Shown: positions 1-64,000 of the stretch, in pieces | How positions within the stretch are numbered: the stretch's first letter is position 1 | Layout of the letters: each line of letters begins with the position of its first letter | Assembly (NCBI RefSeq): GCF_000943555.1 | Contig: NZ_JTDV01000019.1 | Span: forward strand, 1-64,000 | Reading direction: 5' to 3' | DNA length: 64,000 bases | Source: Neotamlana nanhaiensis | Lineage (GTDB): Bacteria > Bacteroidota > Bacteroidia > Flavobacteriales > Flavobacteriaceae | Notes under the pieces: generated by a model | What the model saw: the letters and a program-made list of their open reading frames with translations, nothing else | Told to the model about the DNA's origin: nothing | Databases searched by the model: none | Position numbers and translations under genes: made by a program

Positions 1-3000
1 CGCTTTGCTGATGCTTAGGTCGGAAGTATCAAGTGTAAGTTCTGCATTATCCTCATCATCTTCACTCTGGTCACCATCATCATTATTAACATCACTATCG
101 GGATCTACCTGATCGCTGGCAGTAATTTCGGCTATATTATTGTACTCGCCTGCTGCTCCCGTTGGCGCATTTACCGTAGCTGTAATATTTAACGTTGCTG
201 AGCTACCATTTGTAATAGTAGCTATAGTCCAAAGGCCTGTAGCTGAATCATAGTCACCTGAAGAATCATCACCAACATAGGTAAAACCTGCTGGTAACTG
301 ATCTACAACTTCTACATTAGTGGCATCATTAGCTCCATCATTATCAACAATTATAGTAAATGTTACTGTATCCCCAACGGTTGCGTTAGAAGGCATTACG
401 GTTTTTGCCAAATTCAAATCGGCTTCTTCAATTATAAAAGTTACCGTATCCTCATCATCATCATCACCACCTGTTGTTGGGTCATTATCTCCATCGGCAT
501 TATCCTCATCTACTGTAGCATCTGTTGTTGGATCACTGTCTGGATCATCTAAATCACTTGCAGTAATTTGAACATTATTAGTATAATTTCCTGAGTCATT
601 CACAATAGCATCATAAGTAAGTGTTCTTGATAAACCATTTCCTAAATCTAAATTACTCCAAACTATAGATTTATTTCCTAAAATAAATACTCCTGAGTTA
701 GAAATTGTACCTGGAACTACATCAAATCCAGATGGTAGTAAATCTTCAATGGCAACACCTGTAGCATCTCCTGGACCAAAATTCTCTAAAAATATTGAGA
801 ATGTAACTGTGTCCCCTACTGAACCTGACAGTGGTAAAACTGATTTTGTTATTTGTAAATCGGCTAATTCTAATGTTATTTCTGCGTTATCTTCGTCATC
901 TTCACTTTGGTCGCCATTATCATTATTCGGAGTACTATTTGGGTCTGCTTGATCGCTATTTGTAATTTCAGCTATATTTAAATACTCATTTAAAGTACCA
1001 GATGGTGCATTAACTATTGCTGTGATATTCAATACCTGATCTAACGCCGCAGTTACTGAACCTGTAGTCCAAACTCCTGTAGCAGGGTTATAATTACCAG
1101 AAGCATCATCACTTTGATAGGCATATCCGCTAGGTAATTGATCTACCACCTCTACATTTGTAGCTGTATCTGCACCTCCATTAGAAACTGTTATGGTAAA
1201 TACGACTGTATCTCCAACGCTTACACTTGTAGGCAACACTGTTTTTTGAAGTGACAAATCTGCTGATTGAATAGTAACTGATGCTGTATCCTCATCATCG
1301 TCGTCACCACCTGTATTTGGATTATCATCTCCATCAGCATTATCTTCATCTACCGTAGCATCAGTATTAGGATCACTATCTGGGTCTAAGTTATCACTGG
1401 CAGTGATTTGAGCAGAATTCACATAGGATCCTGTAGCGTTAACTGTTGCATCAAAAGTTAAGTTTAAAGTATCCCCATTTGCTATACTTAAGTTTGTCCA
1501 AGTGATGGTTTGTGTCCCTAAATCAAAAGTTCCACTATTAGAAACTGTTCCAGACACTAGAGAAAAGCCTAAAGGCAAAACGTCTTCAACATTAACACCT
1601 GTTGCATCAGCGTTTGTGGCATTTGCATCATTATTAAAAATGGAAACCGTAAATGTTACAATATCCCCTACATTTACATTTGAATTTGAAACTGTTTTTG
1701 TTAATTCTAAATCTGAAATTGGATTAATAGTAATAGTTACATCATCTGAAGCATCACTACATGTTCCATTGGAAACAGTCCATCTAAAAACATATGTTCC
1801 AACTGTTGTTCCAGCAACTGTTGTTGTAGGATCGTTTTCATTTATAAAATTAACAGTAGAAGGACCAGAAACTTGAGTCCAAGTTCCAATTCCAGATGTA
1901 GCTGGGGTAGCATCTAAAGTAACTGCTGAAAATTGTGGTAATGATTGATCTGGACCAGCTTCCGCAGTTATAGGATCAGAATATATAAGAATTTCCATCG
2001 TATCAACGGAAGTACATCCTCCGCCAACTGCTGTCCAAGTAAATTGATAAGTGCCTGCAGATAAGCCAAGCACTAAACTTTTTGGATTATTGGGGGCAGT
2101 AATTGTTGCTGGAGCCCCTGCCGTCTGTGTCCATGTTCCTGTGCCAACTGCTAGAGGTGTAGCATCAAGAAAAGCTTGAGTATTATCGCAATATTCTTGA
2201 TCTGGACCTGCAATAGCTTGTGAAGGTGGTGCACCTGTATAGGTTAAAGTAACGGTATCAGATTGAGGTGCACATGCTCCTGATGTTAATGGCCCACTTG
2301 TTACTGTCCACGTTAAAACATAAACATCATCAACTCCATCATTTCCAATATCATCTGGTATATTTGATAATGTAGTTTGCGGGTTGTTTGGGCTATCTAT
2401 TATTACAATTCCACCTGAAGGATCATCTCCTGGATTTTCAAATGTCCATTGTCCTATGCCTACAGTTGGTGTTGTTGCATTTAGCTGCGTATTTTGTTGA
2501 CATGCTAATGGTTGGTTTGGACCAGCTTCGACAGGCGTTGGAGCCTCAAAAACTTCAATTCTAACTATATCAGCATTATCGGTACAAAAACCTGTAACAA
2601 AATTTAACTCTACAATATAAATACCAGGAACTGTTAACCCTGTTACATCTGTTGTTGTACTATTATTTGGTGTAGTAAAACCAACCGTTGCTCCTCCTGG
2701 TTGGGATAATAATCTCCATTCTGATGTTACATCCCCAGGAATTGCAATATTTCCTGCAGTTAAAGAAGCCGTTGTTGTATCAGCAATACAAATATCTTGA
2801 TCTAAACCTGCATCAGCATCTTCACTTGGACCATCACTAACGGTCACAGTTACTTGTTCTGTATTATTACATGCTGCTCCTGATCCAGCATAATCAGTTG
2901 TATATTCAAATACATAAACAGAGCCTGCATCAACAGGTGCATTTGCTGTGTTACTATTACTTGGTGATTGTGTTGGAGAATAAGGTGCAATTACCCCAGG

Positions 3001-4680
3001 AGTTGTATCTCCATCCACAGAAACTATACTCCAAATACCTGTAGTACCTTGCGTAGCTTCAAGAAAAACGCTGCTAACTAAACAAAGTTCTTGATCTGCC
3101 ATAGGTGCTGCAGGAGCAAAAACATCTACCGTAACGTCATCAGAAGAATTTGGACAAAATGGCGAACTTCCAACAGTTGTCCATCTAAACACATAAGAAC
3201 CCGTTTCAAGATTTGTTACGTTTATCGAATTATCCCCTGGATTATCTATAGTTGGTGTATTTGGTCCTGAAACTACAGTCCAAGTTCCGTTTTCAGCATC
3301 TGGGTTAACTAAAGGATCTGCTGTGATATTTGTATTTGTAGCAGCACATATCACTTGATTACCTCCTTGTATAACTGCTTGCGTAGGTGGAATTCCTACC
3401 TCTATTGTAACTTGATCAGGTGTAGCGGAAGCTACACAATTCCCGTAATCTATTACCCATTCAAAAACATAAGTTCCATCTAATAGATCTGAGAAGGTTG
3501 CAGTTGGACTGTTAACGTCATCTACAGTGTAACCTCCTAAACCAGATACTAAATTCCAAGTTCCTTGCCCTCCATCTGGTGCAGGAGTTGCATTCATAGT
3601 AAACGATAATAATACTGGATCTAAGCATAATTGCAATTGATCTGGACCAGCATCAATAGTTATGTTCGTATCTGCTACAACAACTTCTACTGTATCTAAT
3701 GTTGAAGGGCATGCATTTGGAGGTGGTGCTGAGTAAGCTATTTCCCATTGAAACTCATATTGCCCATCAATCAAACCTGTTACTTCAGAAGTTTCACTAT
3801 TTGGATTTGTAAATGTTACTGTTGATGGACCTGAAATTTGTGTCCAAGTTCCAGTTTCATCAATATCTGGTGCATTCCCACTAAGATTTGGTATTGTTGT
3901 TACTCCAGGGCCAAAACAAAAATCTGTGCCAGCATCAGCAATTGTTGGAGATTCATCTGCAGATGTTGTTATAATCACATCATCAGTTGCTGCTGGCCCA
4001 CAGTTTAAATAATCGTTTAAAAGCGACCATGTTAATGTGTATGCTGTTGATGGCAATACAAAACCAGTAGCTATAGCATTAGGGTCATTTACATCAGAAA
4101 AAACAACACTAGGGTCTGATGCTGTCCATGTCCCCGTTTGGCTATCTGTTCCTGGATCTGCGGCTAACTGCACTGGTGCGTTAAAGCAAACTGTTTGATT
4201 TGCACCAGCTTCAACTGGTGAATTATCCAAAGGAGAAACAAAAACACTCGTATCTGATACTTGAGGTGGTGTACAATTTGGTCCAGCAGTCACAGTATAT
4301 CTAAACACATATTCTCCAGGAACAAGTCCAGATATAGTAGTTGTTCTGGCATAAACATCAGCAATGGTAGCTGCATCTGGTCCAGATACTTGAGACCAAA
4401 CCGAAGTTTCCCCTGGTAGAATAGCACTACCTGCTATTGTACCTCCAACTTGACCACAAACAAAAGTTTGAGGTGAGCCAGCATTAGCGCCAGATATTGG
4501 AGTTGAAATAAATATATTAATGGCATCATTAGCTGTATCGCAACTTAGCAAAAGATTACCAATTCTTCTTCTTCTAAAGTTTACAGTATAAGTACCAGCA
4601 ACATCAAAAACATTAATATTAGCTGTACCACTATTTCCGCTTCCTAAGTTTGTATAAGTAGTAGGAAATGTTAACCCTGA
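1..4680 (-). pseudogene. Downstream remainder of giant repetitive surface protein (PKD/Ig-like and DUF11 repeats), partial at left edge
   Basis: This stretch reads as one open frame on the minus strand for about 1560 codons and leaves the window without a stop. It continues the protein that starts at 6025, but in a different frame, so the gene appears broken near 4680. It first encodes about ten PKD/Ig-like repeats of roughly 95 residues, recognisable by phrases such as AGPDQ near their start, GTWT and SGP in the middle and FRWTV near the end. From about 1722 leftward it changes to DUF11 repeats (VGDTVTFTI, LPSGF motifs) joined by very acidic linkers. Proteins of this build are secreted, usually by T9SS, and act as adhesins or cell-surface fibres; the diagnostic C-terminal sorting domain would lie outside the window. 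It has no start signal of its own, so it is either the silent half of a frameshifted gene or an intact gene hidden by a sequence error. Confidence 0.8.
31..1722 (-). repeat. Four alternating DUF11 repeats (A-B-A-B) with acidic linkers
   Basis: Two kinds of DUF11 unit alternate: type A at about 1722-1273 and 870-429, type B at about 1272-871 and 428-31, with a third A unit starting at the left edge. The A-to-A period is about 840-850 bases. Type A contains phrases like GVFILGNKSIVWSNL and ends in an acidic tail with runs such as DEDNADGD and GGDDDDEDT. Type B contains LPSGYAYQSDD and ends with GDQSEDDEDNAE. The Asp/Glu tails could bind calcium or stiffen the stalk; that is inference. The higher-order two-unit period suggests growth by duplication of an A-B pair. 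Confidence 0.8.
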
Positions 4681-5940
4681 ATGCTGGCCCACTAACAATA
4701 CTATACTCAGTTCTATTTCCACTAGTAGATGTGTATGGCACAGAAATTGATGTATCTCCACAATCTCCAATAATATCGTTACCAGAATTTGCACTTATAC
4801 TTATTGGGTTTACATTATACCTAACATTAACAATATCTGTTGATGTACATAAAGTAACCGAATTTGTAATAGTATATCTAAATTGATAAGCACTTGGAGA
4901 AGATAAACCTGTAACCTGAGTTGTAGCACTTGTCGGATCTACTATTGTAGCTGCTGGACCACTAATTTGCTCCCAAAGCACTGTTTCATTGGTGAAATCT
5001 GGCGAATTTCCTACTAAAGTAGTTTCGGTGATAGAGGGATCACAAAAACGTTGATTATCATCTGAAATACTAGCTTGTGTTACATCTTGGGTTGCAGGCG
5101 GTACCGTAACTGTAACTGTATCACTACCAGAGACACAAGGACCTACAACATCCCACCTAAACACATACACTCCTTCAACCAAACTATTCACACTAGTGTT
5201 ACTTGAGTTAGGGCTAACTATATTTGGGTTTGATGGCCCGCTAACAAATGTCCAAGTACCTAATTGACCATTTATATTATTACCAGCAAAGCTCCCATTT
5301 AAATTAGTATTTTGACTTATTGTATAACAATTTGACAAGGTTTGATCTCCACCAGCATCAACTGGCGCTTCACCTCCATAGTTGGTAACTGTAATTTCAT
5401 CAAAGGATTCACAAAATCGCCCAGAAGCATATTCAGGACCAGTAATAGTCCACCTTAAGGTTGTTGTTCCAGCACTACTTTCTGGCAAAGTAATTGTAGA
5501 TGTTGCCGAATTAGGTTGGTTAATTACAACTCCAGCATCATTACTTCCATTTACAGACCACACACCTATTTCTCCTGGATTACCCGGAACGTTAGCATTT
5601 ATTACTAATGAACCTGAACTATCTGGGCAAGAAGCAACATCTAAGCCTGCATCAGCAACAGTAATGGGCTCCACAGTAAATGTAACTGTTTGCGAAGGTG
5701 TATCTCCATTTGGGCAAACAGCAGATAATTGAAAAACATAGGTGTTGCCTCCAGAAAAACCGGTAATTATTGGATTATCAATTGTTGGATCACTTATAAC
5801 TACAGATGGCCCTCCAATTTGTGCCCATGTAGGTCCTTCAGCATAAGTGTCAGGGGAATTTCCATTTAATTGAAAAAGGTCATTAGAACAAATTGTTTGA
5901 TCAATTCCAGCATTTATAGTACACGATTGGGCATTTAATG
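1723..5940 (-). repeat. About fifteen tandem PKD/Ig-like repeats of roughly 95 residues
   Basis: Reading the minus strand from 5940 leftward, and allowing for the frame break near 4680, about fifteen related units follow each other. Each begins with a phrase like DAGPDQxxC, has a central GTWTxxSGP-like segment and ends near YxFRWTVxxG. Two cysteines recur in most units, one after the DQ motif and one near the end, which could form a disulphide in each domain after export. The repeats are diverged at DNA level, so this is an old array and not a recent expansion. Confidence 0.75.
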
Positions 5941-6025
5941 AGTTAGCACTAAATAATAATACAAGCAGAACAAAAGTATAAATACAAGAAAGACTTGTTT
6001 TGTTACTAGGGTAGAAATTATTCAT
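4631..6025 (-). CDS. N-terminal part of giant repetitive surface protein, frameshifted
   Basis: The 464-residue product starts with a signal peptide (hydrophobic core FVLLVLLFSANSLNAQ, residues about 17-33), so it is exported through Sec. It then has four to five PKD/Ig-like repeats. Its last about 16 residues after SGPAF are out of character (basic, no repeat motif) and end at a TAG at 4631. The repeat pattern resumes at once in another frame from 4680 leftward. A net shift of one base at 4680-4681 would join both parts into a protein of more than 2000 residues. The break is not in a homopolymer, so simple slippage does not explain it. The gene stands alone, with a 26-base palindrome about 50 bases upstream. 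Family knowledge: flavobacterial adhesins and gliding-associated proteins share this layout; the specific ligand is unknown. Confidence 0.8.
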   Translation of the reverse strand: MNNFYPSNKTSLSCIYTFVLLVLLFSANSLNAQSCTINAGIDQTICSNDLFQLNGNSPDTYAEGPTWAQIGGPSVVISDPTIDNPIITGFSGGNTYVFQLSAVCPNGDTPSQTVTFTVEPITVADAGLDVASCPDSSGSLVINANVPGNPGEIGVWSVNGSNDAGVVINQPNSATSTITLPESSAGTTTLRWTITGPEYASGRFCESFDEITVTNYGGEAPVDAGGDQTLSNCYTISQNTNLNGSFAGNNINGQLGTWTFVSGPSNPNIVSPNSSNTSVNSLVEGVYVFRWDVVGPCVSGSDTVTVTVPPATQDVTQASISDDNQRFCDPSITETTLVGNSPDFTNETVLWEQISGPAATIVDPTSATTQVTGLSSPSAYQFRYTITNSVTLCTSTDIVNVRYNVNPISISANSGNDIIGDCGDTSISVPYTSTSGNRTEYSIVSGPAFRVNISYYLYKLRKRK

Positions 6026-6075
6026 TTATAATTTATTATAGTTGATATATTAATTGTCTAAAATAAAAATTGATA

Positions 6076-6101
6076 TTTTTAATCTTATCCAAGATTAAAA
6101 A
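6076..6101. promoter_or_regulatory. Perfect 11-base inverted repeat upstream of the surface-protein gene
   Basis: The arms TTTTTAATCTT and AAGATTAAAAA pair perfectly around a 4-base centre. It lies 51-76 bases before the ATG at 6025, a position suited to an operator or a 5' UTR hairpin. Its T-rich arms would also fit a terminator, but no gene to the right reads into it apart from the tRNA, which has its own terminator. Confidence 0.45.
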
Positions 6102-6382
6102 TACATATTTATCGATTAATAACCAATTAAAATAAAAAAATGAGAGAAAATTACCAAAAATTATATCATATTATTAATACTACAAAGCAATTACAATCTC
6201 TAATATAGAAACAGAAATTAGTTTTAAAAAAACAATTTATTAATAAAGATTTGTTAATAAATTTCCTACTAGATTGTTTTTAACATTAAATATATTTAAA
6301 TCTCACTATTCAAAATTAAGTCAATTAAAATAGTAAAATGCTGTACCTATGTTGTACCCATCTAAAATTTTATAATAAATTT

Positions 6383-6414
6383 TAAATAAAAAAGCCGAAG
6401 AAAATCTTCGGCTT
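6383..6414 (-). terminator. Rho-independent terminator after tRNA-Leu
   Basis: The arms AAGCCGAAG and CTTCGGCTT (6392-6400 and 6406-6414) form a 9-bp stem with a 5-base loop. On the minus strand it is followed by a run of T, directly after the tRNA 3' end. Confidence 0.85.
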
Positions 6415-6417
6415 GTG

Positions 6418-6499
6418 TGCGGGCGGAGAGACTCGAACTCTCACACCTCGCGGCACTAGATCCTAAGTCTAGCGTGTCTACCAATTCCACCACGCCCGC
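6418..6499 (-). tRNA. tRNA-Leu (anticodon TAG)
   Basis: The 82-base molecule folds with acceptor arms GCGGGCG and CGCCCGC and discriminator A at 6418. The anticodon stem CTAGA/TCTAG encloses the loop CTTAGGA, giving anticodon TAG, which reads CUN leucine codons. The long variable arm and the T arm GAGAG-TTCGAGT-CTCTC are typical of tRNA-Leu. The 3' CCA is not encoded and would be added after transcription. Confidence 0.95.
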
Positions 6500-6507
6500 A
6501 TTATGTA

Positions 6508-6534
6508 ATCCCGATTGCTATCAAGAATCGGGAT
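6508..6534. repeat. Small inverted repeat beside tRNA-Leu
   Basis: The arms ATCCCGATT and AATCGGGAT pair perfectly around a 9-base loop, immediately upstream of the tRNA on its own strand. Short hairpins with an ATCCCGAT core are, from memory, frequent in flavobacterial intergenic DNA. Its role is unknown. Confidence 0.5.
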
Positions 6535-6627
6535 GCAAATATAATCAAGATTTTTAAATTGCAAACTTATAATCATTAAAAACATACTTTTTTTAATACT
6601 TTTGAAATCAATCCTCTTAATCTTATT

Positions 6628-8016
6628 ATGCAAAACATACAATCTTACATACAAGAACACAAAGATCGTTTTTTAAACGAGCTTATCGAACTACTAAAAA
6701 TACCATCTATAAGTGCCGATTCTGCTTATAAAAACGACGTTTTAAAAACTGCCGAAGCCATAAAAACAAGCCTTGAAAACGCAGGTTGCGATGCGGTAGA
6801 AATTTGCGAAACCGCGGGCTACCCAATTGTGTATGGCGAAAAATTAATTGACAAAAACTTACCAACCGTTTTAGTTTACGGGCATTACGATGTGCAACCG
6901 CCAGATCCTTTAAACCTGTGGAACTCACCTCCATTCGAGCCTGTTATAAAAACTACCGAACGCCACCCCGAAGGCGCCATTTTCGCGCGTGGTGCCTGCG
7001 ACGATAAAGGTCAAATGTACATGCATGTAAAAGCTTTAGAGTACATGACGGCGAATAACGAGCTACCGTGCAACGTAAAATTTATGATTGAAGGTGAAGA
7101 AGAAGTAGGCAGTGCAAACCTCGCCACCTTTGTAAAAAACAACCAGGAGAAGTTAAAAAACGATGTTATTTTAATTTCCGATACGGGTATGATTGCCAAC
7201 GATGTGCCATCCATAACCACCGGATTACGCGGCTTGAGCTACGTTGAAGTGGAAGTTACCGGACCAAATCGCGATTTACATTCTGGCTTATACGGCGGTG
7301 CCGTGGCAAACCCTATAAATGTATTGAGTAAAATGATTGCGTCGTTACACGATGAAAACAATCACATAACCATTCCTGGATTTTACGACAAGGTGGAAAA
7401 CCTAAGCGATGCCGAACGTGCAGAAATGGCAAAAGCCCCTTTTTCTCTCGAAAACTATAAAAAAGCACTCGATATTAACGCTGTTTACGGCGAAACAGGT
7501 TACAGCACTAACGAACGTAATGCTATTCGTCCAACCCTCGATGTAAATGGTATTTGGGGCGGTTACACTGGCGAAGGTGCCAAAACCGTAATTGCCAGTA
7601 AAGCCTATGCTAAAATATCAATGCGATTGGTACCAAACCAAGATTGGGAAGAAATTACGCAACTATTTAAAACACATTTCGAAACTATTGCGCCCGATGC
7701 CGTAAAGGTAAAAATAATGCCACACCACGGCGGACAAGGTTATGTAACACCCATAGACAGCCTTGGTTACCAAGCCGCAAGTAAGGCCTACCAACAAACC
7801 TTTGGCAAAACTCCGATACCGCAACGCAGTGGTGGTAGCATTCCTATCGTGTCACTTTTCGAGCAGGAACTTAAAAGCAAAACCATTTTAATGGGCTTTG
7901 GTCTCGACAGCGACGCCATACACTCGCCAAACGAGCATTTTGGCATTTGGAATTATCTAAAAGGCATCGAAACTATTCCGTGGTTTTACAAATATTTCAC
8001 AGCGTTAAATCAATAA
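6628..8016 (+). CDS. M20 family metallodipeptidase
   Basis: The 462-residue protein is a cytoplasmic zinc peptidase of the M20 (ArgE/DapE/CPG2) family that cleaves dipeptides or related amide bonds. Metal and catalytic motifs are visible: GHYDVQPPD (His86, Asp88), ARGACDDKGQ (Asp125/126), EGEEEVGS (Glu157-159), SDTG near 190, and DAIHSPNEHF near the C-terminus, which supplies the last histidine ligand. The HSGLYGGAVANP segment opens the lid/dimerisation domain. There is no signal peptide. The length fits the beta-Ala-Xaa/carnosinase-like branch. It stands alone between the tRNA and the exporter gene. The exact substrate cannot be read from sequence. Confidence 0.93.
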   Translation: MQNIQSYIQEHKDRFLNELIELLKIPSISADSAYKNDVLKTAEAIKTSLENAGCDAVEICETAGYPIVYGEKLIDKNLPTVLVYGHYDVQPPDPLNLWNSPPFEPVIKTTERHPEGAIFARGACDDKGQMYMHVKALEYMTANNELPCNVKFMIEGEEEVGSANLATFVKNNQEKLKNDVILISDTGMIANDVPSITTGLRGLSYVEVEVTGPNRDLHSGLYGGAVANPINVLSKMIASLHDENNHITIPGFYDKVENLSDAERAEMAKAPFSLENYKKALDINAVYGETGYSTNERNAIRPTLDVNGIWGGYTGEGAKTVIASKAYAKISMRLVPNQDWEEITQLFKTHFETIAPDAVKVKIMPHHGGQGYVTPIDSLGYQAASKAYQQTFGKTPIPQRSGGSIPIVSLFEQELKSKTILMGFGLDSDAIHSPNEHFGIWNYLKGIETIPWFYKYFTALNQ

Positions 8017-8021
8017 ATATT

Positions 8022-8123
8022 GGGCGTTACCCCGCTTCTCATGGCGGGGTCGTGCTATACACTACTAGTTTTGGCTCAAAGCGGCCGCTCGCCAAAAGCT
8101 AACCGTTACTATCGCTAACGCAA
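8022..8123. repeat. REP-like structured intergenic element
   Basis: The element starts with TGGGCGTTACCCC and ends with CGCTAACGCA, so its ends carry the inverted motif GCGTTA/TAACGC. Inside are two hairpins: ACCCCGC/GCGGGGT (8029-8035 and 8044-8050), and a stem AGTTTTGGC/GCCAAAAGCT (8067-8075 and 8091-8100) around the palindrome GCGGCCGC. It is far more GC-rich than its surroundings. From memory, elements with similar ends recur between genes in many flavobacteria; a copy count was not possible here. It ends only 12 bases before the next start codon. Confidence 0.6.
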
Positions 8124-8135
8124 CGCACAACTTCA

Positions 8136-8996
8136 ATGAAAAATACCAACTCGCAAAACTTATTAATACTACTGTTAGCTACTTTTTTAATAAGTACCTC
8201 AGGGCCACTCGGAAAATTTATCGACTTACCCGTTCCTGTTATTATTTGGTGGCGCGTTGCTATTGCAGCCCTAGTTTTGTTCGTGTTGTGCAAATACCAA
8301 AAATTTAATTTAGCCCTAAACTCAAAAAAAGATTATACCACCATTGGCGTTAGTGCCTTATTATTTGGCGGACATTTAATTACCTATTTCTACGCTTTAA
8401 AATTATCTAACGTTGCTTTAGGTATGTTGTCGCTTTTTACATTTCCTGTAATTACAGCTTTGTTAGAACCCATTTTTAGCAAAACCAAACTCAATGTTGT
8501 TCATGTATTCTTAGGTGTTTTGGTACTTATTGGCCTGTATATTTTAGCGCCCGATTTTAATTTCGAAAACAGCTATTTTAAAGGTATTCTGTTTGGGATA
8601 GCTTCAGCTTTGTGTTATGCCATTCGCAACCTGATTATGAAAAACGAAGTAAAAAAATACAATGGTGTTGTGCTTAATTTTTATCAGCTAGCTATACTAA
8701 GTATCATTTTATCACCATTTTTATTCACGTTAGGCACTAGTAATATTAGCACACAATATCCTTATATTTTAATGTTAGCTATTTTAACAACCGCTATTGG
8801 GCACACTTTACTTATTCGCTCGTTTAAACACTTTTCGGTAAGTACTGCTAGCATTATAAACGGTATTCAACCGGTTTTTGGCATTGTGATCGCCTATTTC
8901 TTTTTAAACGAAACACCCAACCAAAACACTTTTATTGGTGGCGGTTTAATTTTGATAACGGTTATTGTAGAGAGTATTCGCTCTAAAAAACAATAG
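8136..8996 (+). CDS. EamA/DMT family transporter
   Basis: The 286-residue integral membrane protein shows about ten hydrophobic helices in two homologous halves of five, as in the EamA (drug/metabolite transporter) family. Typical marks are the early SGPLGKFI and VIIWWRVAIAALVL segments and, in the second half, TAIGHTLLIRSFKHFS and IQPVFGIVIAYFFLNE. Members export metabolites or amino acids or move nucleotide sugars; the substrate is not predictable. The start codon lies just after a REP-like element, so that element may form part of the leader. Confidence 0.9.
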   Translation: MKNTNSQNLLILLLATFLISTSGPLGKFIDLPVPVIIWWRVAIAALVLFVLCKYQKFNLALNSKKDYTTIGVSALLFGGHLITYFYALKLSNVALGMLSLFTFPVITALLEPIFSKTKLNVVHVFLGVLVLIGLYILAPDFNFENSYFKGILFGIASALCYAIRNLIMKNEVKKYNGVVLNFYQLAILSIILSPFLFTLGTSNISTQYPYILMLAILTTAIGHTLLIRSFKHFSVSTASIINGIQPVFGIVIAYFFLNETPNQNTFIGGGLILITVIVESIRSKKQ

Positions 8997-9007
8997 AAAA
9001 AACAACT

Positions 9008-9067
9008 CTACACTTGTAGAAAACATATTTTTATTCTACATTTGTAGAAAACATTCTAATCTTGTAG
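9008..9067 (+). promoter_or_regulatory. Three BlaI-type operators and promoter upstream of the first BlaI gene
   Basis: Three related 12-base dyads occur: CTACACTTGTAG (9008-9019), CTACATTTGTAG (9036-9047) and the imperfect CTAATCTTGTAG (9056-9067). All fit CTA-N6-TAG, close to the TACA-N-TGTA rule known for BlaI/MecI repressors. The middle copy contains TACATTTG, a perfect TAnnTTTG -7 box, and the first contains a TTG at the -33 spacing. Repressor binding would cover the promoter and the ribosome-binding region, so autoregulation is likely. Confidence 0.75.
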
Positions 9068-9070
9068 AAA

Positions 9071-9436
9071 ATGCAACTATCAAAAACCGAAGAAGATTTA
9101 ATGAACCACCTCTGGAAACTCGAAAAAGCTTTTATGAAAGATTTACTCGAAGCTTATCCAGAACCCAAACCTGCTACTACAACCGTAGCTACACTTTTAA
9201 AGCGTATGACCGATAAAGGTTTTATTGCTTATAAACTTTATGGAAAATCGAGAGAGTATTACCCGCTTGTAAAAAAGAAAGACTATTTCTCGAAGCACGT
9301 AAACGGATTGATTAAAAACTTTTTTAATGATAGCGCATCGCAGTTTGCGTCGTTTTTTACCAAAGAAACCAACCTCACTAAAAAAGAGTTAGAAGATTTA
9401 AAAGCAATTATCGATAACGAAATTAAAAACAAGTAA
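9071..9436 (+). CDS. BlaI/MecI/CopY family transcriptional repressor
   Basis: The 121-residue protein has the winged-helix fold of BlaI/MecI, with the start MQLSKTEEDLMNHLWKL and the recognition region PATTTVATLLKRMTDKGFI. Family members are dimeric repressors inactivated when the partner membrane protease signals their cleavage. It sits 2 bases before the M56 gene, a standard repressor-sensor pair, and behind three matching operators. No beta-lactamase lies nearby, so the inducing signal is probably some other envelope cue. Confidence 0.93.
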   Translation: MQLSKTEEDLMNHLWKLEKAFMKDLLEAYPEPKPATTTVATLLKRMTDKGFIAYKLYGKSREYYPLVKKKDYFSKHVNGLIKNFFNDSASQFASFFTKETNLTKKELEDLKAIIDNEIKNK

Positions 9437-9438
9437 TT

Positions 9439-11010
9439 ATGCTAATTTACTTAATAAAATCGAGCGCCTGTTTAGCTATTTTAATGCTGTTTTATAAACT
9501 CTGTTTAGAAAAAACAAGCGCACACCACTTTAAACGGTTTTATTTGTTAGCCATAGTTCTAGTGTCGGTTGCTATTCCCTTTATAACGTTTACCTCCTAT
9601 GTCGAAGTTGAAAACACCTTTACTCAGCCTTATATTGAAACCGATTTATCAATTATCATACACGAACCAACCTTTTGGGAAGCCTATTCTCCAAAATTAT
9701 TCTGGGGTATTTATTTGCTAGGTGTGGCTGTTTTTATGGTTCGATTTATAAAGAACTTGTTCGATATTTTTGAGACGATAAAAGCAAATCCTAAGTACAA
9801 AAATGCATCGTTTATAAATGTTTTGGTGATGGATTTACTCCACCCGCACACGTTTTTTAATTACATATTTATTAATCGAAATAAATTTGAAAATCATCAA
9901 ATACCAACCGAAGTTTTATTACACGAACAAACACACGCCAAACAAAAACACGGCATAGATATTTTATTCATTGAACTGCTTCAAATTATATTTTGGTTTA
10001 ATCCAATACTTTATTTACTAAAGAAAGATATAAAACTTAACCACGAATTTTTAGCCGATCAGTCCGTTATAAATCAAGGTTACAACACAAAACATTATCA
10101 GCAATTACTATTAGCATACTCATCACATGCAGCTGATACGCCTTTGGCAAATGCCATTAATTATTCATTAATCAAAAAACGTTTTACAGTTATGAAAACA
10201 AAAACATCAAAAGTAAATTTATGGATTCGAGGTCTTATCGTTTTTCCATTACTCGCTATGCTTATTTATAGCTTTAGTGATAAAATTGTTTTACCTCAAC
10301 CCAATCAATCAGAAACTCCAAATCATTTATTTAAAAGTGATAGCTTAAACCGAACTCCAACGTGCTTTATAACAATAATTGACGATGAAACTATTTCTTT
10401 AAACGGTAAGAAATACAGTTTACAAAACTTTGATAATCATTTAAAGAATTTCCTTAAACCCCTACCTCCAGAACAAAAAGAAAAGCTCACTTCTTTTATT
10501 GTTCATGGTCCTAATGACAATAAAACCTTAAAAACAGTAAACATTATTTTAAGAAAACATAACCTTTTAAAAATAAATACGAAACAAGAAGTAAATACAA
10601 CTCAACAAAAAGCAACGCCAGAGCAAATAGCCCAGTATAACAAGCTGGTTAAAAAATTTAATTCTTTACCCGCAGGCAGTCGGATAATTACAATTAAAGA
10701 TAAAAACCGCTTAGAGGAGATTTATAATTTAATGACCTTTGAACAAAAGAGAAATAGTGAAATATTTCCAAATTTTAATACAGTAATGCCTGTACCTGTC
10801 AATCCGAATCAGGAAAAAGCAACCCCAGAACAAATATCGGAATACAATAAGCTTGCAACGAAATACAACAATCTCACAGTAGAAAAACGTATTTACAAAA
10901 TGAAGGATGTTGTCCATATAAAATATTTGTATAGCTTAATGAACAAAGCACAAAAGGCTAATGCTAAACCGTTTCCATATTTTCCGCCTCCACCACCTAA
11001 GTCTGAGTAA
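9439..11010 (+). CDS. M56 (BlaR1/MecR1-like) membrane metallopeptidase, cut short by an in-frame stop
   Basis: The 523-residue product has four N-terminal membrane helices, with the zinc motif HEQTH at residues 162-166 and a downstream NHEFLADQ that supplies the second glutamate, as in M56 sensors. A further helix (about 266-283) leads to a periplasmic region. From residue about 391 come two copies of a roughly 65-residue repeat beginning KATPEQI and ending in FPxF, the second followed by a proline-rich tail. A TAA at 11008 ends the frame. The same frame then continues with a third copy of the repeat, so the natural product was probably about 220 residues longer. Protease and membrane parts are intact and could still work. 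Confidence 0.88.
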   Translation: MLIYLIKSSACLAILMLFYKLCLEKTSAHHFKRFYLLAIVLVSVAIPFITFTSYVEVENTFTQPYIETDLSIIIHEPTFWEAYSPKLFWGIYLLGVAVFMVRFIKNLFDIFETIKANPKYKNASFINVLVMDLLHPHTFFNYIFINRNKFENHQIPTEVLLHEQTHAKQKHGIDILFIELLQIIFWFNPILYLLKKDIKLNHEFLADQSVINQGYNTKHYQQLLLAYSSHAADTPLANAINYSLIKKRFTVMKTKTSKVNLWIRGLIVFPLLAMLIYSFSDKIVLPQPNQSETPNHLFKSDSLNRTPTCFITIIDDETISLNGKKYSLQNFDNHLKNFLKPLPPEQKEKLTSFIVHGPNDNKTLKTVNIILRKHNLLKINTKQEVNTTQQKATPEQIAQYNKLVKKFNSLPAGSRIITIKDKNRLEEIYNLMTFEQKRNSEIFPNFNTVMPVPVNPNQEKATPEQISEYNKLATKYNNLTVEKRIYKMKDVVHIKYLYSLMNKAQKANAKPFPYFPPPPPKSE

Positions 11011-11190
11011 CAAAAAGCAACCCCAGAGCAAATAGCTGAGTACAACAAAATCGCCTCAAAGCACAACAACCAAACCGACAACATGCGTATTTATAAATTC
11101 AACGATTTAGAGCGTATGGAATATTTGTATGGTTTAATGAGTAAAGCCCAAAAAGCCAGTGCAGAACCTTTTCCTAAGTTCCCACCTCCG
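10609..11190 (+). repeat. Three tandem ATPEQ repeats in the M56 tail
   Basis: Repeat starts are at 10609, 10816 and 11014, giving periods of 207 and 198 bases. Each unit reads KATPEQI-x-YNKL, then a basic RI-x-K-D segment, then LYxLMxxxQKxxAxPFP. The stop codon lies exactly between units two and three. Confidence 0.85.
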
Positions 11191-11673
11191 CCACCGCCAC
11201 CAACTGTTCCCTCAACTACAAATAATACGCTGTCTCCAGAATTGTTAAAATTAAAAACTGATTACGAAAAAGAATCAAAACAATACAGCAAGGCAATACA
11301 ACTCTATTTAAAAGAAAATAAAGGTACCCGAGCAGAACTAAATGAACAATTTAATTCTGTAATGAAGCTGTATATTCAATATTCAAAAAAATCCAAAAAA
11401 GAAAAAATTATACCAATTATTCCACCGCCATCTCCACTACCCCCTTCAAAAACATTAGGCAATGTCGAGAACATTCCAACACCTCCTGAGTCAAAGTCGT
11501 CATTAGAGCGCATAAAAGATTTGGAGAAAAAAGGAGCCATGTTTTATTACAAAAACGAAAAAATTTCTTTCGAAAAGGCTAAAAAAATTATTCAAAAAAA
11601 ACACATTACCTATTTAGGTATTGATATTCATAAAATAAATAATGAAATCTTTGTAAAACTTTCAACAGATTAA
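11011..11673 (+). pseudogene. In-frame C-terminal remainder of the M56 protein after a premature stop
   Basis: The frame directly after the TAA encodes QKATPEQIAEYNK and completes a third repeat like those upstream, followed by PPPPPPP-rich linkers and a closing segment (FYYKNEKISFEKAKKII) of the kind that ends many flavobacterial M56 proteins. The first ATG is at 11083, inside the repeat, and has no clear ribosome-binding site. I therefore read it as the detached tail of the preceding gene, not as an independent 196-residue protein. A single base change (CAA to TAA) or a sequence error would explain it. Confidence 0.75.
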
Positions 11674-11701
11674 TAAAATAACAAGTTAAACATTATTATA
11701 A

Positions 11702-11738
11702 AGCCTGTTTTGTGTTTTAACAAACAGGTTTTTCTTTT
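11702..11738 (+). terminator. Terminator after the BlaI/M56 unit
   Basis: The arms CCTGTTT (11704-11710) and AAACAGG (11722-11728) are followed by a T-rich run (TTTTTCTTTTT). It lies about 30 bases after the M56 remainder, which supports one transcript ending here and reading through the whole M56 region. Confidence 0.75.
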
Positions 11739-11822
11739 TAATTGTAACAAATGATGCGTTTTAGCGTTCTAATAAACAATCATCACTCTGCTTTAGGCAG
11801 TAAATCAAAAAACCATCAAGTT

Positions 11823-12923
11823 ATGTTAAAAAAATTCTTTATTCTTTGCTCTGGCGCCGACACCGATATTCTAGACACCTGTAGTAACGGCGAACAAAAT
11901 AAATACGCAGGTATAGGCGCTACAGTGTTTTTTACCGCTGTTATGGCAACCATTGCGGCGAGTTATGCCCTTTATACGGTGTTCGATAACTTATATACAT
12001 CCGTATTTTTTGGATTGGTTTGGGGATTACTCATTTTTAATTTAGATCGCTACATTGTATCAACCATTAAAAAAACAGGAAATATTGTAGACGAACTTAT
12101 TCAAGCATCACCACGACTGCTTCTAGCCGTAATTATTGCCATTGTAATTTCGAAACCTATAGAACTTAAAATTTTTGAAAAGGAAATAAACCAAGTCTTG
12201 CTAACCGAAAAAAACAACATGACTTTGGATAACAAAACGCAAATAGCTGAACAATTCACGCCAAAAATTGAAGCTTTTAACACAAAAATAGATTCCTTAC
12301 AAAGTGACATAAACAATAAAGAAGCCGAAGTCAATGCCCTTTACGACGTTTACATTAATGAAGCCGAAGGAACTGCTGGCACCAAACTTTTAGGAAAAGG
12401 ACCTGTTTACAAAGAAAAACGCGATAAGCACGATGCTGCTCTTGCAGAACTACAGCAATTAAAAACCGATAATAAAGCAAAAATTGAAGCTCTAGAAGCT
12501 AAAATTACTCAAGCGGAAACCGATTACACCAACCAAGTAACCAGTTCGCAACCTATAATTGATAATTTTGATGGTTTAATGGCTCGTGTAAACGCCTTAA
12601 ACAAACTACCGTGGTTACCTTCATTTTTTATTTTCCTATTGTTTTTAGCCATAGAAACATCGCCTATTTTCGCTAAGTTACTTTCTCCAAGAGGTGCTTA
12701 CGATTATAAACTTGAAGACGAAGAAACCGCATTAAAAACGCATGTACTACAAAATAAAAATCAGCGAGAGATTATGTTAGAAACAGATACAGCCGTAAAC
12801 GACCGCATTTACAACGATATTAAAAACGAAGACGAACTCTATAATTACAAACGCAAAAAAGCACGCGAACTTATGCAATTACAAGCCGATGCTTTTTATA
12901 AAAAACAGAAAAATATTTTGTAG
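11823..12923 (+). CDS. DUF4407 membrane protein with coiled coil
   Basis: I chose the ATG at 11823 because the family typically starts with a segment like MLKKFFILCSGADTDIL; an in-frame ATG at 11751 would add 24 poorly fitting residues. The 366-residue protein has two close helices near the N-terminus, a third before a long charged coiled-coil stretch (roughly residues 125-235), and a last helix (LPSFFIFLLFLAIETSPIF) before a basic cytoplasmic tail. The LLSPRGAYDY motif after the last helix is typical. The function of DUF4407 is unknown. Its stop codon directly abuts the stop of the convergent STAS-like gene. Confidence 0.88.
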   Translation: MLKKFFILCSGADTDILDTCSNGEQNKYAGIGATVFFTAVMATIAASYALYTVFDNLYTSVFFGLVWGLLIFNLDRYIVSTIKKTGNIVDELIQASPRLLLAVIIAIVISKPIELKIFEKEINQVLLTEKNNMTLDNKTQIAEQFTPKIEAFNTKIDSLQSDINNKEAEVNALYDVYINEAEGTAGTKLLGKGPVYKEKRDKHDAALAELQQLKTDNKAKIEALEAKITQAETDYTNQVTSSQPIIDNFDGLMARVNALNKLPWLPSFFIFLLFLAIETSPIFAKLLSPRGAYDYKLEDEETALKTHVLQNKNQREIMLETDTAVNDRIYNDIKNEDELYNYKRKKARELMQLQADAFYKKQKNIL

Positions 12924-13202
12924 TTACGCGGCAGAATTAGAACTAAAATGTTCGTATAAATCTTTACAACCGTAGCCAATAATCGATAACTTTTTATTTT
13001 GCTTTAACGCATCAAAATGTAGTTGAGAAATAGCTGCTACACCATATTTATCCATACTTTCAACATCTTGTATGCTAATAGTTACAGCATCTACTTTATT
13101 AAAAATGTTTTTAAATTCCGCTTTAAAAGTATAAGCGTTTTTTTTGTTTAAGTGACCTTTAACTTTATAGAAGTTGTTGTAGCCAGAAATTTTTAATTCC
13201 AT
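12924..13202 (-). CDS. STAS-domain-like protein
   Basis: The 92-residue soluble protein looks like a single STAS domain (anti-sigma factor antagonist/MlaB type): an alternating beta-alpha pattern, a central VTISIQDVESMDKYGVAAISQ where a regulatory serine or aspartate normally sits, and a later LSIIGYG strand. Such domains bind partner kinases or transport ATPases. The match is by pattern only and the partner is not visible here. It shares no space with the facing DUF4407 gene: the two stop codons are adjacent. Confidence 0.65.
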   Translation of the reverse strand: MELKISGYNNFYKVKGHLNKKNAYTFKAEFKNIFNKVDAVTISIQDVESMDKYGVAAISQLHFDALKQNKKLSIIGYGCKDLYEHFSSNSAA

Positions 13203-13296
13203 AATTAGGTGGTTTTAATGTTAATAATAAATTTGAGGGAGACCAAGTCACTGACTTTGAAATAAATATAGAAACAAAAACAACTACTAGCCGTAT

Positions 13297-13308
13297 TTTA
13301 TCGATAAA
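13297..13308. promoter_or_regulatory. TTTATCGATAAA palindrome upstream of the NTF2-like gene
   Basis: A perfect 12-base palindrome lies in the 214-base gap before 13417. The 16-base string GTATTTTATCGATAAA around it recurs exactly at 30016-30031, beside the LacI gene. A weaker TTTTATCGATGA follows about 40 bases later. It may be a regulator site or chance in AT-rich DNA. Confidence 0.35.
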
Positions 13309-13416
13309 TAGAAATTTACTTTAGATGAATAAAACTTTTCTGTCGATTTTATCGATGAGTAACCAACTAAATTTTTCTATTTTTACCAATATAAAACGTA
13401 ACAACAAATCGCATTT

Positions 13417-13845
13417 ATGAAAAAATTTCTTTTAATTTTTTGTCTATTTACAGCTTTTTATGGGTTTTCTCAAACCGAAGAAGACGATAAAAAAGCCATT
13501 CAAAAAGTACTTAAAAAACAACGCTTAGCATGGTCCAAAAACAATCTTGAAGAATTTATGGAAGGTTACTGGAAAAGTGACTCGCTTACTTTTTACGGAG
13601 CCAATGGTGTTGTAAATGGTTGGCAGGCTACTTTAGATCGCTACAAACAAGGTTACCCAACCGAAGACCACACAGGAACTTTAAGCTTTAAAATTAACGC
13701 TGTTAACAAAATTGAAACCAACGCGTATTATGTTTTAGGTGAATACCATTTAAAGCGCGAAGTTGGTAATGCCGACGGATTTTTTATGCTCGTTTTTAAG
13801 AAAATTAACGGGGAATGGAAGATTATTGCCGATACGTCTTCGTAA
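13417..13845 (+). CDS. Exported NTF2-like (SnoaL/DUF4440-type) protein
   Basis: The 142-residue protein starts with a signal peptide (MKKFLLIFCLFTAFYGFSQ), so it is periplasmic or secreted. The mature part has the NTF2-like cone fold pattern: an N-terminal helix with AIQKVLKKQRLAWSKNNLEEFMEGYW, then SLTFYGANGVVNGWQATLDRYK, and the closing strands LVFKKINGEWKIIADTSS. Small proteins of this family are often steroid-isomerase-like or binding proteins, and many have no known reaction. Confidence 0.85.
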   Translation: MKKFLLIFCLFTAFYGFSQTEEDDKKAIQKVLKKQRLAWSKNNLEEFMEGYWKSDSLTFYGANGVVNGWQATLDRYKQGYPTEDHTGTLSFKINAVNKIETNAYYVLGEYHLKREVGNADGFFMLVFKKINGEWKIIADTSS

Positions 13846-13875
13846 TACTTGTACGGTACACGCCTCTCTTTTTTA

Positions 13876-14016
13876 ATGAAATACAGCTACAAAGTTATAC
13901 TTATGGTTATTCTAGCCGCCATAACCATTTACGGTTTGGCGACCGGAAAATATTTGTTTTTAGTGTTTATGTTTCCGTTAGGGCTTAACATATTTAAAAA
14001 GAAAAACGACCATTAA
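13876..14016 (+). CDS. Small membrane protein, 46 residues
   Basis: A short frame reads MKYSYKVILMVILAAITIYG followed by LATGKYLFLVFMFPLGLN and a basic end KKKNDH. This gives two hydrophobic stretches with a cytoplasmic basic tail. It follows the NTF2-like gene by 30 bases and overlaps the end of the convergent PhnA gene by 4 bases. No function can be assigned. Confidence 0.6.
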   Translation: MKYSYKVILMVILAAITIYGLATGKYLFLVFMFPLGLNIFKKKNDH

Positions 14017-14591
14017 GTTTTCTTTACATAATCGGTAATAATCACAATGTGTTGTCCATCTACTTTACCTTCAATGTATTTGGCATTTTCATGATCTAAT
14101 CTAATATTTCTAACCGCAGTACCTTGTTTTGCTACCATACTGCTGCCTTTAACTTTTAAATCTTTTATCAGTACAACCGAATCGCCGTTAGCCAAAATAA
14201 CACCATTACTATCGCGATGAATTATTTTTTCGCTCTCGTCCTTATCTTCACCCGTAGCTCTTGCCAATGCCAAAGCTTCATCGTCTAAATACATCATATC
14301 TAGTAAATCTTTTGGCCAACCTTCGTTACGCAACCTTTGTAGCATACGCCACGACATAATTTGTACCGCAACAAATTCGCTCCACATACTGTCGTTTAAA
14401 CAACGCCAGTGGTTTACATCCATTTCGGTGTTGCCTTCAATTTGATCTAAACACACTTTACAAACCAAAACGTCGTTATCAACATTTTCGTTTAACGATG
14501 GCGGAATAGTATATTGACTTAAATCTTGGGTAGATTTACATAACTCGCAGCTCTCGCCACTGCGTTCTTTTAGTGTTTGTAGTACACTCAT
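14013..14591 (-). CDS. PhnA (YjdM-like) domain protein
   Basis: The 192-residue protein has an N-terminal zinc-ribbon (CELCKS at residues 15-20, and CKVC near 44-47) and a C-terminal PhnA domain with DSNGVILANGDSVVLIKDLKVKGSS. The family was named after a phn-locus gene but is not required for phosphonate use, so the real role is unclear. It is the last gene of the minus-strand run from ruvC, 17 bases behind the MmcQ/YjbR gene. Confidence 0.9.
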   Translation of the reverse strand: MSVLQTLKERSGESCELCKSTQDLSQYTIPPSLNENVDNDVLVCKVCLDQIEGNTEMDVNHWRCLNDSMWSEFVAVQIMSWRMLQRLRNEGWPKDLLDMMYLDDEALALARATGEDKDESEKIIHRDSNGVILANGDSVVLIKDLKVKGSSMVAKQGTAVRNIRLDHENAKYIEGKVDGQHIVIITDYVKKT

Positions 14592-14608
14592 TATATTTTA
14601 ATTAGATA

Positions 14609-14974
14609 TTAATCGTTTAATTGGGCTTGAAGTTTCTTAGGCATACCTCTAACCACCATGTTGTATGAATGATCAATAAGTTCCTTTATAAAATTTGGTT
14701 GTAATTCGTTTGAATGCAGATTCACCGTATTCCAGTGCTTTTTACTCATATGAAACCCTGGAAATATCGCTTCGTATTCTCCACGCAATTCCAAAGCATA
14801 ATCTGGATCGCACTTTAAATTAACCGAAGGTGTACCAGCTTCCCAACCACGCAATGAGGATAAAGCAAACATTTTCCCTAACACTTTAAACACCAAAGTA
14901 TCTTCATCGAACGGAAAATGCTCGGTCACTGCTTTTTTACTTAAACAGTAGTTGCGGTAATCTTCTATATTCAT
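14609..14974 (-). CDS. MmcQ/YjbR family protein
   Basis: The 121-residue protein matches the MmcQ/YjbR family along its whole length: the start YRNYCLSKKAVTEHFPFDED, then VFKVLGKMFAL, LKCDPDYALELR and HMSKKHWNTVNL. The fold is of the CyaY-like DNA-binding type, though the function is unproven. It lies 3 bases after the GNAT gene in a tight run, suggesting co-transcription. Confidence 0.93.
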   Translation of the reverse strand: MNIEDYRNYCLSKKAVTEHFPFDEDTLVFKVLGKMFALSSLRGWEAGTPSVNLKCDPDYALELRGEYEAIFPGFHMSKKHWNTVNLHSNELQPNFIKELIDHSYNMVVRGMPKKLQAQLND

Positions 14975-14977
14975 AAA

Positions 14978-15376
14978 CTACAATAGTTTTTCCATGAGTT
15001 TTTCAGGATGACTTAAATTGGTAAAACCATATTGTTTGTACAAACCGTGAGCATCTTTTGTTTTTAGCATCCAAACTTTACAATCCTGTAAAGTCTTATT
15101 TGTTGTGACGGCATCCATGAGTTTTTTTGAATAACCATTACCGCGATGTTCTGGCAATATAAAAACATCCATTATATAAGCAAAAACGGCATAATCTGTT
15201 GCTACACGAGCAAAACCAATTTGCGCCTTATTTAAATAAACACCGAAACACAAGCAATTATCAATAGTTGTTTTTACTTGCGCTAAAGTCCTACCCTTAG
15301 CCCAATAGGTTTGACTTAAAAACTGATGAATCAGCGATACATCGAGTTTACTTTTGTCGGTCGATATTTCTAGCAT
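14978..15376 (-). CDS. GNAT family N-acetyltransferase
   Basis: The 132-residue protein has the acetyl-CoA binding motif A as DVFILPEHRGNGYSKKLMDA (R-G-x-G-Y-S/A), followed by WMLKTKDAHGLYKQYGF, which is typical of small GNAT enzymes. It probably acetylates an amine on a small molecule or protein; the substrate is unknown. It overlaps the DUF4230 gene by one base (TAATG-type junction), so the two are translated from the same message. Confidence 0.92.
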   Translation of the reverse strand: MLEISTDKSKLDVSLIHQFLSQTYWAKGRTLAQVKTTIDNCLCFGVYLNKAQIGFARVATDYAVFAYIMDVFILPEHRGNGYSKKLMDAVTTNKTLQDCKVWMLKTKDAHGLYKQYGFTNLSHPEKLMEKLL

Positions 15377-15984
15377 TAATTCAACTTTTTAGGGGTTTCA
15401 TCTTCTATTTTTAAAGCGGAATAATCTAACTGCCAACCAATGGTTTCGACTATCGTTTCTATAAGCAAAATGGTATCAAGCGCTTCTTTTTGAGCAATTT
15501 CTATGAGTCCGCTTTCTGGAATTTTTTCTTGAATATGACGTTTCGCCTCGTTGTGCAACCCTGTTAAATCGGTGGCTTCAAACTTATTGAAATAGCCATC
15601 TTTTTTATCGTAGTAATTCAAATTGGTTTCAATAGAAAGGACTTCAGGTTGCGGAAAATGTTCTAAAACTATCTTCTTGTTATCATTTTCAGCTTTTATT
15701 TCAATCTTGGATAAGTCGTAACCCACATGCGCTTTCGCATTTATTACTACCAAGGCTTTTTTCTTGCTGGTAATTAATTTTAAAAAGCGCTCTTTGACAT
15801 CTTCGTAATGGTAAATTTCAGCAAAATCACCTTCAACAGTTATAAACTTACAAACCTTTTTAATTTTATCGATTAAAATAGTGGATTGCGAGTTTACTAA
15901 ACTTTTCTTTTTAAAAGATTTTACGAAAGTTACGATTCCTAACGTAACTAAAACGCCTATAATTATGCCTAAAAAAGCTTCCAT
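15376..15984 (-). CDS. DUF4230 domain protein, membrane-anchored
   Basis: The 202-residue protein has one N-terminal helix (FLGIIIGVLVTLGIVTFV) and a soluble domain of the DUF4230 type, recognisable from VCKFITVEGDFAEIYHYED, the KKKALVVINAKAHVGYDLSK strand pair and LPxPEVLSIETN-like text (here FPQPEVLSIE). The domain probably lies outside the inner membrane. No reaction is known for the family. Confidence 0.87.
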   Translation of the reverse strand: MEAFLGIIIGVLVTLGIVTFVKSFKKKSLVNSQSTILIDKIKKVCKFITVEGDFAEIYHYEDVKERFLKLITSKKKALVVINAKAHVGYDLSKIEIKAENDNKKIVLEHFPQPEVLSIETNLNYYDKKDGYFNKFEATDLTGLHNEAKRHIQEKIPESGLIEIAQKEALDTILLIETIVETIGWQLDYSALKIEDETPKKLN

Positions 15985-15991
15985 ATTTCTT

Positions 15992-16336
15992 TTAAAGTTT
16001 ACCTAAATGGGTGTTTTTAAAATGATCGACGTATTTTAATCCGTAACCAAAAACGCGATCGAAACTAGCATGCGAAAACAAAATAACACCTATTAATTTT
16101 AAAACATCTTGTTGCAAATATAGCCCTAGAAAATAAATTAAAATTGCTAGTCCTTTATGGTGGAACAGATTGTATGAATACGCACCAACTTTAGTGTTTA
16201 CAATATAACCCAGCATACCAACATCGGGCGTTAATAGCAAACCTACAAACCACCACCAACTAAGTTGTAGTTGCGAGAACAAGTACATACCTAACATGAA
16301 CATGAGTAATTCTTCGAACTTTAAAATGGTTTTCAT
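15992..16336 (-). CDS. DUF4260 family membrane protein
   Basis: The 114-residue protein has three to four short helices and the family marks LTPDVGMLGYIVNTKVGAYSYN (residues about 36-57), YNLFHHKGLAI, and SHASFDRVFGYGLKY. These small integral membrane proteins are widespread but uncharacterised. It begins immediately after the cyclase stop and is part of the same run. Confidence 0.88.
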   Translation of the reverse strand: MKTILKFEELLMFMLGMYLFSQLQLSWWWFVGLLLTPDVGMLGYIVNTKVGAYSYNLFHHKGLAILIYFLGLYLQQDVLKLIGVILFSHASFDRVFGYGLKYVDHFKNTHLGKL

Positions 16337-17086
16337 TTACGGTACAGTTTTATACAAAACGGGTTTGCTTGGTGTGGCGTCGTTTTCGAACGGTGCTATT
16401 TGCAAATTAACAAAATACTCACCATCTTCAATGGTATTTGGTACATAAATAAACTCGGTTATCGTGGCATCTAATCGTAACTTTCCTTTGGTATTCCAAA
16501 AAGCATTGTGTCCGCGCAACGCACCGGCATCTTTTTCTCGATCAATACTCGGTAAATCGATAAGCAAATGCTTAACACCCTTTTTCACCAAATAATCTAC
16601 CGCCTCGGCTTGTAAATATGGCCAATTGGTATTGGAGTATTGTCGTGTTAATTTTTCCTTGGTGTTTGGTATGGTTCTAATTACCAAAGCATCGCGTTTT
16701 TTGTTTCCTAAAGCGAATTGTATTTGCTTTTTCGAAATCACTCTATCGTCGTTAAAGGTTTCTGGCGCTACGGTAATTACTTCAGCTAAAAAGAAAAACT
16801 GCTTTAAATTCTGATTAATAGAATGTACTTTTTTAGTGATGTGTCCAACCGTTTCGGTGTGTGTACCGTGTGCATGCGGATTAAACTGAATGTTATTAAA
16901 ATTAACACTCGCGCCTTCTTCTACACTCGCCACCCAATCGTCTTCTACATGTGGCGTTATTTTTGGCGGACCAATATACCACGCATTAACATTTTTGTCG
17001 CCATTGCGAATAGGAATAGAAATATCGAGAGGATTGGATAAATTTATTTTTAATTTTCTTGAATTGTATTGAATTGTTGCAAGCAT
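16337..17086 (-). CDS. Cyclase family protein (kynurenine formamidase-like)
   Basis: The 249-residue protein carries the metal motif of the cyclase/KynB family as HAHGTHTETVGH (about residues 91-102), where the histidines and the acidic residue bind zinc or manganese. It also has LLIDLPSIDREKD and the later HNAFWNTKG segment. Members hydrolyse formylkynurenine, imides or other amides. No tryptophan-degradation genes are nearby, so KynB function is not supported by context. Confidence 0.87.
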   Translation of the reverse strand: MLATIQYNSRKLKINLSNPLDISIPIRNGDKNVNAWYIGPPKITPHVEDDWVASVEEGASVNFNNIQFNPHAHGTHTETVGHITKKVHSINQNLKQFFFLAEVITVAPETFNDDRVISKKQIQFALGNKKRDALVIRTIPNTKEKLTRQYSNTNWPYLQAEAVDYLVKKGVKHLLIDLPSIDREKDAGALRGHNAFWNTKGKLRLDATITEFIYVPNTIEDGEYFVNLQIAPFENDATPSKPVLYKTVP

Positions 17087-17147
17087 AAAATTTAACTAAG
17101 GGCTTTTCTGTTTTAAAATAAAAAATTACCTGAAACTTAAAACTCTT

Positions 17148-18272
17148 TTATAAATAAAATAACTCCGAAGCGATGCCATCGCATAAAAACTTTCCTTTTT
17201 GTGTAGTTCGCAACGTATCATCTTCAATATACAACAATTCTTGATGAATGTATTTTTTAGCGGATTGTTTTAAATGCTGAAGAAAGTCACCTCCAAATTC
17301 GGCTGTAACTTTTTGTAGCGAAACACCCCAAATGGTTCGTAAACCCGTCATGACATATTCATTAAAAGCATCTTCTTTGGTGAGATTTTCTGTTGAAGAA
17401 GGCAACTCATTTTTCATGATACTTTTAATGTACTTGGTATTGTTTGAAACATTCCAACTACGCTGATTATTGTAAAACGAATGCGCCGATGGCCCAATGC
17501 CTAAATACGATTTCCCATGCCAATAACTTGTGTTGTGTTTCGAGAAAAAATGAGGTTTCCCAAAGTTAGAAATTTCATAATGTACAAAACCTTCTTTTTG
17601 GGTTTGCTCTACCAAATGATTAAAATGCTGAAGCGCTAAATCTTCATCTATTGGCGGATAAGCTCCTTTTGCAATTAAAGTATCTAAGGCCGTTTTTGGT
17701 TCTACCGTTAAGGCGTAACTCGAAATATGATTAATTCCAAAGTTAAATGCCTTTTGTAAATTTTGGTTCCATTTTTCAAGGCTCATTTCTGGAATACCAT
17801 AAATTAAATCGATGGTAATATTATTGAAATATTTGGTGGCTTCCTCTAAACAAATTTTAGCTTCATTGGCATCGTGCGCCCGATTCATACGTTTTAAATC
17901 GTGATCAAAAAACGACTGAATACCAATACTCAATCGGTTAATTTTAGATTCCGATAAGGTTTTAATGCGCTCCACCGACAAGTCATCTGGATTGGCTTCC
18001 AAAGTGATTTCCAGATGCTCACACACGTGAAACTTTTGGTAAACCGTATCAATAATTTTCTGTAATTCGGCATTACTTAACAACGATGGCGTGCCACCAC
18101 CGAAGTAAATCGTTTCGACAGTTTGATTTTTTAAAATGTCATGACGTAGTTCAATTTCGTGTATTAACGCGTCAATAAGTTCGTCTTTCTTTTTTAATGA
18201 GGTTGAAAAATGAAAATCGCAATAATAACAAGCTTGCTTGCAAAACGGAATATGGATGTAAATTCCGGCCAT
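17148..18272 (-). CDS. hemW: HemW, radical SAM heme chaperone
   Basis: The 374-residue protein starts with HIPFCKQACYYCDF, placing the three [4Fe-4S] cysteines at 11, 15 and 18 in the CxxxCxxC pattern. It continues with the radical SAM motifs YFGGGTPSLL and LEANPDDL, and the HemW-type ISSYALTVEPKT and GIGPSAHSF. HemW resembles coproporphyrinogen III oxidase HemN but lacks the extra cysteine right after the cluster motif (CDF here) and delivers heme to respiratory proteins. Its ATG overlaps the ruvC stop by one base, so the two are co-transcribed. Confidence 0.93.
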   Translation of the reverse strand: MAGIYIHIPFCKQACYYCDFHFSTSLKKKDELIDALIHEIELRHDILKNQTVETIYFGGGTPSLLSNAELQKIIDTVYQKFHVCEHLEITLEANPDDLSVERIKTLSESKINRLSIGIQSFFDHDLKRMNRAHDANEAKICLEEATKYFNNITIDLIYGIPEMSLEKWNQNLQKAFNFGINHISSYALTVEPKTALDTLIAKGAYPPIDEDLALQHFNHLVEQTQKEGFVHYEISNFGKPHFFSKHNTSYWHGKSYLGIGPSAHSFYNNQRSWNVSNNTKYIKSIMKNELPSSTENLTKEDAFNEYVMTGLRTIWGVSLQKVTAEFGGDFLQHLKQSAKKYIHQELLYIEDDTLRTTQKGKFLCDGIASELFYL

Positions 18273-18823
18273 TATTTTTTAACTCTATCTTGATTTTGTT
18301 TTACAAAAGCATCCCAACCCGAATAGCTTTTACCTACCTCAACACGACCCGAATTGTAAAAATGACAAACTGCCGCGGCTAAACCATCGGTAGCATCGAG
18401 GTTTTTAGGTAGTGTTTTTAAGCCTAACATACCTTGAAGCATTTTGGCAACTTGTTCTTTACTCGCGTTACCATTTCCTGTTATGGCCATTTTTATTTTT
18501 TTGGGTAAATACTCGGTTATGGGTATTTCTCTACTCAAACCTGCCGCCATAGCTACACCTTGTGCACGCCCAAGCTTTAACATACTTTGTACATTTTTAC
18601 CAAAAAACGGCGCTTCAATAGCAATTTCGTCTGGGTTGTGGGTATCGATAAGTTCTATGGTGCGCTCAAAAATAAGTTTGAGTTTTAGGTAATGGTCGTC
18701 GTATTTTTTTAAATCGAGCTCATTAAGTTGTAAAAATTGCATGGTTTTCCCCACTACTTTTATGAGTCCGAAACCCATAATAGTTGTTCCTGGGTCTATG
18801 CCTAAAATAATTCGTTCTTTCAT
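18272..18823 (-). CDS. ruvC: RuvC, Holliday junction resolvase
   Basis: The 183-residue protein has the RuvC start [16 protein letters not shown] with catalytic Asp10, then [12 protein letters not shown] supplying the conserved glutamate, [10 protein letters not shown], and a C-terminal [12 protein letters not shown] with the last catalytic aspartate. It cuts four-way DNA junctions during recombination together with RuvAB. It is the first gene of the minus-strand run toward hemW, with a 71-base divergent gap to the flippase-like gene. Confidence 0.95.
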
Positions 18824-18894
18824 TCTACTTAAATATCAACAACTTAAAAAGGTAAGTTTTTAAACGGCATTTTATTGCGTAATTTGCAAACGAT

Positions 18895-19866
18895 ATGCGC
18901 CAACTGCCCTACAAAACTAAGCAATTCTTTTTTGTACTTATTAAGTTAAGCATTGTTGTTGGTGCTTTTTATTTTATTTACCAAAAACTCACAAATAATA
19001 GCACTTTGAGTTTTTTGGAATTTGTTAGTTTATTACAAAAAAATGACGTTTTCAGCTTAAAAAATGGTGTTTTGCTTTTGTTTTTAAGCACTTTTAACTG
19101 GTTTTTCGAAATTTTAAAATGGCAGACTTTAGTTAGTGCCGTAACGAAAATCAGTTTTAAACATGCGCTCGAACAAAGCTTGGGCAGCTTAACTGCATCG
19201 CTTGTTACACCCAATAGAATTGGTGAATATGGCGCAAAAGCCATGTACTTTGTTGGCAACCTTCGTAAAAAAGTACTACTTGTTAATTTGCTTCACAACA
19301 GCCTACAAATGCTGGTTACAACCGTTTTAGGTCTTATTGGCTTTTATCTTTTTGTAAAAACCTATCAACCCAACATCAACTACTTTAAAATTAGTCGGTT
19401 TGCCATAGCAATTTTGGTTGTTGGTGTGCTTTTCATCTTCGGAATAAAAAATAGTAAGCTGAAAATTGGTGGTTTTCGACTGGATAAGCTTCAAAAATTC
19501 TTTATCAACTTCCCCAAACAAAAGGTTATTTTAGGTAGTTTTTACAGCCTAATTCGTTATGCTACGTTTTCATTTCAGTTTTTTGTTTTGCTTCAAATTT
19601 TTAGTGTCAATCTTAGCTTTTTGGATGCCATGATAATTATTTCAACCTTATATTTATTGAGTTCGGTAATCCCGTCTATTTTTATTTTTGATGTGATTGT
19701 AAAGGGAAGTATTGCCGTTTATCTATTTTCGTTTGCTCAAATTAACGAGTTAACGGTGCTAAGCATTGTTTCTTTAATGTGGATTTTTAACTTTGTTATT
19801 CCAAGCCTAATAGGCAGTTTTTATGTACTAAAGTTTAAACTTCCCAAAACAAACAGCATTACATGA
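18895..19866 (+). CDS. Flippase-like / lysylphosphatidylglycerol synthase-type membrane protein (UPF0104)
   Basis: The 323-residue protein has about eight hydrophobic helices and matches the membrane part of the LPG-synthase/AglD group, including the SLTASLVTPNRIGEYGAKAMYF segment (about 96-117), where P-x-R-x-G-E is the family hallmark. It lacks the soluble aminoacyl-transferase domain. Members often accompany glycosyltransferases and are thought to move or modify lipid-linked molecules. Its stop overlaps the start of the GT2 gene by 4 bases, which supports a joint function. Confidence 0.85.
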   Translation: MRQLPYKTKQFFFVLIKLSIVVGAFYFIYQKLTNNSTLSFLEFVSLLQKNDVFSLKNGVLLLFLSTFNWFFEILKWQTLVSAVTKISFKHALEQSLGSLTASLVTPNRIGEYGAKAMYFVGNLRKKVLLVNLLHNSLQMLVTTVLGLIGFYLFVKTYQPNINYFKISRFAIAILVVGVLFIFGIKNSKLKIGGFRLDKLQKFFINFPKQKVILGSFYSLIRYATFSFQFFVLLQIFSVNLSFLDAMIIISTLYLLSSVIPSIFIFDVIVKGSIAVYLFSFAQINELTVLSIVSLMWIFNFVIPSLIGSFYVLKFKLPKTNSIT

Positions 19867-20972
19867 TGATATTAAGCCTTTTAATAACTTTAATTTACCT
19901 AATTTTAATAGGAAGTTTTATTATTGGGTTTAATAAAGTTGAAGATTTTAAGCTGAAAAAACTACCTCCTAAAACGCGGTTTTCAATTATTATTCCGTTT
20001 AGAAATGAAGCTGAAAATTTACCGCGACTTTTAAAATCGATTGAAAATCTTAACTATCACAAACTACTTTTTGAAGTATTTTTGGTTGACGATGCCTCGG
20101 AAGACAACTCGGTTGAAGTTATAGTAAAAAGTGGTAGCGATGCTATCTTAATTCCGAATAAGCGTAAAACCAAATCGCCAAAAAAAGATGCGATTACAAC
20201 AGCCATGGATTTTGCAAAACACGAATGGATTATAACTACCGATGCCGATTGCGAACTTCCTAAATATTGGCTCGACACTTTTGATGCCTACATACAAAAT
20301 CACAATGTTGATGCATTGGTAGCGCCAATAAACTACACTAATAAAAACTCATTTTTAAACCAATTTCAAATATTAGATAGCCTTAGTTTACAAGGTGCCA
20401 CAATAGGCGGTTTTGGTTTAAACAAACCTTTTATGTGCAATGGCGCTAATTTTTCCTATAAAAAGTCGGTTTTTAAAAGCCTAAAAGGATTTAAAGGTAA
20501 CCAAAACATAGCGAGTGGCGACGATGTATTCTTCCTCGAAAAATTAATAAAACAAAATAAAACCATTGGCTACGTTAAAAGCAAACACGCCATAGTAAAA
20601 ACCAAAACCCAAGACAATTGGCGCGATTTAATTGCGCAACATATACGTTGGGCAGCCAAAACAAGTAAATACAACAATATGTTTGGCAAAATTACTGGAC
20701 TCTTTGTTTTACTAATGAATGCGTTTATTGTAACTGGTATTTTACTTACTATTTTAGGTTTTATAAATCCGTTTACATTTCTTGGAGTTGTTATCGCTAA
20801 AGCACTTATAGATTTAATTTTATTAAGTAAAACGGCTTCTTTTTTTAATCAAAAACAGGTATTAAAACATTTTGCTTTGGGCTTTTTTGTGTATTCGTTT
20901 TTTAGTGTTTTTGTTGCAGTAAAATCTATGTTTACTGGATATACTTGGAAAGGACGCTCGTTTAAAGCCTAA
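19863..20972 (+). CDS. GT2 family glycosyltransferase, membrane-bound
   Basis: The 369-residue protein has one N-terminal helix, then a GT-A domain: FSIIIPFRNEAENLPRLLKS, FLVDDASEDNS, TTDADCELP (metal-binding DxD-like) and a later AQHIRWAAKT acceptor-side motif, followed by two to three C-terminal helices. It should transfer a sugar from a nucleotide donor to a lipid at the cytoplasmic membrane face. It overlaps the upstream flippase-like gene by 4 bases. The donor and acceptor are not predictable. Confidence 0.92.
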   Translation: MMILSLLITLIYLILIGSFIIGFNKVEDFKLKKLPPKTRFSIIIPFRNEAENLPRLLKSIENLNYHKLLFEVFLVDDASEDNSVEVIVKSGSDAILIPNKRKTKSPKKDAITTAMDFAKHEWIITTDADCELPKYWLDTFDAYIQNHNVDALVAPINYTNKNSFLNQFQILDSLSLQGATIGGFGLNKPFMCNGANFSYKKSVFKSLKGFKGNQNIASGDDVFFLEKLIKQNKTIGYVKSKHAIVKTKTQDNWRDLIAQHIRWAAKTSKYNNMFGKITGLFVLLMNAFIVTGILLTILGFINPFTFLGVVIAKALIDLILLSKTASFFNQKQVLKHFALGFFVYSFFSVFVAVKSMFTGYTWKGRSFKA

Positions 20973-21050
20973 ATCTAGATCATTTTGCGAATTCAATTAA
21001 TGCAATCTGTATAATTTCAGCATAAAACTAAAACTGGTTATTTTAGTAAC

Positions 21051-21785
21051 ATGAAGCTTTTAAACAAAACATCGAATCCTGCTTTTACCAATTACTTTTT
21101 TGACGACGAAAACCGTAGCACCAAAACAATGACTGTTACTGGTATTTTTATAAAATCGCTTTTCTCAATAGCCATAATTATTGCGGTTGCTTTTGGCGTT
21201 TATAAACTTTACAGCTTGGGTTACACTATAAAATGGCTGAGTTTAGGCGGCATGCTTGCGGCCATCGTCATTAGCATTGTTATTTCGGTTAGGCAACATT
21301 GGGCACATATTTTAGTACCGCTTTACGCCGTTGCAAAGGGTTTGTTTTTATCGAGTTTAAGTATTTATGCGCATAATCAATTTCCAAATTTACCGTACCA
21401 AGCTATCGGCATTACGGTTGTTACTTTTATTGTCGTTTTACTGTTGTACCAAACTCGTATTATAGTAGTTACAAAAAAATTACGCAGTGTTATTATTACG
21501 GTTTGCACCAGTATTTTTGTAATTTATCTCATCTCATGGATATTGAGTTTTTTTGGGGTAAAAGTCTTTATTTGGGGGATTTCTTGGCCTGCTATTATTT
21601 TTAACATAGTCGCGGCCATTTTTGCTGCCTTGTCTCTTCTATTAGATTTCGATTATATTGAGCGCTATAAAAACAAAGCTCCAAAATATAAAGAATGGTT
21701 AGCAACTTGGGGATTACTAGTCACTTTAGTTTGGCTTTACGCCGAAATTTTAAGACTAATGCGTAAGCTATCTATCAGGTTTTAG
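21051..21785 (+). CDS. Bax inhibitor-1/YccA family membrane protein
   Basis: The 244-residue protein starts with the family signature KLLNKTSNPAFTNYFF and has seven helices with typical polar breaks (HWAHILVPLYAVAKG after helix two, and SLLLDFDYIERY near the end). Bacterial YccA/BI-1 proteins interact with FtsH or act as pH-dependent calcium leak channels in other organisms. It overlaps the end of the convergent lipoprotein gene by 4 bases. Confidence 0.92.
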   Translation: MKLLNKTSNPAFTNYFFDDENRSTKTMTVTGIFIKSLFSIAIIIAVAFGVYKLYSLGYTIKWLSLGGMLAAIVISIVISVRQHWAHILVPLYAVAKGLFLSSLSIYAHNQFPNLPYQAIGITVVTFIVVLLLYQTRIIVVTKKLRSVIITVCTSIFVIYLISWILSFFGVKVFIWGISWPAIIFNIVAAIFAALSLLLDFDYIERYKNKAPKYKEWLATWGLLVTLVWLYAEILRLMRKLSIRF

Positions 21786-22258
21786 TCTACATTAATAATT
21801 ATTGGCAAACTAAAAGCAGCGTTTACATGTTGCCCTCGTTTTATAGCTGGATAAACTTGAGGAAGCGAATCTAAACTTTGGGTTATTAAAGCTTCGATAT
21901 TAGGAATTTCATTGCGTGTTGTAATAGTCATTTTAGTATCTACAAGCTTTAAAATACCATCTTTCGATAAGTTAAATTTCAAAACAATAGTATCTGTAAT
22001 ATCTTGTGTAACAGTTATTTGTTCTTGTTTTAAAAATTCCCAAATATGAAGTGCTAAACTGTTTTGAAAACAATTTTTTCTATCTTGTTTCACAGCAATA
22101 GAATCGCAGCTCGAAAAGCTTGGATATTCATCTACATCGGTCCAATTAAATGCTTTTAATTCTTCGTTTAAAATATCTTGAGACGACGTTTTCTTCACCT
22201 TAAAAAAGTCGCAGGAAATGAGTAAAAAAAAGAATAACAGAGTAAAAATAAACCTCAT
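21782..22258 (-). CDS. Lipoprotein with TonB C-terminal-like domain
   Basis: I prefer the ATG at 22258, because it gives a direct lipoprotein signal MRFIFTLLFFFLLISC; a TTG at 22303 would add 15 residues and overlap the TPR gene. After the lipid cysteine comes a segment YPSFSSCDSIAVKQDRKNCF resembling the spacer before each TonB_C copy in the upstream M56 protein. The domain that follows ends in GQHVNAAFSLPIIINV, matching the KVPYSLPIIF-type ends there. It therefore looks like a detached and diverged copy of that module. It probably sits in the inner or outer membrane facing the periplasm. Confidence 0.72.
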   Translation of the reverse strand: MRFIFTLLFFFLLISCDFFKVKKTSSQDILNEELKAFNWTDVDEYPSFSSCDSIAVKQDRKNCFQNSLALHIWEFLKQEQITVTQDITDTIVLKFNLSKDGILKLVDTKMTITTRNEIPNIEALITQSLDSLPQVYPAIKRGQHVNAAFSLPIIINVD

Positions 22259-22299
22259 AGATTTCAACTGAAACCGAAATTTACAATTTTTTTCGGTTT

Positions 22300-23442
22300 T
22301 CAATCTTTCTTTTCACCTTCTTTAATAAATTTTTCTTGTTTTAGTTTTGATATTCTGTCTTCTATGAAAGCATTCATGCCTTTATCGGGAAATTTTTCAA
22401 GTAAGTTTTCGAATACTTTAATTCTTGCATCGTAGTCTTTATAATAGCTGTCCAGTGTTACAGCCATTTGAAAATGCGCCAAGTAATTATCAGGAGCTTC
22501 TTTTATGGCTATTTTTAAAGTTTCAACGGCTTCTTTATATTTTTTCTGTCGGTTAAATACCGTTGCTAACTTCATATATTCTTTATCAAGCGGTTGGTCT
22601 AAAAGAAACAGTGCATCTTTAATAAACTTTTCTGCGTTTTCAAAATCATTTGTATTTAAATAATAGGTTCCAATGACGTAACGTGCTGTGGCATCATGAG
22701 GATTAAACTTTAAAGCTTTTAATCGGTATTCTATCGCTTTTTCATAATTAAAATGCTTAGCATAACTTAAGCTTATTTTTTCATAAACGAATGCTGATTT
22801 TTCTCCCAAATCGATAAGTTTTTCAAACCAAGCTATCGCTTCACGATAATTTTGAGACCAAAAGTAATTTTGCGCTTTAAGACTTATTAGTTTTGCGTTG
22901 TTTTGGTAACTTTCCAAACCTTTATCAACATATTTATCTACCAGAGCATACTCACGTTTTTGCAAATGTGTTTTTGCAATTTCGTAAATGGCTTTTTGGT
23001 GTGTTTCGTCTAAACTATAGGTTGTTTTAAAAGCATTTATTGCTGTGGAATCGTTTAATTTTTCAAGTACCAAACCTAATTCGTAATGGAAATTCGGGTT
23101 TAAACTATCGGTTTTTATCAAACTACTAAATATACTTTTAGCTTCTTTAAACTTTTTTGTAGCTGATAATAATTTTGCATAATCGTATTTTAACAACATA
23201 TTAGTCGGATTGGTTTCTACTCCCAATTCATAATACTTTAAAGCCTCATCGTAATTACCAATAGCCGTGTAAGACTTGGCTAACTTATCATAAACTTCGG
23301 GTTGATTTGAATGCGATTTGTAAACGCGAATTGCATTTGAATAATTTCCCAGAACAAACAGACTATCTGCAGCATTTAAAACCGAAGTTTGTGCTTCGGT
23401 TTTAAATATGAATACTAAAAATAGAATTGAAATTCTAATCAT
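22300..23442 (-). CDS. Exported TPR protein
   Basis: The 380-residue protein has a short signal peptide (ISILFLVFIFKTEAQ) followed by about nine tetratricopeptide repeats with usual W/LGY-A-F-A-P spacing, for example NYDEALKYYELGVETNPTN and NYEKAIEYRLKALKFNPHD. TPRs act as protein-binding scaffolds. It overlaps the M56 gene by 8 bases and is followed at once by the TonB_C lipoprotein, so all four genes from BlaI to the lipoprotein should be one transcription unit of an envelope-sensing module. Confidence 0.88.
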   Translation of the reverse strand: MIRISILFLVFIFKTEAQTSVLNAADSLFVLGNYSNAIRVYKSHSNQPEVYDKLAKSYTAIGNYDEALKYYELGVETNPTNMLLKYDYAKLLSATKKFKEAKSIFSSLIKTDSLNPNFHYELGLVLEKLNDSTAINAFKTTYSLDETHQKAIYEIAKTHLQKREYALVDKYVDKGLESYQNNAKLISLKAQNYFWSQNYREAIAWFEKLIDLGEKSAFVYEKISLSYAKHFNYEKAIEYRLKALKFNPHDATARYVIGTYYLNTNDFENAEKFIKDALFLLDQPLDKEYMKLATVFNRQKKYKEAVETLKIAIKEAPDNYLAHFQMAVTLDSYYKDYDARIKVFENLLEKFPDKGMNAFIEDRISKLKQEKFIKEGEKKD

Positions 23443-25630
23443 TAGTTTTAGTTTCTTCTACTTCAAAAATAATTGGCAAGCTGTATGGTACTTTTACAGT
23501 TTTTCCTTTTTGGGTTCCAGGAGTCATTTTAGGAAGTTCACTAATAACGCGAATGGCTTCTTCTTCCAATACTTTATGTGGCGCTCTTGCCTTAATGTCA
23601 TCGGTAGTTACGCTTCCAAATTCATCAATTTTAAAAATAACACTTATACGTTGCCTACCTGTTAAACCTAATTCGTTTCCTAAATCTGTATTAAATTTTT
23701 GAGCTACAAATTCACTAATTTTTTCAGACATACACTTTTTACGTTCCTCATTGGTTTGTAAGTTTTCGCAACCTGGGAATACGGGAGCATTTTCAACTAC
23801 TGAAAAGGGCACTTCAATATCATCAGCAATTATGTCTTCTGATGTCTCCGATACTTTTTCTAATTCTACATCGGCAACCTGAAAAATTATAGGTAAACTA
23901 TAAGGCACATTTACCTTTTTACCTTGATGTTCGCCGGGTATCATTCTTGGCAAGCTACTAATTACTCGTATTGCTTCTTCTTCTAAAGCTGGATGCGGGG
24001 CTCTTGAGCGTATATCTATAATATTTCCTTTGGTATCTATCTTAAAAATAACATTGATACGTTGTCTGCCTTTTAATTGTAAACTATCGGCTATTTTGGT
24101 GTTGAAATTTTTGTTAACAAATTGCGAAATACTTCTGGACATACAATCACTCTGTTCTTTGTTGGTTGTTAAATCTTCACAACCTGGAAACAATGGAACC
24201 TTTTCTATAACTGAAAATGGAACTTCAATATTTTCACTTTCATATATTTTCAAGTCGTTCATTTCTTTTGACGGTTCATTAATTAGTAATGTGGTAATAA
24301 TTTCACCATCTGTCATTACCAACGAATGAAAAAACTCATCTCTCATTATAAAATCAATTTTTTCTTTCCTGCGCTTATCCTCTGCTTCTGTCAAGCTTTT
24401 CATATTGTCAACTACAAGTTTCAAAACGCCATCACTTGTACTATTTTCCCAAATTTCTTTTGCCTCATCCGTTCTTTTCCATTCCAAATATTCTTTATAA
24501 TTTCTACCAATTATCTTTGATTTAAGTAAATCTTTCTTTTTATCACCAAGTAATTTTTCAAAGTAAATATTCTGCCTATAGTACTCTTCTTTTGAAAGAA
24601 CATATTTATGAGACTTAACGAAAAATGCTTTGTAAATCGCTTGAAAATCCGCTCCGTTTTTTACTAATTCATCATATTCTTTTTCTAACTTTTCCTTTAT
24701 CTCTTCGTCTGGTAATTCTTGATTTCCTGAACTCTGACTTGTCAATTTTATATCCTGAGCCTCGGTCGAAGTATAAATTAGCATCCCAAAAACCAACGGA
24801 ATTAAGAGTGCATATTTTAATAAATAAATTTGTTTCGATTTTGATTTTTGTAACATAACGATTCGTTTTTTGATTAATGATTGTTTGTAAAATGGATTGA
24901 TGAATGATATGCGCTTGGTTTGAAACACTTGCGCCAATAAATTTTGATAGTAATCTTTTTTGTTTTGATGTTTTACTGCTTGCGAATCGGCTATAAATTC
25001 GTGTAGCGTTATCATTTTATTTTGATAAATGTATACCAACGGGTTAAACCAAAACACAATACGAAGCACCTCGAAAAACAATAAATCGAGTGTATGTTTT
25101 TGTTTAACATGAACCATTTCGTGTTGTAAAATGGTATGCTTTTCTGGTTCGCTTAACCGTTCGCCTAAAAACACATAATTAAAAAATGAAAAGGCGTTGG
25201 TGCTTTTTAATAAGGTAACTAAACACAGTTTTCCGTTGTTGATTTTAGGACTATTTTTTATTAAAACCAGTACTTTAAATAACTTTACAACAAATAAAAT
25301 TAAGGTTATGACAACGCCCAGATAAAATAAATTTTGCCATGTAAAAAGCATTATAATTGATGCGCTTTGAGATTGAATAACAACTGGATCGAGTTGTATG
25401 GTTTTATTTGTTTGCCCTAAAAATACTTCGGGTAAAGCTACAACAAACTGCTCTGGCACTGCTTTTTTAAAACTTTCAATTTTTATAAAGGGCAATACCA
25501 ACGACAACCATGCTGTGAATAAAAGGTATGCTCTATTCCAATTAAAAAAGGTTTCGCGTTTTAAAAATGTATCGTAAACCAAAAGAAAAAACAACTGAAA
25601 CGTTACAGTTTGAAGTAGATAATGCCACAT
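23435..25630 (-). CDS. M56 metallopeptidase fused to two TonB C-terminal domains
   Basis: The 731-residue protein has the BlaR1/MecR1-like layout at the front: three helices, the zinc motif HEMVHVKQKH at about residues 169-178, FWFNPLVYIYQ, and LHEFIADSQA supplying the next ligand. After a further helix (about 270-285) comes a charged periplasmic region of about 180 residues. Two tandem TonB_C-like modules follow (about 467-585 and 604-722), each opening with IEVPFSV and VFPGCE-like text and closing with VPYSLPIIF. TonB_C domains bind outer-membrane or peptidoglycan-associated partners, so it may sense the envelope and relieve BlaI repression by proteolysis; that is inference. Confidence 0.92.
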   Translation of the reverse strand: MWHYLLQTVTFQLFFLLVYDTFLKRETFFNWNRAYLLFTAWLSLVLPFIKIESFKKAVPEQFVVALPEVFLGQTNKTIQLDPVVIQSQSASIIMLFTWQNLFYLGVVITLILFVVKLFKVLVLIKNSPKINNGKLCLVTLLKSTNAFSFFNYVFLGERLSEPEKHTILQHEMVHVKQKHTLDLLFFEVLRIVFWFNPLVYIYQNKMITLHEFIADSQAVKHQNKKDYYQNLLAQVFQTKRISFINPFYKQSLIKKRIVMLQKSKSKQIYLLKYALLIPLVFGMLIYTSTEAQDIKLTSQSSGNQELPDEEIKEKLEKEYDELVKNGADFQAIYKAFFVKSHKYVLSKEEYYRQNIYFEKLLGDKKKDLLKSKIIGRNYKEYLEWKRTDEAKEIWENSTSDGVLKLVVDNMKSLTEAEDKRRKEKIDFIMRDEFFHSLVMTDGEIITTLLINEPSKEMNDLKIYESENIEVPFSVIEKVPLFPGCEDLTTNKEQSDCMSRSISQFVNKNFNTKIADSLQLKGRQRINVIFKIDTKGNIIDIRSRAPHPALEEEAIRVISSLPRMIPGEHQGKKVNVPYSLPIIFQVADVELEKVSETSEDIIADDIEVPFSVVENAPVFPGCENLQTNEERKKCMSEKISEFVAQKFNTDLGNELGLTGRQRISVIFKIDEFGSVTTDDIKARAPHKVLEEEAIRVISELPKMTPGTQKGKTVKVPYSLPIIFEVEETKTND
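23462..24232 (-). repeat. Tandem duplication of TonB C-terminal module inside the M56 gene
   Basis: The copies lie at about 24232-23878 and 23820-23462 and share most of their residues, including PFSV(I/V)E, FPGCE(D/N)L, GRQRI(N/S)VIFKID, and EEEAIRVIS(S/E)LP. The first copy keeps a plain IDTKGNIIDI hairpin and the second reads IDEFGSVTTDDI. A more distant third copy is the small lipoprotein at 21782. Confidence 0.85.
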
Positions 25631-25632
25631 GA

Positions 25633-25992
25633 TTACTCGTTTTTATTAATTTCTTTTAACACCGATTCTAACTCGTTTACACTAATGTCGTTTTTCTTCA
25701 TAAAGAAAGATACCATGCTTTTAAACGACCCTTGAAAGTACCCATCTACCAACTTATTTATAGATTGATTACTGTAATCTTGTTGTTTTAAAACAGGAAA
25801 ATAAATATGCCCTTTTCCCTGTTTTTCGTAATCTACAACACCTTTACCTTCTAAAATTCTAACAATAGTTGAAACCGTATTGTAAGCTGGTTTTGGATCA
25901 GGGAATTCTTCAATTATGGCTTTAACATTGGCCTTTTTTAGTTGCCAAAGTATTTTCATTATATCCTCTTCTGCTTTTGTAAGTTGTACCAT
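25633..25992 (-). CDS. BlaI/MecI/CopY family transcriptional repressor (second copy)
   Basis: The 119-residue protein is a BlaI-type winged helix: VQLTKAEEDIMKILWQLKKA at the start and PAYNTVSTIVRILEGKGVV as the recognition region. It lies 2 bases before the M56 gene. The region upstream carries two dyads that share the CTA-N6-TAG rule of the first BlaI module. It most likely represses its own operon until the M56 partner triggers its removal. Confidence 0.93.
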   Translation of the reverse strand: MVQLTKAEEDIMKILWQLKKANVKAIIEEFPDPKPAYNTVSTIVRILEGKGVVDYEKQGKGHIYFPVLKQQDYSNQSINKLVDGYFQGSFKSMVSFFMKKNDISVNELESVLKEINKNE

Positions 25993-26077
25993 ATTTTTTT
26001 ATTTAAGTAATTTTTTGTTTCTATTTTTAAAGTTTCTGAAACCAATTCATTGATGACAATGAAAAAATTTCATACCG

Positions 26078-26116
26078 CTAATATAACTAAAAAATTAGTT
26101 AAAACTATAATTTTAG
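26078..26116 (-). promoter_or_regulatory. Two CTA-N6-TAG operators and -7 box upstream of the second BlaI gene
   Basis: Two inverted repeats lie side by side: AACTAAAAAATTAGTT (26085-26100) and AAACTATAATTTTAGTTT (26102-26119). Both have a CTA-N6-TAG core (26087-26098 and 26105-26116) with centres 18 bases apart. A minus-strand TATATTAG at 26085-26078 could be the -7 box, which puts the operators over the -10 to -40 zone. The leader to the ATG at 25992 would be about 80 bases. Confidence 0.6.
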
Positions 26117-26178
26117 TTTAAAATGTAACACGTGACCTAATTTTTAGTCTAATAATCAAGAACAAAATCACTTAACCC

Positions 26179-26676
26179 ATGGATATTACTTTATTTATTA
26201 TTGCTTGCTTTTTAATGTTTTTAGGCATTATTGGTAGTTTTTTACCCATTTTACCTGGACCTGTAACCAGTTGGCTTGGTTTTTTGATTTTACATTTTAC
26301 TAAAACCATAACTTTAGAAACATCATTTTTAGTGATAACAGGATTAATTGCCTTATTTATTTACATACTCGATTATATAATTCCTGCTATTGGCACCAAG
26401 CGATTTGGCGGAAGTAAGTATGGGGTTATTGGCACAACCATTGGGCTAATTGTTGGCATTTTTGCTCCAATACCTGGCGGTATAATTATTGGTCCATTTT
26501 TAGGGGCTCTAATAGGCGAATTATTAAATAAAAGTGATACAAAAACAGCTACACGCGCAGCATTTGGATCGTTTTTAGGCTTTATTACCTCAACTTTTAT
26601 AAAGTTTATTGTGGCTATAATTTATACCGGACTTTTTATTGGTATAGTTTGGGAAAATAGAGACATCTTATTTTAA
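26179..26676 (+). CDS. DUF456 membrane protein
   Basis: The 165-residue protein fits DUF456 in full: GIIGSFLPILPGPVTSWLGF in the first helices, then YIIPAIGTKRFGGSKYGVIG and glycine-rich helices with PGGIIIGPFLGALIGE. The family consists of small integral membrane proteins of unknown function. It is transcribed divergently from the second BlaI gene and ends at a clear terminator. Confidence 0.92.
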   Translation: MDITLFIIACFLMFLGIIGSFLPILPGPVTSWLGFLILHFTKTITLETSFLVITGLIALFIYILDYIIPAIGTKRFGGSKYGVIGTTIGLIVGIFAPIPGGIIIGPFLGALIGELLNKSDTKTATRAAFGSFLGFITSTFIKFIVAIIYTGLFIGIVWENRDILF

Positions 26677-26696
26677 TTTTAATCTAAAAAAAGAAG

Positions 26697-26732
26697 AAAC
26701 CCTGTGGGTCTCTCACCTCCACAGGGTTTTTG
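26697..26732 (+). terminator. Terminator after the DUF456 gene
   Basis: The arms AAACCCTGTGG and CCACAGGGTTT (26697-26707 and 26719-26729) form an 11-bp stem and are followed by T residues. It lies 20 bases after the DUF456 stop codon. Confidence 0.88.
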
Positions 26733-26919
26733 TGTAAATTGCTATTATCAACAAAAAAATGAGGGATTAATTAATTTTTTTGAAGCGTTGTATATACAAA
26801 TATACCTATAAATTTCTAATTTTAGATGTGGGAAACCCGTAATTAACTTACGGTTAACTTACAGAACTCAATGAATACAAGGGTTTTAAGCAGAAAAAAA
26901 CTGTAAAAAATCATAAATT

Positions 26920-27591
26920 TTATATAAACCCTTTGCTACGAGCTTCGTTTATTAAAGTTTCATCTTGCCCATCTTCTACCTCAAAAATTTCTCGTAATTG
27001 TTTTTTACGTTTTTCTATAGCGCTTAAAGAAATATCTAAATGTTGCGCTAAATTTTTGGTTTTTATCCCTTGCGATAATAAGTAAAGTATTTTTCGGTTT
27101 TTCTCGTCGATTACAATATCTGTGGTTAACGATTTTCTAATATGCTGATTTACGGTACCGCTATAAAATGGCGGATTATTTAAAACCGCTTGAAAAGCAC
27201 TTGCCAATTCACTTGATGTTAAATCACTTTTAATTAAAAAACCTTCTGGATCGATGGTTTTAATAATATTATGTATTCTAAACGATTCGTTAAACATGGT
27301 TAACACCACAATTTTAGCATTTGGAAGTACTTTTTTGGCATATTCGGCTATGTCTTCGCCAGAACTCATAACACCATCGGTTGACGGTGGTAAACTTATA
27401 TCGACAAACAGTACATCGTAAGGCGTTTCGTTTACCGATTTATTAATTAATTCTACAGCCTGATCGCAATTATTTGCGATATCAATTTTTAAATTTTGAT
27501 GTTCTTTTTTTGTAAATAATAATGTGTTTTGATATCCTTCAATAATCATAGGATGATCATCAATCATTAATATTTTTATGTTTTCGGTCAT
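26920..27591 (-). CDS. Two-component response regulator with LuxR/NarL-like output
   Basis: The 223-residue protein has a receiver domain with acidic pocket Asp11/Asp12 (MIDDHP), the phospho-acceptor Asp64 in LFVDISLPP, VVLTMF (switch Thr) and FLIKSD (Lys). The C-terminal region has a helix-turn-helix of GerE/LuxR type, ILYLLSQGIKTKNLAQHLDIS followed by LSAIEKRKKQL. The recognition helix is unusual in using EKRKKQL where NarL proteins have VKxHxxxI. It lies 9 bases behind the histidine kinase gene and is surely its partner. Confidence 0.92.
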   Translation of the reverse strand: MTENIKILMIDDHPMIIEGYQNTLLFTKKEHQNLKIDIANNCDQAVELINKSVNETPYDVLFVDISLPPSTDGVMSSGEDIAEYAKKVLPNAKIVVLTMFNESFRIHNIIKTIDPEGFLIKSDLTSSELASAFQAVLNNPPFYSGTVNQHIRKSLTTDIVIDEKNRKILYLLSQGIKTKNLAQHLDISLSAIEKRKKQLREIFEVEDGQDETLINEARSKGFI

Positions 27592-27600
27592 GTTAGGTTA

Positions 27601-29436
27601 TTATGTAATTGGAGCTTCTAAAATTAAGGTTGTACCTTGTTGTTTCTGGGATGTTATAGTTATATTTCCGTTAATTTCTTTTACTCTAGAATTCATGTTT
27701 TTTAAACCAATTCCAGATTTTGCTTTATTAACATCAAATCCTCCGCCGTCATCTACCATCGTTATGCAAATTACATCTTTTTTTAATTTAAAGCTAATTT
27801 TTACAAGGCTTGCATTGGCATGCTTATTAATGTTGTGTAAGGCTTCTTGTATAATGCGGTATATATGAATTTTAGTTTTATTGCTAACAAGATCCCAGTT
27901 TATGTTAGAATCTGCCATAAAAGTATGTTTCAAATTATAACTTAAAGTTTGGGTCTCAACTAAAGTTTTAATAATATCGATAAAACCAGAACCTGACACA
28001 AAATCGGTATTTAACTCGTGCGATACTTTACGAATATCGTGTTCAATATCTTGCAACTCATTAATATACTGTTCTCGTGCCTTTATTGCCTGCTCACTAG
28101 TATTCATATTTAAGCTATCTAAACTTAAACGCGTTCCAAACAAGCGTCCCAAAACACCGTCGTGTAGTTCTTGCGAAATTCTAGTTTTTTCTTGAGCCCT
28201 TGCTTCCTCAATACTTTCGTTTTGCGAAAGCATTAGGTTATAAATTTCTTCGTTACTTTCTTGCTGCGATTGTTTAAATTCGAGTGCTTTATTTTTTGCG
28301 CGTTGGGTTAAAAATAAATATAGAAGTAAGGCTGCCAACATAATAATTATTGAAATTATAAATAGCCATTGGCGCTCTTTAGCAATGCGTTTATTTTCTT
28401 GCTCAATTTGGTCGGTTTCGTAGCGTATTCTTGCAAATTTATCGCGGTTAAGGCGTTCTATTTTTTGTAAACTATCGCTTAACACTATGTATTCATTTAA
28501 ATATTTATTAGCAGTTTCGCCTTTTTCTATCTTAGCAATAATATAGAGCGATTTAAGCAAATCGTCATTATTGTACTTCTCCGAAATATTTTTGGCTTTA
28601 TAGGCATAAAATCGAGCCGAATCCTTTTGGTTGATATCGTTATAAAATTCGGCTAAATGTTGATGAATAATTATAGAATTATAAGAATCGTTTATACTGT
28701 CGAAAATTTTTAAGGCCTTTAAATAAAGTCCTGGTAATTCTTTATGTTTATTCGCTAAATAAAGGGCATTCGCATAATTACCCAAAGCTAAACCATAAAC
28801 ATCGGGATATTGTGTTATTAATTTTTTGTTGTTATAAATTTCCTGATATTTATTAAAAGCCTTATCGAACTGTCCTGAGCGCCTATAAACTTTAAGCATA
28901 TTATTTAAAGTTAACCCTTTGCTACGCACGTAATTGCCTTTTAAATCATTTTTAATTTCTAACGCCTTTTCAAAATATGTAATAGATTGTTCGTGTTGTT
29001 CTAACTCATCAAAAACAATTCCTAAATTATTGTAAGTATAGGCTTTATACTGCCTAACGCTGTTGGTTTGATTTAAACCATTTAGTAAAGTTAAAACTTC
29101 AATAGAAAGCGATTCGCTACCTGTGTAATCTTTTTGGTAAAGCTGGCAAACAGCAATGCCATAGCGAGTTATAGCAACGTTAAAGGTTAAATTATGAGAT
29201 TGAAAAACCTTTTCGGCCTTTTGGAAGTATACTAATGCGCTATCGCTAAATAGTGATTTTCTAAATAATTCTCCAATTTTATATTGCACCTCTGCAATCG
29301 CAACAGAATCGTTTTTAGGAAGTGTTTTTAATTCGGCTTTAACAGAATCTATTTTTTGAAAAACCCTAGAATCTTGTGCATTCAACACAATTATGTTTAA
29401 AAAAAACACAAAACAAATATGGGCTAAAACTTTCAA
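27601..29436 (-). CDS. TPR sensor histidine kinase (HisKA_3/NarX type)
   Basis: The 611-residue protein has a signal sequence, then about six TPRs in the periplasm (for example YNNLGIVFDELEQHEQSITYF), one helix at about 350-370 (LFIISIIIMLAALLLYLFL), a coiled coil, the phospho-acceptor box EKTRISQELHDGVLGRLFG, and an ATPase domain with IYRIIQEALHNINKHANAS (N box), DDGGGFD and GIGLKNMNSR (G boxes). It should sense an envelope cue through TPR partners and phosphorylate the downstream regulator. This periplasmic-TPR layout is common in Bacteroidota. Confidence 0.93.
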   Translation of the reverse strand: MKVLAHICFVFFLNIIVLNAQDSRVFQKIDSVKAELKTLPKNDSVAIAEVQYKIGELFRKSLFSDSALVYFQKAEKVFQSHNLTFNVAITRYGIAVCQLYQKDYTGSESLSIEVLTLLNGLNQTNSVRQYKAYTYNNLGIVFDELEQHEQSITYFEKALEIKNDLKGNYVRSKGLTLNNMLKVYRRSGQFDKAFNKYQEIYNNKKLITQYPDVYGLALGNYANALYLANKHKELPGLYLKALKIFDSINDSYNSIIIHQHLAEFYNDINQKDSARFYAYKAKNISEKYNNDDLLKSLYIIAKIEKGETANKYLNEYIVLSDSLQKIERLNRDKFARIRYETDQIEQENKRIAKERQWLFIISIIIMLAALLLYLFLTQRAKNKALEFKQSQQESNEEIYNLMLSQNESIEEARAQEKTRISQELHDGVLGRLFGTRLSLDSLNMNTSEQAIKAREQYINELQDIEHDIRKVSHELNTDFVSGSGFIDIIKTLVETQTLSYNLKHTFMADSNINWDLVSNKTKIHIYRIIQEALHNINKHANASLVKISFKLKKDVICITMVDDGGGFDVNKAKSGIGLKNMNSRVKEINGNITITSQKQQGTTLILEAPIT

Positions 29437-29488
29437 CTACTATTAAAACATTTACCCTCAAATGTATTTAATTTTTATTTATTTCCAT

Positions 29489-29525
29489 AAAAAAAGCTTC
29501 AACTATAATAGCTGAAGCTTTTTTA
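29489..29525. terminator. Bidirectional terminator between the kinase and small lipoprotein genes
   Basis: The arms AAGCTTCA (29494-29501) and TGAAGCTT (29513-29520) are flanked by A-runs on the left and T-runs on the right, so it could stop transcripts in either direction. On the minus strand it ends the small lipoprotein transcript before the kinase gene. Confidence 0.8.
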
Positions 29526-29549
29526 TAAAATATTAAATGTAATTGTTTC

Positions 29550-29696
29550 TTAGTCTGAACCACTACCACCAGTATAAGGCATCTCTTCGGTCTCAGGAGA
29601 TTGTAAAACATCGTCCTCGTTTAAATCTTGTTTTGTACAAGAGGCTACGGTTAAAAAAAGTGATGCTAAAATTAGAGTAATTCTTAAGGCTTTCAT
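29550..29696 (-). CDS. Small lipoprotein, 48 residues
   Basis: A short frame starts MKALRITLILASLFLTVASC with the lipid cysteine at residue 20, and continues TKQDLNEDDVLQ to a Gly/Ser-rich end. Such tiny acidic lipoproteins are common in flavobacteria and are easily missed. It has its own terminator just downstream and lies 113 bases before the histidine kinase gene on the same strand. No function can be assigned. Confidence 0.7.
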   Translation of the reverse strand: MKALRITLILASLFLTVASCTKQDLNEDDVLQSPETEEMPYTGGSGSD

Positions 29697-30043
29697 ATTA
29701 ATTTCGATTTTTAAGGTTTAACTATTATTTATTTCATTTATTAAAAAACACGTTTCAAAAGACTTAAATTAAAGTCTTGCTTTTTGAGGGATAAATGGAA
29801 TAATTAACCTTAAACCGATAAGCACAAACAGCCTACGATTATATAAGTTTTTTTGATGAGGGAATTGGCACAAACTGCCTATTTGGATTAATTTTTTAGT
29901 AAACTGAACTTAGGGAAAACGGGAGCGCTCAACTTAGCTAAGGCTAATATATATCAACAAAACCAATAATTTAATAAATATTAGATAAAAAACACCTAAA
30001 ACAAGCCAAAATGATGTATTTTATCGATAAAGAAAGTATTATA
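29697..30043. other. Intergenic region with direct repeats and a palindrome
   Basis: No gene is seen in this 347-base gap. It contains an inverted repeat AGACTT-AAATTA-AAGTCT near 29760, a 14-base near-identical direct repeat GCACAAAC(A/T)GCCTA at 29822 and 29868 (46 bases apart), and TTTATCGATAAA at 30020-30031 just after the LacI stop. The promoter of the small lipoprotein gene should be within it. Confidence 0.55.
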
Positions 30044-31048
30044 TTACAATATAGACTTGGTTTTAACCAAACTTGTTTTTACAATATTGGTTTTTACATC
30101 TTCCTCTTTATTAGTATTAAGCATGCGATTAATTAGCAATTGCGCTGCATTTTCACCAATGGTCTTGGCATGCTGCCTAATAGTTGTTAATTTAGGTAAG
30201 GTATGATTAGAATCGGATTTACTGGCAAAGGCAATTACCGATACATCTTTTGGCACTTTAAGTCCTAAATTTACTGCTGTATTTAAAGCTATTATTCCCG
30301 AAGAACTATCGGCTGCTAAAACTGCATCGATACCTGGGTTTTTCTTAAAAAAAGATTTTATTTTCTTTTGATGATCGTCTTTCTTTTTAATTTTTAAAAC
30401 CAGCGGTTCTTGCTGTTTTTGCTCTAAAATAGCTTTATTGTAACCCCGCTCTCGTAATTTACCAACACTTAAATCGTTAATATTACTTATAAAGGCTATT
30501 TTTTTTCGGTTTTCACTAGTTAATAATTGCGTAGCATTGTAGGTAGCATCAAAATCATCAACTATAACTTTATCACATAACACATCGTGCGCCACCCTAT
30601 CGAACATTACTATTGGCAAACCTTGACTTATGGTTTTTTTAAAGTGTTCAATTTCATTACTTATTTGAGTTTCTTCGGCCACCGATAGAATAAATCCATC
30701 GACACTTCCATTGGCTAAAAGCTGCAAACTTTCCTTTTCCTTATCTAAGGATTCGTTAGATATACAGGTAATAATATTATAACCTTGTTTATTGGCTTCA
30801 CGCTCTATACCAAAAAGCACTTTGGCTAAAAACCTATTTAATATATTAGGAATTATAACACCTATAGTTTTAGTTTTATTATTCTTTAAACTTAAGGCTA
30901 CTTTATTAGGTTTGTAATTATATAATTCGGCAAGTTCCTTTACTCGTCTTACCGTAGTTTCTCCTATTTCTTCACTGTTATTTAAAGCTTTAGAAACTGT
31001 TGAAATTGAAACATTTAACTCTTTAGCCAGTTGTTTGAGTGTAACCAT
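30044..31048 (-). CDS. LacI family transcriptional regulator
   Basis: The 334-residue protein has the LacI helix-turn-helix LKQLAKELNVSISTVSKALN at residues 3-22, the hinge helix segment YKPNKVALSLKNNKT, and a periplasmic-binding-protein-like sensor domain (TIGVIIPNILNRFLAKVLFG, then DGFILSVAE, MFDRVAHD, DAVLAADSSSGIIAL). It would bind a sugar or sugar acid and leave or hold a CG-centred palindrome. It lies just outside the heme module, about 10.5 kb from the first pectin gene. The AATCGATT palindromes at the pectin promoters are the type of site such a protein would use, but that link is inferred. Confidence 0.94.
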   Translation of the reverse strand: MVTLKQLAKELNVSISTVSKALNNSEEIGETTVRRVKELAELYNYKPNKVALSLKNNKTKTIGVIIPNILNRFLAKVLFGIEREANKQGYNIITCISNESLDKEKESLQLLANGSVDGFILSVAEETQISNEIEHFKKTISQGLPIVMFDRVAHDVLCDKVIVDDFDATYNATQLLTSENRKKIAFISNINDLSVGKLRERGYNKAILEQKQQEPLVLKIKKKDDHQKKIKSFFKKNPGIDAVLAADSSSGIIALNTAVNLGLKVPKDVSVIAFASKSDSNHTLPKLTTIRQHAKTIGENAAQLLINRMLNTNKEEDVKTNIVKTSLVKTKSIL

Positions 31049-31067
31049 ATAAACACGTTTAAGTGGC

Positions 31068-31084
31068 GTAATTTACAAAATTAC
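31068..31084 (-). promoter_or_regulatory. Promoter and palindrome upstream of the LacI gene
   Basis: The arms GTAATTT and AAATTAC surround ACA. On the minus strand the site contains TAATTTTG (31083-31076), a perfect TAnnTTTG -7 box, 28-35 bases before the ATG. The outer GTAA/TTAC resembles the ends of the GTAATCGATTAC pectin-locus operator, but the central CG is missing. No clear -33 TTTG was found. Confidence 0.45.
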
Positions 31085-31125
31085 TTTTATGCGACTCTTA
31101 AATTAAATGTTAACTACTTAATAAA

Positions 31126-31155
31126 ATAAAAAAAGCCACTTTAATAAAGTGGCTT
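31126..31155 (-). terminator. Terminator after the HmuY operon
   Basis: The arms AAGCCACTTT (31133-31142) and AAAGTGGCTT (31146-31155) form a 10-bp stem, with a T-run on the minus-strand side. It separates the HmuY gene from the LacI gene, so LacI is probably transcribed from its own promoter. Confidence 0.88.
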
Positions 31156-31177
31156 ATAAGGAATTACCCCTCTCCTT

Positions 31178-32440
31178 TTAGTTGAGAATTAATTTTTTTG
31201 TAGCACTATTATTTCCTGAAGTAAACTTAAGAACATAAACACCGCTTTGTAAGTTCGATAAATTTAAAGATTTGTTATAAAACCCAGAATTTTTCTTAAG
31301 TTCAGATTCAAATACTTTGGCACCAGAAACAGAGTAAATAGCGACTTCATTTTTCCCAGAACCTAATTGATTTACATCGTAAACTAAGTTTATATTTTTA
31401 TCTGTTGATGGATTTGGATACACGCCAAAAGAAACAGCATCATTAATCGCTTCAATACCTAAAGTAGCAGTAACATCTTGTTGTTTAAACGTGATATTTC
31501 CTGTACTGGTGCCTTCAAACGCAGTAAAATACAAGCGATAAACAGTTCCATCGGCATATTTTACGTAATAAGCTTGAGTAGCATCAACATCATAAGTAAA
31601 TGTACTCATGTTGAACGATTTCCAATCGTAACCAATGGTGTTTATCTCTTCTGAATACGTTAACGAAGGATTTGCTGGCATACCCGAAGTTTCTTCGTTT
31701 TGTGCCACAGTTACATCATCGCTATGTAAAACTCCTGTTACTAAATAATACGTACCTGCACCATCTAAATCGGCAATATATTTAGTGAATTTTAAATCCC
31801 AATTACCAATCCCAGGTTCTGCAACAACCTCAGCGTCATTTTGTAATGAGTAATAATTAAATTTGTTGTTTGGGTTATTGGTGTTCGATACCGTAGCGGT
31901 TTCATCCGTACTCCAATTACTTCCATCCCAAGAAGCATATTTAAAGGTATAACCACCATAATAATCTTCACAGAAGAATTTAATGTAAGAACCGTCAGCA
32001 TATTTTAAAACAAATACCACATCACCTTCAATATGGTGTGTTGCAAAGTTATAATTACCCCAACCGTATGCATACGTACCATCGGCAGAACCCGTATCGA
32101 AAGCACCAGTATTCCAACTAGTTTCAAGGTTGTGTAATTCGGTCCATGATGCTTCGTTGGCAACATCTACGTTTTCCCAGTCGTTTGGATCGTTAGACAC
32201 ATCGAAAACCTGAATGCCAGCGCCATCGTTTACTCTTAAAGAAAAACTCATTGAACTTGTTCTTAAAAAGGCTATATCCCAAGTACTTCTATCGTATGCG
32301 TTTGTTGTACCATCGCTTAATTTATAAAACACATCGTTTGCGTAACTAGCTGTCATGCTTAAATCTACTGTTGTTTCTTGTGCTTGAGTCATAAAAATGC
32401 TTAAAAGCATTAATAATGAAAAATGTAATTTTGTTTTCAT
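31178..32440 (-). CDS. HmuY-family secreted protein with T9SS sorting domain
   Basis: The 420-residue protein has a signal peptide (LHFSLLMLLSIFMTQAQ). Two HmuY-like halves follow, recognisable from SYANDVFYKLSDG and WDIAFLR in the first and the IGNWDLKFTKYIADL region in the second. The C-terminal about 80 residues form a type A T9SS sorting domain (FGVYPNPSTDKNINL, then SNLQSGVYVLKFTSG and a KKLILN end). HmuY proteins capture heme outside the cell and pass it to a TonB receptor. It is the third gene of the receptor operon. Secretion by T9SS would release or surface-attach it, unlike its lipoprotein neighbour. Confidence 0.87.
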   Translation of the reverse strand: MKTKLHFSLLMLLSIFMTQAQETTVDLSMTASYANDVFYKLSDGTTNAYDRSTWDIAFLRTSSMSFSLRVNDGAGIQVFDVSNDPNDWENVDVANEASWTELHNLETSWNTGAFDTGSADGTYAYGWGNYNFATHHIEGDVVFVLKYADGSYIKFFCEDYYGGYTFKYASWDGSNWSTDETATVSNTNNPNNKFNYYSLQNDAEVVAEPGIGNWDLKFTKYIADLDGAGTYYLVTGVLHSDDVTVAQNEETSGMPANPSLTYSEEINTIGYDWKSFNMSTFTYDVDATQAYYVKYADGTVYRLYFTAFEGTSTGNITFKQQDVTATLGIEAINDAVSFGVYPNPSTDKNINLVYDVNQLGSGKNEVAIYSVSGAKVFESELKKNSGFYNKSLNLSNLQSGVYVLKFTSGNNSATKKLILN

Positions 32441-32471
32441 ATTTTAAAAGGATTAAATTTATTATTAGTTA

Positions 32472-33860
32472 TTATTCTGCTTGTAAAAGTTCGTATTCAA
32501 ATTCAGGATAGCCACGTTCTCCACCATCGTTTACCATGGCTAAAAATCGTATTTTATAGATGTTGTCATTAGGATCTTTTATTACAAAAAAGCGGTCTTC
32601 AAACGGCATGCTAGAAAACACATCGCGCCAATTTGCCCCAATTGTAGTTTGGTCTGTATTGAGAAGATTTAGGTCTACATTATCTAGTGTAAATGCATCG
32701 TAATTGCTGCTACTGGTTTCAACCATATATGCTTCAGCGCCACCTTTAGTATTATGGGTTACAAAATCGGAATAACCATAACTGCCAGCACCATCAATAA
32801 TATTTGTAAATACTGTAAAACTGATGTCCCAACGGTCTTGCTCTGGCTCAACATCGACTAATTGATTGTTTGTTAAACTGAAGAATGAAAAGTTATAACC
32901 ACTGGCTTTACTTATAGTAACTTCTTGATGTGAAGTAGCATCTAAATCGGCATATTGAAGCACATAATCGTCTCCATTTTTTAGAATTCTAATTTTTTTC
33001 CAACCACGATGATCGCCTGCTACTGCTACACTTCCTGAATTTGGCGTAGCTGTTCCAACCTCGTAACCTAAGTTTAACAAATACACTTTGTTTTCTGAAG
33101 CGGTATCGGACACTTCGGCAATAGCGGTTTCTAAAATATTGCCATTTGGCGCATCAACATACGCGGCGTTATCGGCATTAAAAGTACCAACAGCAATCTG
33201 ACTTTTATAGCTAGACACATCACTCTCGGTAACCGCATCTATATCGGTAAATTCTAGCGCACCTGCGGCCATATAAATTGATCCGTTTATGGCAACTCTA
33301 AAGGCGTCGCCACTGTAAAATCCTAAATCCCACGAATCGCGTTGTACAAAAGTGCTCGCAGCGCTACTTAAATCTACAAATACTTGATTGCCTTGATTTG
33401 GACCACCTACTTCGGGTTGCATACTGCCACCTAAAGCGGCCGAAGCGTTAAGTTTAAACTGAGTGTTTCCTTGAACATTAGCATCGATGTAGTTTATTGA
33501 AGCAACCGCGAATGTAATTTCGGTAGTTTCATCTAAAAACGGATTTAACTTGTTAAAAGCGATGGTATCGGTACTTTGTCCGGAAGTTATATCTAACGTA
33601 ATTACACCACTAGAAGCTTCAGGTGTTGTTGTAAAATCGGTTCCGTAAATAGCATTTTCTGAAGTTATTTGAATAGTTACCGATCCATTTTCTAAAGCTG
33701 TTTTAGAGTATACTAAAGCAATTTCAGCTTCATTTTCAATATCCATTAAGTTTTGAGATAAACTCTCGAAAGCCACCACAAACGGATCTTGCACAAACGT
33801 GGTTTCTTCACTACATGCGCTAAAAATGATTGCAATAAGTAAAACGTATAATCTCTTCAT
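32472..33860 (-). CDS. HmuY-family lipoprotein
   Basis: The 462-residue lipoprotein has its lipid cysteine at residue 16 (LLIAIIFSACSEETT); the acidic residues right after it resemble the surface-export signal described for Bacteroidota lipoproteins. It has an extra N-terminal beta-rich domain (to about 150), then HmuY-type text: QVFVDLSSAASTFVQRDSWD and LGFYSGDAFRVAINGS in the middle and DRWDISFTVFTNIIDG with SYGYSDF later. It probably holds heme at the cell surface next to the TonB receptor encoded 3 bases upstream. The heme ligands cannot be named with certainty from sequence. Confidence 0.86.
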   Translation of the reverse strand: MKRLYVLLIAIIFSACSEETTFVQDPFVVAFESLSQNLMDIENEAEIALVYSKTALENGSVTIQITSENAIYGTDFTTTPEASSGVITLDITSGQSTDTIAFNKLNPFLDETTEITFAVASINYIDANVQGNTQFKLNASAALGGSMQPEVGGPNQGNQVFVDLSSAASTFVQRDSWDLGFYSGDAFRVAINGSIYMAAGALEFTDIDAVTESDVSSYKSQIAVGTFNADNAAYVDAPNGNILETAIAEVSDTASENKVYLLNLGYEVGTATPNSGSVAVAGDHRGWKKIRILKNGDDYVLQYADLDATSHQEVTISKASGYNFSFFSLTNNQLVDVEPEQDRWDISFTVFTNIIDGAGSYGYSDFVTHNTKGGAEAYMVETSSSNYDAFTLDNVDLNLLNTDQTTIGANWRDVFSSMPFEDRFFVIKDPNDNIYKIRFLAMVNDGGERGYPEFEYELLQAE

Positions 33861-33863
33861 GGT

Positions 33864-35984
33864 TTAGATATTTAAATTGTAGGCTAGTTTTAAAAAGTAC
33901 GATCTGCCATAACCTAATGTGATATTACTCGACGTTCCTGAATGCGCACCACCGCTTACCGCATTGGTATTTACCGTTGCTGTATCAAGTAAATTGCGCA
34001 CTCCAAAAGTGGCTTCAAACTGTTTTTTACAGAAAAATTTGCGCAGGTTAACATCTAACCAACTATATGGATTGATGGTTTGCGTTTGAAATGAACCATC
34101 ACCATTTTGTACAAACCTATTAGTTTCACCAATATGCTTAAAATATGCTGTAACAATCGCATCGGCTTTAGGAATGGTGTAGGTTGCATTGGCATTTACC
34201 TGAAAATTATCTTGTCGATCAGAAGTTTCGTTTGTGTCGTAATCAATCGTTCGATTAATACCAAAATAACTCGCACCAAAACCAAGAGACAGGTTATTGA
34301 AATAAAAACTATTTTCAAGCGACAGGTTTAATGATGAAAAATCGTCGATGTTATTAAATTGAAATTGTAACGGACTATCATTAACAACCACCATATCAAT
34401 TCTATCTTTTACATCGATGTATGAAAAGGTTAACTTATTATTCATCATTACATTTTCAGCTAATCGCGATTGTTTTTTGAGGTGGAAAAATGCCGAAAGA
34501 CCTTCCTCAGGATTTAGGTTTTCGTTACCCTGAACGTCATGATTCACATCTACAAAATATCTGTAAAGCTCATCGAAAGTTGGTGTACGCGTTCCAAAAC
34601 CTAGAACACCTCGGGCTTCCCAATTGTTTTTAAACAAATGTCGCGCACTTAGCGAATAGTAGTACTGAGTATTAAACTTATCGTTAAACGATGCTCGAAT
34701 TCCTGGTTTTACCGAAAAGTCTTTGTTAAAATCTATTTCGGCAGACGTAAATACATCTAAATTATTTAAGGTTTTAGATACGCCTTCTTCTCCTGGCGCA
34801 AGATTAACGCTAAACGACGAACCAAATCCCATTTCTCGATTGTATTCGTAACCTGCTTGAAGCTTAAATTTATCTTGATTAATAAGATTGCTAAACGTAC
34901 CACGAGAAAACAACACGTCTTTCGATAAATAGGTAGTATTGCTTACGTTGTCCTTTCTGTCTTCGTGAATGTAATACGTATAACTTTCGCGCTTATTTTC
35001 TTGTTTTTGATAAGATGCCGAAATACTATAAGGTACTTCACCTAAGCGACCCGAAACATTTAAATGATGCAGAAAACGTTGATTATTAAAAGTTTCATCT
35101 AAAGCGGAAGGATTTCTGGTATCGGTCGCCGAATTGTAATTTTGAGCAACAATAGAATCGTGCTTAAAAATATCTTCGTGTAAATAATCGAACTTATAAA
35201 AAGCCGTAAAATTTTCACCTTTATGGCTAATTAAAAACTTACCAAAGTTTTGGGTTTTAGGCAACCAACGGTAACCACGCAAGCTATCGTTCGCATCGTA
35301 ATATTCGCCTTGAAAATTATCGTAAAAACCCGCAAAATCGTTACGGTTATATGTCGCGCTTATAAAATTTTTGTCTGTTATTTGATGTCCTACACTAACC
35401 GACTGAATATGGCGTCCTTTATCGAACAACTCATACTCATCACCAACGGTTTCTTCCTGTATAAAAGTGTTTATTTCCCAATCGTTTTTAGATTTCTTTT
35501 TGGTTATAATGTTTAACACTCCAGACATGGCATTGGCACCGTATTGCACACCCATGGCACCTTGCACCAACTCGATGCGCTCCACATCATTTAAATTGAT
35601 AAGTGTTAAATCGGTTGAATTACCAAAGCCTTCTTCATTAATTACAGGAATATTATCAATTAAAACCTTAAAATAACGCGCACCTAAACCTAACACGTTA
35701 ATTTCCGACCGACCGTTGGATGCGTTCTGAAAAACATCAATATTTAGGGTTTGATTTAATAAATCGGCTAAGTTGTTTCCTGCTCTATTATCAATATCTT
35801 CTCGGGTAATCACTTTTACCTCAAAAACCGACTTTTTAATTGATTGTGGTTTTAACTGACCGGTAACAACAACCTCACTTAATTGTTCTATTTTAGTAGA
35901 ATCTTGCTTAACAACCTGAGAAAACATTAAAAGGTTTGTTAAAAGCATAAAATAAAGAGAGAAATTATTTTTATTTAGATTCAT
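33864..35984 (-). CDS. TonB-dependent receptor, probably for heme
   Basis: The 706-residue outer-membrane protein has a signal peptide, a plug domain (SVFEVKVITREDIDNRAGNN, LGARYFKVLIDNIPV, VERIELVQGAMGVQYGANAM and SGVLNIITKK) and a 22-strand barrel ending in an aromatic-rich terminal strand (YGRSYFLKLAYNLNI). The TonB box region is near residues 33-42 (QLSEVVVTGQ). The two HmuY genes that follow make heme the likely ligand. It is transcribed divergently from the DUF6607 gene, with a shared palindrome in the gap. Confidence 0.92.
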   Translation of the reverse strand: MNLNKNNFSLYFMLLTNLLMFSQVVKQDSTKIEQLSEVVVTGQLKPQSIKKSVFEVKVITREDIDNRAGNNLADLLNQTLNIDVFQNASNGRSEINVLGLGARYFKVLIDNIPVINEEGFGNSTDLTLINLNDVERIELVQGAMGVQYGANAMSGVLNIITKKKSKNDWEINTFIQEETVGDEYELFDKGRHIQSVSVGHQITDKNFISATYNRNDFAGFYDNFQGEYYDANDSLRGYRWLPKTQNFGKFLISHKGENFTAFYKFDYLHEDIFKHDSIVAQNYNSATDTRNPSALDETFNNQRFLHHLNVSGRLGEVPYSISASYQKQENKRESYTYYIHEDRKDNVSNTTYLSKDVLFSRGTFSNLINQDKFKLQAGYEYNREMGFGSSFSVNLAPGEEGVSKTLNNLDVFTSAEIDFNKDFSVKPGIRASFNDKFNTQYYYSLSARHLFKNNWEARGVLGFGTRTPTFDELYRYFVDVNHDVQGNENLNPEEGLSAFFHLKKQSRLAENVMMNNKLTFSYIDVKDRIDMVVVNDSPLQFQFNNIDDFSSLNLSLENSFYFNNLSLGFGASYFGINRTIDYDTNETSDRQDNFQVNANATYTIPKADAIVTAYFKHIGETNRFVQNGDGSFQTQTINPYSWLDVNLRKFFCKKQFEATFGVRNLLDTATVNTNAVSGGAHSGTSSNITLGYGRSYFLKLAYNLNI

Positions 35985-36001
35985 TCTATTTAAATTTGCT
36001 G

Positions 36002-36039
36002 CAAATATAGATAACTTATTTTTATTTAATCTAAATAAG
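36002..36039. promoter_or_regulatory. Divergent promoter region with 25-base palindrome, candidate iron-responsive site
   Basis: A minus-strand TATATTTG at 36009-36002 is a perfect -7 box for the receptor gene. Just upstream of it, 36015-36039 holds an imperfect palindrome whose ends CTTATTT and AAATAAG pair perfectly; it covers the -13 to -37 zone. Position and AT-rich dyad suit a Fur- or DtxR-type metalloregulator, which would control both the receptor operon and the rightward DUF6607 operon. The regulator identity is inference. Confidence 0.6.
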
Positions 36040-36076
36040 AGTAGTTAAATTTTAATTAAAATAATTCATACTAAAA

Positions 36077-36982
36077 ATGAAACACTTAGCTGTAATTGCT
36101 TTACTAACTCTAGCTTTACCGTTTGCTTCTGTGGCGCAAAACAAAAAAGCCCAAGACCAAGCAGCCATTAAAAAGATGTGTGGTTGTTACGAAGTAACCT
36201 TTAATTTTGCTGAAACTTTCGAATACTCGGGAGATTCAACATACGTACCATCAGAAACGAAACACGATAAAGGTCTAGAGTGGGTACAATTAGTTGAAGA
36301 CGATAAAAACAAAATATCGATGCAGCATTTGCTAATCGTAGGTCCTCCTGCGCATCCTTATATTGTAAAACACTGGAGACAAGACTGGGAATACGAAAAT
36401 ACCGATTTATACGAGTTTAATCACGATAACAAATGGACTTATGTAAGCTTACCTAAATCCGATGTTAAAGGCCAATGGACACAGAAAGTCTTTCAAGTTG
36501 ATGATAGCCCACGTTACGAAGGTACTGCAACATGGGTACATGTTGATGGTAAAAGTTACTGGGAAAGCACCACATCGGCACCATTACCACGTCGCGAATA
36601 CACAAAACGTAGCGATTATAACGTAACGGTACGCAGTAATCGTCATCAAATTGTTGAAAATGGATGGATTCACGATCAAGACAACGATAAAGTCATCCGC
36701 GAAGACGGAAAAGAAGATGTGCTACTTGCTCAAGAAAAAGGTTATAATACCTATGTAAAAGTAGCCGACAGCAAGTGTAAAGCAGCGCAAGATTACTGGA
36801 AAACCAACGCACCTAAATGGGCAATTGTTCGTGCTAAGTGGGACGATGTGTTTGCAAGACATAAAAATTTAGAATTAGAAGAAAAAGTAGATAACAAAGT
36901 ACTTTACAAATACCTTTTTGATGAAGAAAAGTACCAAACTGCCGAAGAAATTAATCCATTAATTGAATCATTTGTAAAATAA
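36077..36982 (+). CDS. DUF6607 family exported protein
   Basis: The 301-residue protein has a signal peptide (LAVIALLTLALPFASVAQ) and a mature domain I recognise as DUF6607, with KKMCGCYEVTFNFAETF at the start, HLLIVGPPAHPYIVKHWRQDWEYE in the middle, and SRYEGTATWVHVDGKSYWES-like text (here SPRYEGTATWVHVDGKSYWE). The HWRQDW motif is rich in residues able to hold a metal or porphyrin. It is often seen beside heme/iron uptake genes, from memory. It starts the rightward operon of the module, and the ankyrin gene follows after 4 bases. Confidence 0.8.
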   Translation: MKHLAVIALLTLALPFASVAQNKKAQDQAAIKKMCGCYEVTFNFAETFEYSGDSTYVPSETKHDKGLEWVQLVEDDKNKISMQHLLIVGPPAHPYIVKHWRQDWEYENTDLYEFNHDNKWTYVSLPKSDVKGQWTQKVFQVDDSPRYEGTATWVHVDGKSYWESTTSAPLPRREYTKRSDYNVTVRSNRHQIVENGWIHDQDNDKVIREDGKEDVLLAQEKGYNTYVKVADSKCKAAQDYWKTNAPKWAIVRAKWDDVFARHKNLELEEKVDNKVLYKYLFDEEKYQTAEEINPLIESFVK

Positions 36983-36986
36983 AACC

Positions 36987-38489
36987 ATGAAAACACAAAT
37001 ACAACTTGCTGTAATTACTCTTTTTGTAAGTATGACTTGTTTCGCTCAACCACAGCGACCAAGTTTTCCAGAACCTGATAACATATTTTTAAGCCGTGAC
37101 TTTTGGGGTTCAAACCCAACACCAGAAATTATCGATGCTAAAATAAAAGCTGGTAACGATCCTGCTGAAGCTAACGGTGCTAACTTTGATGGTGTAACCC
37201 TTGCCATTAACTCTAATGCGCCTTACGAATCTATTTTACATATGATTTCAAAACCTGGTAACGACGTTAACAAACCTACTCACGACGGACGTACATACAT
37301 CTTTTGGGCAGGCTACAAAGGCAACGCTAAATTGGTAGAATACTTAATAAAAAATGGCGCAAAAACCGATGTTAGAGACGATCACGATTACACGCCTTTA
37401 AATTTTGCGGCCAATGCTGGTAACACCAATTTAAAAGTTTACGATTTACTTATTGCTAATGGTGCAAATTTAAAAGAAGACGTAAACCATGATGGTGCAA
37501 ACGCGTTACTTATTGCAATTTCAAAAGACAAAGATTTTAAACTTACCGAGTATTTCGAGTCTAAAGGTTTAAGCATTGATAGTAAAGACATGCACGGTAA
37601 TGGCGCGTTTAATTATGTAGCCAGAACTGGAAATATCGATTTAATGAATACCTTAATTAAAAAAGGTGTTAAAGGAAACAATCAAGCCTTCTTATTTGCG
37701 TCTCAAGGTGGTCGCGGTACTTCTAACGGATTAGAGGTTTACAACTATTTAGAAAGCGTTGGTTTAAGTCCGAAAGTAACTAACGAAGACGGCCAAACGC
37801 CTCTACATATTATTGCAGCACGTAGCAAAGACACCGAAATTTTAAACTATTTATTAGAAAAAGGGTTAAATGCCAACGCCGAAGATAACGATGGCAACAC
37901 AGCCTTTTTAAGTGCGGCTTCAAGAAACGATTTAAGTATTTTAAAAGCCTTGTTGAAAGAGACTAAAGACATAAACCACGCGAATAAAAAAGGTGAAACT
38001 GCCCTACTTTTAGCGATTCGCTCTAATAAACCAGAGGTTGTTGAATTTTTATTAGATAATGGTGCCGATTTAGAGGTTACCGATGCCGCTGGAAATAACG
38101 CCACTTATGCTTTAGTTAGCGGATTATCGCCTAGAAGTAAAGACGATTTCAACAAAAAGTTAGACCTTTTAAAAAGTAAAGGCTTAGATATTGCTGCACC
38201 TCAAAAAAGCGGAAATACATTATACCATTTAGCCGTTGAAAAAAACAGCACCGATTTATTAAACATTGCCGCAAAAACAAAAGCCGATGTTAATGCTAAA
38301 AACAGCGACGGTAACACCGCGTTACACATTGCTGCCATGAAAGCAAAGGATCAAGATATTCTTAAATTCTTACTTGATAAAGGCGCAAAAAAAGATGCTA
38401 AAACCGATTTTGAAGAAACTGCATACGATTTAGCTTCAGAAAACGAATTATTAAAAAAGAATAACATTTCAATCGAATTTTTAAAATAA
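36987..38489 (+). CDS. Exported ankyrin-repeat protein
   Basis: The 500-residue protein has a signal peptide (LAVITLFVSMTCFAQ) and about twelve ankyrin repeats with the usual G-x-TALHxAA pattern, for example DGNTALHIAAMKAKDQDILK and HLL/LLEKG-type ends such as VEFLLDNGADLEV. In the periplasm such a protein would work as a scaffold. It sits 4 bases behind the DUF6607 gene. Ankyrin proteins next to catalase or heme genes are known in other bacteria, so a link to heme or oxidative protection is plausible but unproven. Confidence 0.88.
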   Translation: MKTQIQLAVITLFVSMTCFAQPQRPSFPEPDNIFLSRDFWGSNPTPEIIDAKIKAGNDPAEANGANFDGVTLAINSNAPYESILHMISKPGNDVNKPTHDGRTYIFWAGYKGNAKLVEYLIKNGAKTDVRDDHDYTPLNFAANAGNTNLKVYDLLIANGANLKEDVNHDGANALLIAISKDKDFKLTEYFESKGLSIDSKDMHGNGAFNYVARTGNIDLMNTLIKKGVKGNNQAFLFASQGGRGTSNGLEVYNYLESVGLSPKVTNEDGQTPLHIIAARSKDTEILNYLLEKGLNANAEDNDGNTAFLSAASRNDLSILKALLKETKDINHANKKGETALLLAIRSNKPEVVEFLLDNGADLEVTDAAGNNATYALVSGLSPRSKDDFNKKLDLLKSKGLDIAAPQKSGNTLYHLAVEKNSTDLLNIAAKTKADVNAKNSDGNTALHIAAMKAKDQDILKFLLDKGAKKDAKTDFEETAYDLASENELLKKNNISIEFLK

Positions 38490-38517
38490 TACTAAGTTTA
38501 CAAAGGCTGTTAAAATG

Positions 38518-38556
38518 TTAATTTGTGTCATTCAGAACGCAGTGAAGAATCTCAAC
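38518..38556. repeat. Short repeat-like intergenic sequence
   Basis: The string GTCATTCAGAACGCAGTGAA followed by GAATCTC matches, from memory, a very common dispersed sequence in flavobacterial genomes. It lies in the 109-base gap between the ankyrin and DUF2271 genes. Only one copy occurs in this window, so repeat status rests on outside knowledge. Confidence 0.4.
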
Positions 38557-38598
38557 AACTTTTCAATACTTACAGCTAATTAAAAATAAACAAAACAA

Positions 38599-39081
38599 AT
38601 GAAATTAAAATTTTTAACCCTTTTAGGAATCGCAGTGCTAGGTTTAGCATCGTTTACCAACTTCACCAAAGCCAGTAAATACAAATGCATGATACAAATG
38701 ACAAACTATACAGGTCATGGTGCATACGTGGTTATTTCGCTTATTAATCCTGATGGCAAATACGAAGAAACACTTTACATGCAAGGCGACGACGACGAGT
38801 GGTTTAACACCTTAGAATCTTGGTGGGATTTCTATGGAAAAAAACGCAATAATATTGATGCTATTACAGGTGAAACTATTGCTGGTGGTGAGCGTACCAT
38901 TAGCGTTTTAAGTATAGACGATTCTAAAATTGATGCTGGTTATAGCATTCGTTTTGAAACTGCCGTTGAAGATGACAAATACTTTACAAAAGACGTGGAG
39001 TTCCCTTTAACATCAGAAACTGTAAAAAGTAAAAAAGAAGGTACTGGTTTTATACGTTACGTACGTATGATGCCTAATTAG
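38599..39081 (+). CDS. DUF2271 domain protein
   Basis: The 160-residue exported protein has a signal-like start (FLTLLGIAVLGLASFTNFTKA) and a DUF2271 domain: HGAYVVISLINPDGKYEETL, a tryptophan-rich WFNTLESWWDFYGKK, and AGYSIRFETAVEDDKYF. In other bacteria DUF2271 proteins are encoded next to PepSY reductases and FMN transferases, and the same holds here: the PepSY-flavodoxin gene follows. It is probably a periplasmic partner of that electron-transfer protein. Confidence 0.83.
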   Translation: MKLKFLTLLGIAVLGLASFTNFTKASKYKCMIQMTNYTGHGAYVVISLINPDGKYEETLYMQGDDDEWFNTLESWWDFYGKKRNNIDAITGETIAGGERTISVLSIDDSKIDAGYSIRFETAVEDDKYFTKDVEFPLTSETVKSKKEGTGFIRYVRMMPN

Positions 39082-39089
39082 GAAAAGCT

Positions 39090-39210
39090 GAGACTTTTTG
39101 AAGCAGTAAAGCAAGTGGTTTGAATATAGAAGTTCAAGTACCTGGCATTACGCGGAGGCTCGACGAAGTAATCTCTTTGTTATAAGCCTGATCACCGCTC
39201 AAAACGTCTC
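39090..39210. repeat. Structured intergenic element between the DUF2271 and PepSY genes
   Basis: The ends GAGACTTTTTG (39090-39100) and CAAAACGTCTC (39200-39210) are inverted with one mismatch, bracketing about 100 bases that hold an inner ATTAC/GTAAT pair around GCGGAGGCTCGACGAA. This local GC-rich, folded piece resembles dispersed REP-like sequences of flavobacteria. It could modulate expression of the reductase gene that follows. Confidence 0.45.
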
Positions 39211-39226
39211 AAAAACAACATAACAC

Positions 39227-41410
39227 ATGACCATTTCCATTTGGAGATACAGTCACCTCGCACTGGCTGTATCTTCTTTTGTTTTTATACTACTAGCATC
39301 GGTTACCGGAATAATTCTGGCATTTCAACCTATTTCAGAACAACTAGAACCTTACCACGTTGAAAACCTAAATAACATTTCCGTTGCTGAAACCATCACC
39401 GTTTTTAAAGCAACCTATCCAGAAATTATCGATATAAAAGTTGATGACAACGATTTTGTAATCGCATCGGTTTTTACTGAAGAAGGCGATAATCTGGAAG
39501 GCTATTTCAACCCAAAAACAGCGCAATATTTAGGCGAAGAAATTGAAACGTCAAAATTTTTTCAATGGGTTACTAGCTTACATAGGTCGTTATTTTTAAA
39601 AAGTGTTGGACGTTTTTTTGTTGGGTTATGTTCGTTTTTATTGTTTTTAATCACCATTACCGGAACCATTTTAATACTAAAGCGTCAACGTGGTATTAAA
39701 AAGTTTTTTGCGAAAATTGTAAACGAAAACTTCAACCAATATTGGCATGTGGTATTGGGCCGATTGTCGTTAATTCCTATTTTAATCATTACCGCAACGG
39801 GTGTGTATTTGTCTTTTGAAAAATTCAACTTACTGCCAGAAACCACAACCGACCATCAAATAGATTTTGATGCTATTTCTGAAACCCCAAAACAATCCAT
39901 TTCTGAAATTGCAATATTTAAAAACACCAAACTTTCTGAAGTTAAAACTATAGAGTTTCCCTTTTCGGAAGATGTTGAAGACTATTTCACTTTAACATTA
40001 AAAAGCAAAGAACTTGTTGTCAACCAAATTACGGGCGATATTTTAAGTAGTATTGAAACGCCTTTAGTTACTATTTTCACCAGACTAAGCCTCAATCTAC
40101 ACACAGGAAAAGGCAGCATTATTTGGGCACTTATTTTAGCTGTTGCTACCGCAAATATTCTGTTCTTTATTTATTCTGGGTTTGCTATGACTTTTGCGAG
40201 ACGCAAAGCCAGACTAAAAAACAAATACAAAAAAGACGAAGCTGAATACATCATTTTAGTTGGATCGGAAAACGGAAGCACACTCACCTACGCCAATGCC
40301 TTTTATAAACAACTTATCGCTGCAGGCAAAAAAGCATTTATAAATCAATTGAACAGCTACACCAATTACCCGAAAGCAAAACATTTAATTGTAATGACCG
40401 CTACTTATGGGCAAGGTGAAGCAACCACAAACGCCAATAAGTTTATACAACGTTTAAACAACGAAGCAAACCATAACGAATTACAATTTTCGGTAGTTGG
40501 TTTTGGTTCGTTGGCATACCCCGATTTTTGTCAGTTTGCCTTTGACGTTGATTTGGCATTGCAACAAAAATTTAAAAGCTTGTTGCCTATTTTTACCATA
40601 AACGACAAGTCCGTTGAAGCTTTTAACCAATGGGTACAACAATGGTGCGAAGCGACAAACATAAACGTTTCAATTCCTGAAAAAGCGCTCGCTATTGCTC
40701 CAAAACAGCTTAAAAAGCTTAAAGTATTAAGTAAAACCGAAAATAATATTGACGAAACGTTTTTAATCACTTTAAAACCTAAAAAACATCATCAATTTAC
40801 TTCGGGCGATTTGCTGGCTATTTACCCGAAAAACGATTACCGCGAACGCTTATATTCAATTGGAAAAGTAGATGGTAACATTCATTTAAGTGTGAAGCTT
40901 CATGAAAACGGCATAGGTTCTGGGTTTTTACATAACCTTCAAAATAACACCGCTTTTAAAGCGCGATTGGTGAAAAATTCAGCCTTCCATCTACCAAAAA
41001 AGTCAAAATCTGTGATTATGATTGCGAACGGTACGGGTATTGCGCCGTTTTTAGGTATGCTGAGTCAAAATAAAAATTCTGAAACCCAATTGTATTTAGG
41101 TTTGCGTACCGCGGCTTCTTTCAACTTATATAAAAATCAAATTGACGATTATATAGCATCTAAAAAACTGAGCAAATTTCATTTGGCATTATCCCGCGAA
41201 AACGAAAAACAATACGTTCAAGATAAACTAGATGAAAATGCACAAAACATTGCCCAAACGCTTTACAGTGATGGTGTTATTATGATTTGCGGCTCGCTTG
41301 CCATGTACAAAAGTGTGTTAGCAACCTTGGAAGATATTGTTACCAAATACAATAACAAACCCTTAAGTTATTACCAAAATAAGCAACAAATTAAAAGCGA
41401 TTGTTATTAG
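39227..41410 (+). CDS. PepSY membrane protein fused to flavodoxin and FAD/NADPH reductase domains
   Basis: The 727-residue protein joins two halves. Residues 1-330 are a PepSY-type four-helix membrane part (IWRYSHLALAVSSFVFILLA, SLHRSLFLKSVGRFFVGL, YWHVVLGRLSLIPILIITATG, with helix histidines that could hold heme). Residues about 340-480 are a flavodoxin domain (ILVGSENGSTLTYANAFY, MTATYGQGEA). Residues 500-727 are a ferredoxin-reductase-like FAD/NADPH part (RERLYSIGKV, MIANGTGIAPFLGML, MICGSLAMYKSVLATLEDI). It would carry electrons from NADPH across the inner membrane to reduce ferric iron or heme-iron. Its place behind heme-uptake genes supports that. Confidence 0.9.
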   Translation: MTISIWRYSHLALAVSSFVFILLASVTGIILAFQPISEQLEPYHVENLNNISVAETITVFKATYPEIIDIKVDDNDFVIASVFTEEGDNLEGYFNPKTAQYLGEEIETSKFFQWVTSLHRSLFLKSVGRFFVGLCSFLLFLITITGTILILKRQRGIKKFFAKIVNENFNQYWHVVLGRLSLIPILIITATGVYLSFEKFNLLPETTTDHQIDFDAISETPKQSISEIAIFKNTKLSEVKTIEFPFSEDVEDYFTLTLKSKELVVNQITGDILSSIETPLVTIFTRLSLNLHTGKGSIIWALILAVATANILFFIYSGFAMTFARRKARLKNKYKKDEAEYIILVGSENGSTLTYANAFYKQLIAAGKKAFINQLNSYTNYPKAKHLIVMTATYGQGEATTNANKFIQRLNNEANHNELQFSVVGFGSLAYPDFCQFAFDVDLALQQKFKSLLPIFTINDKSVEAFNQWVQQWCEATNINVSIPEKALAIAPKQLKKLKVLSKTENNIDETFLITLKPKKHHQFTSGDLLAIYPKNDYRERLYSIGKVDGNIHLSVKLHENGIGSGFLHNLQNNTAFKARLVKNSAFHLPKKSKSVIMIANGTGIAPFLGMLSQNKNSETQLYLGLRTAASFNLYKNQIDDYIASKKLSKFHLALSRENEKQYVQDKLDENAQNIAQTLYSDGVIMICGSLAMYKSVLATLEDIVTKYNNKPLSYYQNKQQIKSDCY

Positions 41411-41470
41411 AAATTTAAAGTGTTTAGCGTTATATCATTTTACTAAAAATCATAAGAGATAATCTCTGTT

Positions 41471-41540
41471 TGTCAGGTTGAGCGCAGTCGAAACCTCATT
41501 ATTTTTTTTATCTAAAGCACCTTTCGACTTCGCTCAAGGG
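41471..41540. repeat. Inverted-repeat intergenic element
   Basis: The sequence GGTTGAGCGCAGTCGAAACC pairs imperfectly with the later CTTTCGACTTCGCTCAAG around an A/T-rich loop. It lies between the converging reductase and GH28 genes and can form a long hairpin able to end both transcripts. Similar sequences are, from memory, dispersed in flavobacterial genomes. Confidence 0.55.
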
Positions 41541-41556
41541 AACAACGAAATCATTT

Positions 41557-42921
41557 TTATTTCACAGAACTTGGAACACCTTGTTTTTCGCCAATAACCA
41601 CTTCGTTAAACTGAATATTTTTAGTATTGCTTAAAGTCATTCCGTTGGTGGCTTTTTCAATATTTAAATGGTCTAAGGTCACATTTTCAACCTCAAAACC
41701 AGGATAACCCTCAATAACAATCGCGGCATTGGAAACCGTTTTAAAGTTGACATTAGAAATATTAATATTAGAAATTTTTGATGGATGCAATCCACTTCCT
41801 TCACCGTGATAATTTGAGGTCATGTAAATCGCATCTTCAACATTACCAAAATCAATATTATCAATAAATACATTTTTAATATATCCGCCTCTATCAGAAT
41901 TCGTTTTTAAATAAATGCCACGTTTTAAATAACCGCTTGCTTCATTGTTAAAAGCAAATACATTTTTAACTCCTGCCGACATTTCGCTGCCTATCACCAG
42001 AGCATGCAAACCTTTAAACTTGCAGTTTTTCACGATAATATTTTCCGAAGGCATCGCGCTATTTCTACCATCATCGTCTCGTCCAGCTTTAATGGCTACG
42101 TTATCATCTGCATTATTAAAGGTAATATTTTCAATAAGCACATCACTCGATTGTTCAATATCTAAACCATCATTATTTTTATTGTGCGCATCGTAACGAA
42201 TCCCTCGTAGCGTTATACTTTTACTTCTTAATAAATGCACACACCAAAACGGCGCATCTTCAACTTTAACACCTTCAATTAAAATAGATTCGCTATTGAT
42301 AAATTGTATAAGTTGCGGGCGCAGATAATAGCCATCGCCTAATATGCGCTTTTCAACAGGCGTTTGCTCATGATTCATATCTCGGCTTAATTGTTTTCCT
42401 TTTTGCTCTAAAGGTTTCCAAGTTGCCCAAACACCATGACCTTCGCCATCAATTGTTCCTTCGCCAGTAATCGCTACATCCTGCACATTGATACCGTAAA
42501 TCATCGGACTGTAATTGTAAACAGCTGTTCCTTCCCAACTGGTAAGCACTAAAGGATAGTCGTCTGGATTGGAACCAAAAACCAATTTTGAACCCGCTTC
42601 TAAATGCAATTTCACATGACTTTTAAAATGAATAGGTCCATTAATTTTGTAAACACCTTTTGAAACTACAATAGTTCCACCGTTTCTTTTTGCACAGGCT
42701 TTCATAGCCTTATCGAATGCCTTTTTGCAATCTTTTTTACCATCGCCAATGGCTCCAAACTGAGAAACATTAACCGAAAAATTAGGGATATTAGGTAATT
42801 TTATTCGTTGCTGAATTGCAGTTACCGCCGAATCTTGTTTTGCACTCCATTGCCCAAATGTAAATTGAACGGTGAAAAGGATTAGTAAAAGCACATAAGC
42901 TTTAATTGACTTCAATTTCAT
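41557..42921 (-). CDS. GH28 family glycoside hydrolase with a divergent active-site region
   Basis: The 454-residue exported protein (signal AYVLLLILFTVQFTFG) is a right-handed beta-helix of GH28, the polygalacturonase family. Visible motifs are NNDGLDIEQS for NTDG, NADDNVAIKAG for GDD, and RGIYLKTN for RIK. The GHG motif is not clean: the aligned region reads KGLHALVIGSEMS, where the two sister proteins at 55049 and 60514 read DGHGGVVMGSE and AHGGFVIGSE. It may therefore differ in substrate or activity. It is the last gene of the leftward pectin operon, 8 bases behind the CE12 gene. Confidence 0.88.
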   Translation of the reverse strand: MKLKSIKAYVLLLILFTVQFTFGQWSAKQDSAVTAIQQRIKLPNIPNFSVNVSQFGAIGDGKKDCKKAFDKAMKACAKRNGGTIVVSKGVYKINGPIHFKSHVKLHLEAGSKLVFGSNPDDYPLVLTSWEGTAVYNYSPMIYGINVQDVAITGEGTIDGEGHGVWATWKPLEQKGKQLSRDMNHEQTPVEKRILGDGYYLRPQLIQFINSESILIEGVKVEDAPFWCVHLLRSKSITLRGIRYDAHNKNNDGLDIEQSSDVLIENITFNNADDNVAIKAGRDDDGRNSAMPSENIIVKNCKFKGLHALVIGSEMSAGVKNVFAFNNEASGYLKRGIYLKTNSDRGGYIKNVFIDNIDFGNVEDAIYMTSNYHGEGSGLHPSKISNINISNVNFKTVSNAAIVIEGYPGFEVENVTLDHLNIEKATNGMTLSNTKNIQFNEVVIGEKQGVPSSVK

Positions 42922-42929
42922 TTTAAAAT

Positions 42930-43670
42930 TTAGTCTTTAATGTATTTTTTAATTGATGCCACTTTTTCTTTTAATGAAACAATAGCCAATTTAGCAACCT
43001 CATTAGCTCCTAAGTTTGATAAATGTGTATTATCTTCCTTTCCCTTTTTATAATACGGGTGTTCACCTGGAGCAAAATGCAGATGTAATTTTTTTGAAGC
43101 TTCTTCGCCGTACGAAAGCTCTAAAACTTCGGTTAAATATTGCAAATCAATAAAAGGCACATTATACTCTTGCGCAACCAAGCGTACTTCCAACGGGTAT
43201 TCGCCATGAGTATCAACCAATACGCCGTGTTCGTTAAAATTTCGTCGGGTTATAGATGAAAACAAAACTGGAATAGCACCTTTTTCTCGTGTTTCATTTA
43301 CATATTTAATGAGGTTATGTCTGTAAGTTGTATGCGGATTTGTGTAACGATCGGGCGATTTAAACTTTTGGTCGTTATGCCCAAATTGAATGAACACATA
43401 ATCATCTTTTTTTAATGTTTCTAAAACAGAGTCCCAGCGTCCTTCACCGATAAAACTTTTTGAGCTTCGTCCGTTAACTGCTCTGTTATCGATTACAGCA
43501 TCATTTGTAAAATAATCTTGAAGCACTTGCCCCCAACCATGTTCTGGGTTGTGTTCTGGATTCTTTTTGTTGGCCATGGTAGAATCGCCAATTAAATAAA
43601 TGGTTGTTTTTTGCGCCGAACAACTTAATGTAAACGCCAATGAAATGATAAAAATGAAATGCTTAGTCAT
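42930..43670 (-). CDS. CE12-type rhamnogalacturonan acetylesterase
   Basis: The 246-residue exported SGNH esterase has block I TIYLIGDSTMANK (nucleophile Ser in GDS), block II VNGRSSKSF, block III FIQFGHNDQK (Asn/oxyanion) and block V DNTHLSNLGA (Asp and His). This order and the GDSTMA form fit CE12 enzymes that remove acetyl groups from rhamnogalacturonan or related pectins. A cysteine in the signal (TLSCSAQ) might allow lipid attachment. It overlaps the PL10-CE8 gene by 8 bases, which indicates translational coupling. Confidence 0.9.
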   Translation of the reverse strand: MTKHFIFIISLAFTLSCSAQKTTIYLIGDSTMANKKNPEHNPEHGWGQVLQDYFTNDAVIDNRAVNGRSSKSFIGEGRWDSVLETLKKDDYVFIQFGHNDQKFKSPDRYTNPHTTYRHNLIKYVNETREKGAIPVLFSSITRRNFNEHGVLVDTHGEYPLEVRLVAQEYNVPFIDLQYLTEVLELSYGEEASKKLHLHFAPGEHPYYKKGKEDNTHLSNLGANEVAKLAIVSLKEKVASIKKYIKD

Positions 43671-45669
43671 GTTGATTTAAATTTTCAAAAAATTGATTTC
43701 CTAGTATGTTGTTGATGGTATATTTTTTTGCCTGTTTTTTTGCGAGTTGATGCGACCAGCTAACACGTTCATTTGGTTTAAAACCTATTCCCGTATTGTT
43801 ATACTCGGCATAAAACGAGGTCGATTCTGCTTCCTTATTCTTCCAATTATGCCATCCTACTGGTAAAATATGATTGCCCATATCGCAGTTTATAAAAACG
43901 GTTTTGGCATATTTTCGCCATGGCCGGCCTAAATAAACTTCATTTACACCAACATCAGCTGTAAGTTTACAATTTTTAAACACATAACCAAAAGTTTCAT
44001 TTTTAGCTGTTGATGCTGCGGTGATGTAAGAGTTGGTTTTATTATTTATTACACAATCGTCGAAAAGCACTGTGGCTTCACCAAAAATAAAATCGGTACT
44101 ACCTTCAATAAAACAATTTTTAAAATATTGTTTAAAACCTTCGCCTGCTGTGTAAACCGTATCTTGATAACCTTTTAAGTTACAATTTTCAAAAAAACAA
44201 TTATTCGCATTTACCGATAAAGCTACAGCTTGCCCAACAGGACCTGCAGTATTTTGAATGGTTAAGTTTTTGGCCAGAAAATAGTCACCTTCAATTAAAA
44301 CGGTTGATGTTAAAAAGGTGCTATTTCGCCCTAAATCTATCTTACTAAAATAGTCATCAAACGTAATAATGGTATTTTCTTTACTTTCACCCAAAAAACT
44401 CACATGCGTATTCCATGAAAATACGTGAACTTTTTCGTTGTAAACACCATCTTTAATATTAATAATCACCCTTTGGTACGGAAATGCTTTTGATGCATAA
44501 ATAGCTTCTTGAATGCTCGTATAATCACCGCTTCCGTCTTTGGCCACAGTAACATTATAAGCGTCTTTTACTTTTTTAGAGGGCTTTTCGTAATGTTTTG
44601 CCTTCCATTCTGGAAATTTATCAATTACTTTTTGCGGATTTTGAGTATACCACGCGTAACCGTTTCGGCGTTCGTAACCTATTTCGGCAAGTGTTGCTTT
44701 TTTAATTCCGTCTCTATCGCAAAAAAACGGTGTATTATCATCGAGTTCCATAAAACGCGCCCAAACGGGTGTCGCATCATCATCTTCAACCACTATGGTA
44801 TTTCTCTTTTGTATAGTTTCATCAAATTTTCGCTCCACTTTTAAACCTTCAATTTTCACCTTTTTAAACCAAGACACGGCATGCACAATAGCATTCTTAA
44901 CCGCTTCCGAAGGATTTTCAATAGACATTAATAACCAAACGATTTCAGCAGATTCGGCGCCGCTTAACGATGGCAATTCGTAACTTCTTGCTTTTGCAGG
45001 TGCAAGTGTTTTTACATCGTGTTGTGCACACCAAGCGGTAAGCGCACCATTTTGCTTGTATTGGGTTTTAACAATGCATTCAATACCTTTATTAAAAGCT
45101 TCTTCTGCACGTTTTACATCAGCATCAGAAACTGGAACAGCATAATAATCGGTTTTATTTTTCACCTGTTGCAACAGTTTCAAAATGTTAACCATGGAAT
45201 TATCATTATAAGTAATATGACTGTAATACCCTTTTCGTAACGGATAAAACTGTGGCCAACCACCATTTTCATATTGGGCTTCAAAAATGTAATGCAAACC
45301 TTTTATCCACGCCTCTTTATAAGTTGCATTTTTTGTGGCTCGATACATTTTTGATAAAAACAAGAGTTCTTGAATGGTGGCGCCATTATCGGTTGTAACA
45401 TCATCGGTGCTTTGCTTTAAGGCTTTTAACTTTTCCTTTTCCTCTGGAGAAAGCAGCTTTTGCATTTGCGTGTTTTTAGGCCAACCGCCAATATCTCTTT
45501 GATATAATAACACATTATCGGCGATTGTTTGGGCTTCATCAGATGCAAACCATTCCTTGTCCTGTTTATTAATAATTCGTCTCCAAGATGGATCATGAAC
45601 TTGCCCGTGAGACGTATTAAAAAAAATAAGGATAAAGCAACAAAGTAAAATTCGGTGATAAATAAACAT
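43663..45669 (-). CDS. Two-domain pectinase: PL10 pectate lyase fused to CE8 pectin methylesterase
   Basis: The 668-residue secreted protein has a signal peptide (ILLCCFILIFFNTSHGQ). Its N-terminal domain (about 25-350) is a PL10-type alpha-barrel lyase: RDIGGWPKNTQM, TTDNGATIQELLFL, YENGGWPQFYP, TYNDNSMVN and EDDDATPVWARFMEL. The C-terminal domain (about 372-655) is a CE8 beta-helix esterase with KGYQDTVYTAG, GSTDFIFGEA (catalytic Asp pair) and YLGRPWRKYA (Arg). Together they remove methyl esters and then cleave the demethylated homogalacturonan. It is first in the leftward operon, behind the GTAATCGATTAC site. Confidence 0.92.
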   Translation of the reverse strand: MFIYHRILLCCFILIFFNTSHGQVHDPSWRRIINKQDKEWFASDEAQTIADNVLLYQRDIGGWPKNTQMQKLLSPEEKEKLKALKQSTDDVTTDNGATIQELLFLSKMYRATKNATYKEAWIKGLHYIFEAQYENGGWPQFYPLRKGYYSHITYNDNSMVNILKLLQQVKNKTDYYAVPVSDADVKRAEEAFNKGIECIVKTQYKQNGALTAWCAQHDVKTLAPAKARSYELPSLSGAESAEIVWLLMSIENPSEAVKNAIVHAVSWFKKVKIEGLKVERKFDETIQKRNTIVVEDDDATPVWARFMELDDNTPFFCDRDGIKKATLAEIGYERRNGYAWYTQNPQKVIDKFPEWKAKHYEKPSKKVKDAYNVTVAKDGSGDYTSIQEAIYASKAFPYQRVIINIKDGVYNEKVHVFSWNTHVSFLGESKENTIITFDDYFSKIDLGRNSTFLTSTVLIEGDYFLAKNLTIQNTAGPVGQAVALSVNANNCFFENCNLKGYQDTVYTAGEGFKQYFKNCFIEGSTDFIFGEATVLFDDCVINNKTNSYITAASTAKNETFGYVFKNCKLTADVGVNEVYLGRPWRKYAKTVFINCDMGNHILPVGWHNWKNKEAESTSFYAEYNNTGIGFKPNERVSWSHQLAKKQAKKYTINNILGNQFFENLNQHD

Positions 45670-45700
45670 AGTAGTTGGTAATTTTAATTTTAATTTTAAG

Positions 45701-45719
45701 GTAATCGATTACAAATATA
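45701..45719 (-). promoter_or_regulatory. Promoter -7 box and AATCGATT operator for the leftward pectin operon
   Basis: On the minus strand TATATTTG (45719-45712), a perfect TAnnTTTG box, runs straight into the perfect palindrome GTAATCGATTAC (45712-45701). The operator would cover the transcription start, 32 bases before the ATG at 45669. This is a typical repressor position. Confidence 0.75.
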
Positions 45720-45818
45720 GCTCATCTTTATAGCTTTATGAAGCTAATTAATAGATTACTTTATGGTATTAACAAAAAAACAGCGTCAAAATTTATCATC
45801 TAAACTAACTTTATTTCG

Positions 45819-45862
45819 TTTGATTATTAAATAAAAACTTATATATTTGTGCAATCGATTAC
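45819..45862 (+). promoter_or_regulatory. Promoter and AATCGATT operator for the susCD operon
   Basis: TTTG at 45819-45822, then exactly 19 bases, then TATATTTG at 45842-45849: a full match to the Bacteroidota promoter form. The operator GCAATCGATTAC (45851-45862) begins 2 bases later and overlaps the expected start of transcription. The leader to the ATG at 45919 is about 60 bases. Confidence 0.82.
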
Positions 45863-45918
45863 ATTTATTATTCAATATGAATGTAATAACTAAACAAGTT
45901 AACAACTAAACTAATTTT

Positions 45919-48900
45919 ATGACAAACTATTTAAATGGTTTGTTTCTCTATGCTTTCAAAAGAGGAACAAAAAGTCTTTTCTGTAAAAAAAGTTTTTCAG
46001 TTTTAGTTTTGGGTGCATTTTTGCTAAGTAGCATTTCATTGTTTGCTCAAAATAAGACCATAAAAGGATTGGTAACCGATGCCGATACGGGAGAACCGCT
46101 ATTAGGTGTAACCGTGATTGAAAAAGGCACTTCTAACGGTGCCGCTACAGATTTTGACGGAAACTATTCTCTTTCCGTTTCAAGCGAAAACGCTACTCTA
46201 GTTTTCTCTTACATTGGTTACAAAACTTTAGAATTAAATGCTGCTGGTAAATCTACGGTAAATGCTAATTTAGCTCCAGATGTTGCTGCACTTAACGAAG
46301 TTGTGGTTATTGGATATGGAACAGCTAAAAAATCGGACTTAACAGGTTCGGTTGTTGCTATTTCAGGTTCAGACTTAAAAGAACAACCTATACCAAACGT
46401 TGCCGAGGCACTTACAGGTCGTTTAGCAGGTGTACAAATTAACTCAACTGAAGGTTCTCCCGATGCCGATATTAGCATTCGAATTCGTGGTGGTGGGTCT
46501 ATCACGCAAAACAGTTCGCCATTAGTTATTGTTGATGGTTTCCCTGTAAACAGTATTAGTGACGTATCGTCTTCAGATATTGAAAATATTACTGTTTTAA
46601 AAGACGCCTCTTCAACCGCGATTTACGGTTCTCGTGGCGCAAACGGTGTTGTTATTATCACAACAAAAAGTGGTAAAGAAGGTAAAATTTCAGCAAACTT
46701 TAACATGTTTTACGGTGTTAAAAAAATTGCTAATACTATCGATGTTTTAAGTCCAGAAGATTTTGTTAAATGGCAATACGAATATGCACTTTTAGATAAT
46801 CCAGAAGAAATGGAATCTTACGAAAGTCTTTTTGGTTTATGGCAAGATTACGATCAATACCTTGGTCAAAAAGGCACCAACTGGCAAAAACAAATTTACG
46901 GACGAATGGGTGAAGTTGAAAGTCGCGATTTATCTGTGAGAGGTGGTACCGAAAAAATTAACTTCAACCTTAATTACGCACTTTACGATGAAAAAGCAAT
47001 AATGGTTGGTTCTAACTTTAAGCGTAATAACTTTTCTGTAGGTTTAAAAAGCAAAGTAAACGACAAAGTGGATTTATCGTTCACTTTACGCTATTCTGAA
47101 ACCGAAGTTAACGGTGGTGGTGCTAACGAACAAAATGAAGTATCATCAGCCGATGCTCGTTTAAGACACAGTGTTGGGTACTCGCCTATTCCAATTGCAG
47201 GTCTTACCACAGCAAATACCGACGAAGCTTTATCGAGTTATTTAGTAAACCCTTTTGTAGCAGTAGATGATAACCAACGTAAGCGTTTAAGAAAAAACTT
47301 CAATATGGTAGGTAGCTTTTCTTGGAAAATATTTAAAAACCTACAATACAAAATGGATTTAGGTTTAGATAACCGTAACGATTTAGATTATCGTTTTTAT
47401 GGCCGTTCTACCTACTACTCAGGCAACGTCCCTTCTGGAGACAATCAAGGTGCTCCTGCGTTGGTTAACAAAGACGAAAAGCGTGTGCGTTTTAGAACTG
47501 CCAACACTTTAAATTACGATTTTAAGGATATTTTAAATAACGAAAATCACGATTTAAAACTTTTAGTTGGTCAAGAATCTATTTTTACTAAAAACAACGA
47601 AGTAACTTCTGCATTACACGGTTTCCCAAAATTATTCGATTTTGAAACAGCAAGAACATTAACCTCGCAGGCAACTCCGTTTTTAGTAGACGATTTTTAC
47701 AGTCCTAATGATAAACTATTATCATTCTTTGGGCGTGTAAACTACAACTTAAAAGATCGCTATTTATTAACAGCTACGTACAGAGCCGATGGTTCTAGCA
47801 AGTTTTTAGGCAACAACCGTTGGGGCTATTTCCCTTCTGCTGCCTTAGCTTGGAAAATTTCTGAAGAAGAATTTTTAAGCAATGCTAACTGGTTAAACAA
47901 CTTAAAATTAAGAGTTAGTTACGGTCAATCGGGTAACAACAACATCCCAGCAGGACAAACTATTCAAAACTATCAATCGACAACCACTTCTCAAATAAAT
48001 ACTTTTAGTAATTATTGGAGACCTTCTAGTATTTTAGCAAACCCAGATTTAAAATGGGAAACTACAATTACACAAAACATTGGTATAGATTTCGATATAT
48101 TTAAAGGACGTGTTAGCGGTTCGTTTGAAGCTTACAAAAACATTACTAAAGACTTACTTATCCGCTTCCCAATACCAGGTTCTGGTTACGACGACCAATA
48201 TAGAAACTTAGGTGAGGTACAAAATGAAGGTCTCGAAGCCTCTTTAAACTTATCTATTTTAGAAAAACCAAACTATTCTTTAAGCTTAGCACTTAACGGA
48301 AGTTATAACAAAAATGAAATAACCGCTTTAGGAGGTTTAGAAGATTTTAGAACCAATACTAATTGGGCATCTTCTCAAATTGGTGTTGATTATTTGGTAA
48401 CTGTAGGACAACCTCTAGGTGTAATGTATGGATTTAGAAACGACGGACGTTACGAAGTATCAGACTTCGATTACGATGCAACCTCACAAGAATACACATT
48501 AAAATCAGGCTTAGTAGATAACGAATGGTTAGGCGGTGCACAACCAGGTATGATGAAACTTAAAGACCTAAACAACGATGGTATTATTGATGCCGATGAC
48601 CAAGAAATCATTGGAAATGCAAACCCAGATTTTACTGGTGGTATCGTACTGAACGCTACAGCCTATGGTTTCGATTTTTCTGCAGCCTTTAGTTACAGCA
48701 TAGGTAGTGAAGTATATAACGCGAACAAAATTGAGTTTACAACAGCAAACGAAAACAATCAATATAGGAATTTAAGTACTATTATGAGTGATGGTAACCG
48801 TTGGACTAACCTAGATCCGGCTACAGGCCAATTAGTAACCGATCCTATACAATTAGATGCTTTAAACGCCAATACAACCATGTGGTCCCCCTATATGTCT

Positions 48901-49179
48901 GATTACGTTTTTAGTGATTGGGCTGTTGAAGACGGATCGTTTTTAAGATTAAACACCTTAACATTAGGTTACACCATTCCTGAAGAGTTTACAGAGATGC
49001 TACACATTTCTAATTTAAGATTTTATGCCACCGCTAGCAACGTTTTCATCGTTACTAATTACTCAGGCTTAGACCCTGAAGTTTCAACAAGACGAAACAC
49101 ACCACTTACACCGGGTGTAGATTACTCGCCTTATCCTAGAAGTAGACAAATCGTTTTCGGTTTAAATCTTAACTTTTAA
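45919..49179 (+). CDS. SusC/RagA-family TonB-linked outer-membrane transporter
   Basis: The 1086-residue protein has a long signal region (core VLVLGAFLLSSISLFAQ, to about residue 44), a CarboxypepD_reg-like domain (GLVTDADTGEPLLGVTVIEK), the SusC hallmark VVVIGYGTAKKSDLTGSV, a plug domain (GRLAGVQINSTEGSPDADIS, RIRGGGSI, VLKDASSTAIYGSRGANGVV) and a large barrel ending in RQIVFGLNLNF. It imports oligosaccharides in a complex with the SusD-like lipoprotein encoded 20 bases downstream. In this locus the cargo should be pectin oligomers. Confidence 0.95.
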   Translation: MTNYLNGLFLYAFKRGTKSLFCKKSFSVLVLGAFLLSSISLFAQNKTIKGLVTDADTGEPLLGVTVIEKGTSNGAATDFDGNYSLSVSSENATLVFSYIGYKTLELNAAGKSTVNANLAPDVAALNEVVVIGYGTAKKSDLTGSVVAISGSDLKEQPIPNVAEALTGRLAGVQINSTEGSPDADISIRIRGGGSITQNSSPLVIVDGFPVNSISDVSSSDIENITVLKDASSTAIYGSRGANGVVIITTKSGKEGKISANFNMFYGVKKIANTIDVLSPEDFVKWQYEYALLDNPEEMESYESLFGLWQDYDQYLGQKGTNWQKQIYGRMGEVESRDLSVRGGTEKINFNLNYALYDEKAIMVGSNFKRNNFSVGLKSKVNDKVDLSFTLRYSETEVNGGGANEQNEVSSADARLRHSVGYSPIPIAGLTTANTDEALSSYLVNPFVAVDDNQRKRLRKNFNMVGSFSWKIFKNLQYKMDLGLDNRNDLDYRFYGRSTYYSGNVPSGDNQGAPALVNKDEKRVRFRTANTLNYDFKDILNNENHDLKLLVGQESIFTKNNEVTSALHGFPKLFDFETARTLTSQATPFLVDDFYSPNDKLLSFFGRVNYNLKDRYLLTATYRADGSSKFLGNNRWGYFPSAALAWKISEEEFLSNANWLNNLKLRVSYGQSGNNNIPAGQTIQNYQSTTTSQINTFSNYWRPSSILANPDLKWETTITQNIGIDFDIFKGRVSGSFEAYKNITKDLLIRFPIPGSGYDDQYRNLGEVQNEGLEASLNLSILEKPNYSLSLALNGSYNKNEITALGGLEDFRTNTNWASSQIGVDYLVTVGQPLGVMYGFRNDGRYEVSDFDYDATSQEYTLKSGLVDNEWLGGAQPGMMKLKDLNNDGIIDADDQEIIGNANPDFTGGIVLNATAYGFDFSAAFSYSIGSEVYNANKIEFTTANENNQYRNLSTIMSDGNRWTNLDPATGQLVTDPIQLDALNANTTMWSPYMSDYVFSDWAVEDGSFLRLNTLTLGYTIPEEFTEMLHISNLRFYATASNVFIVTNYSGLDPEVSTRRNTPLTPGVDYSPYPRSRQIVFGLNLNF

Positions 49180-49199
49180 TCAAAAAATTCTAAAGAAAA

Positions 49200-51059
49200 A
49201 TGAAAAACTTAATAAAAACATTAACGCTTAGCATGGTTGCTATCGCTACTTTCAATTCTTGCCAAGAATTTGAAGACGATTACTTAGAAGGACCTGCTAT
49301 TTCAACCATTGCCGATAACGTAATATTTGCAAACCCAGATTTAGCTCAAGGTGCTGTAGATGGTGTAATCGAAATTATTGCACATACCAACTCGTACCGT
49401 GGTCGTCATATTCCTTTTTATGGTTTTAATACCGATGTAGAATGGAACTATAACTCTTCATCTGTAGGTAACTCTTCTGGTGAATTAGTGATTTATGATG
49501 CCAAGCCTAATAACGGGCAAATGGACAGAGACAATAGTTCTTGGAACGAAATTTACATTGGGATAGAGCGTGCAAACAAGTGTATTGAAGGAATTCGTAC
49601 ATTCGGCACCGAAGAACCAGGTACCGAACTTGGTCGCTTACTTGGTGTAGCCTTAACCTATCGTGCCGTATTTTATAGCGACTTAATTAAAGCTTGGGGT
49701 GATGTTCCAGCACGTTTCGAGCCTATAAATTCTGAAACTTTATACATAGCAAAAACAAGTCGCGATACCATTTACAAACAAATTATTGCCGATTTAAAAA
49801 TAGCTTCAGACCTTGTACCTTGGCCAAACGAAGATAGCAAAACTACAACCGTAGAACGCATCAACAAAGCATTCGTAAAAGGACTTCGTGCTCGCATTGC
49901 ATTGTCTGCTTGTGGCTACCAACAATACCCTAACGATGGGGTTCGCAGAAGTAACGACCCAGATCTTTCTGTTCAAAAAATGTATAAAATTGCTTTAGAT
50001 GAATGTCGCGATGTAATAAACAGCGGAACCGTAGGATTAGAACCTACCTTTGAAGGTGTTTGGAGAAAATTAAACGAAGAAAATATAATTGTAGGAGGCG
50101 AATCGTTATGGGAAATGCCATTTTCTGATGGTCGTGGGCGTGTTAATTTCTCGTTTGCTGTTCGTCATCGTATGGTCGATCAAAATACAGGACAAGCTCG
50201 AGGTGGAATTGCAGGTCCATTACCGACTGTTTTTTACGATTTTGATGAAGATGATACACGAAGAGACATTACAGCTGTTCCATATGAATGGAGTACTCAA
50301 ATTGGCGAAGTACCGTCACCAGACCCAACAAAAGATAGCAACGTTGCCTTTACGCAACAAACTTTAGCCGGTTTAAACAGATGGTATTTTGGAAAATACC
50401 GCTACGAGTGGATGAACAGGTATGTAACCTCTGATAATGATGACGGTATTAACAGACTTTACATGCGCTATGCCGAAATACTGTTAATGGCTGCCGAAGC
50501 TGCTAATGAACTAGAAGGTCCTGCTGCTGGTGCTGTGTACTTAAAAGAATTAAGACGACGCGCTTTCCCTGCTGAACTTCATGCCGAAAAAGTAGACGAT
50601 TATGTAAATGCACTATCTAGTAAACAAGCCATGTTTAACGCTATTGTAGATGAACATAAATTTGAATTTACAGGAGAAATGGAACGTAAACAAGCCTTAA
50701 TTCGTTGGAATTTACTTGGAGAAAAACTAAGAGAAGCCAAAGAAAAAATGCGCAACTTACGCGACCGCACTGGCGAGTATGCCGATGTCCCAACAACACT
50801 ATATTATCGTTATTTAGACAACGATTACACCGAACTTGATGAAGATGATGAAACCATAGTAATTTATGGATTAAACCGTGGTGAAACTGTAAACCCTGGA
50901 GGCGACTATATTGCACAAGACTGGACTAACCTTCCTGAAAATGAAATTAATTCGCTTTTCCTTGAAGGTGTAGATCCAGATACCAGACAATTTTGGCCTA
51001 TTTGGCAAACTTTTATTGCTGCTAGTAATGGAAAATTAGTTAACGATTACGGTTACTAG
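49200..51059 (+). CDS. SusD/RagB-family glycan-binding lipoprotein
   Basis: The 619-residue lipoprotein (signal TLSMVAIATFNSC, lipid Cys about residue 21) has the SusD N-terminal TPR-like region (WNEIYIGIERANKCIEGIR, LGVALTYRAVFYSDLIKAWG) and the C-terminal RagB segment with RLYMRYAEILLMAAEAANE and MERKQALIRWNLL. It closes over the SusC barrel as a lid and holds the glycan. An insert-rich C-terminal part makes it longer than many SusD proteins (about 500-550). Confidence 0.94.
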   Translation: MKNLIKTLTLSMVAIATFNSCQEFEDDYLEGPAISTIADNVIFANPDLAQGAVDGVIEIIAHTNSYRGRHIPFYGFNTDVEWNYNSSSVGNSSGELVIYDAKPNNGQMDRDNSSWNEIYIGIERANKCIEGIRTFGTEEPGTELGRLLGVALTYRAVFYSDLIKAWGDVPARFEPINSETLYIAKTSRDTIYKQIIADLKIASDLVPWPNEDSKTTTVERINKAFVKGLRARIALSACGYQQYPNDGVRRSNDPDLSVQKMYKIALDECRDVINSGTVGLEPTFEGVWRKLNEENIIVGGESLWEMPFSDGRGRVNFSFAVRHRMVDQNTGQARGGIAGPLPTVFYDFDEDDTRRDITAVPYEWSTQIGEVPSPDPTKDSNVAFTQQTLAGLNRWYFGKYRYEWMNRYVTSDNDDGINRLYMRYAEILLMAAEAANELEGPAAGAVYLKELRRRAFPAELHAEKVDDYVNALSSKQAMFNAIVDEHKFEFTGEMERKQALIRWNLLGEKLREAKEKMRNLRDRTGEYADVPTTLYYRYLDNDYTELDEDDETIVIYGLNRGETVNPGGDYIAQDWTNLPENEINSLFLEGVDPDTRQFWPIWQTFIAASNGKLVNDYGY

Positions 51060-51086
51060 AATTAATAATTTAAAAGTATTACAATT

Positions 51087-52631
51087 ATGAAGACAATATA
51101 TATATTCAAAATAATACCAGTACTGCTTTTAGCCATTTTGGTTACAGGTTGTGGGTATAACGAAGATGTAATAGAAGAACTTTCTATTAGTCGTGAATTT
51201 GCACCAACTGATTTATCAGTTTTTATAAGAAATCAAACTAATGTTGAATTAAATTGGGTTACCGATGATAACATCGATTATTATGTCGCTGAGTTTAGCG
51301 CAGACGACCCAACGTTTTCAACCATCTACCTTTCGCAACAAATTGATGCTAGCGAATTACCTATTCAAATTCGTTTAGAAGGCGAAACGCTTTATGCTAT
51401 TCGTATTAAAGCTGTTAGTAATCGCGGATTAAATGATTCGTCTTGGGTTATTGCAGAAGCAGAAACGTTAACCGAGCAAATTATGTTACCTTCTCAACCA
51501 GGTGACATTCAAGCATTACAAGCAACTTTACGTTGGGAAGCGGGGTTAAATGTTACGCATTTCATTTTACAGCCTGGTGATGTTCGTTACGATCTTTCAG
51601 CTCAAGAAATTGCAGCTGGTGTAGCAACGATACCAGATTTAATGGCTGATACTGATTACCAAGGTACCCTTTACAACAATGCTAAAATTAGAGGTACTTC
51701 TACTTTTAAAACAGGAATCGATATTGGAGACAACACCTTAGTGTTACCAAGCGACGACTTATTCCAAATGATTGCCGATGCTGAGTCAGGAGATATCTTA
51801 CTACTAGAGCAAGGTGACTATACCTCACAAGTAGGTAGTGTTACTTTAGATAAATCAATAACAATTCAAGGGTTAAGAACCGATTTTAAACCACTTTTAA
51901 AAATAGGATTTTCCATTGCTGCTGGAGCAGAAGATGTTAGTTTAATAGATTTAGATATTGCAGGAGATTCAGCTTCAGAACTTATTGATATGGTAAGTTA
52001 TTCCGATGTAGGTAACTTCAACTCTATGCTAATAAGTGGTTGTAACATCCACGATTTCGATCGTTCTTTCGTAAGAGGTAGTACTAGTGGTTCTGTTCTT
52101 CAAACTTTAACCATAGAAAACAGTATAGTTAGTAATGTGTTAACTGCCGCTGGTGACTTTATTGACTTTAGAAGTTCGGATGTATTAAACGTTAACATTA
52201 CAACAAGTACTTTTAACAACTGTGCACCTGGTCGTGATTTCTTAAGACTTGATGCTTCGGGTGTTTCAAACGGAAATAGCAACTGTAACATTTTAATTGA
52301 TAGTTGTACCTTATATGGTTGTTCTAATTCTGATAGCCGTAGAATTTTATATGTTCGTTTTGTTACTAACGACGTTACCGTTAGAAATACGTTAATTGCT
52401 GAAACGGATTCTGAAGGTTATGCCGACCGTTCTGGTATTGATGAAACGCCAACTTTCAGTAATAACAACTACTTTAATGCTCCTGGTTTTTCTGACTCTA
52501 ATCAATATATATTCGACGGTTCAGGATCAGATTTAGATCCAGGTTTTGCCAATGCCGCTAATGGTGATTTTACTATAACTAACCAAACTATTATCGACAA
52601 TCAAATTGGTGACCCTCGTTGGAGACAATAA
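51087..52631 (+). CDS. DUF4957/DUF5123-type surface lipoprotein, probable glycan-binding protein
   Basis: The 514-residue lipoprotein (signal IPVLLLAILVTGC) has fibronectin III-like domains at about 40-215 (NVELNWVTDDNIDYYVAEFS) and a right-handed parallel beta-helix in the second half (SITIQGLRTDFKPLLKIGFS, then repeated short strands), ending with the DUF5123-type close GDFTITNQTIIDNQIGDPRW. Third genes after susCD in pectin loci often encode such proteins, which act as surface pectin-binding proteins. No catalytic lyase motif is obvious. It ends the first transcription unit before a strong terminator. Confidence 0.85.
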   Translation: MKTIYIFKIIPVLLLAILVTGCGYNEDVIEELSISREFAPTDLSVFIRNQTNVELNWVTDDNIDYYVAEFSADDPTFSTIYLSQQIDASELPIQIRLEGETLYAIRIKAVSNRGLNDSSWVIAEAETLTEQIMLPSQPGDIQALQATLRWEAGLNVTHFILQPGDVRYDLSAQEIAAGVATIPDLMADTDYQGTLYNNAKIRGTSTFKTGIDIGDNTLVLPSDDLFQMIADAESGDILLLEQGDYTSQVGSVTLDKSITIQGLRTDFKPLLKIGFSIAAGAEDVSLIDLDIAGDSASELIDMVSYSDVGNFNSMLISGCNIHDFDRSFVRGSTSGSVLQTLTIENSIVSNVLTAAGDFIDFRSSDVLNVNITTSTFNNCAPGRDFLRLDASGVSNGNSNCNILIDSCTLYGCSNSDSRRILYVRFVTNDVTVRNTLIAETDSEGYADRSGIDETPTFSNNNYFNAPGFSDSNQYIFDGSGSDLDPGFANAANGDFTITNQTIIDNQIGDPRWRQ

Positions 52632-52670
52632 AAAGTATTACCACTAAATTTCATATATTTTAATTAAAGT

Positions 52671-52711
52671 AAAGAGGTACACAATATGTTAACGTGTACC
52701 TCTTTTTTTAT
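52671..52711 (+). terminator. Terminator after the susC-susD-DUF5123 unit
   Basis: The arms AGAGGTACAC (52673-52682) and GTGTACCTCT (52694-52703) form a perfect 10-bp stem followed by a run of T. It lies 40 bases after the DUF5123 stop and 18 before the next start codon, so it would reduce read-through into the lyase gene. Confidence 0.88.
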
Positions 52712-52728
52712 AAATTAATAGTTTCATT

Positions 52729-54969
52729 ATGACAACTTTTTCTAAAACCATTTTAATAACAGTAATACTATTTGTTTGCAGCCATAGCTACGGGCAAAAT
52801 TTAGCTTTCCCAACGGCGGAGGGTTTTGGTAAATATGCTTCGGGTGGTCGTGGCGGATTGGTGTATACCGTAACTAACCTAAACGATGATGGTGAAGGTA
52901 GTTTTAGAAAAGGTATTTTAAAAAAAGGCCCTCGAACTATTGTTTTTTCAGTAGCTGGAACTATTGAACTAAAATCTAAACTCGATGTTAACCGCGGTGA
53001 TTTAACCATCTTGGGGCAAACTGCACCTGGAGATGGCATAACGCTAAAAAACTATCCGTTTACTATAAAAGCAGATAATGTTATTGTACGCTATTTTCGA
53101 TTTAGAATGGGAGACGAAGCTAATATTGAAGGAGACGCTTTAGGCTGTCGCGATGCCCAAAACGTTATTATCGACCACTGTTCTATTAGCTGGGGAACAG
53201 ACGAAAACGCTTCATTTTACAACAACAAAAATTTCACTTTGCAATGGTGCATCATTTCCGAGGCATTAAATCGTTCCGTACATAGTAAAGGTGCCCACGG
53301 TTACGGTGGTATTTGGGGAGGCGTTAATGTGTCGTTTCACCATAACCTTTTAGCGTCAAACAATAGTAGAAACCCCCGTTTTAGTGGTTCGAAAACTACC
53401 GAAAATTCAGAAAACGAATTTGTCGATTTTAGAAATAACGTCATTTACAACTGGGGCGAAAACAATATTTATGGTGGCGAAAAAGGCACTTATAATCTGG
53501 TTAATAATTACTTCAAATCAGGACCCGCAACAACGTCTTCAAAATTAGATAGAATTGTAAGTCCGAATAAACCATACGGTAAATTTTATGTAAATGGTAA
53601 TTATGTAGACGGCTACCCAAACATCACTACAAACAATTGGAATGGCGGTGTGCAATGCGACAACCCATTAGAAACAAAACTAAATGATCCTATTTTTATT
53701 GAAGGCAATATTGAAACTTCAGATTCTAAAACCGCATACAAAATGGTTTTAAAACAAGCTGGCGCTAGTGTTGCTCGCGATAAAGTTGATATTAGAATTA
53801 TTCATGCCGTTGAAGAAGGTTCAGCTAGCATAAAAAATGGCATCATCGATTCGCAAAAAGATGTTGGCGGATGGCCAGAATTAAAATCTTCCGAAGCAAA
53901 AACAGATACCGATAACGATGGTATTCCCGATGATTGGGAAACACAAAATAACCTCAACCCTAGCGCCAACGACAGTAACTTAAATAGTTTAAACGCCGAT
54001 TACACAAATATTGAATTGTATGCAAACAGTTTAACTAAAGTACTTCCGCAAGAAAAAGAAATTAACGGCGAAAAGTTTCATTTTATAATTGATGCTGAAG
54101 GGAATGGCGACTTCACTACTGTTCAAGAAGCTATTAACGCCGTACCAGATTTTAGAAAAAACGAAACCAAGTTCTACATAAAGAATGGCGTTTACAAAGA
54201 GAAATTAGTACTTCCAACCTCAAAAACCAATATCACTTTTGTTGGAGAAGATAAATTAAAAACCATCATTACCCACGACGATTACGCAAAAAAACTAAAT
54301 AGTTTTGGGGAAGAAATGGGCACCACAGGCTCAACCTCGTTTTTTATTTTTGGTGATAATTTTAAAGCAAAAAACATCACTTTCGAAAATAGTGCGGGTA
54401 CCGTTGGTCAAGCCGTGGCGGTGCGTGTAGATGGGGACAAGGCTGTGTTTGTTAATTGTCGTTTTTTAGGCAACCAAGACACCTTGTATTTACATGGTAA
54501 CGATAGCCGCCAATATTATAAAGATTGTTATATTGAGGGTACGGTAGATTTTATCTTCGGATGGTCCACAGGCTATTTCGAAAACTGCGAAATTTACTGT
54601 AAAAACAAAGGCTACGTTACGGCAGCATCAACCAACGAAAACACCAAATTTGGCTTTGTATTTAAAGATTGTAAAATTACAGGAAGTGCCGAAGAGCATA
54701 GCTTTTACCTTGGCAGACCTTGGCGTGATTATGCGAAAACTGTTTTTATAAACTGCGACATGGGCAACTTAATAAAACCTGAAGGTTGGCACAATTGGGG
54801 AAAACCTCATGCAGAAGTAACCACCTTTTACGCCGAATATAAATCTACCGGTGCAGGCGCTTCTAAAAAACGAGTAAAGTGGGCAAAAAAAATAACCAAA
54901 AAAGATTTAGAAAACTTTAGCATTAAAAATGTTTTAGGAGGCGATGACGATTGGAATTCTGAGTTCTAA
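52729..54969 (+). CDS. Two-domain pectinase: PL1 pectate lyase fused to CE8 pectin methylesterase
   Basis: The 746-residue secreted protein has a signal peptide (ILITVILFVCSHSYG). The N-terminal domain (about 22-350) is a PL1 beta-helix: PTAEGFGKYASGGRGG, NVIIDHCSISWGTDENAS for the calcium site, and NNSRNPRFSG bearing the catalytic arginine. A short EF-hand-like linker DTDNDGIPDDWE follows (about 398-410). The C-terminal CE8 domain (about 445-735) has LGNQDTLYLHG, TVDFIFGWST and YLGRPWRDYA. It has the same two-step logic as the PL10-CE8 protein, built with an unrelated lyase fold. Confidence 0.92.
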   Translation: MTTFSKTILITVILFVCSHSYGQNLAFPTAEGFGKYASGGRGGLVYTVTNLNDDGEGSFRKGILKKGPRTIVFSVAGTIELKSKLDVNRGDLTILGQTAPGDGITLKNYPFTIKADNVIVRYFRFRMGDEANIEGDALGCRDAQNVIIDHCSISWGTDENASFYNNKNFTLQWCIISEALNRSVHSKGAHGYGGIWGGVNVSFHHNLLASNNSRNPRFSGSKTTENSENEFVDFRNNVIYNWGENNIYGGEKGTYNLVNNYFKSGPATTSSKLDRIVSPNKPYGKFYVNGNYVDGYPNITTNNWNGGVQCDNPLETKLNDPIFIEGNIETSDSKTAYKMVLKQAGASVARDKVDIRIIHAVEEGSASIKNGIIDSQKDVGGWPELKSSEAKTDTDNDGIPDDWETQNNLNPSANDSNLNSLNADYTNIELYANSLTKVLPQEKEINGEKFHFIIDAEGNGDFTTVQEAINAVPDFRKNETKFYIKNGVYKEKLVLPTSKTNITFVGEDKLKTIITHDDYAKKLNSFGEEMGTTGSTSFFIFGDNFKAKNITFENSAGTVGQAVAVRVDGDKAVFVNCRFLGNQDTLYLHGNDSRQYYKDCYIEGTVDFIFGWSTGYFENCEIYCKNKGYVTAASTNENTKFGFVFKDCKITGSAEEHSFYLGRPWRDYAKTVFINCDMGNLIKPEGWHNWGKPHAEVTTFYAEYKSTGAGASKKRVKWAKKITKKDLENFSIKNVLGGDDDWNSEF

Positions 54970-55014
54970 CTTAAATTCATTCTTAAAAAATTAAACAAAC
55001 TACAACTTCTTTTG

Positions 55015-55035
55015 TATTTTAGTACAATCGATTAC
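55015..55035 (+). promoter_or_regulatory. Promoter -7-like box and AATCGATT operator for the GH28-GH43 unit
   Basis: TATTTTAG at 55015-55022 is a near match to TAnnTTTG, and ACAATCGATTAC (55024-55035) begins 2 bases later, the same spacing as at the susC promoter. No -33 TTTG was found. It lies 14 bases before the GH28 start codon, so the leader would be very short or the site may block elongation. Confidence 0.65.
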
Positions 55036-55048
55036 ACTAAATAAAATC

Positions 55049-56473
55049 ATGAAAAAACTATTTCACACTAAGTACCTGTTTCTGTTTATTTTAAGCAGTC
55101 TTATTTTGGCATCTTGTAAAAACAAAAAAAAGGAAACGCAAACACCTGTTGACGTATTTGCTAAAGCTGATTCTATCATTGCATCTATAAAACCTTTAAC
55201 TTTTCCCGACAAAACTTTTAATATATTAGACTTTGGAGCTGTGGCAGATGGATCTACATTAAACACCGACGCCATTAAAAAAGCAATAGATTCTTGTAAT
55301 GCTTCTGGCGGTGGTAAAGTGCTAATTCCTGCAGGCAACTTTTTAACAGGCCCAATTCATTTAAAAAGCAATGTAAATTTACATTTAGAAACTGGCGCAA
55401 ATGTTTTATTTACAACAGACAAATCGGCTTACCTTCCTGTGGTTCACACCTCTTACGAAGCCGTAGAATTAATGAATTATTCACCGCTAATCTATGCTTA
55501 CAAACAAAACAATTTTGCGGTGACTGGCAAAGGTACTTTTAACGGTCAAGCCGATAAAGAAAACTGGTGGCCTTGGTGTGGTGCTGAGCGTTATGGACAT
55601 TTAGATGGTGAACCACAACAAAAAGACGAACACAATTTACCACGCTTAAGAACCATGAACGAAAATGCAACGCCTGTTGCAGAACGTATTTTTGGTGAAG
55701 GACACCAATTGCGTCCATTGTTTTTCCAACCTTTCGAGTGCGATAACGTGCTGGTTGAAGGTGTTACTTTTACTAATGCACCGTTTTGGGTAATGCATCC
55801 TATAAAATGTAATTATGTGAGAGTTGATGGTGTTACCGTTAGCAGTCATGGACCAAATAATGATGGTTGCGATCCCGAATATTCAAAATACGTGCACATT
55901 AACAATTGTACTTTCGATACTGGTGATGATTGTATTGCCATTAAATCTGGAAGAAACGATGAAGGTAGACGCGTTAACATTCCAAGTGAAAACATTGTAG
56001 TAGAAAATTGCTATATGAAAGATGGCCACGGTGGCGTTGTAATGGGAAGCGAGCTTTCTGCGGGTATTAGAAACGTTTATGTTAGAAATTGTAATATGGA
56101 TAGTCCAAACCTAGATCGTGCCATTCGTATAAAAACAAACACGCTTAGAGGTGGTTTTGTTGAAAACGTTTTTGTAAAAAACATAAAAGTTGGTCAAGTA
56201 AAAGAGGCTGTTTTAAAAATAAACACGCATTATGGTATTTATGCGAATCAAGAGGGCAACTACATTCCTGAAATAAAAAATATTCATTTAGAAAATGTAA
56301 CCGTAGAAAACAGTGGTAAATATGCTATTTTAATAAAAGGACGCGAGCAAAACCCAGTAAAAAACGTAACTTTAACCAATGTTACTATTAAAGGTGCAAA
56401 AACACCTTTGTCTGTGGAACACTCAGATCCAATAGTATTTAAAAACACAACCATTAACGGAAAACAATATTAA
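55049..56473 (+). CDS. GH28 family lipoprotein, polygalacturonase-like
   Basis: The 474-residue lipoprotein (lipid Cys23 in LILASCKNKK) is a GH28 beta-helix with all four active-site motifs visible: NNDGCDPEYS, DTGDDCIAIKSG, DGHGGVVMGSE and RAIRIKTN. It should hydrolyse alpha-1,4 galacturonic linkages in homogalacturonan or at rhamnogalacturonan ends, at the cell surface or in the periplasm. It leads the second rightward unit behind its own AATCGATT operator. The KNKK stretch after the cysteine recurs in the next two lipoproteins. Confidence 0.93.
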   Translation: MKKLFHTKYLFLFILSSLILASCKNKKKETQTPVDVFAKADSIIASIKPLTFPDKTFNILDFGAVADGSTLNTDAIKKAIDSCNASGGGKVLIPAGNFLTGPIHLKSNVNLHLETGANVLFTTDKSAYLPVVHTSYEAVELMNYSPLIYAYKQNNFAVTGKGTFNGQADKENWWPWCGAERYGHLDGEPQQKDEHNLPRLRTMNENATPVAERIFGEGHQLRPLFFQPFECDNVLVEGVTFTNAPFWVMHPIKCNYVRVDGVTVSSHGPNNDGCDPEYSKYVHINNCTFDTGDDCIAIKSGRNDEGRRVNIPSENIVVENCYMKDGHGGVVMGSELSAGIRNVYVRNCNMDSPNLDRAIRIKTNTLRGGFVENVFVKNIKVGQVKEAVLKINTHYGIYANQEGNYIPEIKNIHLENVTVENSGKYAILIKGREQNPVKNVTLTNVTIKGAKTPLSVEHSDPIVFKNTTINGKQY

Positions 56474-56478
56474 AATTC

Positions 56479-57486
56479 ATGAAAAAATTAGCCATTCTAT
56501 CTTGTGCTGCCTTAGCACTTTTTGCGTGTAAAAACAAAGCATCAAACAACCCCGAAACTGCTCCTGTTGCAGAAGTTGAAAGCAGTAAACAAATTACTTA
56601 CGCAGAACTTTCTAAAGCTGTAGGTGGCGAATGGGCAGATGGCCCTAGAGGTCACAAAGAATATTTAAACGGTACTTTTCAAAACATTGATTCTTTAACC
56701 GTTCCTGAAGAGCATACCGACCACTCTTGGTACTTACGCTACGAAGGTCCAGGTTGGGAAAATGCACAAGTAGGTTATCGTTTGTATTTAGATTGGCGAA
56801 ATGCTATCGATATTTTTGGTAAAAAAGTAGATACTTTGGTTTTACCACAAGTAGGACAAAATGGTTTCGATTCTTACCACGATTCGTCGCCATGGGGAAT
56901 GGATATTTTAAAAGCAGGAAAATCAATGGGTATTGGTGGCTACGGTCGTGTGGTTGCAGATACCGTTGTACATTTTCAAAACGTAAAAAGTACGTTTGCT
57001 AGTGTAGAAAATGCTTCAGCAGTATCATCAGTAAATATTGAATATACCGGTTGGGAATCGGGTGAAGACACAATCGACTTAACATCAAAACTATCTATTT
57101 TTCCTTCCGATAGATTTACAAAAGCAGAATTAACACCATCAAAAGCGATAACAGGCTTATGTACAGGTATTGTTAACCACGATGTAGCGCTTCATAAAAA
57201 AGTAGGTTCTAAATGGGCTTATATCGCGACTTATGGCGTGCAAACCTTAAACCATCCTGCCGATAAATTAGGAATGGCTTTATTTTATAAAGTTGATGAA
57301 GTTGAAACTCAAAAATTAGGTAAAGACGACCACTTAGTTATTTTTAAACCTACTACAGAAACAGTTACGTATTACTTTTTAGCAGCTTGGGAAAAAGAAC
57401 TTAAAGGTATTACCAATGAAGCTGATTTTTTAAGCGACATAAACAGCAAACTAAGTACTTTAGAAGCTAATGGTGCTTTAGAATAA
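56479..57486 (+). CDS. DUF4861 family lipoprotein
   Basis: The 335-residue lipoprotein (lipid Cys17 in ALALFACKNK) matches DUF4861 with VGGEWADGPRGHKEYLNGTF, HSWYLRYEGPGWENAQVGYR, LDWRNAIDIFGKK and SPWGMDILKAGKSMGIGGYG. The family is found almost only in pectin and alginate-like polysaccharide loci, next to GH105 or GH88 genes. An enzymatic or accessory role on unsaturated uronides is likely but not proven. It lies 5 bases after the GH28 gene. Confidence 0.88.
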   Translation: MKKLAILSCAALALFACKNKASNNPETAPVAEVESSKQITYAELSKAVGGEWADGPRGHKEYLNGTFQNIDSLTVPEEHTDHSWYLRYEGPGWENAQVGYRLYLDWRNAIDIFGKKVDTLVLPQVGQNGFDSYHDSSPWGMDILKAGKSMGIGGYGRVVADTVVHFQNVKSTFASVENASAVSSVNIEYTGWESGEDTIDLTSKLSIFPSDRFTKAELTPSKAITGLCTGIVNHDVALHKKVGSKWAYIATYGVQTLNHPADKLGMALFYKVDEVETQKLGKDDHLVIFKPTTETVTYYFLAAWEKELKGITNEADFLSDINSKLSTLEANGALE

Positions 57487-57614
57487 AAGTCACTTTTCAA
57501 TAAAAAAAGAATAAAAATTTAAATGGTGTAACCCTTAAATTTAATTTTTTACAACCTTTTAAGAGGCCACATTTAAACATTAATAAATCAACTAAAATTA
57601 AACATCAAACTATA

Positions 57615-58859
57615 ATGAAAACTTCAACAAAACATATGTCGCTTTTAGCAGTGGCATTATGCTTATTTCTTGCGTCATGTAAAAACAAGAAAGAAAACAC
57701 AGAAACTGCAGCGCAACCCGAAACCGAAAAGGTTGTTCCAGAAGATTTAAAATGGTCGGAGCGAATGATGCTGTCTGAAATAGAGCGTTTTCCTGAGCCT
57801 ACAAAGCTCGATTTTGCAACCAGAGCACGTTGGACTTACACTCCAGGATTAGTATTAAGTGCTTGTTCACGCGTTTACGAAAAAACAAACAATCAAAAAT
57901 ACTACGATTACATTTACGATTACGCCAACACCTTAATTGATAGCACAGGCACCATCGACACTTACAAGTTAGAAAATCAAAATCTAGACATGATTAAATC
58001 TGGCGATGTGTTGTTGTATTTATATCCAAAAACTAAGGAAGAGCGCTTTTTAATAGCAATGCAAACTTTAGACAAGCAATTGGAGTCGCAACCAACAACT
58101 TCTGATGGTGGTTACTGGCACAAAAAAATATATCCGTTCCAAATGTGGTTAGATGGTTTATACATGGCAGAACCTTTCCACACACGTTATGCAAAAGATT
58201 ATATTGAAGACGAAGCTAAAAAACAAGAAATTTTCGACCATGCTGTATTACAATTCGATTTAATACAAAAACACAGTCGCGATGAAGAAAGCGGCTTACT
58301 TTACCATGGTTGGGATGAAAGCAAAGAACAACGTTGGGCCAACAAAGAGACTGGTAATTCACAACATTTTTGGTCTCGTGGCATGGGTTGGTACGGAATG
58401 GCTATGGTAGATGTTTTAGATTTTTTACCTGAAGATCACCCAGGAAGAGAACGTATTATTACCTACCTAAATCTGTACGCAGAAGCCGTTACAAAAGTGC
58501 AAGACGAATCTGGTTTATGGTGGCAAGTTTTAGATCAAGGAGACAGAGAAGGCAATTACCTAGAAGCTACAGGAACAAGCATGTTTACATACACCTTCGC
58601 AAAAGGTGTTCGTAAAGGTTATTTAGATGGCAAATATTTAAACGTCGCTAATAAAGCGTATCAAGCCTTGTTAGACAATTTAATAACAGTTGAAGAAAAC
58701 GGTGTAGTTAATCTTAACCAATGTTGTGCCGTTGCTGGTTTAGGTGGCAACCCCTATAGAGATGGTTCTTACGAATATTATATCGGTGAAAAAATTCGTA
58801 GCAACGACCCTAAAGGTACTGGTCCTTTCATTATGGCTAGTTTAGAATTAGATAAATAA
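57615..58859 (+). CDS. GH105 unsaturated rhamnogalacturonyl hydrolase
   Basis: The 414-residue lipoprotein (lipid Cys22 in CLFLASCKNKK) is an alpha/alpha-barrel of the GH88/GH105 group. Markers are FATRARWTYTPGLVLSA, YPFQMWLDGLYMAEPFHTRY (catalytic Asp in W-x-D-G), FWSRGMGWYGMAMVDVLD and EATGTSMFTYTFAKGVR. It hydrates and removes the unsaturated galacturonyl end left by the PL1 and PL10 lyases, so it fits downstream of both. A 128-base gap in front may hold another promoter, though no clear box was found. Confidence 0.92.
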   Translation: MKTSTKHMSLLAVALCLFLASCKNKKENTETAAQPETEKVVPEDLKWSERMMLSEIERFPEPTKLDFATRARWTYTPGLVLSACSRVYEKTNNQKYYDYIYDYANTLIDSTGTIDTYKLENQNLDMIKSGDVLLYLYPKTKEERFLIAMQTLDKQLESQPTTSDGGYWHKKIYPFQMWLDGLYMAEPFHTRYAKDYIEDEAKKQEIFDHAVLQFDLIQKHSRDEESGLLYHGWDESKEQRWANKETGNSQHFWSRGMGWYGMAMVDVLDFLPEDHPGRERIITYLNLYAEAVTKVQDESGLWWQVLDQGDREGNYLEATGTSMFTYTFAKGVRKGYLDGKYLNVANKAYQALLDNLITVEENGVVNLNQCCAVAGLGGNPYRDGSYEYYIGEKIRSNDPKGTGPFIMASLELDK

Positions 58860-58889
58860 AAACCCGTCACTTTTACCAACATAAACCAT

Positions 58890-60521
58890 ATGAAACTTTC
58901 AACAGTAATAACTGCATTATTTTTTGCTACCACATTATTTGCTCAAAACAAGCCCTACATTTCTGATGTTTGGGTAGGCGATAATGGCAATGGCACTTAC
59001 AGCAACCCGATTATTTATTCCGATTATTCCGATCCTGACGTAGCTCGCGTTGGCGACGATTACTTCATGACGGCTTCGAGCTTTAATGCTGCGCCTGGGT
59101 TACCTATTTTGCACTCTAAAGACATGATTAACTGGAAACTTATCAACCATGCTTTACCAGAGCAAATTCCTGTTGAAACTTTTAATATTCCGCAACATGG
59201 TAACGGTGTTTGGGCGCCTGCTATCCGCTATCATAATAACGAACTTTACATTTATTGGGGCGATCCAGATTTTGGTATTTACATGGTAAAAACGAAAGAT
59301 CCGTTTGGTAAATGGGACCATCCTGTGTTGGTTATGGAAGGTAAAGGATTAATTGATCCTTGTCCGTTATTCGATGACGACGGAAATGCTTATTTAGTGC
59401 ACGCTTACGCGGGAAGTAGAGCCGGTGTAAAAAGTTTATTAAGCGTTAATAAAATGAATCCTGAAGGCACCAAAGTTATCGACAAAGGCGTACATGTTTT
59501 TGATGGTCATGAGGATCATGAAACGGTTGAAGGTTCAAAATTTTACAAGCGTAACGGCTACTACTATATTTTCGCACCTGCGGGTGGTGTAGCAACGGGT
59601 TGGCAACTTATTTTACGCTCAAAAGATATTTACGGACCTTATGAAGAAAAAGTTGTTTTAGAACAAGGTTCTACAAAAATAAACGGACCGCATCAAGGTG
59701 CTTGGGTAGAAACCCCAAACGCCGAATCGTGGTTTTACCATTTTCAAGATGTTGATGCCTACGGAAGAATTGTACACTTGCAACCCATGAGTTGGAAGAA
59801 CGATTGGCCAGTTATGGGCGAAGATTTTGATGGTAACGGTATTGGCGAACCGGTTGCGAAGCACAAAAAACCAAACATTGGAAAAACCTACCCCATTGAA
59901 ACACCTGTCGAAACCGATATTTTTGATGGTGACAACATAGGATTACAATGGCAATGGAACGCGAATCCTAACGTATTATGGCATGCTAAACTACGCGGTA
60001 AAAATCATTTAAGGTTGTTTTCTATTAAACCAACCGAAGCTTTACCAAACTTGTGGTTAATGCCTAATTTATTGTTGCAAAAGTTTCCTGCGCCAAGTTT
60101 TACGGCATCAACAAAAATCACATTACATCCTGAAGAAGCAACTAAAGGAAAAACTGCAGGATTAATTATTATGGGAATGGATTATGCTACTTTAAGCATA
60201 TCGCATAATGAAAACGGTTTTTACATAAATCAAACAGAAGCTATAAAAGCCATTGATGGCGCTCCAGAAGTGGTGAACGAATCGGTAAAACTAAAATCTA
60301 ATTCAGCATATTTTAAAGTTGAAGTTACAGCACCCGATGCCATGTGTCAATTCTTCTATTCCGAAAACGGTAAAAAATTCAAAAAAATTGGCAAACCGTT
60401 TAAAGCTAAAGAAGGTAAATGGATTGGTGCTAAAGTGGGCTTATTTAGCGTAAGCACCATTGAAGATAAACGCGGTGGTTATGCCGATGTAGATTATTTT
60501 AAAATATCTAAAAATGACTAA
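58890..60521 (+). CDS. GH43 family glycoside hydrolase
   Basis: The 543-residue exported enzyme (signal VITALFFATTLFAQ) has a five-bladed propeller with the GH43 start YSDYSDPDVARVGDDYFMTA (catalytic Asp), KGLIDPCPLFDDDGNAYLVH and HETVEGSKFYKRNGYYYIFA (acid Glu), and a C-terminal beta-sandwich like the GH43 xylosidase C-terminal domain (from about 345). It resembles the GH43 subfamily 12 type, acting on arabinosyl or xylosyl side chains of pectin. The stop overlaps the next GH28 start by 8 bases. Confidence 0.91.
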   Translation: MKLSTVITALFFATTLFAQNKPYISDVWVGDNGNGTYSNPIIYSDYSDPDVARVGDDYFMTASSFNAAPGLPILHSKDMINWKLINHALPEQIPVETFNIPQHGNGVWAPAIRYHNNELYIYWGDPDFGIYMVKTKDPFGKWDHPVLVMEGKGLIDPCPLFDDDGNAYLVHAYAGSRAGVKSLLSVNKMNPEGTKVIDKGVHVFDGHEDHETVEGSKFYKRNGYYYIFAPAGGVATGWQLILRSKDIYGPYEEKVVLEQGSTKINGPHQGAWVETPNAESWFYHFQDVDAYGRIVHLQPMSWKNDWPVMGEDFDGNGIGEPVAKHKKPNIGKTYPIETPVETDIFDGDNIGLQWQWNANPNVLWHAKLRGKNHLRLFSIKPTEALPNLWLMPNLLLQKFPAPSFTASTKITLHPEEATKGKTAGLIIMGMDYATLSISHNENGFYINQTEAIKAIDGAPEVVNESVKLKSNSAYFKVEVTAPDAMCQFFYSENGKKFKKIGKPFKAKEGKWIGAKVGLFSVSTIEDKRGGYADVDYFKISKND

Positions 60522-62205
60522 ACATTTAAAACAATATTTAGGGTTAATATTATTAACCCTTTTTTTTGCTAAAAATTTAACGGCGCAAGAAAAATCTTTA
60601 AACGAAACAGCAGTTTACCAGGGCATTGAATTTAACATGCCCAAAGTACAAAATACCAACTTCCCAAATTACGAAGTAAACATTACCGCTTTTGGAGCAA
60701 AAAGTGGTGGTATTATAAAAAACACAGTTGCATTCGAACAAGCTATAAACCACATAAACTCTAAAGGTGGCGGCAAAGTTATTGTGCCTCGTGGCGTTTG
60801 GCTTACCGGCCCCATAACACTAAAAAGTAACGTAAATTTACATTTAGAAGCAGGTTCATTAATACTTTTTAGTGATAATTTTAATGATTATCCTCTTATT
60901 AAAACCAGTTTTGAAGGGCTCAATACCATAAGAAACACCTCACCTATTAATGCTAATAATGTTGAAAACATTGCCATAACAGGTAAAGGTATTATTGATG
61001 GTAATGGCGATGCGTGGCGTCCTGTGAAAAAATCAAAAATGACCGATGGCCAATGGAAAAAACTCGTTAATTCTGGTGGTGTATTATCAACCGATAGTAA
61101 AATTTGGTTTCCATCTGCTGGTGCGAAAAAAGGTTACGAAAGTACAACTAATTTCAACGTTCCTGATTTAGTTAGTGATGCCGAACTACAATCGGTTAAA
61201 GATTATTTGCGTCCTGTAATGGTAAGTTTGGTTAACTGTAAACGCATTCTGTTGGATGGCCCAACGTTTCAAAATTCACCTGCATGGAACATTCATCCAT
61301 TAATGAGTGAAGATATCATTATTAGAAATTTAAGCGTCCGTAACCCTTGGTATTCACAGAACGGAGATGGTCTAGATTTAGAATCTTGCAAAAATGTACT
61401 TATCTACAACAACACGTTTGATGTGGGCGACGATGCCATTTGTTTTAAATCTGGTAAAAACGAAGACGGCAGAAAACGCGGCATGCCAACAGAAAATGTA
61501 ATCGTTAAAAATAATATAGTCTATCATGCTCATGGTGGTTTTGTAATTGGTAGCGAAATGTCGGGCGGTGTTAAAAATGTTCATGTATCAAACTGCACGT
61601 TTTTAGGCACCGATGTGGGCTTACGTTTTAAAAGCACGCGTGGTCGTGGCGGTATTGTAGAAAATATTTATATCTCGAATATCGATATGATTAACATCCC
61701 AACCGAAGCCATTCGTTTTAATATGTTTTACGGCGGAAACGCACCAGTGCTTGAAGAAGGACAAAGTGCCGACAGCGAAAAACGTGATGAAACCGTTGTG
61801 CTGGTAACCGAAGAAACACCTGCATTTAAAAACATTTTCATGGAAAACATTAACGTTTCAAACTCCGAAACTGCTGCGTTTTTTATGGGATTACCCGAGA
61901 TGAGTTTAAAAAACGTTTCACTTAAAAACGCAAAGTTTCAAACTAAAAAAGGCATTACAGCCATTGATACAGATGGTTTAATTCTTGAAAATATTTCTGT
62001 TGAAGCATCAAACGATTATGCACTTACAGTTTACAATAGTAAAAATGTTTCCACTGATGGTTTTAAATTTTCAGAAAGCAAAAATTCTATCCGAGTTTTA
62101 GGTGCAAAAAGCGCTAATATTCAATTTAAAAAATCGGATATAGATGATTTGGACACCATTGAAACAGGCAAAGAATTGCCTAAAAAAGCTATTAAAATTA
62201 ACTAA
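60514..62205 (+). CDS. GH28 family glycoside hydrolase (third copy)
   Basis: The 563-residue exported protein (signal LGLILLTLFFAKNLTAQ) is a GH28 beta-helix with NGDGLDLESC, DVGDDAICFKSG, HAHGGFVIGSE and VGLRFKSTRGRGG. An inserted segment of about 60 residues around WRPVKKSKMTDGQWKKLVNSG is typical of the longer subgroup acting on rhamnogalacturonan or xylogalacturonan. It overlaps the GH43 gene by 8 bases, so the two are made together. Confidence 0.91.
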   Translation: MTKHLKQYLGLILLTLFFAKNLTAQEKSLNETAVYQGIEFNMPKVQNTNFPNYEVNITAFGAKSGGIIKNTVAFEQAINHINSKGGGKVIVPRGVWLTGPITLKSNVNLHLEAGSLILFSDNFNDYPLIKTSFEGLNTIRNTSPINANNVENIAITGKGIIDGNGDAWRPVKKSKMTDGQWKKLVNSGGVLSTDSKIWFPSAGAKKGYESTTNFNVPDLVSDAELQSVKDYLRPVMVSLVNCKRILLDGPTFQNSPAWNIHPLMSEDIIIRNLSVRNPWYSQNGDGLDLESCKNVLIYNNTFDVGDDAICFKSGKNEDGRKRGMPTENVIVKNNIVYHAHGGFVIGSEMSGGVKNVHVSNCTFLGTDVGLRFKSTRGRGGIVENIYISNIDMINIPTEAIRFNMFYGGNAPVLEEGQSADSEKRDETVVLVTEETPAFKNIFMENINVSNSETAAFFMGLPEMSLKNVSLKNAKFQTKKGITAIDTDGLILENISVEASNDYALTVYNSKNVSTDGFKFSESKNSIRVLGAKSANIQFKKSDIDDLDTIETGKELPKKAIKIN

Positions 62206-62208
62206 ACC

Positions 62209-64000
62209 ATGCATTTTTTTAAAAAAAAATATTTAATAAAATTTTTCATTTTAGCACTATTAATCACTGTTTTTAACTGCAAAAAAGATGATGTAATAAA
62301 TAAAACAAACAACAATTTACTTTGGTACAATCAACCAGCAAATAACTGGAACGAAGCCTTACCCATTGGCAATGGACGCATTGGCGGCATGCTTTTTGGC
62401 GGTGTTGAAAACGACAACATTCAACTAAATGAAGAAACCGTTTGGGCTGGAGAACCTGGAAATAATATCACCAAAGATTATTTTGATGATATTGAAAATT
62501 TAAGAACTTTACTTTTCGCCGAAAAATATGAAGAAGCGCAACAACTTGCACTTGAAACATTTCCTAAAAGCACACCAGAAGACAACAATTACGGTGTGCC
62601 TTATCAAACCGTTGGCAATTTAAAACTGGGGTTTAAAAATCACGACAATCCAACAAATTACAAACGCGATCTAGATATTGAAAACGCCATTTCTACGGTA
62701 AATTACACCATTAACAGCGTTAATTTTAAACGTGAATATTTCGTGTCCTACCCCGACCAAATGATGATAATTCGCCTTTCGGCGGATAAAAACAATCAAT
62801 TAAGTTTGGACGTTGCTATCGATTCACCTCAACTAAAACACAACGTAACTGTTGAAAATGGCATTTTAAAACTAACAGGCACCAGTGGTAACCATGAAAA
62901 TAAAATTGGTAAAATTAAATTTGAAACATTAGTATACCCGAAAGTAATTGGTGGTGAAACTACAGCAAACGAATCTTCAATTTCTATAACCAATGCTAAT
63001 GAAGTGCTGCTTTTTGTAAGTATTGGCACGAACTTTAAAAACTACAAAGATTTAAGCAATTCGGCTGAAGATATTGCTAAAAACTATCTTGATGCCGGCC
63101 AATTAAAAACCTACGATGTTTTAAAAAGCAATCACATTTCCGATTATCAATCCTTGTTCAAAAGAGTATCTTTTAAGCTATCTAAGCAAGTAAATGATAG
63201 TTTACCAACTAACGAAAGGTTAGCTAATTTTGCTAAAAACGAAGATTTATCCTTAGTATCGCTATACTTTCAATTTGGGCGCTATCTACTAATTTCTAGT
63301 TCTAGATCTGGTGGTCAACCAGCCAATTTACAAGGCATTTGGAATCATAGACTTTCGCCGCCTTGGGACAGCAAATACACGGTAAATATTAATACCGAAA
63401 TGAATTATTGGCCTGCCGAGGTTACCAATCTTTCCGAATTACACGAACCGCTTTTTTCAATGCTTGAAGATTTATCTGTAACTGGACAAGAAAGTGCACA
63501 AAAAATGTATCATGCTCGTGGTTGGAACATTCACCATAACACCGATATTTGGCGCGTTGCAGGTATAATTGATGGCGGATTTTACGGATTTTGGCCTATG
63601 GGTGGCGCATGGTTAAGTCAGCATTTATGGCAACATTATTTATTTACCGGCGATACCGAATTTTTAGCGAAGTACTACCCTATTCTAAAATCTTCGGCGC
63701 AATTTTACGTTGATGTTTTACAGGAAGAACCCGAACATAATTGGATGGTTGTAGCACCATCAATGTCGCCAGAAAACAAACATAACGGCGTTGGGTTAAG
63801 CTATGGCACAACCATGGATAATCAATTGGTTTTTGATGTTTTTAGCAATGCTATTGAAGCTTCAAAGGCATTACAAATCGATTCAAAATTCGCCGACACC
63901 TTACAAACCCTAAAAAAACGTTTACCGCCAATGCAAATAGGCCAACATGGGCAATTGCAAGAATGGATAAAAGATTGGGATAAAACTGGCGACAAACACC
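62209..64000 (+). CDS. GH95 family glycoside hydrolase, partial at right edge
   Basis: The frame starts 4 bases after the GH28 stop and is open for 597 codons to the window end. It begins with a lipoprotein signal (ILALLITVFNCKKDD, lipid Cys24). The mature part matches GH95: LLWYNQPANNWNEALPIGNG, RIGGMLFGG, LNEETVWAGEPGN near the start, and later QPANLQGIWNHRLSPPWDSK, TEMNYWPAEVTNLSEL and APSMSPEN. GH95 enzymes are alpha-L-fucosidases or alpha-L-galactosidases; both sugars occur on pectin side chains. The family is about 750-830 residues long, so roughly a quarter is missing. The KKDD after the cysteine fits a surface-export signal. Confidence 0.92.
   Translation, partial: MHFFKKKYLIKFFILALLITVFNCKKDDVINKTNNNLLWYNQPANNWNEALPIGNGRIGGMLFGGVENDNIQLNEETVWAGEPGNNITKDYFDDIENLRTLLFAEKYEEAQQLALETFPKSTPEDNNYGVPYQTVGNLKLGFKNHDNPTNYKRDLDIENAISTVNYTINSVNFKREYFVSYPDQMMIIRLSADKNNQLSLDVAIDSPQLKHNVTVENGILKLTGTSGNHENKIGKIKFETLVYPKVIGGETTANESSISITNANEVLLFVSIGTNFKNYKDLSNSAEDIAKNYLDAGQLKTYDVLKSNHISDYQSLFKRVSFKLSKQVNDSLPTNERLANFAKNEDLSLVSLYFQFGRYLLISSSRSGGQPANLQGIWNHRLSPPWDSKYTVNINTEMNYWPAEVTNLSELHEPLFSMLEDLSVTGQESAQKMYHARGWNIHHNTDIWRVAGIIDGGFYGFWPMGGAWLSQHLWQHYLFTGDTEFLAKYYPILKSSAQFYVDVLQEEPEHNWMVVAPSMSPENKHNGVGLSYGTTMDNQLVFDVFSNAIEASKALQIDSKFADTLQTLKKRLPPMQIGQHGQLQEWIKDWDKTGDKH

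Follow-up and report, generated by a model that had tools for sequence, protein, structure and literature searches.

A conserved LacI-type operator at pectin-locus promoters of Neotamlana nanhaiensis and its probable regulator, LacI-81057

The pectin locus and its three predicted operators

The window analysed here, a stretch of 64,000 nucleotides on contig C12 of the 4.02-Mb genome of N. nanhaiensis, carries a pectin locus whose gene content by Pfam is that proposed in the first-pass annotation (Pec_lyase-Pectinesterase, GDSL, GH28, SusC/SusD and GH43). The minus strand encodes a GH28 (41557..42921), a GDSL esterase (42930..43670; the CE12 label is that of the first-pass annotation) and a pectate lyase (Pec_lyase, PL10)-pectinesterase (CE8) fusion (43663..45669). 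The plus strand encodes a SusC/RagA TonB-linked receptor (45919..49179), a SusD (49200..51059) followed in the same orientation by a DUF4957/DUF5123 protein (51087..52631), and a CE8 pectinesterase (52729..54969). Further along this strand lie genes for a GH28 (55049..56473), a DUF4861 protein (56479..57486), a Glyco_hydro_88 protein that we take to be of the GH88/GH105 type (57615..58859), a GH43 (58890..60521) and another GH28 (60514..62205). No histidine kinase, the sensor of a hybrid two-component system (HTCS), was found among the 35 proteins scanned between C12:30044 and 88 kb; these comprise all 20 window ORFs of at least 150 aa from 30044 on, 9/9 proteins of locus L037 and 6/9 of locus L038, where the remaining three are a protein covered under L037, another that overlaps it and the kdgA fragment.

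Three predicted operators, annotated as unstranded features, were found exactly where they had been proposed: GTAATCGATTAC, a perfect palindrome, in the leftward PL10-CE8 promoter (45701..45712); GCAATCGATTAC in the rightward susCD promoter (45851..45862); and ACAATCGATTAC, the most deviant of the three, ahead of the GH28 gene at 55049 (55024..55035). With the -7 box placed at -12 to -5 (PMC9723704), the leftward promoter has TATATTTG on the minus strand (45712..45719, register -13, predicted +1 at about 45707), the susC promoter has TATATTTG on the plus strand (45842..45849, register -15, predicted +1 at about 45854) and the GH28 unit has TATTTTAG, a 5/6 match, on the plus strand (55015..55022, predicted +1 at about 55027). 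The operators overlap the predicted transcription starts, as had been claimed. The spacing proposed earlier, directly at the box or two bases after it, is nearly right: the leftward box shares the first G of its operator, and a single base separates box and 12-mer at 45851 and 55024.

In the window the 10-mer AATCGATTAC gives four directional matches, all of them at the three sites (45701 reads on both strands), compared with a mean of 0.25 and a maximum of 2 in 100 dinucleotide shuffles. The claim that the window holds no other site of this form stands for the exact 10-mer and fails for near matches, namely GTAATCTATTAC at 3445 and GTTATCGATTAC at 43485 (43485..43496, unstranded). The latter, with one mismatch and within the GDSL-esterase gene, was taken as a decoy. 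It scores above 55024 on the operator alone (19.3 vs 16.3) and below it once the -7 box is included (7.4 vs 19.5). With a matrix trained on 44 sites from 8 other genomes, the organism's five promoter sites ranked highest on the contig, 43485 alone exceeding 55024; among 51 oriented sites, 55024 is the sole one with an A at -6. All three sites are genuine, exceed chance expectation and form part of a regulon that is larger and conserved.

The operators at 45701 and 45851 are 150 bp apart, and pairs left of susC elsewhere are spaced by 247 (G052), 248 (G177), 177 (G100) and 185 bp (G114). These spacings vary and by arithmetic have no common helical phase, so DNA looping was rejected as a required feature.

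A regulon conserved within the family

The longer motif GYAATCGATTAC occurs at 10 places in the genome, 3 inside genes and 7 intergenic. The intergenic sites precede pectin lyase/esterase genes, either of two susCD units (one with an arabinofuranosidase), uxaC or a LacI gene. They are 45701 (before PL10-CE8), 45851 (before susCD), C12:73916 (pectinesterase and Pel9A-like), C12:80975 (the promoter of the LacI-81057 gene itself), C10:2030 (uxaC), C1:293454 (susCD and arabinofuranosidase) and C1:88303 (LamG and Pec_lyase); 55024 is an eighth, weaker site. One operator does define a pectin regulon, as the first-pass annotation had it, but this regulon is larger than the lyase-esterase, susCD and GH28-GH43 units listed there: it also takes in uxaC (galacturonate catabolism), two more pectin enzyme units, the susCD unit with its arabinofuranosidase and the gene of the LacI itself. 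In this genome hexuronate catabolism joins the regulon by site position only, through the site before uxaC; uxaC and uxaBA may form one operon across the contig gap. Across the genome the core 10-mer AATCGATTAC is hardly enriched (36 matches vs 26 for the reversed control), and a search allowing one mismatch gave 218 matches vs 200 for its control. Neither the core alone nor the one-mismatch search is discriminating, and the full 12-13-mer is needed.

Among 299 genomes of the family, 42 encode an 81057-type LacI and 257 do not. The pattern TGYAATCGATTAC has 232 directional matches in the former and 51 in the latter, whereas the reversed pattern has 11 and 54, respectively. Matches also occur in 39 of the genomes without this LacI, 10 of which show two or more directional ones, in some cases one palindrome read twice; conversely, G017 has the LacI and lacks TGYAATCGATTAC. 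The protein is present in 37 of the 236 genera sampled. Putative autoregulation is conserved too: 92 of 102 distinct ortholog upstreams carry a site with at most one mismatch and 95 with at most two, and 7 have none within three. By comparison, 3 of 2180 shuffled upstreams reach one mismatch or fewer, and of eight other palindromes searched in 109 upstreams only one reached one mismatch, in 2 upstreams. In 80 named loci (1.62 Mb), 211 sites with at most one mismatch were found, 2 of them coding, against an average of 2.4 in mononucleotide shuffles. All these counts are not independent, because the sequences are related.

By a hand count in eight relatives, the site lies ahead of a uxa/kdg gene run in all 8, of the LacI gene in 6, of susC and of the pectinesterase in 5 each, of PL10-CE8 units in 4 and of the GH28 of 55049 in 3. 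The first gene of the uxa/kdg run is KduI by Pfam in the three relatives tested. In N. nanhaiensis, kduI lies with its own LacI gene rather than heading the putative uxa operon.

The sites might instead have arisen by chance or simply reflect the AT-rich sequence of promoters, given that the bare 8-mer AATCGATT is ordinary in the window (5 matches, a number reached by 8 of 100 shuffles) and that the 10-mer is only slightly enriched in the genome. The conservation, phylogenetic profile and clustering are, however, far above their controls; the window shuffles together with the upstream, profile, geometry and 80-locus controls speak against a chance origin and make this explanation vanishingly improbable.

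Which LacI-family protein reads the operator

That a LacI-family protein binds these sites was proposed from the outset and, judged from sequence comparison, remains likely. The regulator is very probably LacI-81057, encoded on the plus strand at C12:81057-82088, 17 kb past the window end and beside uxaA/uxaB/TRAP genes, and not the LacI at 30044. The protein combines a LacI helix-turn-helix (PF00356, E 1.2e-12) with a Peripla_BP_1 domain (E 8.7e-37); NCBIfam gives it no name, no equivalog scoring above its cut-off (best RbsR, 221.5 vs 382). The recognition helix of the 81057 type is mostly ITAATVSRAL.

The first-pass annotation had put forward the LacI-family protein encoded at 30044..31048 (minus strand), which lies inside the window, 14-25 kb from the sites. 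Its orthologs (at least 73% identity, 45/299 genomes) do not track the operator: the 33 genomes that have one without an 81057-type LacI average 0.12 matches, whereas the 12 that have both average 6.33. A site is found within one mismatch in 0/19 of the ortholog upstreams and within two in 1/19. Three congeners keep orthologs that are about 92% identical, and yet GYAATCGATTAC occurs in them at 0, 1 and 0 places; the best relatives of LacI-81057 in these congeners are C9-type proteins. Moreover, the genes scanned beside it, on a single side, encode HmuY-like proteins and TonB receptors and no pectin functions, and its recognition helix is VSISTVSKAL, as against mostly ITAATVSRAL in the 81057 type. 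Upstream of 30044 itself, none of the palindromes tested was found (12-bp in 250 bp; 16-bp CG- or GC-centred in 500 bp). The profile, the ortholog upstreams and the congeners thus speak against this protein, and it is highly improbable that it binds the sites.

A sibling LacI could also bind the sites, or a part of them, by itself or together with LacI-81057. The C9 LacI, located beside kduI in the same genome, belongs to the same family and has an operator, ACAATCGATTGT, with the same AATCGATT core; the outer bases differ (AC..GT in place of the GT..AC of the 81057 type), as does the helix, typically IDSSTVSRAL (also INSS-, IDAS- and INPS-). One half of the 55024 site is of the C9 type. The C7 paralog is 53% identical to LacI-81057, its best relatives elsewhere are 81057 orthologs and the phylogenetic profile does not separate it. 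On the other hand, the 25 genomes with a C9 ortholog and no 81057-type LacI average 0.16 matches, 0/29 C9-type upstreams come within two mismatches of GTAATCGATTAC, C7's own 250-bp upstream has no such palindrome and its recognition helix is changed (STATV vs TAATV). A role for a sibling is therefore improbable, and LacI-81057 remains the preferred regulator.

A rather unlikely, more elaborate possibility is that two sibling LacI proteins share the AATCGATT core and are separated only by the outer pairs, GT..AC with ITAATVSRAL for galacturonate/pectin and AC..GT with IDSSTVSRAL for kduI, the hybrid at 55024 being read by both. If so, the oligogalacturonate-hydrolase unit would open only in the presence of both galacturonate and unsaturated-uronate signals. 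Whether or not 55024 is read by both, GT..AC and AC..GT with their matching recognition-helix changes offer a natural specificity pair in which to study the avoidance of cross-talk between LacI paralogs.

Proposed repression by occlusion and relation to known systems

A -7 box with at least 5/6 bases lies at -18 to -12 from the operator centre in 42/51 oriented sites; the control window at -45 to -39 is also positive in 21/51, which may be due to the -33 region falling in that interval. Box and operator are adjacent, in most cases in one of two registers that put the predicted +1 inside the operator, from which we infer repression by occlusion. In the absence of pectin products, a LacI-81057 dimer would occupy (T)GYAATCGATTAC(A); this site touches the -7 box or has one base in common with it and includes the predicted start, so that RNA polymerase could not initiate. 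The sensor domain would then bind a cytoplasmic metabolite of the galacturonate pathway (galacturonate, tagaturonate or KDG are candidates) and the repressor would leave. Genes for pectin breakdown (lyases and esterases), for import by SusCD, for oligosaccharide hydrolysis and for catabolism (uxaC...TRAP-uxaB-uxaA) would be derepressed jointly with that of the repressor. We consider it highly likely that LacI-81057 represses these promoters in this manner until such a metabolite releases it. Some LacI-family proteins activate, and LacI-81057 could in principle do so; activation is nevertheless very unlikely here, since at 42/51 oriented sites the -7 box adjoins the operator and the predicted start falls within it, so that a dimer bound there should stand in the way of the polymerase.

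The regulon has the LacI-type arrangement of a CG-centred palindrome at the regulator's own and target promoters. This type is already known, and the pectin regulon described here is a further member. The LacI-family regulators UxaR, UxuR, KdgR and UxmR were predicted in Bacteroides by comparative genomics (PMC3878776, PMC4052901); they share with LacI-81057 the family, the phylum and a link to hexuronate (galacturonate, glucuronate, mannuronate) and KDG catabolism. Pectin loci of Bacteroides are attributed there to hybrid two-component systems, while the regulons for monosaccharides consist mainly of cytoplasmic functions; some, that of KdgR among them, include a limited number of genes for periplasmic or extracellular proteins (PMC3878776, PMC4052901). 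Here, in contrast, one LacI would cover lyases, esterases, SusCD, catabolism and itself, a regulon content that sets it apart, and the operator is a single CG-centred palindrome rather than the direct repeat with spacer of Bacteroides-type HTCS operators.

Also flavobacterial is the pectin PUL of Gramella flava JLT2011, where the accessible passages list uxaA/B/C, kdgK, eda, kduI/D, PL9, TRAP and a gene annotated as the hexuronate repressor 'exuR' (PMC5306329). On pectin its uxa genes and an endopolygalacturonase are up, but the susCD of the locus is not induced and the TRAP genes are down, which counts against a common switch; these passages describe no operator or regulon (PMC5306329). The excerpted list of E. 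coli GalR-type operators, which are 16-bp dyads, includes a site, ATCAAATCGATTACAC, that contains AATCGATTAC, but these serve galactose genes in another organism (PMC5110547). A full-text literature search for AATCGATTAC returned nothing on this system, as judged by titles and the start of abstracts. No description of the operator was found in the literature searched, mostly without subscription papers, and we do not claim its absence from print.

For the flavobacteria, which are degraders of plant and algal polysaccharides, the regulon provides a concrete candidate pectin switch, with one regulator, one operator and one promoter geometry; for the pectin loci of Bacteroides, by contrast, control of the HTCS kind is reported.

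Operator sites in the pectin locus and across the genome

The three sites that the first-pass annotation had placed at pectin-locus promoters (45701, 45851 and 55024) are all present, and Pfam confirmed the claimed gene content: a Pec_lyase-Pectinesterase fusion, a GDSL esterase and GH28 leftward; SusC, SusD, DUF4957/DUF5123 and Pectinesterase rightward; and, after the latter, GH28, DUF4861, Glyco_hydro_88, GH43 and GH28. The core AATCGATTAC has four directional matches in the 64-kb window, confined to these sites, against a mean of 0.25 and a maximum of 2 in dinucleotide-preserving shuffles (n=100); the 8-mer AATCGATT by itself is unremarkable there (5 matches, equalled in 8/100 shuffles). 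The claim that the window holds no other site of this form stands for AATCGATTAC, but near matches occur at 43485 (GTTATCGATTAC, within the GDSL-esterase gene) and 3445 (GTAATCTATTAC).

Across the whole assembly (4,020,819 bases in 37 contigs; C12, whose bases 1-64000 are the window, has 88,419 bases), AATCGATTAC is scarcely enriched, with 36 directional matches versus 26 for the same pattern reversed. The full site GYAATCGATTAC is specific (10 places; 16 directional matches versus 3 in the reversed control); the stricter TGYAATCGATTAC has 9 versus 0. Seven of the 10 GYAATCGATTAC places are intergenic. Besides 45701 and 45851, they precede genes for a pectinesterase carrying a type IX secretion tail and for a Pel9A-like protein (C12:73916), a LacI-family gene (C12:80975), a leftward uxaC gene (C10:2030), a susC-susD pair with an arabinofuranosidase (C1:293454-293465), and a LamG protein followed by Pec_lyase (C1:88303; intergenic given an ATG start for LamG, a TTG start giving overlap with the site's edge). 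With 55024 (ACAATCGATTAC) added, promoter sites number eight; the idea that one operator defines a pectin regulon was right, but the regulon was drawn too small. At the arabinofuranosidase unit, the operator stands between this unit and an adjoining divergent NrtR/AraR-type gene (C1:293701), and double control of pectin side-chain arabinan is possible.

The three intragenic places are C6:57941, C10:233089 (a MoxR-type ATPase gene) and C1:469355-469366, within a GH28 coding sequence. The last, a perfect 12-mer that we read as coding for Val-Ile-Asp-Tyr close to the N-terminal Pect-lyase motif, is a trap for motif counting. On contig C2 (377,790 bases), every listed AATCGATTAC match repeats exactly 188,895 bases on, half of the contig, which looks doubled as an assembly artefact. 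An ECF sigma factor/FecR anti-sigma pair (C12:65668-67544; L037:3669-5545) adjoins the second susC-susD of the pectin locus; no AATCGATT-type site was among those listed near this pair of sus genes, which is probably controlled differently from the first.

The candidate regulator and its conservation

Six LacI-HTH proteins are encoded in the genome. The favoured regulator (C12:81057-82088, plus strand; hereafter 81057 LacI) lies 17 kb to the right of the window and has GCAATCGATTAC in its promoter. Genes convergent with it encode tagaturonate reductase (UxaB), an altronate/galactarate dehydratase-family protein assigned to UxaA by its context, and a DctMQP TRAP transporter. C12 ends within a gene read as kdgA, and C10 starts within one read as kdgK (both named from sequence and gene order alone), with uxaC and the C10:2030 site coming next. 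Since the counterparts of these genes neighbour one another in most of eight relatives' regions, we infer that C12 and C10 probably adjoin and that C10:2030 probably drives the catabolic operon.

Of 299 family genomes, 42 encode a relative of 81057 LacI with an E value of 1e-100 or below. These 42 contain 232 directional matches to TGYAATCGATTAC versus 51 in the other 257 (reversed control, 11 and 54), in a profile that ignores phylogeny and in which one palindrome may count twice; at least one match is found in 41/42 versus 39/257 genomes. We examined 109 LacI upstreams (29 from family genomes and 80 kept of 204 found), 102 of them distinct. A perfect GTAATCGATTAC lies within 350 bases of the start in 60/102, with one mismatch in 32, two in 3 and nothing within three in 7; these sequences are related, many from Flavobacterium, so the trials are not independent. 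At most one mismatch was reached by 3 of 2180 shuffled upstreams, and of eight other palindromes tested on the 109, one alone got to one mismatch, in two upstreams. The central ATCGAT was not required in this shuffle and palindrome test; its invariance is by construction in the 102-upstream tally, the eight-relative survey, the 51-site tally and the 80-locus count.

In eight relatives picked for having site clusters (G052, G100, G114, G130, G162, G175, G177, G221), our own count places a site before the uxa/kdg run in 8/8, within 350 bases before the LacI gene in 6/8, before the susC ortholog and before the pectinesterase of 74060 in 5/8 each, before PL10-CE8 units in 4/8 (preceded by a short ORF in three), and before the GH28 of 55049 in 3/8. 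Where the gene opening the uxa run was checked with Pfam (three relatives), it is KduI; in G221 it is uxaC, as in N. nanhaiensis. Eighty named loci (1,624,488 bases) hold 211 sites at one mismatch or fewer, versus 2.4 per mononucleotide-shuffled set; 2 are coding and 8 have no ORF start within 400 bases. The genes found most often downstream are homologs of the 55049 GH28 and the LacI gene, a site between divergent genes being counted for both. Because the named carriers include one member of another class (Portibacter lacus, Saprospiria), the LacI/operator pair extends beyond the family or has moved.

The LacI encoded at 30044, inside the window, had been proposed as the regulator. This is very probably wrong: its orthologs (at least 73% identity, 45/299 genomes) do not bring sites, with a mean of 0.12 matches in the 33 genomes lacking an 81057-type LacI and 6.33 in the 12 that have both. 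None of 19 ortholog upstreams comes within one mismatch of the site and 1/19 within two, and about 92% identical copies occur in three congeners where GYAATCGATTAC stands at 0, 1 and 0 places. A sibling on C9 (C9:36572-39360, L043) is transcribed divergently from kduI and from a KduD-type short-chain dehydrogenase gene. Its ortholog upstreams carry ACAATCGATTGT, exactly in 21/29 and within two mismatches in 24/29, and 0/29 come within two mismatches of GTAATCGATTAC; the two operators have only the core in common. Genomes with a C9 ortholog but without an 81057-type LacI average 0.16 matches (n=25). The recognition helices change in step, mostly ITAATVSRAL in the 81057 type versus typically IDSSTVSRAL in the C9 type, and the C9 protein is a putative second uronate-linked LacI with a sister operator code. 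A paralog 53% identical to 81057 LacI (C7:135699-136718, L045), neighboured by genes for an FGGY kinase and a GntR regulator, is not separable from it by phylogenetic profile: elsewhere, the proteins closest to the paralog are the 81057 orthologs themselves. The paralog's own 250-bp upstream contains no such palindrome. Two GAAAACGTTTTC palindromes precede another LacI gene (C36:9088-9225, L033) and are kept in the congener G002; GAAAACGTTTTC is a candidate for a different operator type within the genome.

Promoter geometry and predicted mechanism

We oriented 51 distinct intergenic sites, 44 of them from relatives and 7 from the own genome (without C1:88303), using the closest ORF start no more than 350 bases away, and left out coding sites and those without a start in range. 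In 42/51, a TAnnTTTG-like box matching at least 5/6 bases is located between -18 and -12 relative to the centre of the palindrome. By offset, it is found in 32/51 at -15 and 21/51 at -13, versus a rate of 2.6% at each offset from -50 to -25; the two counts share sites, as TATATTTGTG qualifies in either register. The best register is -15 for 28 sites and -13 for 7, with 4 tied between these, 1 tied with -19, 3 elsewhere and 8 boxless. A control window of equal width (-45 to -39) has a box in 21/51, above background, perhaps due to the -33 region lying there; TTTG precedes the start of the box by 23 bases in 11/40.

A matrix built from the 44 sites of the eight relatives, own genome left out, was run over all 88,419 bases of C12. 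Operator-only best-strand scores were 24.3 at both 73916 and 45851, 22.1 at 45701, 21.4 at 80975, 19.3 at 43485, which is an intragenic decoy, 16.3 at 55024, and then 15.7 at 76085, within the pectinesterase gene. With the -7 box added, the five promoter sites reach at least 19.5 and the next place 13.1; this fixed-gap matrix, lacking the second register, scores 45701 and 80975 highest on the wrong strand (right strand, 19.6 and 14.7).

In Flavobacterium psychrophilum, the box extends from -12 to -5 (PMC9723704). Applied to the two registers, this placement puts the predicted +1 within the operator, three or one base left of its centre. A repressor bound over this predicted start should block initiation, and the uxa linkage suggests that the inducer would be a cytoplasmic intermediate of the galacturonate pathway.

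Comparison with known systems

In Bacteroides, the LacI-family UxaR, UxuR and KdgR serve hexuronates (PMC4052901; PMC3878776), whereas control of the pectin loci is attributed to HTCS regulators, whose motifs are direct repeats (PMC3878776). At the locus described here, no histidine kinase was found among 35 proteins scanned from C12:30044 to 88 kb. Gramella flava possesses a comparable pectin locus that includes an annotated exuR gene (PMC5306329); on pectin its uxa genes and endopolygalacturonase rise, the susCD of the same locus is not raised and TRAP genes fall. Given this behaviour, derepression alone may not be enough for the susCD and TRAP branches. No prior report of the operator was found within the limited reach of the literature searched. 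Judged from sequence, a LacI-family uronate repressor regulon is well supported and would be of an already known type; two aspects merit testing, namely that a single repressor acts along the entire pectin pathway and that two LacI operators form a sister-code pair, of which the 55024 site would be a hybrid.
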